Part shown: piece by piece, positions 1 to 35,431 of the stretch
How the letters are laid out: each line of letters opens with the position of its first letter
Numbering within the stretch: the stretch's first letter is position 1
Origin: Bacteroides sp.
GTDB lineage: Bacteria > Bacteroidota > Bacteroidia > Bacteroidales > Bacteroidaceae
Reading direction: 5' to 3'
Assembly (NCBI GenBank): GCA_021203405.1
Contig: JAJQBG010000111.1
Location: 1 to 35,431 of the forward strand
DNA: 35,431 nucleotides
Program-made: the position numbers and the translations under genes
The notes under the pieces: generated by a model
The model's input: only the letters and a program-made list of their open reading frames with translations
The model's database searches: none
What the model was told of the DNA's origin: nothing

Positions 1-385
1 CCCCAAATATCCTGGATATATAAGTGGTTGTCAAAAATGTAAAATTTCCCCATATAAAGAAACTCATCAGGCCCACTTCCCTGGCTTCCAATTTTAGCTA
101 TAAATTTTCCGTTCCTATCAAATATAAAAACTCCCGGATTAACCTGATCTGATACATAGATCCTGTCCTTATGAACTACTATTTTCTTAATTTGGGATAA
201 CAAACATTCATCGGAAGTTTCCAGCGCAATTATGTCGATGATTTGATCTATATGAACCGAAAGATCCAATTTGGGTAATGTCTTATCCGGATCAATAGTT
301 ATACTTTGAATAGTTACATCGTTGGCTGTCTCTTTTTGGCAGCCTATTAAAAGAAGAATAAAAAGTAAATAGTTGCGTTTTTCAT
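1..385 (-). CDS. 6-bladed beta-propeller (BF3164/DUF4934-like) lipoprotein, N-terminal part; runs off the window edge; apparent -1 frameshift in the T-run 378-382
   Basis: Reverse-strand reading with one A restored gives MKKRNYLLFILLLIGCQKETANDVTIQSITIDPDKTLPKLDLSVHIDQIIDIIALETSDECLLSQIKKIVVHKDRIYVSDQVNPGVFIFDRNGKFIAKIGSQGSGPDEFLYMGKF: lipobox LIGC and the typical DRNGKF..IGSQGSGPDEF propeller motif. Confidence 0.6.
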
Positions 386-506
386 GGTCGTTTTTATTGT
401 ACCTGGATAATCGAATACACCATCTGAACTTCAGGGTTATGTATTTATTCCCTACATTTAACAAAAGAAATGTATATCCGGTAGCTTCTGCCAGGATAAA
501 ATATAA

Positions 507-1925
507 CTATCTGGATTCAGGCTCTTTTATTTTCATTCCCTGGAAACCTTTCTTTTTAAAGGATTCGTAAACAGGTGTTAGCTTTTTGTTAAATGTTGGA
601 GTCCGGCTACGGAATAATCCTGTAGTTTCCGTTTCGTTTTTATCACCTTCATTTTCTTGATCATCTTCATCTTCGTCGCTTCCATCATCCGTACTACTGA
701 GTATAACCTGATGGATCGTATAGTTTAATAGTTTTTCCTCAGGATCTCCTAAATCGTACCAGATCAGGTCTGAAGTATCGGTTATTCCATGATCCGCCGT
801 AATTCCGCTGCTATAGTCGGATTCTCCCCGTGAATTATACACCTGGCAGGTGATAGGATGAAGGATCCATTTGGGATATTCATCGTTGGTAAAGGCCTGC
901 GAACCTATATTCTTGCCTTCGGTAGTAGCCCCTACCACTGTTACATTCATATAAGGGCGGAGTCCGTAAATAACGGCTTCGGAGGCTGAGGCAGTGGCAG
1001 AAGTCGTAATAACATAGAGATCGCTCAGGTTCAGGTTCCCCGCCAGCGGCAGAAATCTGTAGTCTGTTTGTCCCGGGTTATTTATGTTGTATTTTAAAGA
1101 GATGAAAACCTCTTCGAGATGGTTTTGGGGTACGATCAGGCTGGCCAGCTCCTGAGCACAATGTATATATCCGCCCGGATTATACCGTAGATCCAGGATC
1201 AGTTCATCTACACCCTGGAACTGAGCAAAGATCCTTTGCATCTCCTGAAAATAAGCTGTTTCGTTACCGGTATCTTCAGGACCGGTGGCAAATTTATTAT
1301 AGACCAAATATCCGATCTTCCGGTTCTCAACCGTATATATGGTATAAAATAAAAACGGATTGTCTTCTATCGTTTCGCGGGATAAGGTAATAGTCCGGGT
1401 ATCTTCATCCGGTTCGGAATTTTCGTCGTAGGTAGTCAGGGTTAAATGAATCTCCCCGGTCGCCTCTTCAATAAGGGAGGCATAATTCGATTCGGTGAAT
1501 TCGGTCCCGTTTACCGCACTGATCCAGTCTCCTCGTTTGAGTCCTTTCAGGGAAGCCTGTGAACCGGGAAGTACATACAGCACCCTGGCTATATAGGGAG
1601 AAGAGTATACGGCATATTCAAATCCGTAATTACTGCGGCTATAGAGGGTACGCGGGGAATAAGTAACCTCTTCAATGGTAGAGTATTTATCAGCAGAGAC
1701 TAATATGCTGCTGAAAAATTCGGGTTGTGATGCAAAAAGATTCAGCTTAGAGCGTGAGGGCATGTCTTCTGTCCAGAAATAGTGATCTTCCATCACCTCA
1801 TAGATCCACCGGTTAGCGCCGGTCTCTTCCTCAAACTCTTTTCTTCTGTCCTGAAAACAAGAAGAAAGGAACAACAGAGCTGTGATCAAAAGCAGAAGGC
1901 TACTGCTTTCAGGTACTCTTTTCAT
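507..1925 (-). CDS. S41 (C-terminal processing) family peptidase with PDZ domain, lipoprotein
   Basis: 472 aa ORF; lipobox LSSC; PDZ-like GSQASLKGLKRGDWISAVNG; S41-like LILDLRYNPGG and SATASASEAVIYGL. Confidence 0.85.
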   Translation of the reverse strand: MKRVPESSSLLLLITALLFLSSCFQDRRKEFEEETGANRWIYEVMEDHYFWTEDMPSRSKLNLFASQPEFFSSILVSADKYSTIEEVTYSPRTLYSRSNYGFEYAVYSSPYIARVLYVLPGSQASLKGLKRGDWISAVNGTEFTESNYASLIEEATGEIHLTLTTYDENSEPDEDTRTITLSRETIEDNPFLFYTIYTVENRKIGYLVYNKFATGPEDTGNETAYFQEMQRIFAQFQGVDELILDLRYNPGGYIHCAQELASLIVPQNHLEEVFISLKYNINNPGQTDYRFLPLAGNLNLSDLYVITTSATASASEAVIYGLRPYMNVTVVGATTEGKNIGSQAFTNDEYPKWILHPITCQVYNSRGESDYSSGITADHGITDTSDLIWYDLGDPEEKLLNYTIHQVILSSTDDGSDEDEDDQENEGDKNETETTGLFRSRTPTFNKKLTPVYESFKKKGFQGMKIKEPESR

Positions 1926-1997
1926 ATAGTGATCTGGTTTTAGTTCAAAATTAAACGTTTTCCGTAAAGGTATGGTTGATGGGAATTATATACGTTT

Positions 1998-2027
1998 ACG
2001 GGACTGTTTTATCCCGTTTTTAACGGG
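1998..2027. promoter_or_regulatory. Overlapping inverted repeats with three half-sites (ACGGGA / TCCCGTT / AACGGG)
   Basis: ACGGGA(1998-2003)-N8-TCCCGT(2012-2017), and CCCGTT(2013-2018)-TTT-AACGGG(2022-2027). Confidence 0.4.
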
Positions 2028-2061
2028 TTATAGTGCACAAAATTACACATTTATTTGTTTA

Positions 2062-2131
2062 ATACCATAAGTGTGGTATGAAAATGACTTAAATATGCGA
2101 TTGGGTAACATACGGGTTTGCCCTACCTTTG
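2062..2131 (+). promoter_or_regulatory. cysK upstream region: perfect palindrome ATACCA-TAAGTG-TGGTAT (2062-2079) and Bacteroidota promoter (ATTG near 2100, TACCTTTG 2124-2131)
   Basis: Palindrome seen directly; TAnnTTTG -7 element about 20 nt downstream of ATTG. Confidence 0.5.
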
Positions 2132-2171
2132 CAATATCAGAAATAACAATAACTTAAAAATATATAGAACT

Positions 2172-3119
2172 ATGGCAAGAATAGCAAAACAGCTTACAGA
2201 TTTGATTGGTAATACACCGCTGCTTGAACTTTCTCACTACGGAAAAAGTAAAAATTTAAATGCGACTGTGATCGCAAAGCTGGAGTATTTCAACCCGGCA
2301 GGTAGTGTAAAGGACCGTATCTCTTTTGCAATGATAGAGGATGCCGAAAAGAGAGGGATATTACAACCCGGATCGGTGATCATTGAACCAACCAGTGGTA
2401 ATACAGGAATTGGCCTGGCATTTGTATCGGCCGTAAAAAAATACCAGCTTATTCTTACTATGCCGGATACCATGAGCCTGGAGCGTCGTAACCTGTTGAA
2501 GGCATTGGGTGCTACTATTGTGCTGACTCCGGGAGCGCAGGGAATGAAGGGTGCAATCGCCAAAACACAGGAACTGAAGGCTGAAACTCCGGGAGCAGTG
2601 ATCCTGCAACAGTTTGAAAACCCGGCTAACCCGGCTGTCCATAAACGTACTACTGCCGAAGAGATCTGGCGGGATACAGATGGAGATGTAGATATCTTTG
2701 TAGCGGGTGTAGGAACCGGTGGTACTGTATCGGGTGTGGGTGAAGTATTGAAAAAGTATAAACCGGATGTAAAGATCGTAGCAGTAGAGCCGGTGGATTC
2801 TCCCGTTCTTTCAGGAGGAAAACCGGGGCCTCACAAAATACAAGGTATCGGTGCAGGTTTTGTTCCGGCTACGTTCAACCCTACGGTAGTAGATGAGATC
2901 ATACAGGTATTGAACGATGATGCGATCCGTACAGGCCGTGAACTGGCTAAAGAAGAGGGGTTGTTGGTGGGTATCTCTTCGGGTGCTGCTGCTTATGCTG
3001 CGACCCAACTGGCGCTTCGTCCGGAAAATGCAGGTAAAAAGATCGTGGTTCTGCTGCCTGATACCGGTGAAAGATATCTCTCTACACTGCTTTACGCATT
3101 TGACGAGTATCCGTTATAA
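2172..3119 (+). CDS. cysK: Cysteine synthase A (O-acetylserine sulfhydrylase)
   Basis: [66 protein letters not shown]; internal ATG at 2172 preferred over the ORF start at 2118. Confidence 0.93.
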
Positions 3120-4454
<1,335 letters not shown>

Positions 4455-4482
4455 TAGTCAGGATAACAGGTTTACTTTATGT

Positions 4483-4955
4483 ATGGAAGAGCTGCGTATA
4501 GAGTTGTACCGGCCCGAATATAAAAAAGATTTTGTCCGCCTTAATTCAGCATGGATAGAGACTTTCTTTCATCTGGAAAGTTCAGACCATATCGTACTTA
4601 ACGATCCTGAGGGTACCATTCTGGATAAGGGAGGACAGATCTTTTTTTGCTGTAACCCCTGAGGGGGAAGTAGCCGGGTGTTGTGCCTTGATCCACAATA
4701 TGGAGGCAGGATGTTATGAACTGGCTAAAATGGCGGTCGCTCCCCGGCACCAGGGAAAAGGTGCCGGACGGTTGCTGGGTGAGCCCTGGTAAAATATGCC
4801 CGTGAAAAGGGAATCCCTAAACTTTTCCTGGAAGGGAATACCCGGTTGGAGGCCTCTATTATACTTTACCGGAAACTGGGATTCAGAGAGGTTCCTCTGA
4901 CACAGGTTGCTTATGAAAGGTGTGATATCCGGATGGAACTGGAACTTATACCGTA
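4483..4955 (+). pseudogene. GNAT family N-acetyltransferase, interrupted by two apparent indels
   Basis: MEELRIELYRPEYKKDFVRLNSAWIETFFHLESSDHIVLNDPEGTILDKGGQIFF then (one T fewer in 4642-4648) AVTPEGEVAGCCALIHNMEAGCYELAKMAVAPRHQGKGAGRLLGE then (one G restored near 4783) ALVKYAREKGIPKLFLEGNTRLEASIILYRKLGFREVPL. Confidence 0.75.
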
Positions 4956-5043
4956 GTTCTCTTAAGGAATGTCAATGGGCTCCGGAAAGAAAAATAAAAA
5001 TTTCTATTTTTGCCGGCTGCTAATTAAACAGGATCAGATAAAT

Positions 5044-6105
5044 ATGGAAATAGCAACGTTGCTCTCCGGTGGAGTGGATAGCTCTGTGGTGGTACACCGT
5101 TTATGTGAGTGGGGATATAAACCCGCTCTCTTTTATATAAAGATAGGTATGGAGGGGGAGGACTATGACTGTTCTGCCGAGGAAGATATAGAGATGGCTA
5201 CTTTTATTGCCCGTAAGTATGGCCTGAAGCTGGAGATTGTGGATCTTCACCGGGAGTACTGGGATAATGTAATGGCCTACACACTAGATCGGGTGAAGCG
5301 GGGACTTACTCCCAATCCGGATGTGATGTGTAACAAGCTGATCAAATTCGGTAGCTTTGAACAGAAAGTAGGTCGTTTCTTTGATAAAACGGCTACAGGA
5401 CACTATGCCACTACCGTGGAGAAGGAGGGTAAGATTTGGCTGGGTACAGCGAAAGACCCTGTAAAGGATCAGACCGATTTTCTTGCACAGATCGATGCGC
5501 TGCAGGTTTCGAAATTGATGTTCCCGATCGGTGACCTGATGAAGGAGGAGGTGCGTGAGCTGGCTAAAGAGGTAAATCTCCCTACAGCTCGTCGGAAAGA
5601 TAGCCAGGGGATCTGTTTCCTGGGTAAGATCAATTATAATGATTTTATCCGTCGTTTCCTGGGTGAAAAGGAGGGGGATATTATTGAGCAGGAAACAGGT
5701 AATAAGGTAGGACGGCATAAAGGGTACTGGTTTCATACCATTGGCCAGCGAAAAGGGTTAGGGCTGAGTGGGGGACCCTGGTTTGTGGTGCGGAAGGATG
5801 TAGACCGGAATCTGATCTATGTCTCCCGGGGATATGATACCTCTAAGCAGTATGGAGATACCTTTCATATCGGAGATTTCCATTTTATTACGGATGATCC
5901 CTGGAAAGATGAGTCGGGTGAAATCCCGGTAACCTTCAAGATCAGGCATACACCGGAATTTATTCAGGGAATTCTTTATAAAGAAGAGGGTAGTTATAGG
6001 GTTGTCTCTTCTTCTGCTTTACAAGGTATTGCTCCCGGACAATTCGGGGTTATTTATGACAGAGATGCTGAGATCTGCATCGGTAGCGGGGAGATCACGT
6101 TTTAA
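5044..6105 (+). CDS. mnmA: tRNA-specific 2-thiouridylase
   Basis: [72 protein letters not shown]. Confidence 0.93.
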
Positions 6106-6752
6106 ATGTAGTACTCCGCCAGGTCTACGATTCCGGCACGCATTGCATACTTCATAGCCTCGTGCACACTGTTAACTTCCAGTTTCCGGAAAATGTTTTT
6201 CCGGTGGCTGTTTACGGTGTGGAAGCTCAGGTTTCGTTCCGCTGCGATCTCTTTGGTGGTTTTGCTCAGGGCGATCTCTTTTAAGATCAGCTTCTCCGTA
6301 GCGGTAAGGTGGTGCTCTTCTACTACTTTCTGCGGTTTACCGGAAGAGAGCAGCAGGTTGCTGGTATGGTTGCATATATATCGCTCGTTCCGGATGTTGC
6401 ACTGTATGGCTGAGATGATCTCCTCTTTGGCACTGTCTTTCATCACTACGCTGAAAGCATCTCCGCTGAGAATTACCTGGCGCAGGAAATCGATGCTGAG
6501 CTCGTCGGAAAAAAGGATCCAGCGTGCCTCTTTAAACCGCTCCTGAAGGACGATCAGCTCTTCTACACCAGCAAAGTCAGTCAGGGTATAATCCAGGATC
6601 ACAATGGCTTCCGGATAGGCACGTAAAGCCTTGATCAATTCCATCTTGTTATCGGCCTCCAGGATCATGTTCACCTCTTTGACTCCTTTGAGCAGGAAGA
6701 GCATTCCGGCTTTGGTAATGTCTTGATTATCCGCCAGGATATAGTCACGCAT
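6102..6752 (-). CDS. LuxR/NarL-type response regulator (REC + HTH_LuxR)
   Basis: [76 protein letters not shown]; start likely at 6752. Confidence 0.85.
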
Positions 6753-6976
6753 TGTATTGGTTTTTCTGAAGAATTTCTGCAAATATAGTGTATTTCCTGT
6801 TATGAATCTTTGCCGGGGGCGTTAATGTTTACATATTGTTTTTCTCAAAACACAAAAAATAACTAAATGCCGGATGTTGTTCTCCAGGGTAACGGGGTCT
6901 GTAACAGGAAAGTAATTTGCCTGACATTCTCCTGTCATATAAAGTGACTTCCTTTGTGGAAGAAAACCATGTAAAG

Positions 6977-7777
6977 ATGTATTTAAGAACCTATTATCCG
7001 ACAGTTGTTTTATCAGATATCCATCTGGGCTCTTCCCATTCCCGGACTGAAGAGGTAACGGAGTTCCTGAAGAGTATCAATTGTGACCGGCTTATCCTCA
7101 ACGGAGATATTATTGACGGATGGCAATTGTAAAAGGGAGGTAGTAAAAAATGGAAAAGTAAACACACGGACTTTTTCAAGGTTATCATGAAAATGATGGA
7201 GAACTTCGGAACGGAAGTGATCTATGTACGGGGTAACCACGATGATTTTCTGGATAACCTGGCTCCCATGACTTTTTACAATGTAAAGATCGTCAAAGAA
7301 TTTATTCACACCTCGCACGGAAGGAATTACTATATAACTCACGGAGATATTTTTGATGCGGTGACTACCCGGATGAAATGGCTCTCTATGCTGGGAGATA
7401 TGGGTTATACTTTTCTTTTATGGATCAATAAACTTTATAATAACAGGCGGGCCCGTCAGGGAAAGCCTTACTACTCGCTATCGCAGTCTATTAAACAAAA
7501 AGTCAAGTCAGCTGTTTCCTATATTTCCGATTTTGAGAAGGAACTTGTTAATTATGCCCGTGCCCGTAAGTGCCAGGGTATTATTTGCGGTCATATACAC
7601 CATCCGGCCAATCAGTGGTATGAAGATATTCATTATCTGAATTCCGGCGATTGGGTGGAAACCCTTTCGGCACTGGTGGAGGATGAGAGCGGGAACTGGG
7701 ATGTCTTGTTATATGATGTATCCCGGTATATGGAAAATGAACCTGAAAAACAACTTTTAACTGCACCGGCTTCATGA
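6977..7777 (+). pseudogene. Metallophosphoesterase, UDP-2,3-diacylglucosamine diphosphatase-like, with an in-frame TAA at 7130-7132
   Basis: MYLRTYYPTVVLSDIHLGSSHSRTEEVTEFL..LILNGDIIDGWQL[TAA]KGGSKKWKSKHTDFFKVIMKMMENFGTEVIYVRGNHDDFLDN..HTSHGRNYYITHGDIFD..GHIHHPANQW; both halves are in the same frame. Confidence 0.8.
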
Positions 7778-8911
7778 AATTTTTATTCATTGTACAGGGA
7801 GAGGGGCGTGGACACCTGACACAGGCCCTTGCTTTGGAAGAAATATTACTTCGTAACGGACACGAAGTAGTGGAGGTATTAGTAGGAGAGAGCTCTTCCC
7901 GGATACTTCCCGGATTTTTTAACCGCAATATCCGTGCTGTGGTAAAGCGGTTTATTAGTCCTAATTTTTTGCCGGCTCCTGAAAATAAGCGGGCAGATAT
8001 CAAACGTTCTGTTTGCTGGAACCTGATGCGTTCTCCGGTTTATATGCGGAGTATACGCTTTATTCGTGAACGCATTGAAGAGTCGGGAGCAGATGTGGTG
8101 ATCAACTTTTATGAACTACTTACCGGCCTTACTTATCTGTTGTACCGGCCTTCGGTGCTGCAGGTAGCGATCGGACATCAATATCTGTTCTTACATAAGG
8201 ATTTTAATTTCCCCGAACGCAAAAGTGCGGCGTTCCGTTCGCTCAATCTTTTTACGCGTCTGACCTCAATAGGAGCGGTTTCCCGCCTGGCTCTCTCTTT
8301 CCGGAGAATGGAGCACGACTCTTCACAGAAAGTACGGGTCGTACCTCCTTTGTTGCGCAGGGACTTGTTCTCGCTGGAAGCGGAATCGGGGAGCTATTTA
8401 CTGGGATATATGGTGAATGCCGGATTTGCAGAGAGTATCCGGGAGGCTCATCGGAAAAAGGCCGGATGTAAAAATGCATGTTTTCTGGGATAAAGCCGAT
8501 GCTGCGGATGTATATAAGCAGGATCCGACACTCTGGTTTCACCGGATCGATGATACGGAATTTCTCCGGAAAATGGCCGGTTGCCGTGCTTATGCCACTA
8601 CGGCAGGGTTTGAATCGGTCTGTGAAGCTATGTGGCTGGGAAAGCCGGTGCTGATGGTGCCTGCTCATATTGAACAGGAATGTAATGCCTGGGATGCCTC
8701 GCAATATAAGGTCGGTATTACAGCTGATGAGTTTGATGTGGAAAGTCTCCTTGGTTTTGTTGCTGCTCATCAACCTGATCCCGATTTCCGGGGATGGGTA
8801 GCCAATGCAGAGTTCGTATTGCTGAATGAACTGGAGCGGGCCATAGAACCTTTGAATTCCAACACTTTTCCCAATACCGAAACCTATGTTCCTGCCATGG
8901 ATCACTTATAA
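7774..8911 (+). pseudogene. GT1/MurG-like glycosyltransferase, one apparent +1 A in 8455-8459
   Basis: MKFLFIVQGEGRGHLTQALALEEILLRNGHEV.. joined (AHRK|RPDVKMHVFWDK) to ..AYATTAGFESVCEAMWLGKPVLMVPAHIEQECNAWDAS; ATGA overlap with the upstream phosphoesterase. Confidence 0.75.
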
Positions 8912-9037
8912 CAGGAAACTTTACTTACGGCTATTCATACATATTATTGCTTTTACATTTCTTCTCTTCTACCGTCGGGTTGTAAATCCGGCGGTTATTT
9001 TTCGGCTTCTTTTTAAAGAGGTAAAGCTGATTTAAAG

Positions 9038-9077
9038 TTGCAGATGGTATACTCTTTCTACTTTTGAGTACATCTGC
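9038..9077 (+). promoter_or_regulatory. Candidate promoter of the carbohydrate operon, embedded in an inverted repeat
   Basis: GCAGATG-gta-TACTC ... GAGTA-CATCTGC (9040-9077) encloses TACTTTTG (9059-9066, fits TAnnTTTG); TTG at 9038-9040 about 18 nt upstream. Confidence 0.45.
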
Positions 9078-9133
9078 CCTCTTTTCACATCTGTCTCTAT
9101 ATAATATAACTAAGATTTTCGATAGATATAAAT

Positions 9134-10125
9134 ATGAAGAGTAACGTGAATAGAGTATTGTTCCTGTTGTTAGCGGGAGTAACAGTGTTTTTCACTGCCT
9201 GTAAACAACCTGCCAGAGAGAGTGCCGAAACAGCTGAAAAAGAGTATTATGTATTTACTTCTTTCCATGAACCCGCTGACGAAGGGCTGCGTTTCCTTTA
9301 CAGCGAGGATGGTATAAAGTGGGATAGTATCCCGGGTATCTGGTTAAAACCGGAGTTGGGTAAACACCAGATCATAAGGGATCCCTCTATGGTACGTACA
9401 CCGGATGGAACCTATCACTTAGTATGGACTACTAGCTGGAAAGGCGATCTGGGTTTTGGGTACTCTTCTTCCAAAGACCTCATTAACTGGGAGCCGCAAC
9501 GGATGATCGAAGTAATGGCAAACGAACCGACTACGGTCAATGTATGGGCACCTGAGATCTATTATGATGATGAAACCGAAGAGTTTATGGTAGTATGGGC
9601 CTCCTGTGTTCCCGGGCGTTTTGAACGGGGAATAGAGGATGAAGATAATAACCATCGTCTTTATTATATTACTACTAAAGATTTTCAGACTATTTCGGAG
9701 ACCAAACTGTTTTATGATCCGGGCTTTAGTGTGATCGATGCTATTGTGGTAAAAAAGCTCCCAAAGATTACGTAATGGTGGTAAAGGATAATACCCGCCC
9801 CAACCGTAACCTGATGGTCGCTTTCTCTGATTCCTATACCGGACCTTATACGGCTCCTTCCGAGCCTTTTACGGATACTTTTGTAGAAGGGCCTTCCGTG
9901 GCGAAAGTGGGAAATGAATATTATATCTATTTCGATGCTTATCGGGAAATGATCTATGGTTCGGTTAGTACCACTGATTTTATTAACTTTACCGATCGTA
10001 CTCAGGAGGTTTCTATTCCTGTCGGGCATAAACACGGAACTGTTTCCAAAGCTCCGGCTTCTGTTCTGGAAAACCTGCTTAATCAAACTAAAGATAACCA
10101 ATCAACAAGATTAACGTTACAATGA
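9134..10125 (+). pseudogene. GH43-like five-bladed-propeller glycosidase lipoprotein; -1 A in 9751-9756
   Basis: Lipobox FTAC; EYYVFTSFHEPADEGLRFLYSEDGIKW..IIRDPSMVRTPDGTYHLVWTTSW..VWAPEIYYDD.. joined VVKK|APKDYVMVVKDNTRPNRNLMVAFS..FVEGPSVAKVGNEYYIYFDAY. Confidence 0.75.
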
Positions 10126-13100
10126 AATATTGTAGTAAACTAATTCTCCTTCTTGCCGCTACTCTGGGGTACACTGCTCCTGCCGTATCGCAGGAGGGAG
10201 TTCGTTATACAGGCAATGTATTATCGAACCCTGCTTATCACGACGGACAGCTGACACCGGTAGTAGGTGTTCATAACATACAACTTTTACGGGCCAACCG
10301 TGAGAACCCTACCGAAGCCAACGGTGACGGATGGACGTATAATCATCAATCTATGCTGGCCTACTGGAACGGAAAGTTCTATTACCAGTATCTTTCCGAT
10401 CCGGTGGATGAACATGTGCCACCCTCACAGACCCTGTTAATGACTTCGGAGGATGGATACAGTTGGACCCATCCGGATATTATTTTTCCCCCTTACAAAG
10501 TGCCGGACGGACATAGGAAACCTGGAAGAGAAGGTGTAACCAAAGACCTTTATACCATTATGCACCAACGGGTCGGTTTTTATGTTTCCGGATCGGGACG
10601 TCTGCTTACCATGGGGTATTACGGGATCGCTTTTGATAAGAAAGATGATCCGAACGATGGGAATGGGATCGGCCGTGTGATCCGGGAGATCTACCCCGAT
10701 GGTACCTACGGGCTGATCTATTTTATCTATTACAACCATGATTTTAACGAAAAGAATACCCTCTATCCCTATTATACCCGCAGTAAAGACAAAGGATTTG
10801 TGCAGGCCTGTAAAGAGATTTTAAACAATCCCCTTTATATGATGCAGTGGGTGGAAGAGGCCGACCGGGAAGATCCGCTGATCCCGCTCCACAAAAGTTA
10901 TAAAGCCTTTAACAACTATACCCTTCCGGACGGACGCCAGGCTGCTTTGTGGAAACATGCCCTTACCTCTATCAGTGTGGACGGAGGATATACCTGGTCT
11001 GAACCGGTAGAGCGTGTTCCCGGCTTTGTGAACAGCAATGCCAAGATCTGGGGCAACGCCTTACAGACGGTATGTATGCTACCGTATACAACCCTTCGGA
11101 GTTCCGCTGGCCGCTGGCTATTTCCCTCAGTAAAGATGGATTGGAATATACGACCCTGAACCTGACACATGGTGAGATTACTCCCATGCGTTACGGTGGG
11201 AACTATAAATCTTACGGACCCCAGTATCCGCGTGGTATCCTCGAAGGTAACGGAGTTCCGGAAGATGGGAACCTGTGGGTAACTTACAGTGTAGATAAAG
11301 AGGATATGTGGATCGCCCGGATACCGGTTCCGGTCCGGGATAAGGCTACCGCTCATGTAAATGATGATTTCTCAGCCTATACCAAGCTCGCTGATATGAC
11401 CGACTGGAATATCTATATGCCGGTAATGGCTCCTGTTACCCTCGAAAAACGGAATGGTAAAAGCTGGCTTACTCTGAGTGATACCGATCCGTTTGATTAT
11501 GCGAAAGTAGAACGTAAAATACCGGCTACCAAAGAGCTCACTGTATCCTTTGATCTGGTTGCCGGACAAAATGATAAAGGAACCCTTCAGATTGAATTCC
11601 TCTCAGAGAATGGGATTGCCTGTTCCCGCCTGGAATTCACTCCGGATGGAATATTCCGTGCCAAAGGCGGTTCCCGTTTCGGGAACCTGATAAAGTATGA
11701 ACCGGGTAAAGTATATCAGGTAGAAGCCCGTCTTTCTGTAAAGAACCGTAATATTGAGGTCTATATAGATGGGAAAAAGGCTGGTACCCGTATGTTGTAT
11801 GCACCTGTACCCTCTATTGAGCGGATTGTATTCCGCACCGGTGAGGTGAGGCAGTTCCCTACACCGGAAACACCTGCAGACCAGACGTATGATCTGCCGG
11901 ATGCGGGAAGAACAGATCCCCTCTCTTATTACAGCATTACTAATATTAAGAGTAGTTCGGCCGATGCCGATGCTACCGCTGCTATCTTGAAGTATGAAGA
12001 TTTTGCCCACTATGCGGAGTACTTTAACCGCATGGAGGATGAAAATATCATCCAGGCTATTCCCAATGCAGCCTCTTCGGAGTGGATGAAAGAGAATATT
12101 CCACTCTTTGAATGTCCGCAGGATAACTTTGAAGAGATGTACTACTTCCGCTGGTGGAACCTCCGGAAACATATCAAGGAGACCCCCGTAGGATATGCTA
12201 TGACTGAATTTCTGGTAGACCGTTCCTACGCGGATAAATACAACCTGATTGCCTGTGCGGTGGGGCATCATATTTACGAGAGCCGCTGGTTGCGTAACCG
12301 GAAGTATCTGGATCAGATCATCCATACCTGGTATCGGGGAAATGAAGGGGGGCCGATGGCTAAAATGTATAATTTCAGTTCCTGGAATATAGATGCTATC
12401 CTGAACCGCTATAAGGTAGATGGCAATAAAGAATTTCTGTTCGATATGGTCGGCGACCTGGAACGCGAGTATCACCATTGGGAAAGTACGCATCGTCATC
12501 CCAATGGACTCTATTGGCAGGGAGATGTACAGGATGGAATGGAAGAATCCATCAGTGGCGGTCGCCGCAAGCAGTATGCCCGTCCTACTATCAACAGCTA
12601 TATGTATGGCAATGCCCGTGCGCTTTCTACGATCGGTTTTCTGACGGGTAACGAAGGAGTCATGAGAGATTATGCACTCAAGGCCGATACCCTGAAGTCA
12701 CTGGTACAGGATAAACTCTGGAATCCCCGGCACGATTTCTTTGAAACACACCGGATAGACTCTTTTGCCAATGTACGGGAAGCGATCGGATATATTCCCT
12801 GGTACTTTAACCTGCCTGATGCCACTACATACGATATTGCCTGGGAGCAGATCACAGACGAAGATGGATTCTCTGCTCCTTACGGACACACCACCGCCGA
12901 GCGTCGTCATCCCGAATTCCGTTCTCATGGCGTAGGAAAATGTGAGTGGGACGGTGCTATCTGGCCTTTTGCCACTTCCCAGACACTAACAGCCATGGCA
13001 AACTTTTTGAATAATTATCCGCAGAGTATCACTTCAGACAGTGTTTATTTCCGTCAGATGGAACTTTATGTAGAATCGCAGTATCACCGGGGACGTCCCT

Positions 13101-13450
13101 ATATCGGAGAGTACCTGGACGAAGTAACCGGCTACTGGCTCAAAGGAGATCAGGAACGGAGTCGTTACTATAACCACTCTACATTCAATGACCTGATGAT
13201 TACCGGGCTGATGGGACTTCGTCCCCGCCTGGATGATACATTAGAGGTCAATCCGCTTGTCCCGGCTGACCGGTGGGATTGGTTCTGCCTGGACAATGTA
13301 CCTTATCACGGACATACTATCACGATCCTGTGGGATAAGGATGGAACCCGTTATCACCAGGGTAAGGGATTGCGTGTATATGTAGATGGTGTCCAGGTGG
13401 GACAGGCAGATACGATTACAAGAATTATCTGTCCCGATGCATTAAAGTGA
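10122..13450 (+). pseudogene. Multidomain glycosidase: N-terminal beta-propeller (GH145/PL27-like) + LamG-like domain + C-terminal alpha/alpha-toroid (MGH1/GH63-like); -1 G near 11069-11070
   Basis: Signal peptide; NHQSMLAYWNGKFYYQYLSDP..TSEDGYSWTHPDIIFPPYKVPDG.. joined NALQT|GMYATVYNPSEFRWPLAISLSKDG; then DDFSAYTKLADMTDWNIYMPVMAP.. and toroid motifs KMYNFSSWNIDAILNRYKVDGNKEFL..GLYWQGDVQDGMEESISGG..RPTINSYMYGNARALS..WDGAIWPFATSQTLTAM. Confidence 0.7.
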
Positions 13451-13534
13451 TTCATCTATTCAATATAATTTCCCGTAAGATGGTTTATACCCTTACGGGA
13501 AATTCAGTTATAGAAAATAAAAACAGGATTAACC

Positions 13535-16304
13535 ATGAACAAGAGAAGAGCCATAGTCTGCTGCGCATTGTTTATCACCCTCTTATTACCGCTCAAAGCC
13601 ATTGAGGTAACCCGTCTTACCTGCGAAATGATGGAAGAGCCGCTGGCATTGGCCACTGCCACTCCTCGTTTCGGATGGCAGATGGAAGCCAAAGAGAACG
13701 GTGTATCCCAGTCTGCCTATGCCATTGAAGTATATGCAGGAGAGAACGGATTTTCCCGGTTAGTCTGGGAGTCCGGTAAAATCTCCTCTTCACAAAGCCA
13801 GCTCATACCCTACCAGGGAGAGAAACTGCTTCCCATACGACGGTATACCTGGCGCGTAAAGGTATGGGATGAAAAAGACCGGCCTTCTGCCTGGAGCCGG
13901 GAAAGCCAGTTCCGGATTGCTCCCGATGCCGCCTTTCTGGATGCCGATTGGATCGGTGCCATTGCCCACGAAGAGGCTAACCTGCCGGAAGGACGTCATT
14001 TTCAGGGCTCTGTCCTGAAAGAGCCGGAAGTAAAAGAAAAATGGGAAGCTGTGGATTCACTTTCCCGCAAAAGCATCTATCTCCGTAAAGGCTTTCAGGC
14101 AGAGAAGCAGATCCGGGAGGTAGTGGCCTATGTCTGTGGCCTGGGACACTATGAGTTCTCCCTCAATGGAAAGAAAGTAGGGGATAGTGAGTTTGCCCCT
14201 TTGTGGAGTGATTATGAGAAAACTGTCTACTACAATACCTATGATGTCACCTCTTACCTGAAAAAGGGAGAGAATATTGCCGGTGTACTGCTGGGTAATG
14301 GGTTCTATAATGTGCAGGGTGGACGGTATGTAAAACTGAAGATCAGTTTCGGGGCCCCTACACTCTTCTTTAAAATGATAGTGACCTATAACGACGGCAC
14401 CACGGAAGCGATCTGTTCCGGAAGCGACTGGAAGTATGATCTCAGTCCGATCACTTTCAACTGTATCTATGGGGGAGAAGAGTACGATGCCCGCCTGGAG
14501 CAAAAGGGATGGGATAAGGCTGGTTTTAGAGATATGAACTGGAAACCAGTCGTTGTACAAACAGCTCCTAAAGGAGTGTTAACTCCGCAGCAGGCTCCTC
14601 CGGTAAAGATTATGGAGTATTATAATATTCAGCAAGTGAACAAACTTACTGCGGAAGAGGTGGAAGCTGCTACTTTGTCTACCAAACGCACGGTAGATCC
14701 TTCGGCGGTAGCACTCGATATGGGACAAAATCTGGCAGGCTTTCCGCAGATCACCGTCAAAGGAAAGAAAGGACAGCAGGTAACGCTGTTGGTTGCTGAA
14801 TCACTAACAGACGAAGGAGCCGCCAATCAACGCCAGACCGGCCGTCAACATTATTACGTATATACCCTCAAAGGAGAGGGAACAGAGACCTGGCATCCGC
14901 GCTTCTCTTACTATGGGTTCCGGTATATCCAGGTAGAAGGGGCTGTCCTGAAAGGAGAGAAGAATCCGCAGGATCTGCCCGTTATCCAGGATCTCAAATC
15001 CTGCTTTATCTACAATTCAGCTCCGAAGATCGCTACCTTCGAATCTTCCAATCCTATATTTAACGCTGCCCATCGGCTGATCGAGAAAGCGGTCCGTAGC
15101 AATATGCAGTCTGTCTTTACCGATTGCCCCCACCGGGAAAAATTAGGATGGCTCGAACAGGGACACCTGAACGGACCCGGACTCTTTTACAATTACGATC
15201 TTACTACCTATGCACCGAAAGTGATGCAGGATATGGCTGATACCCAGCAACCCGATGGCTTCCTGCCTACCACAGCCCCCCCGGTATGTGGTATTCGAAG
15301 GACCGGGTATGGACGATTTTGCCGATTCGCCCGAGTGGGGAAGTTCCATTGTGATCCTGCCCTTTATGTATTACGAGAACTACGGAGATAACTCTTTAAT
15401 TGTAAATTACTACCGTAATATGCGCGGCTATGTGGATTACCTTACCTCCCGGGCAGATAACCACATCGTCTCTCACGGTCTGGGAGACTGGTATGACTAT
15501 GGCGATTTCAAAGCCGGTTTTTCAAAGAATACCCCCGTCCCCTTGGTGGCTACCACACATTATTACCTGGATATCTGCTATATGATCGAAGCGGCCCGTA
15601 TGGTAGGGAATGCCTGGGACGAAGCCTACTACACCCGTCTGGCTAAAGAGGTAAAAGAGGCTTTCAATGAAAAATTCTTTGATCCCGTTACCCGTCAGTA
15701 CGGAACGGCCAGCCAGGCCAGTAATGCATTACCGCTCTTTCTGGATCTGGTAGATCCTCAGTACCGGGAAGACGTACTTGGTAATCTGGTAAAAGATATT
15801 CAGGAACATGGCAACCGACTGACTACCGGAGATGTAGGGAACCGTTACCTGTTCCAGACACTGGCCCGTAATGGATTAAACGAACTTATGTATACCATGC
15901 ATAACCACGAGGAGACTCCCGGATACGGATTCCAGCTTAAGTTTGGAGCCACTACCCTGACAGAACAGTGGGACCCCCGGCAGGGATCATCCTGGAATCA
16001 CTTTATGATGGGGCAGATTGACAAGTGGTTCTTTGCTTCCCTGGCAGGTATTCAGTATGATGAAGAGCGTCCGGGATATCAACACTTTGTGATCCGTCCC
16101 GAGCCGGTAGGCGATCTTACCTATGTAAAAGCCACTCACGAATCGCTATATGGTACTATAAAAGTGGATTGGCAGCGGAAAAACGGTATCTTTACACTGA
16201 ATGTTTCCATTCCTGTTAATACATCCGCACAGGTATGGGTACCGGGCGAGAAAGAGCCCAGAGAGATCAGTAGCGGAGATTATACATTTACCACCAATTT
16301 ATAA
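13535..16304 (+). pseudogene. GH78 alpha-L-rhamnosidase; +1 C in 15276-15282
   Basis: VTRLTCEMMEEPLALATATPRFGWQMEAKENGVSQSAYAIEV..TDCPHREKLGWLEQGHLNGPGLFYNYDL..DGFLPTTAP|RYVVFEGPGMDDFADSPEWGSSIVILPF..GATTLTEQWDPRQGSSWNHFMMGQIDKWFF. Confidence 0.9.
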
Positions 16305-16309
16305 GAACG

Positions 16310-17643
16310 ATGAAACCTATTATTATCTATTGATAACAGCCTGCTGTTTTCCTGCTTTGCTAAAAGCGGAGCGGGTAGATATGAAGCAGGCCGGAGCAGT
16401 AACCGATGGAAATACGCTCAATACCCAACTGATCAACGAAACTATCCAGCGGCTTGCGGCCGATGGAGGAGGAACCTTGTTCTTTCCGGCCGGTACCTAC
16501 CTGACTGCTTCTATCCGGATGGAGAGTAATATAACCCTGGATTTGGAAGCCGGAGCTACATTACTCTTCTCCGATGATTTTGAGCAGTACCTTCCCTATG
16601 TAGAGATGCGTTACGAAGGAGTGATGATGAAGAGCTTTCAGCCACTTATCTATGCGGTAGATGCTGAGAACATCACGATCAAAGGAGAAGGAAAACTCGA
16701 CGGCCAGGGTAAAAGCTGGTGGATGGAGTTCTTCAAGGTGATGGTTGACCTGAAAGAGAACGGTGTACGGGATGTAAACCCTTATCAGGTACTATGGGAT
16801 AAAGAGAATGATACCAAAGCTATCTATGAGGAGACCAATTCCGATTATGTAGGTACATTGCAGCATCGGTTTTTCCGCCCTCCTTTTATCCATCCCATCC
16901 GTTGTAATACGGTACGCATAGAGGGAGTAACCATTGTGAACTCTCCCTTCTGGACCATCAATCCCGAATTCTGTGACAATGTATTTATAAAAGGAGTCAC
17001 CATTAACAACCCTCCTTCACCCAATACTGACGGTATCAATCCGGAGTCGTGTCGCAATGTACACATCAGTGACTGCCATATCTCGGTAGGAGATGATTGT
17101 ATCACCATTAAATCGGGTCGTGACCTGCAGGGGCGTAACATGGGAGCACCCTGCGAAAATATCACTATTACCAACTGTACCATGCTTGCCGGACACGGTG
17201 GTGTGGTTATTGGGAGTGAAATGAGCGGAAGCGTACGGAAGATCACCATCAGTAACTGTGTATTTGATGGTACCGACCGGGGTATCCGTCTGAAATCTAC
17301 CCGTGGACGCGGTGGAGTCGTGGAACAGATACGCGTAAATAATATTGTAATGAGCAATATCAAACAGGAAGCTATTGTGATGGATCTGATGTATAGCAAT
17401 ATGCCCGAAGAACCCTTCTCGGACCGTACCCCTGTATTCCGTAACATTCATATCTCCGACCTGACAGGCGTGAATGTAAAAACTCCCATTAAAATACGGG
17501 GATTGGACGAGTCGCCCATCCGGGATATAACCTTGCGGAATATTAATATTGAAAGCAGTGAGAAACCTTTTTTCCAGAATTACGAAAGGATCAGGCTCAC
17601 CGATGTAATTGTGAACGGAGAAGAAATAAAATTGGATAAATAA
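16310..17643 (+). CDS. GH28 polygalacturonase-like glycosidase; start region disrupted by an apparent -1 A (16313-16315)
   Basis: Restored signal peptide MKTYYYLLITACCFPALLKAERVDMKQAGAVTDG; NTDGINPESCRNVHISDCHISVGDDCITIKSG..GHGGVVIGSEMSG..RGIRLKSTRGRGG. Confidence 0.9.
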
Positions 17644-17654
17644 GAATAAGAAAA

Positions 17655-19630
17655 ATGAACCGTAAAAACCTATTGCTTACATTAGTTTTTTTGTGCGGTA
17701 GCAGTAGCGGCCTTGGCCCAGCCTCACCGCCAAACTTCCGACCATCAATACAGACGCTCCCTGAGTGATGTATTGAATCAGATCGAAGAGCGTTTCGGGG
17801 TTACCCTGAAATATGATATTGACACAGTCAATAAACCGGTCTTTTATGCCGATTTCCGGATCCGTCCCTATTTGGTAGAAGAGTCACTCACCAATGTACT
17901 GGCTCCCTTTGATTATAAGTTTGTCAAACAGGGGAAGGAGTCTATAAACTTAAATCTTATGAATATCCCCGTCGTACGGAAGAGGATGGAGAGAAAATGA
18001 TCGCTTACCTCAACTCACTCTATAGCGATAAAGCTTCCTGGGAAGCACGCAAAGAGTGCCTGCGTAAAGAAGTGCGTGAGAAACTGGGTATTGATGAACC
18101 CCTGGAACATGTAACAGGTAATAAACCCATTCTTTCCAAAATACGTAAATTCGACGGATATACCGTTCAGAATATTGCGTTGGAGACATTGCCCGGACTC
18201 TATGTCTGCGGTTCTATCTATACACCCACCAGTAAAGGCAAACATGCCCTCATTATGTGCCCGAACGGACACTTTGGCGACGGCTGTTACCGCAAAGACC
18301 AGCAGGAGCGTATGGGAACCCTGGCCCGTATGGGAGCCGTGTGCGTAAGCTACGACCTTTTCGGTTGGGGAGAATCACAGCTTCAGGTAGGAGCTACCGG
18401 ACACCGTTCAGTCATTGCCCACATTATCCAGGCCATGAACGGCATCCTGCTACTGGATTATATGATGACCCGCAAAGATATTGATCCCACACGTATTGGT
18501 GCCAACGGAGGTTCAGGTGGTGGCTCGCAGGTTGTATTGCTCACTGCTCTGGATGATCGCTTTACAGCGGCAGCCCCGGTAGTAAGCCTGGCCTCTCACT
18601 TTGATGGGGGCTGTCCCTGCGAAAGCGGTATGCCTGTCACCATGGCTTGTGGCGGGACCAATAACGCCGAACTGATGGCCATGTTCGCACCCCGTCCTGT
18701 ATTGATTGTTTCAGACGGAAAAGATTGGACCAGCAGTGTGCCGGAGCTGGAATTCCCCTACCTGCAACGTATCTACGGATTTTACGATGCAAAAGATAAA
18801 GTGACTAATGTACACCTGCCCGACGAAGGCCATGATTTTGGACCCAATAAACGGAATGCCGTTTACGACTTCTTTATCTCCGTATTCAACCTCGACCGCA
18901 GTAAACTTGATGAGAGCAAAGTAACCATCGAACCGGAATCAGCGCTGCTCAGTTTTGGCGACCGTGCCGAAGACCTTCCGGCCAATGCCATCCGTACCTT
19001 TGACAATGCTACTATCTATTTTGGTACCAAGGTAACTTCACACATGAAGTCCGATGCTGCCATTGAAAGAAAGGCGCAGGGCTGGGTCGCTTCCCTGGAA
19101 CTGAACGATGTCAAGAAAGAGGGCTATGTAGTGACCCTGATCTATAACCACCTGCGTGCCGTGCGCGACTGGCATAACAACCATCCTTTTACCTTAGTTC
19201 CGGAAGGAGTAAATCCTCACAACGGAGAGCCCCTTTCTCAGTTAGACCGGGAGATGATCATTGACTCTACCATGCCGGCCGAAGTACACAATAAACTTAT
19301 GAACGGTATGCGTAGGGTACTTACCGAAGAGCAGGTAGAAGCAATCCTGGATAAATACACCATTGGTAAAGTAGCTTTCACCCTGAAAGCTTATAAAGAG
19401 ATCGTTCCCGATATGACTCCTGAAGAAGAGGCATTTGTGGTGGAGAACCTCAAAACAGCCCGCGAAAAAGCCATTGATTATAAAATATGAATCAAATATC
19501 TGCTGTGTTCAAAATGTATAAGAACCGGATTGAACGCTATTTCAATGATAACGGACGTAACTGGAGAGATATGTACCGGGATTATAATGAAAAAATGAGG
19601 GCAGAAAAGAAGAAAAAAGAACAGCAATAA
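17655..19630 (+). pseudogene. STN-domain - alpha/beta hydrolase (acetyl-xylan-esterase-like) - DUF3826-like fusion; three apparent homopolymer indels (17686-17692 +1, 17952-17954 -1, 19482-19485 -1)
   Basis: MNRKNLLLTLVFCAVAVAALAQPHRQTSDHQYRRSLSDVLNQIEERFGVTLKYDID.. then KSYEYPRRTEEDGEKMIAYLNSLYSDKASWEARKECLRKEVREKLGID..GANGGSGGGSQVVLLTALD..DEGHDFGPNKR.. then RKAQGWVASLELNDVKKEGYVVTLIYNHLRAVRDWHNNH..VLTEEQVEAILDKYTIGKVAFTLKAYKEIVPDMTPEEEAFVVENLKTAREKAIDYKNMNQISAVFKMYKNRIERYFNDNGRNW. Confidence 0.75.
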
Positions 19631-19658
19631 GTAACCTCTTTTTGAAGTATATGGGTAG

Positions 19659-19690
19659 CAGCCGGTTCCTTAGGAGCCGGCTGTTTGTTT
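19659..19690 (+). terminator. Rho-independent-like terminator
   Basis: CAGCCGGTTCC-TTA-GGAGCCGGCTG (11 bp, one wobble) followed by TTTGTTT. Confidence 0.75.
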
Positions 19691-19748
19691 GAATAGTTAC
19701 AGGCAAATAGAATCCGGTTCTTCAGCCGGTGATACACGGTAAACTAAA

Positions 19749-19879
19749 TTGCCATTGTCTTGACGTATCTGTGCCACCTTGTTGGCACAGTTGTGCCATC
19801 ATATTGGAATTATTGTGCCACCAAAGTGGAATTATTGTGCCATCGTTATGGAATGGTGTGCTATCGGGGTAGCAAATCT
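19749..19879. repeat. 22-bp-period array of small hairpin units (GTGCYA-N6-TRGMA...)
   Basis: Units at 19749 (degenerate), 19771, 19793, 19815, 19837 (21 nt) and 19858; unit 1 GTGCCAccttgtTGGCAC; unit 5 TGCTAtcggggTAGCA. Confidence 0.75.
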
Positions 19880-20041
19880 ACCTGTTGCTGATCTTATAAA
19901 TGGCTGTTCTTTGTCTTCCTGAACAAATTGAAGGATCTATTCTGCGTACTATAGGAATTCTTCCCTAAAAGAGATCCGTATTGATTACACCACAGCTGTT
20001 TCTCCGTCTTATCCATAGATAGTAACCTCATAACTAATAGA

Positions 20042-21164
20042 ATGAAAGATACCTTTGATTTCTCCCTCCCGGACTCGCAGGCCACTGCGGTAGAACCGAT
20101 AAAACCCGAAAAATTTGACTTTGAATCTTATCAGGCTTATGAGCAGGGGTTACTTGCCCGATGCAAAAAATTCTGGGAAAGTGATAGTGGAGTACTGGTT
20201 CACCGCCGTATGCGGGTCCAGGAAGTATTTTCCTATGATTCCAAAGATATGGAAAAGTCACTGGGGTGGCAGTTAGGAGCCTTGTGGAAAAGTATGGCTT
20301 TCCAGGCTGATGTTCCTAACTTCCTGGAGCCGTGGTATGGTCTGGGAACTATTGCATCCGCCTTTGGCTTCGACTATGTATGGAGCGAAGGACAAGCCCC
20401 CGCTATAAACGGTCATTTCGATTCGGTAGAGCAGTTACTGGCTTATGAAGCAAAACCCGTAGAAAAGACCCCGATCGGAAAGCATACTCTCGATATGATC
20501 GATTACTTTCTGACAAAAACCCAGGGAAAACTTCCTCTCTCTTACTCCGATATACAATCCCCCTTGAATATTGTAGCGAATATTGTAGATTCCAACCAGT
20601 TCTATATGGACTTTATGCTCAATCCGGATCTCATTCACCAGGCTTTTGACCGTACTGCCGCTCTTTTTGTAGATTATATGAAGATACAGCAACGAATGAT
20701 CGGAGATGCTCTGGCAAAACCCGGACACGGGTTTGCCTCTTCCCGCTGTTTTGATGGAATGGGTATGAGTGACGATAATATTGTGATGCTCTCTAACGAC
20801 ATGTATAACGAATTTGCTGTTCCGGCCTTTATCAAAGCCTGCACTCCTTTTGGAGGGGGGCCACTCCTGTGGCGACTGGTCGGGAAAGAAAGAGGATATA
20901 GTGAAGATAGATGGGATCCGGATGGCAGATGGTGCCTTCTCCAAAGCAACCGATCCGAATGCCAATCCTACCGGTGGGTTTGCAGATACCTTTGCCGGTA
21001 CCGGAGTGGTACTGAATGCACGCATCGTCGGTACTCCGGATGTGGTAGAGGAGAAAGTACGTGAATTATGGAAACCCGGGATGAAACTGATCGTGGTTAC
21101 CTATTGCGATACACCGGAAGAACAGAGCAGGGTCTATCAGAAAATCCATGAGATATGCCGGTAA
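20042..21164 (+). pseudogene. Uroporphyrinogen decarboxylase family / MtaA-MtbA-like methyltransferase; +1 G in 20855-20860
   Basis: FESYQAYEQGLLARCKKFWESDSGVLVHRRMRVQEVF..FGFDYVWSEGQAPAINGHFDSVEQLL..PLSYSDIQSPLNIVANIVDSNQFYMDFMLNPDLIHQAFD..FIKACTPFGG|GHSCGDWSGKKEDIVKIDGI..WKPGMKLIVVTYCDTPEEQ; H-x-C and a distal C present. Confidence 0.75.
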
Positions 21165-22417
21165 CAGCTCCCTCTAAAGTGGGTAATTATAGATGGCGGG
21201 TGGTTGCACTGCTCTTTTTTGCCACTACGATCAATTACATTGACCGGCAGATACTGGGTATGTTAAAGCCTTTTATTGCCAGTGATTTTAATTTAACCGA
21301 ACTTAGTTACGGCTATATTGTCTCCGCCTTTCAGGCGGCTTATGCGGTCGGACTTCTGTTTGCCGGTAACCTGATCGACAAATACGGTACCCGCATCAGT
21401 TATGCAGTGGCTGTAGTGGTGTGGAGCCTGGCCGGATGTTTCCACGCAGCTGCCCGGAGTGCTTTCGGATTCGGGATTGCTCGCTTTTTCCTGGGATTGG
21501 GAGAGTCCGGGAACTTTCCTGCCGCTATTAAAGCCACAGCCGAATGGTTCCCCAAAAAAGAGCGGGCCCTGGCTACCGGGCTTTTTAATACCGGAGCCAA
21601 TATGGGAGCCATTATCGCTCCGATCATTGTTTCCGTGATAACTGTAGCCTGGGGATGGCGGTGGGCCTTTATTGTCACCGGATTGTTAGGCTTTGTCTGG
21701 GTCATCGCCTGGTTCGTATTGTACCGTTTACCCGCTCAGGTGAAGGGGCTCAGTCGGGCAGAGTATCGGTATATACACTCCGATAGCCTGCATCCGGAAG
21801 CAGAGAAGGCGGAAAAGAGTGTACCCTGGAAGGAACTGTTAAAACAGCGCACTACCGTTGGTATCTGCGGAGCCCGTTTTATCTCCGACTGGGTGTGGTG
21901 GTTCTTTCTCTTCTGGACGCCCGATTTTCTGCATAAAGTCTATGGAGTGGATATTACACAAATGGTATTGCCACTGATCATTATCTATGTTTTTTCCTCC
22001 GTTGGGGGAGTAGCAGGGGGAGCGCTCTCCTCTATGCTGATCAAAAGAGGCAAAGAGGTGAGTACCTCCCGTAAGATAGCGATGCTGGTCCTGGCTCTCT
22101 GTGTAGTACCGGTTATCCTTATCCCTTCCCTCTCTTCGCTCTGGCTCTCCGTCTGCCTGATCGGGGTCGCTGCTTTTGCTCATCAGGGGTGGGCATCCAA
22201 CGTATTTACCCTGGTCTCTGATTTCTACCCGAAGAATTCGGTTGGAAGTATGACGGGGCTGGCTGGTTTTGCAGGCTCCATGGGAGGGATCCTTTCCGGT
22301 ATCTTTGTGGGTAAGGTGCTGGATCTCACGGGAAGTTATTTCCTGATCTTTACCGTCGCGGGACTGGCTTATGTTATTGCATGGAGTGTTTTGCAATTGA
22401 CTTTGCCGAAGAAATAG
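21155..22417 (+). CDS. MFS transporter, ExuT-like (hexuronate:cation symporter family)
   Basis: WRVVALLFFATTINYIDRQILGMLKPFIASDFNLTELSYGYIVSAFQAAYAVGLLFAGNLIDKYGTR..RFFLGLGESGNFPAAIKATAEWFPKKERALATGLFNTGANMGAIIAP; starts 10 nt before the end of the methyltransferase ORF. Confidence 0.88.
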   Translation: MPVTAPSKVGNYRWRVVALLFFATTINYIDRQILGMLKPFIASDFNLTELSYGYIVSAFQAAYAVGLLFAGNLIDKYGTRISYAVAVVVWSLAGCFHAAARSAFGFGIARFFLGLGESGNFPAAIKATAEWFPKKERALATGLFNTGANMGAIIAPIIVSVITVAWGWRWAFIVTGLLGFVWVIAWFVLYRLPAQVKGLSRAEYRYIHSDSLHPEAEKAEKSVPWKELLKQRTTVGICGARFISDWVWWFFLFWTPDFLHKVYGVDITQMVLPLIIIYVFSSVGGVAGGALSSMLIKRGKEVSTSRKIAMLVLALCVVPVILIPSLSSLWLSVCLIGVAAFAHQGWASNVFTLVSDFYPKNSVGSMTGLAGFAGSMGGILSGIFVGKVLDLTGSYFLIFTVAGLAYVIAWSVLQLTLPKK

Positions 22418-22428
22418 ATAATTCCTGC

Positions 22429-22454
22429 AGATCAACCATACTCCTGATCTTTTT
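22429..22454. terminator. Weak candidate terminator between convergent genes
   Basis: AGATCA-N10-TGATCT followed by TTTT between the MFS stop and the HTCS stop; 6-bp stem only. Confidence 0.25.
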
Positions 22455-25400
22455 ACGGAGTGTACTGAGTCGGCAGCACCCCGAACATCTTTTTGAACGA
22501 TTTCGTAAAATAGCTGGGCGTATTGAATCCTACCGTATAGGCTACCTCTACTACACTCATTTTGCCTTCTTTAAGCAGTTCGGCTGCCTTTTTCAACCGG
22601 ACACTCTTTACAAACTCCGTCGGCGTATTCCCGGTGATGGATTGCAGTTTCCGGTAAAGGTTTACCCGGCTCATACCTACCTCCCGGCTTAACTCTTCAA
22701 TCGAATATTCGGAATTCCCCATATTCTTTTCAATTAGGGCCAGGGTACGTTTCAGGAACTTCTCATCCACATAAGAGATCGTGATCTGTTCCGGCTGTAT
22801 CTCTATCTCCTTCTCAAAAAGCTGCCGGTGTTGTGATTGTTGCTCCAGCAGGTTCCGGATGCGCAGTAACAAAATATCCCACTGAAAAGGTTTGGCAATA
22901 TAGGCATCTGCTCCCTCCTTATAACCCTGCCGTTCGTTCTCGAAGGTATTATTAGCCGTCAGTAAGATCACCGGAATGTGAGAGATAGAGAGGTTGTTCT
23001 TAATTCTTCTGCACAACTCAAACCCGCTTACCTGCGGCATCATCAGGTCGGTAATAATAAGATCCGGCTCTTTTTCCAGCGCCACCCGTTCTCCTTCTTC
23101 TCCATCCGCCGCTTCATACAGGATATAATAACGGCTGAGTTCCTTTTTCAGGTAGTTGCGGAACTCCTGGTTATCCTCCACGATCAATATCTTTTTCTTA
23201 GACTCCTCTTCCGGTTCGGCCGTGCTTTCCATAGGCAGCTCTCCGGTTGTGGACGAGGCCTCCAGGTCCATGGGAATATAGACCGAAAAAACAGAGCCCT
23301 TTTCCGGTTCGCTCTCTACCCGTACCTCTCCCTGGTGCATCTCCACATACTCTTTGACCAGGTTCAGCCCGATACCGCTTCCTTTGCGTCCGTCTCCCTC
23401 TTCCACCTGTTTAAAGTGTTCAAAGATCGTAGCAAGTTTTTCCCGGGGAATCCCTTTACCGGTATCTTCTACCTTTATCACTGCGTACGCTCTCTTCTCT
23501 TTTATCTCCCGGGTCAAAGAAACCCGTATGGTTCCGTTCTCTCCGGTAAATTTAATGGCATTTGAGAGCAGGTTGTGAAGGATCTTCCGCAGTTTATCGT
23601 GGTCAAAGCATAGTTCACAACCGGTAAGTTGTGTCTCATAACTGAATTTCAGGCTCTTCTCCGTGGTAATAAGCCTGAAGTTCTCATAAATGGAGTGCAG
23701 AAAGAGGTGAATATCTCCCCAGCTCAGGAAGAGCACTTCTCCTTTCATCTCCACCCTTCTGAAGTCCAACAGCTGGTTCACCAGCTCTAACAGTCCCCGC
23801 GCATTCCGATGGATAGAGGTTAGCTGTTCATTGATCTCCGGGTCTCTTACTCTTTTTAGTAGGGTCTCCAACGGAGCAATGACTAATGTAAGAGGGGTAC
23901 GGAGCTCGTGGCTGACATTGGTAAAGAAGCGATATTTGATCTGTGCCATCTTCTCCTCCATAGCCACCCGCTGTTTCTCTTTCTGGTATCCGATATACCG
24001 GAAGAGCACCCACAAACCTACCACCAGTAAGGTGAGGTTATACAACGTATACGCCCACCAGGTCTCATACCAGGCAGGCTGGCGGTCAATAAGAATGGTC
24101 ATACTCTCATCACTCCAACTGCCGTTCTCGTCCGTTGCCTTGATCTCTACCTCATAGCTGCCTTTCGAAAGTTCCGTCAGATAGATACTATTCTGGTTCT
24201 CCGGCAGGTAGTTCCAGGGAGCACCTTTCCTTTTATGCCGGAAGGCATACCGTATATTCTCCCTGGCAACCGGAGTGAAAGTAGAAAGGAAGAGCTCCAG
24301 GTTACGCTCCTCCGGTTGCAATATAATATGATGAGGCTTATAACCGGATAACCGGGATTCGCCGTTTACCCGGATCGCTATCAGTACCACAGGCGAAGTT
24401 TGACTCTCTGTCCGGAGCGGGATAAGAGGCGGAAATACCAAAACTCCTCCTGTTCCGCCAATGTGCATTTTTCCCTCTTCATCTTCGTAAAGTGACTGGA
24501 AATTATGCATGGATACATCCGGGTCGCTGCTGCGGATGATATAGAGGGATTCATTTTCCGGATGGTAAACTGTTATTTTCTGATCACAAAGTATCCATAT
24601 ATTTCCCTGGCTGTCGGCCCTGACGGCAGAGATGGCATTTCCGTCCAGACCGCACTCCGTGGTTTTTGCTGTAAAACGGTCGTCCCCCGGATCGTAACAA
24701 TACAAGCTTCCCGCCTGGGTGCCTGTCCACACCCTGCCATCGGGGGCTACCGTTACATTCCGGAAATTTTCTCCGGTATGGTGCCGGACCTTCCGGCTAT
24801 CTGCAAACAGTACCAGGAAACCATTCGACTCCGTGCCTATATATACATTCCCATCCGCAGAAGGGGCCACTGCGTTCACAATACCCGTTTTCTCCCACGC
24901 TGTCTCCAGCTCTTCACGCTCCGGATTGTATTTTAATAGATGGTAAGTGGTCCCTACCCACAAATTTCCCGGAAGATCTTCGTGAAGCGTGCGGATGCGC
25001 TCTCCGCTTCGGGTGGGTATCGTGGCAAGGGGCGTCTCTTGCAGACGGTTCTCCTTTTCGTGAATAAATAAGATCGTGGATGTATTCTCAGACTCGATCA
25101 ACGGGCTTCCTGTTACCTGCACAGAACGTACAGTGGAGGTATTTGCCGCCGTAAATATTCCCTCCCGGCTCCGGGCTTTTTCGAAGAAGGCCAACAACCG
25201 CCGGTTATTGGATATAAGGACACTGTTGTTGTCCGGATGCGAAAAGCATAAACCTGTATATTTCTGCCACATCCAGTAATGCCCATTTTCGTAGGCCAGG
25301 TGTTGCGGAGCGGCCGGAAAACCCGTTCTTTCTTCTATGGCAGGCAACAGATGGCGAAAAGATTCCTGGGACTGAAAAGAGAGAATAAAAGAGTAGGGAT

Positions 25401-26402
25401 AGCTTCCCGATACCCATATATGCCCCGACCTGTCACTCATTACATCATTCGGTAACTTTTTTCCGGGCGGCAGGAAAGCTGCTGTCTCTATAGGTTGTAG
25501 CTCATCCTGTTCATCCCTTTTATAGGCATATAAATTCTCCCGTGTAGCGACCCAGATATAATTCAGGGTACTATCCTGTGCAATACCTTTTACCCGTTGT
25601 GTTAATATATCCTTGCTGGTAAGGGAAAAACGTGCATTCGAGGAGTTGGTCGAAGATTGCGCTACAAACATCTCCTCCGGCTTTTCCGTCCCGGGATCAA
25701 AACGCACCACTCCTTTGTCCCAGGTACCGATCCAGTAGAGGGGAGCAGTGCAATCCTCTATTATACAGGTAGGACATTCCGGAAAGGGCCACGGATAGGG
25801 AATAAAAGAGTCTGTCTGTTTATCATACCGGGTAAGACCTCCCCGCCATTGGATCACCCATACATTTTTCCGGCTATCCTCATAGACCTGGTAAACGGTT
25901 TTGGGAGTTCCCTGCCACTCACTGATATAAGCTCCCAGCTTCTCTTCTTCCAGGTTATAGCGTTGCAGAAAGTGTTGCGTAGATATCCAGACCGTACCAT
26001 CCGACAGGGCATCAATGGTGCTGATCACCCAGCCCTTTATTTCGTCGTCATCCAGCAGTCTGATCCGGTAATCTTTTTTTTATCTAAGATATAAGCCCCC
26101 GTTTGGTGCCGAACCAGATGCGTTTCAGGCTATCTTCCGTTATGCAGGTAACGCTGTTACTCTCGATCCGTGTGGGATGGGTAAAGTCGGCCCTAAATAT
26201 CTCCACGGTATATCCATCGTCCCGGCACAATCCTCCGCCTTCCGTACCATACCACATATACCCTTCCGAATCCTGAAAAGTACAGACGATCTCTCCCACC
26301 GGTAACTGATTTTGAGTAGGCAGCCCCGATAGCGTCATGTTCTGTGCGGTTACGCTGCAAAGCAATAGGCAGAGTGTGAACAGCAGCCCCGGTTTTTTTC
26401 AT
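22453..26402 (-). pseudogene. Hybrid two-component system regulator (HTCS): sensor propeller + Y_Y_Y + HisKA/HATPase + REC + AraC HTH; apparent indels at 26074-26081, 26096-26100 and 26393-26399
   Basis: MKKPGLLFTLCLLLCSVTAQNMTLSGLPTQNQLPVGEIVCTFQDSEGYMWYGTEGGGLCRDDG..; FFTNVSHELRTPLTLVIAPLETLLKR; GKGIPREKLATIFEHFKQVEEGDGRKGSGIGLNLVKEYV; ILIVEDNQEF..DLIITDLMMPQVSGFELC; EVAYTVGFNTPSYFTKSFKKMFGVLPTQY. Confidence 0.92.
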
Positions 26403-26525
26403 GGCAGGATACAAATTGGTTAATAAGTACACAAATTTATACTTTAAAAATGAGATTCGAAAGTTACGGCTATTTCTTTTTCCGGATATGTCTTTTTGTG
26501 CGGTTTACCCGATCGAAACGGCCCT

Positions 26526-26592
26526 TTGTAACATGTATTGCATCACTTGTAACATGTGTACTATTGCCGGAACAGAGAGGCTTCTATCTTTG
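26526..26592 (+). promoter_or_regulatory. Direct repeat TTGTAACATGT (26526-26536 and 26547-26557, 21-bp period) followed by ATTG and the -7 element TATCTTTG (26585-26592)
   Basis: Two identical 11-mers exactly 21 bp apart, directly upstream of a TAnnTTTG promoter, in the HTCS/GH2 divergent intergenic region. Confidence 0.6.
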
Positions 26593-26670
26593 CCGTAGTT
26601 ACTTTCGGTAACGTGTGACGGTAAAAGTGGATACCGCCTTCGGACGGGAAAATTATCAATTCATACCATA

Positions 26671-29600
26671 ATGAGACATACAAAACTACTTATTGCGGCT
26701 TTTCTGGCAGTTTACCTGCTTACCTCTCTCCCCCTGCTGGCTCTTGACTTTAAAGAGAACAGACGGGCAAGATACAATTTTAACAGTGAATGGCTCCTTT
26801 ATATCGGCGACCTGCCCGGAGCCGGACAGGCACGTTTTGATGACAAGTCGTGGGAAATGGTCACACTTCCCAGGGCTTATAACGAAGACGAAGCCTTCCG
26901 GGTAGCCATTGACGACCATACCGGGGGTATCGTCTGGTACCGTAAATACTTCAGGCTACCCGGTAAAGATAGCGGAAAAAAGGTTTTCCTGGAATTTGAA
27001 GGGATCCGTTTCGGCGGTGAGTTCTATGTGAACGGACAAAAGATCGGCATCCACGAGAACGGGGTCATGGCCTTCGGGTTTGACATCACCGACTATGTGA
27101 ACTTTGGAGGCAAAGAGAATGTCATTGCCATTCGCATTGGCAACTCCTGGGATTATAAAGAGAGCACCACAGATAGCCGTTACCAGTGGAACGATAAAAA
27201 TTTCAACGCCAATTACGGAGGTATTCCCAAAAATGTATACCTCCATGTTACCGATAAGTTATACCAGACACTCCCGCTCTATACTAACTTACAAACTACC
27301 GGTACCTATATCTATGCCCGGCAGATCCATATTTCTGAAGCCAGTGCTACCATCCATGCCGAATCAGAGGTGAGGAACGAATATCGTACCGAAAAAGAGT
27401 TCTGTTTTGAAGTTCAGATCGAAGATATGGAGGGTAACATCGTAAAAAAGATCGACGGGCCTCTGACCCGGCTGCAACCCGGTGAGACCGAAATAGTGAA
27501 AGCACAGGGTAAGATGGAGAATATCCACTTCTGGAGCTGGGGCTACGGTTATCTCTACAATGTATATACCACCCTGTATGTCAATAACAAACCGGTCGAT
27601 GTGGTAAAGACCCGCACCGGCTTCCGGAAAACCGCTTTCCGGGACGGTCTGGTTTACCTCAATGACCGGGTGATCCAGCTGAAAGGATATGCCCAGCGTA
27701 CCAGCAACGAGTGGCCTGCTGTGGGAATGTCGGTTCCTGCCTGGCTTAGTGATTACAGCAACCGGCTTATGGTAGAGAGTAACGGTAACCTAGTGCGCTG
27801 GATGCATGTAGCTCCCTGGAAACAGGATGTAGAGTCGTGCGATAGGGTAGGGCTTATCCAGGCGATGCCTGCCGGCGATGCCGAGAGAGATGCCAAGGGC
27901 CGCCAGTGGGAACAACGGGTAGAACTGATGCGCGATGCCATTATCTATAACCGTAACAACCCCAGTATTCTTTTTTATGAATCAGGTAATCAGGGAGTCA
28001 GTGAAGAACACATGGCCGAAATGAAAGCACTCCGTGATAAATACGATCCTTACGGAGGACGTGCTGCCGGTTCACGCGAAATGCTGGATAGTTATATAGC
28101 CGAATATGGCGGAGAGATGCTCTATATCAATAAAAGCGCCCGCCATCCTATGTGGGCTATGGAGTATTGCCGGGACGAAGCCCTTCGTAAATACTGGGAT
28201 GAATATTCTTATCCTTATCACAAGGATGGCGAAGGGAACGCCGCCTATAAATCAACGGTGACCAATACTACCCATACACAGGTTGATGCCAGTCCTTATA
28301 ACCGTAACCAGGACTCTTTTGCGGTGGAGACCGTCATCCGTTGGAACGACTATTTCCGGCTACGTCCCGGTACCGGGGCAGAGTCAGTTCGGGAGGTGTT
28401 AATATTATCTTCTCCGATAGCAATACTCATTTCCGCGGAGTAGAAAATTACCGCCGTAGTGGTGAAGTGGATGCCATGCGCATTCCCAAAGATGCCTTCT
28501 ACGCTCATCAGGTAATATGGGACGGTTGGGTCGATATTGAGAATGACCGTACCCATATTGTTGGTCACTGGAACTATACCCCTGAAGTAAAGAAAGATAT
28601 CTATGTTATCTCTTCCGGTGAACAGGTAGAACTCTTTATCAACGGGAAGTCACAAGGAATGGGAGAGAGAAGCCATACCTTCCTCTTTACCTTTAAAGAT
28701 ATCCGGTGGGAGGCCGGTAAAATAGAAGCTATCAGCTACGATGCTTCGAAAAAAAGAACTCAGCAGACACGAAATAAAGACAGCCGGCGATCCGGCCGCG
28801 ATCCGTCTTACCCTGATGCAGGCCCCTGATGGTTTCAAAGCCGATGGTGCCGATCTGGTATTGGTAGAGGTAGAAGTCGTAGATAAAGAGGGTATCCGCC
28901 ATCCGCTGGCTAACGACCTGATCTCTTTTGAACTCACCGGCCCGGCCGAGTGGCGGGGAGGGATTGCCCAGGGTCCCGATAATTATATTCTTTCTACCGA
29001 TCTTCCCGTAGAGTGTGGAGTGAACCGTGCTTTTATCCGCTCTACCACTAAAAGCGGTAAAGTTACCCTGAAGGCTACTGCCGCGGGACTTTCTGAAGCT
29101 ACCCTAACTTTCAACGCTATCCCTTTTAAACAGAATAATGGCCTTTCCACCTATATTAGCGGTGATTATCAACCCAGTCACCTTTCACGGGGTGCAACAC
29201 CGGCCACACCCGCTTTCAAACCCTCCCGCAGGAACGTAAAGATAGTAGATGCTATGGCCGGAGCCCACGAAGAGCAGGCACGGACCAGTTTTGATGATAA
29301 CGAACGTACTACCTGGGAGAACGACGGCAGGTTGAGAACCGGCTGGATCATTTACGAACTGGAGCGGGATGCTGAGGTGGCTGAGATCGATCTGAAACTC
29401 TCCGGCTGGCGCCGGCGCAGTTACCCGATCCGGATCTTTGTAGACGATAAAGAGGTCTATACAGGCAATACCCCGCAGAGCCTGGGTTATATATCCATTC
29501 CCATAACTCCTACCCAGGGACGTTTCGTCAAAATACAACTCAGCGGAGCCAGCTCCGAGGAGGATGCTTTCGGCGGACTGGTAGAGGTAACCGGTAAGAT

Positions 29601-29688
29601 CGAGTCGGATGTAGTAGGGAACAAAAACACCGATGCCAAAGGCCAGCTGGCTATTGTTGAAATAGATATACACGAAGCGATCCGATAG
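26671..29688 (+). pseudogene. GH2 family glycosidase paralogue 1 (DUF4982-like and F5/8C-like C-terminal parts); apparent -1 G at 28375-28378 and +1 A at 28749-28755
   Basis: YNFNSEWLLYIGDLPGAGQARFDDKSWEMVTLPRAYNEDEAFRV..FLEFEGIRFGGEFYVNGQKIGIHENGVMAFGFDITDYV..NNPSILFYESGNQGVSEEHMAEMKALRDKYDPYGGRAAGSREM..MWAMEYCRDEALRKYWDEYSYPYHKDG; continuous homology to the downstream GH2 after joining three frames. Confidence 0.85.
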
Positions 29689-29752
29689 AACTGTCACAAC
29701 ACAAACACATTTACATACAGTCAAACATCTTTTCATGACTAAGATCCTCACA

Positions 29753-32728
29753 ATGAAAAAACAATTGCTTGCGATTTTCTGTAGCTGTGCACTTGCTTTG
29801 CAGGTGCCGGCTGCAGCCGATTGTTCCGGTAGAGAAACATACAATTTCAACTCCGGATGGAAACTATTTGTCGGAGACCCCGAAGGAGCCGCAGGCGAAA
29901 GTTTTGCCGATGAAACCTGGAAGCCGGTTACTCTTCCCCATTCGTGGAACGAAGATGACGCTTTCCGCCTTGCGATCAATAAAATACCCAAAGAAGTAGC
30001 CTGGTATCGTAAAACCTTTCAAATACCGGCCTCAGCTACCGGGAAAAAAATCTTTCTGGAGTTTGAAGGGCTGCGCCAGGCCGGTACCGTCTATCTCAAC
30101 GGTCAGGAGATGATCCTCCACGAGAACGGAGTGATGGCCTTCGGGATCGATATAACGGGAGTCGTACGTTTCGGCGAAGAAGAAAATACGATCACCATAA
30201 GGACCGATAACGGCAGCCGCTATACGGAAAAGGCGACCGGAACAGGCTTTCAGTGGAACCACAGCGTCTTCTATGTGAGTTACGGCGGGCTTAATAAATC
30301 GGTAACCCTCCATATCTTACCTCCGGTATACCAGACCCTTCCTCTTTACACCAACCTGAAAACAACCGGAGTCTATATATATGCTTCTCAGATCGATATA
30401 CCGACCGCATCCGCTGTTATCCATGCGGAATCAGAAGTGAAGAACGAAACTTCTGCCCCGGCAACCCTTGAATATACCGTAGAGATCACCGACCTGGATG
30501 ATAAACCGGTGGTGGAGTTCCCGGGTGACCGTGTCACCCTTAACCCCGGTGATACGAAAACACTTACAGCTTCCCGGAGAGTAGACAACCTCCACTTCTG
30601 GAGTTGGGGGTACGGCTATCTGTATAATGTAAAGACTATTCTGAAAGAGAATGGCAAACCCATTGATGAAGTAGTTACCCGTACAGGCTTCCGTAAGACA
30701 GAATTTGGCAACGGCGTGGTTAAACTCAACGACCGGGTGATCCACCTGAAGGGGTATGCCCAGTGCTCTACCAACGAGTGGCCCGCTATCGGTAGCAGTG
30801 TCCCTGCCTGGCTGAGCGACTACTCCAACCGGTTGGTCGTAGAGGGCAACGGGAATTTTATACGCTGGATGCACGTAACTCCCTGGAAACAGGATATAGA
30901 GTCCTGCGACCGGGTGGGACTTATCCATGTAATGCCTGCCGGCGATTCCGAAAAAGATGTAGAGGGCCGGCAATGGGAACACCGGCTGGAACTGATGCGC
31001 GATGCCATTATTTACAACCGCAACCACCCCGGTATCCTCTTCTATGAATGTGGTAACAAAGGAATTTCCTATGAACACATGGCAGAGATGAAAGCCCTTC
31101 GTGACCGGTACGATCCATCCGGAGGACGGGCTATCGGCTCCCGTGAGATGTTGGATGTGGAGAATAGTGAGTGGGGAGGAGAGATGCTCTATGTTAATCA
31201 TAGTGCCAGGCAACCCATATGGGCCAATGAATATATGCGCGACGAAGGGCTACGCAAATACTGGGATGAGTACTCTTATCCCTACCACCAGGAAGGAGAT
31301 GGGCCTCCTTACCGGAATGAACCCGCACCCTCCTATAACCGTAATCAGGATGGGCTGGCCTTAGAGAATATTCGTCGTTGGTACGATTATTACGAAGCCC
31401 GTCCCGGTACCGGACGCCGGGTCAATGCCGGAGGTGCCAAGATCATCTTCTCCGACAGCAATACCCACATGCGGGGGGAGGAGAACTATCGCCGCAGTGG
31501 AGTGGTCGATGCCATGCGTATCCCCAAAGATGGGTGTGGAGTCCATAAAGTGATGTGGGACGGTTGGGTAGATACCGAACAGTATGAAACTTACATAATC
31601 GGTCACTGGAATTATCCTGATCCTACCGTTAAAGATATGTATGTTGTCTCCGCAGCCCCTGCCGTTAAGTTGCTGCTCAATGGCAAAGCGGTGGGAGAAG
31701 CAGAGCGGGAAGCCCACTTCCTGCATACTTTTAAAGATATTGCGTTTGAACCCGGCACCTTGAAAGCCATCAGTTACGATGAAGCAGGAAAAGAGGCAAG
31801 TTCCTATACGTTAGAGACTGCCGGAGAACCGGTAGCTCTCCGGATGGTTGCTATGACCGCACCGGATGGAATGCTGGCCGACGGACACGATCTGGCACTG
31901 ATCGAATTTGAAGTAGTAGATGCCCGGGGACGCCGCTGTCCCTTAGCAAATGACCTTGTAAAATTCGAACTGACGGGACCCGCTGAGTGGCGGGGAGGAA
32001 TTGCCCAGGGCCCGGATAACTATATTCTTTCCACCGAGCTTCCGGTAGAGTGTGGTATCAACAGAGCCTTTGTTCGTTCTGCTCCGCAGGCAGGCACTAT
32101 TACCCTGAAAGCTACTTCCGGGAAACTTACTCCGGCTATCCTTACCCTTCAGACCAGGCCGGTAACGGTAGAAGCAGGACTCAGTAAAACTTTCCAGGCA
32201 GCCTCTCTGCCCGTTTATCTGGAGAAAGGGCCTACACCCGCTACACCTTCTTATAAGGTGAATCGCTATGCCGTAGAAGTAGGATCGGTCAAGGCCGGTT
32301 CCAATCAGGAAGAGGCGATAAAGAGCTACGATGACAACGAAATGACAGAGTGGAAAAACGATGGAAAGCTCTCTACGGCCTGGATCAGCTATACCCTTGA
32401 AAGAGAAGCCTCCCTTTCTGAGATCTGTGTCAAACTCTCCGGTTGGAAAACCACCAGCTATCCCCTGGAGGTCTTTGTGGAGGGGAAAAAGGTATGGAGT
32501 GGTCATACGGAACAGAACCTGGGCTATTATACCATCCGGTTTGAACCGGTAAAAGGTAAGAATGTAATGATCCGGCTTACCGGAAAGAGCAAAGAAGAAG
32601 ATGCTTTTAAAAGTATTGTGGAAGTAGACCGTAAAGTAGACCTGGATGTATTCCGGAACAACGCTGACCCGGATGCCAGAGGTTTATTAAGGATCGTGGA
32701 GATCGAGTTTTATGAAAAAGCAAAGTAA
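29753..32728 (+). CDS. GH2 family glycosidase paralogue 2 (intact)
   Basis: MKKQLLAIFCSCALALQVPAAADCSGRETYNFNSGWKLFVGDPEG..HPGILFYECGNKGISYEHMAEM..PIWANEYMRDEGLRKYWDEYSYPYHQEG; start at the internal ATG 29753 preferred over 29735. Confidence 0.9.
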   Translation: MKKQLLAIFCSCALALQVPAAADCSGRETYNFNSGWKLFVGDPEGAAGESFADETWKPVTLPHSWNEDDAFRLAINKIPKEVAWYRKTFQIPASATGKKIFLEFEGLRQAGTVYLNGQEMILHENGVMAFGIDITGVVRFGEEENTITIRTDNGSRYTEKATGTGFQWNHSVFYVSYGGLNKSVTLHILPPVYQTLPLYTNLKTTGVYIYASQIDIPTASAVIHAESEVKNETSAPATLEYTVEITDLDDKPVVEFPGDRVTLNPGDTKTLTASRRVDNLHFWSWGYGYLYNVKTILKENGKPIDEVVTRTGFRKTEFGNGVVKLNDRVIHLKGYAQCSTNEWPAIGSSVPAWLSDYSNRLVVEGNGNFIRWMHVTPWKQDIESCDRVGLIHVMPAGDSEKDVEGRQWEHRLELMRDAIIYNRNHPGILFYECGNKGISYEHMAEMKALRDRYDPSGGRAIGSREMLDVENSEWGGEMLYVNHSARQPIWANEYMRDEGLRKYWDEYSYPYHQEGDGPPYRNEPAPSYNRNQDGLALENIRRWYDYYEARPGTGRRVNAGGAKIIFSDSNTHMRGEENYRRSGVVDAMRIPKDGCGVHKVMWDGWVDTEQYETYIIGHWNYPDPTVKDMYVVSAAPAVKLLLNGKAVGEAEREAHFLHTFKDIAFEPGTLKAISYDEAGKEASSYTLETAGEPVALRMVAMTAPDGMLADGHDLALIEFEVVDARGRRCPLANDLVKFELTGPAEWRGGIAQGPDNYILSTELPVECGINRAFVRSAPQAGTITLKATSGKLTPAILTLQTRPVTVEAGLSKTFQAASLPVYLEKGPTPATPSYKVNRYAVEVGSVKAGSNQEEAIKSYDDNEMTEWKNDGKLSTAWISYTLEREASLSEICVKLSGWKTTSYPLEVFVEGKKVWSGHTEQNLGYYTIRFEPVKGKNVMIRLTGKSKEEDAFKSIVEVDRKVDLDVFRNNADPDARGLLRIVEIEFYEKAK

Positions 32729-32833
32729 TACTTTCTTCTTTTTTGGAGGTTGAGAAGGATCAGAAATTACTCTATGAGCAGAAGTCGTAGTATTTACTTT
32801 TTGAGAACTGATTCATATAAATATCCTTTAATC

Positions 32834-32879
32834 ACCCTCGTAGAGGGTAATATACCTTAGCCCCCGGCATCGCCGGGGG
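32834..32879. repeat. Two adjacent perfect hairpins with 3-nt loops
   Basis: ACCCTC-GTA-GAGGGT (32834-32848) and CCCCCGGC-ATC-GCCGGGGG (32861-32879). Confidence 0.7.
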
Positions 32880-32929
32880 AAATGATAGATAAAAAGTTGC
32901 TCAGGAAATAAGTAAATATAAGAAAAAAT

Positions 32930-33883
32930 ATGAGTAAAAAGAGTTTTTGGATACCAACTTTGAACTGCTATATCCTGGCAAATTTACAGGCTATGGAACC
33001 GGTCAAAGTAATTATAACAGCCGGGCAATCCAATACCGAAGGGAGAGTGTTTAATACGGAACTTCCTGAGTATATGGCCCGCCTTGCCGATACCGGATAC
33101 AAACATTGTAAATGGATCAAAGGATTTACAACCGATTCTATAACCGGAGAGTTCGCCCCTTTCTGGCCTCTCTGTAATGCCTCCAACGATCCACGTAGAT
33201 GGGCCTACGGTGCAGTAACCTATTACTGGATGGAACAGGCCCTGCAGGAAGATTTCTATGTAATGAAGTGGTCACTCGGAGCTACGGCCATTGATACCCT
33301 GGCTACCTCTTCCGGCGGATACTACTGGCAGGCCGATTCTCTCTGGCTCTTCCGGACCTCTTCTACCGCTATCGGAGGTAACTCACTACTCCTCTCTTTC
33401 GAAGAACTGATCAGCGCCGGTATTGACAATACCCTTTCCAAACTCGACAGGGAGTATGAGATCGTTGCCTTTCTCTGGCATCAGGGGGAAGGAGACCGCA
33501 GGCGGGGAGAGTACTATTACGAGAACCTCCGTAAAGTGGTTGCCCATGTACGGAATTTCCTGGCAGAGAAGACCGGTAAAGAGCATTACCGGGAACTCCC
33601 TTTTATCTACGGGACCATCTCCCATGCCAGTAAAGAGTATAACGATCAGGTAGAAGAGGCCATATACCGGCTGGCTGCCGGGCAGACTAACTTTTACCTG
33701 ATCGATATGTCGCAGGTAGAACTGCGCTCCGACCAGACCCATTTCTCAAATGTTTCGTCCGAATATCTGGGTATAGCAATGTACAATACCCTGGTTGATT
33801 TAGGGGCGACAGGAACCCGTGCGCAGAAATTAGACCCGAAGAAGTGGGTACCCGCCTATTTTAAAAATAGACAGAATAAATAG
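32930..33883 (+). CDS. SASA/DUF303-type SGNH carbohydrate acetylesterase (CE6-like)
   Basis: VIITAGQSNTEGR..FLWHQGEGDRR..RSDQTHFSNVSSEYLGIAMYNTL. Confidence 0.8.
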   Translation: MSKKSFWIPTLNCYILANLQAMEPVKVIITAGQSNTEGRVFNTELPEYMARLADTGYKHCKWIKGFTTDSITGEFAPFWPLCNASNDPRRWAYGAVTYYWMEQALQEDFYVMKWSLGATAIDTLATSSGGYYWQADSLWLFRTSSTAIGGNSLLLSFEELISAGIDNTLSKLDREYEIVAFLWHQGEGDRRRGEYYYENLRKVVAHVRNFLAEKTGKEHYRELPFIYGTISHASKEYNDQVEEAIYRLAAGQTNFYLIDMSQVELRSDQTHFSNVSSEYLGIAMYNTLVDLGATGTRAQKLDPKKWVPAYFKNRQNK

Positions 33884-33996
33884 TGACAATGCAGAGAAAT
33901 GGGAAGAAGGAGGTAAAGTTTCATGCGGGTAACAATCGTTCTCCTCTTCCCTGTTCCTGCCTGTCTGAACCGTAAAAAAAAGATCATTCTATAGTT

Positions 33997-34966
33997 ATGA
34001 AACGTTTACTAAGTATATCAGTTCTTCTGCTTTTCTCTTTCTTCCTGTTAGTTACACAAGAACCCTCAACACCTGTAACAATTGCCCGTTACAAAGGAGA
34101 TAAGTTCTGTGCCATCAGTTATACCTTTGACGATGGGTTGAAAGAGCACTATACGCATGCCGCTCCCCAGCTTGAAAAGCGGGGCTTTCGCGGAACCTTC
34201 TGGATCAATGGAGCAAAGATCAATGAAGATACGGCATAATATCCTGATACGACCCGTATGAACTGGCAGGAACTCCGGGAGCTGATAGCAGCCGGACACG
34301 AGGTCTCCAACCACGGATGGTCGCACCGCAAGCTGACTGCTGTCCCGCTGGAAGATGCAATCTATGAAATAGGGAAAAATGATACGGTGATCTTTGAACA
34401 GACCGGCGTTTTTCCCAAAAACCTTCTGTTATCCCTACAATGCAAAAAATGATACGATTCTGGAATTGGCTTCCCGGGATCGGATAGTCACCCGCATAAA
34501 ACAGTTTTCCTTAGGCAGTAAAGCATCCCCCGAAAACCTGAAGCAGCGGATGGTAAAATTGCTGGAAACCAGAGGATGGGATGTTGCCATGATCCATGGC
34601 ATCCATTACGGATACGATGCCTTTCCCGACCCGACGCTCTTCTGGGATCACCTGGATCGGGTAAAAGCGCTGGAAGATCAGGTATGGGTAGGTACTTTCG
34701 AAGAAGTAGTTGCTTATATAGCCGAAAGAGAGGCTACTACCCTGGGGATCATATCCGGGGGAAAAGGAAAACTGCTGGTAAAACCTACCTGCTCTTTTAA
34801 CAGCGAACTTTTCAAAGAACCCCTCACAGCTATACTTCACCGGTCTGGTATAAAGGAACTATCGGTCATCCAGGATCACAAAGAGCTGAATTGCATTCTG
34901 CTGGCTGATAAAGCACTTTTTAATTTTGATCCGCAGGGAGGAACGATTGAAATAAAATTCAGGTAA
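33997..34966 (+). pseudogene. Polysaccharide deacetylase (NodB/CE4-like), in-frame TAA at 34237-34239 and +1 A in 34417-34421
   Basis: FCAISYTFDDGLKEHYTHAAPQLEKRGFRGTFWINGAKINEDTA[TAA]YPDTTRMNWQELRELIAAGHEVSNHGWSHRKLT..VFPK|TFCYPYNAKNDTILELASRD. Confidence 0.8.
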
Positions 34967-35043
34967 CAAATCTTACTTATTGCTTTTATATGCCCTGTTA
35001 TCGCCAGTTTAGCTTTGTTCACCGTTGGTTCTTAATTCTGTTG

Positions 35044-35172
35044 CCGCCAGTTTCCTGGTGGTTGTTGCACGACTATGGCTGCCACTTATTGTCGCCGGCT
35101 TCCCAGCCGGTGACTCTTTCTTTTGCGGCTTCCTAGCCGCTTCTTACCGTACAGGAGTTATCAAGCCGGTGA
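35044..35172. repeat. Cluster of short hairpins with pyrimidine tetraloops and a recurring AGCCGGTGA motif
   Basis: CCGCCAG-TTTC-CTGGTGG (35044-35061); TCGCCGGCT-TCCC-AGCCGGTGA (35092-35113); GCGGCT-TCCT-AGCCGC (35125-35140); AGCCGGTGA again at 35164-35172 and at 19724-19732. Confidence 0.65.
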
Positions 35173-35261
35173 CCACTGGCGCAGAGAGTTAAAAATAGAT
35201 TCAATTGATTATTTTTAATAAAATGAATCTTCTGATACTAATCGGCTAAACTGATTTTTCC

Positions 35262-35269
35262 TATCTTTG
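35262..35269 (+). promoter_or_regulatory. -7 element TATCTTTG with downstream leader hairpin GGAGAG-TAATTT-CTCTCC (35298-35315)
   Basis: Exact TAnnTTTG match; perfect 6-bp stem about 30 nt downstream; -33 element not clear. Confidence 0.35.
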
Positions 35270-35431
35270 CACCGTAATTGTTAAACTAAACTTTATCGGA
35301 GAGTAATTTCTCTCCTGTTGATATAAGACTTTTCTATGCTTGCAGGAGATCCTGAAATTCCTGAAGACTGAAAATGATCCGGAAGTGTACCGGGCCTTTG
35401 AAATGAACTGATTTACTAACCATTATTTAAT

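Follow-up and report, generated by a model that had tools for sequence, protein, structure and literature searches.

A UroD-family gene in a Bacteroidales RG-II locus may belong to a corrinoid pathway for the demethylation of plant sugars

What does a UroD-superfamily methyltransferase, encoded in overlap with a transporter, contribute to a locus of glycoside hydrolases? Methyl ethers are frequent on the sugars of plant cell walls, where they obstruct ordinary sugar catabolism, and the original prediction for this locus was that the methyltransferase might process an O-methylated uronate, or a related methyl donor, brought in by the transporter. The window considered here, that is the whole stretch of 35,431 nucleotides that was analysed, is contig C55 of a 4.0-Mb Bacteroidales genome in 427 contigs, estimated to be about 84% complete. 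We put the chance barely above even that the UroD protein, here called c0, serves a corrinoid system acting on RG-II side chains as its substrate-side methyltransferase, with 4-O-methyl-glucuronate as its most likely substrate. The closest relative of the locus, L033, lies in a MAG named Bacteroides sp. and encodes a UroD protein that is 92% identical. The features of the window that bear on the question are the following.

10122 to 13450, plus strand: BT_1020-like RG-II enzyme in two split ORFs (PF24067 beta-propeller, then PF22585/PF22422)
13535 to 16304, plus strand: alpha-L-rhamnosidase, GH78-type, in two overlapping ORFs (PF08531/PF05592/PF17389/PF17390 across 13535-15391 and 15255-16304)
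16201 to 17643, plus strand: GH28 polygalacturonase/alpha-galacturonidase in BT1018-like position (PF00295; PDB 3jur, exo-polygalacturonosidase)
17997 to 19490, plus strand: BT1017-type pectin methylesterase with DUF3826 domain (PF12875), frame disturbed at 17929 and 19481 by indels relative to L033
20042 to 21164, plus strand: c0, UroD-superfamily (MtaA-like) methyltransferase (Pfam URO-D, 31 bits), frame broken near 20859
20855 to 20860, plus strand: G run directly before the His-x-Cys codons, with 5 bases missing relative to L033 (pairwise alignment)
21155 to 22417, plus strand: c1, MFS transporter of the ACS/galactonate-hexuronate type (PF07690, E 3.5e-62), overlapping c0 by 10 nt
22453 to 26028, minus strand: hybrid two-component regulator (Reg_prop/Y_Y_Y/HisKA/AraC; Pfam)
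26671 to 29688, plus strand: GH2 enzyme in several split ORFs (Pfam)
29735 to 32728, plus strand: GH2 enzyme (Pfam)
32930 to 33883, plus strand: SASA-type carbohydrate esterase (PF03629)

Its gene content identifies the window as a locus for RG-II degradation, with a BT_1020-like protein encoded alongside BT1017- and BT1018-like genes; BT1017 (DUF3826) and BT1018 are RG-II enzymes (PMC7939467). This setting replaces the generic arabinogalactan or xylan context that had been proposed, and the neighbour that had been called GH145-like is the BT_1020-like gene at 10122-13450. Upstream of c0 lie the DUF3826 esterase, the GH28 gene, the GH78-type rhamnosidase and the BT_1020-like gene, and in L033 the order GH28, esterase, UroD, MFS is the same as in the window, with regulator-homologous DNA after the MFS gene. 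The RG-II-specific enzymes of the genome comprise the BT_1020-like protein, the DUF3826 esterase and GH28 in the window, and a GH138 enzyme on contig C404. Small indels split many genes in the window (7187-32728) and on contigs C30 and C404, including GH78, BT_1020-like, GH43-like, GH2, GH31 and GH141 genes.

The c0 gene is itself interrupted. ORFs 20042-21064 and 20814-21164, when joined across the frame, give a single UroD-family protein of 373 aa. The interruption had been ascribed to one additional G, which restores the frame arithmetic, yet alignment with the intact, 92%-identical L033 gene shows a 5-base deletion at about 20859, and the single-base history was set aside. The deletion also costs two residues directly ahead of HSC, in a segment that reads FGG-x-x-FHSCG(D/N)W in relatives. 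Single-base indels are found elsewhere in the assembly, in the esterase of the window (17929 and 19481, relative to L033) and in genes of contig C30 (relative to L114). Because such indels split other genes of the assembly, sequencing error and decay are indistinguishable for the c0 break; an artefact of sequencing or assembly may lie behind it, as may gene decay, and this strain's copy may be non-functional.

The joined protein carries the GHSCGDW motif and, 79 residues after the motif cysteine, the distal VVTYC that had been described for it. In 80 relatives of c0, which a single scan of GTDB genomes turned up in Bacteroidota, Planctomycetota, Bacillota and others, His276 and Cys278 (L033 numbering) are invariant, whereas the distal Cys357 is retained in 64 and replaced by S in 10, A in 4 and Q in 2. 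At the sequence level, the His-x-Cys half of the expected His-x-Cys...Cys layout is present in 80/80 relatives and the distal half in 64/80. The invariant His-x-Cys would probably hold a metal. A C-terminal cysteine, Cys374 (HEIC; L033:3655-4779), is C in 78/80 relatives, more often than the distal Cys, and sits in the part of c0 that overlaps the MFS start.

The assignment of c0 to an MtaA-like rather than a HemE-like type is supported by both models and fold. All 47 relatives scanned matched a methylcobalamin:CoM methyltransferase model, every one of them below cut-off, and none of the 47 matched HemE models at E<=0.01. The scores against curated CoM methyltransferase models were 29 bits (cut-off 244) and 23 bits (cut-off 235), below both, and no PDB entry was matched when c0 was searched by sequence profile. 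When an AlphaFold2 model of the intact L033 protein (mean pLDDT 95.3) was searched with Foldseek, MtaA ranked top (4ay8 and 4ay7; E 1e-10, TM 0.69 to target) and HemE structures ranked lower.

The transporter gives an indication of what c0 might act on. Its start lies inside the methyltransferase gene, as originally noted, and of 28 relatives in which an MFS gene comes directly downstream, 11 show the identical 10-nt overlap, which supports translational coupling. Homologous MFS genes are present at 39/80 c0 loci; in other phyla TRAP, ABC or SSF transporters take their place beside c0. The proposed likeness to hexuronate importers stands at the superfamily level (hexuronate-type anion symporter) but does not extend to a specific model, the best NCBIfam match being TIGR00893 (D-galactonate transporter) at 278 bits, short of its cut-off of 395. 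UxaE (tagaturonate epimerase), an enzyme of the uronate pathway, neighbours c0 at four loci. Taken together, an anion symporter and neighbouring UxaE genes point to a methylated uronate as the substrate of c0, and from these gene associations 4-O-methyl-glucuronate appears most likely. In loci of Bacillota and Atribacteria (L074, L105, L109, L090) the UroD paralogues c0, c31 and c2 are clustered with TRAP or ABC transporters, and no glycoside hydrolases were seen near them.

The window holds no corrinoid gene, in agreement with the original prediction that neither corrinoid protein nor activator is encoded there, and any corrinoid link in this strain is therefore in trans. A search of the genome, which had been suggested as a check, recovered a corrinoid protein on contig C30 (L113), together with GH31, UroD354, an SSF symporter, a GH141-like enzyme, UroD337 and a MetH-activation-domain protein. 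The corrinoid protein has 214 aa (C30:6346-6990; PF02607+PF02310) and the MetH-activation-domain protein 234 aa (PF02965). A RamA-like activator, another of the suggested checks, was looked for without success: the classical RamA/RACo family (PF14574) was not found in this genome, which has the PF02965 protein instead, and PF14574 (RACo) is present in 7/21 c0 carriers. UroD337 has 4ay7 (MtaA) as its best PDB match (E 4e-16) and His/Cys/Cys invariant in nine sequences; by sequence it is closer to MtaA than c0 is. UroD354 is a distant homologue of c0, with HLDG where c0 has HxCG. The genome offers c0, c2 and UroD354 plus one UroD337 as candidates for the substrate and acceptor sides, in roles that we infer. 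A non-MetH corrinoid frame, as judged by frame length, is present in 24/25 c0 carriers, G439 being the exception, and no dedicated corrinoid protein is obvious in carriers G439 and G243.

Gene order in relatives joins these components. In L040 and L043, c0, the MFS gene, the corrinoid protein gene and UroD337 are consecutive. A Paludibacter contig (L120+L096) begins with GH31, UroD354, SSF, corrinoid, UroD337, PF02965 protein and GH141 genes and continues with GH78-like, GH127, c2, c0, GH138, GH2 and GH2. In four genomes of the same genus that lack c0, a single protein of roughly 600 aa combines UroD354 with a corrinoid domain, which is direct evidence for a UroD protein of the set working with corrinoid. 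The fusion gene follows GH141 and GH31 (L130:5763-9849, L131:6437-10510, L132:117-4208, L133:2034-6087); SSF, MetH-activation protein and UroD337 genes are also present where the contig goes on, and L130 and L131 have a transketolase-like gene in the vicinity. A corrinoid gene beside every c0 was considered and rejected, one being found in the flanks examined at only 3/80 loci, so that linkage is mostly in trans. The further UroD protein c2 is encoded at 28/80 c0 loci and in 8/8 tested carrier genomes including this one, and in L127 its gene adjoins a corrinoid gene near GH138. The c0 carrier L119 has a cluster of MtaB, corrinoid protein, homocysteine S-methyltransferase and MetH activation domain (L119:7820-11508), which could form a route from methanol to methionine in a pectin degrader.

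A second line of evidence ties c0 to RG-II. A large neighbour of c0 and c2, at 11/80 loci, matches the PDB entry for BPa0997 with more than 1000 bits, and we take this BPa0997-type neighbour to be of family GH138. A GH67/GH115-like identity, suggested for the 907-aa neighbour by a weak Pfam match, was ruled out in favour of the BPa0997/GH138 type. BT0997 is the RG-II chain-A alpha-galacturonidase, which cuts chain-A GalA (PMC7939467). Among 393 Bacteroidales genomes, 8 with c0 and 385 without, GH138 is present in 7/8 and 10/385, respectively (p=5.6e-10), UroD337 in 6/8 and 17/385 (p=5.3e-7), and GH138 co-occurs with UroD337 (p=8e-10), all p-values being uncorrected for shared ancestry. With this GH138 association and the UxaE genes flanking c0 at four loci, co-occurrence with glycan and uronate genes is non-random; the computable tests proposed for the original prediction, on likeness to HemE and on randomness of co-occurrence, have been run, and the idea was not refuted. 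GH138 also has a corrinoid gene no farther than about 10 kb away in G254, G335, G143, G055 and G099. Because many c0 loci (in Alistipes, Planctomycetota and Bacillota) are without adjacent RG-II genes, RG-II is perhaps one source of substrate among others. At L126:90-5301 the genome's own GH138 gene stands together with genes for an SSF transporter and a protein of the DHDPS family; this may be a further set for the catabolism of RG-II acid sugars.

From the family, fold and conserved motif of c0, its coupling to the transporter, the corrinoid parts with their operon linkage, the UroD354 fusion and the GH138 statistics, we infer a scheme that extends to reaction, substrate, metal, partner contacts and acceptor. 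RG-II enzymes would free methyl-etherified sugars, and the co-translated anion symporter would bring in a methylated uronate, for which 4-O-methyl-glucuronate is the likeliest candidate. The c0 protein, with a metal probably on its His-x-Cys, would transfer the methyl group to the corrinoid protein whose gene lies outside the window on contig C30, from which the MtaA-like UroD337 would hand it on to an acceptor. The MetH-activation-domain protein, or RACo in some carriers, would maintain the active corrinoid, and the freed uronate would enter ordinary uronate catabolism. In such a scheme c0, c2 and UroD354 would be several substrate-side demethylases with presumably divided substrates, served by a common corrinoid protein, UroD337 and reactivator. 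For UroD354 the GH31 neighbour points to 2-O-methyl-xylose. Over its full length, the L115 copy of the C30-type GH31 closely resembles PDB 5f7c (1538 bits), presumably BT0339 of B. thetaiotaomicron. The assignment of GH31 is uncertain because B. thetaiotaomicron, if 5f7c is indeed BT0339, has this enzyme yet is reported to leave 2-O-Me-Xyl-Fuc uncut (PMC7939467). According to PMC12168206 and its reference B93, RG-II chain A has 2-O-methyl-xylose and RG-II includes methyl-etherified uronic acids.

Two of the alternatives keep the corrinoid chemistry but change the substrate. That c0 acts on a neutral methyl sugar rather than a uronate is unlikely, if still worth serious consideration: RG-II contains several methylated sugars, and where c0, c2 and UroD354, three distinct UroD proteins, share a cluster, the substrates must be split among them. 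Against it, the transporter dedicated to c0 belongs to the anion-symporter type, its place is elsewhere taken or shared by TRAP systems and UxaE, and the partner of GH31 is UroD354, not c0; these features favour a uronate for c0. We hold it to be clearly less probable that the methyl groups moved by c0 come from sulfur or selenium compounds, or from methanol set free by the pectin methylesterase, as in type 1 mlp clusters, its siting in pectin loci then reflecting the handling of methanol or methyl-thiol. In those clusters UroD-family Mlps are accompanied by Ram and a corrinoid protein, and their proposed role is in S/Se methyl metabolism (PMC10418091); a methanol MtaB-corrinoid-homocysteine methyltransferase cluster is found in the c0 carrier L119. 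Methanol in L119, however, is handled by MtaB and not by c0, whose dedicated transporters are for anions or sugars and whose distribution follows GH138, and sugars are unmentioned in the mlp paper (PMC10418091).

Other readings would remove c0 from methyl transfer to corrinoid altogether. If c0 were an isomerase, epimerase or lyase of uronates, metal-dependent and built on the UroD fold, this would account for the scarcity of adjacent corrinoid genes (3/80 loci), for the two carriers, G439 and G243, apparently without a dedicated corrinoid protein, and for the UxaE neighbours at four loci. This reading fits poorly with the operons and genomes that c0 shares with the corrinoid protein and UroD337, and with corrinoid methyltransferases as its nearest models and folds, and we rate it as just as improbable as the handling of methanol or methyl-thiol. 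An ordinary haem-pathway HemE, to which the Pfam URO-D match might point, has next to no probability given the lack of HemE-model matches among the 47 relatives, the top-ranking MtaA fold and the invariant His-x-Cys, and was ruled out on the first two of these.

Beyond this one locus, we see a somewhat better than even chance that a corrinoid pathway of c0, c2, UroD354 and UroD337 in Bacteroidota and other phyla strips methyl ethers from plant sugars, such as the 4-O-methyl-glucuronate and 2-O-methyl-xylose of RG-II. If so, the use of methylated plant-wall sugars by anaerobic gut bacteria would be explained, vitamin B12 would have a new use in the gut, dietary fibre would be a one-carbon source, and sugars would be opened for which we found no oxygen-independent demethylation described. 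The sole sugar-ether demethylation known to us is that of an aerobic P450 on 6-O-methyl-galactose.

We found no published equivalent of the c0 system in the open-access literature, and nothing there on corrinoid demethylation of sugar ethers or on corrinoid in connection with RG-II. The RG-II loci of B. thetaiotaomicron share with those described here the BT1017-, BT1018- and BT_1020-like genes (in the window) and GH138, GH141 and GH2 (in relatives), whereas the UroD and corrinoid genes are additions in the present loci. MtaA and MtbA (PDB 4ay7/4ay8) resemble c0 in fold (TM 0.69), in His-x-Cys and usually the distal Cys, and in providing its best sub-threshold models, but c0 shares only about 15% identity with them, is bacterial and is coupled to an anion transporter, and coenzyme M would be an unexpected acceptor in Bacteroidales. 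The phenolic O-demethylases of acetogens (OdmB/VdmB; OdmA, OdmB and OdmC are named in PMC10418091) are by description similar in combining a UroD-superfamily O-demethylase with a corrinoid protein and an activator; their systems also include a second methyltransferase. They differ in acting on aryl ethers where a sugar methyl ether is proposed for c0, in that c0 stands in glycan loci, and in that RACo is absent from the present genome, which encodes a MetH-activation-domain protein. Type 1 mlp clusters (Kountz and Balskus, PMC10418091) likewise unite, by description, several UroD proteins with a corrinoid protein, but they have Ram/RACE and are assigned to methyl-selenium/sulfur (PMC10418091), whereas the c0 set has glycoside hydrolases and sugar transporters in a genome without PF14574. 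The mlp clusters and the aryl O-demethylases are the nearest known systems, from which the c0 set differs in its partners and proposed substrates.
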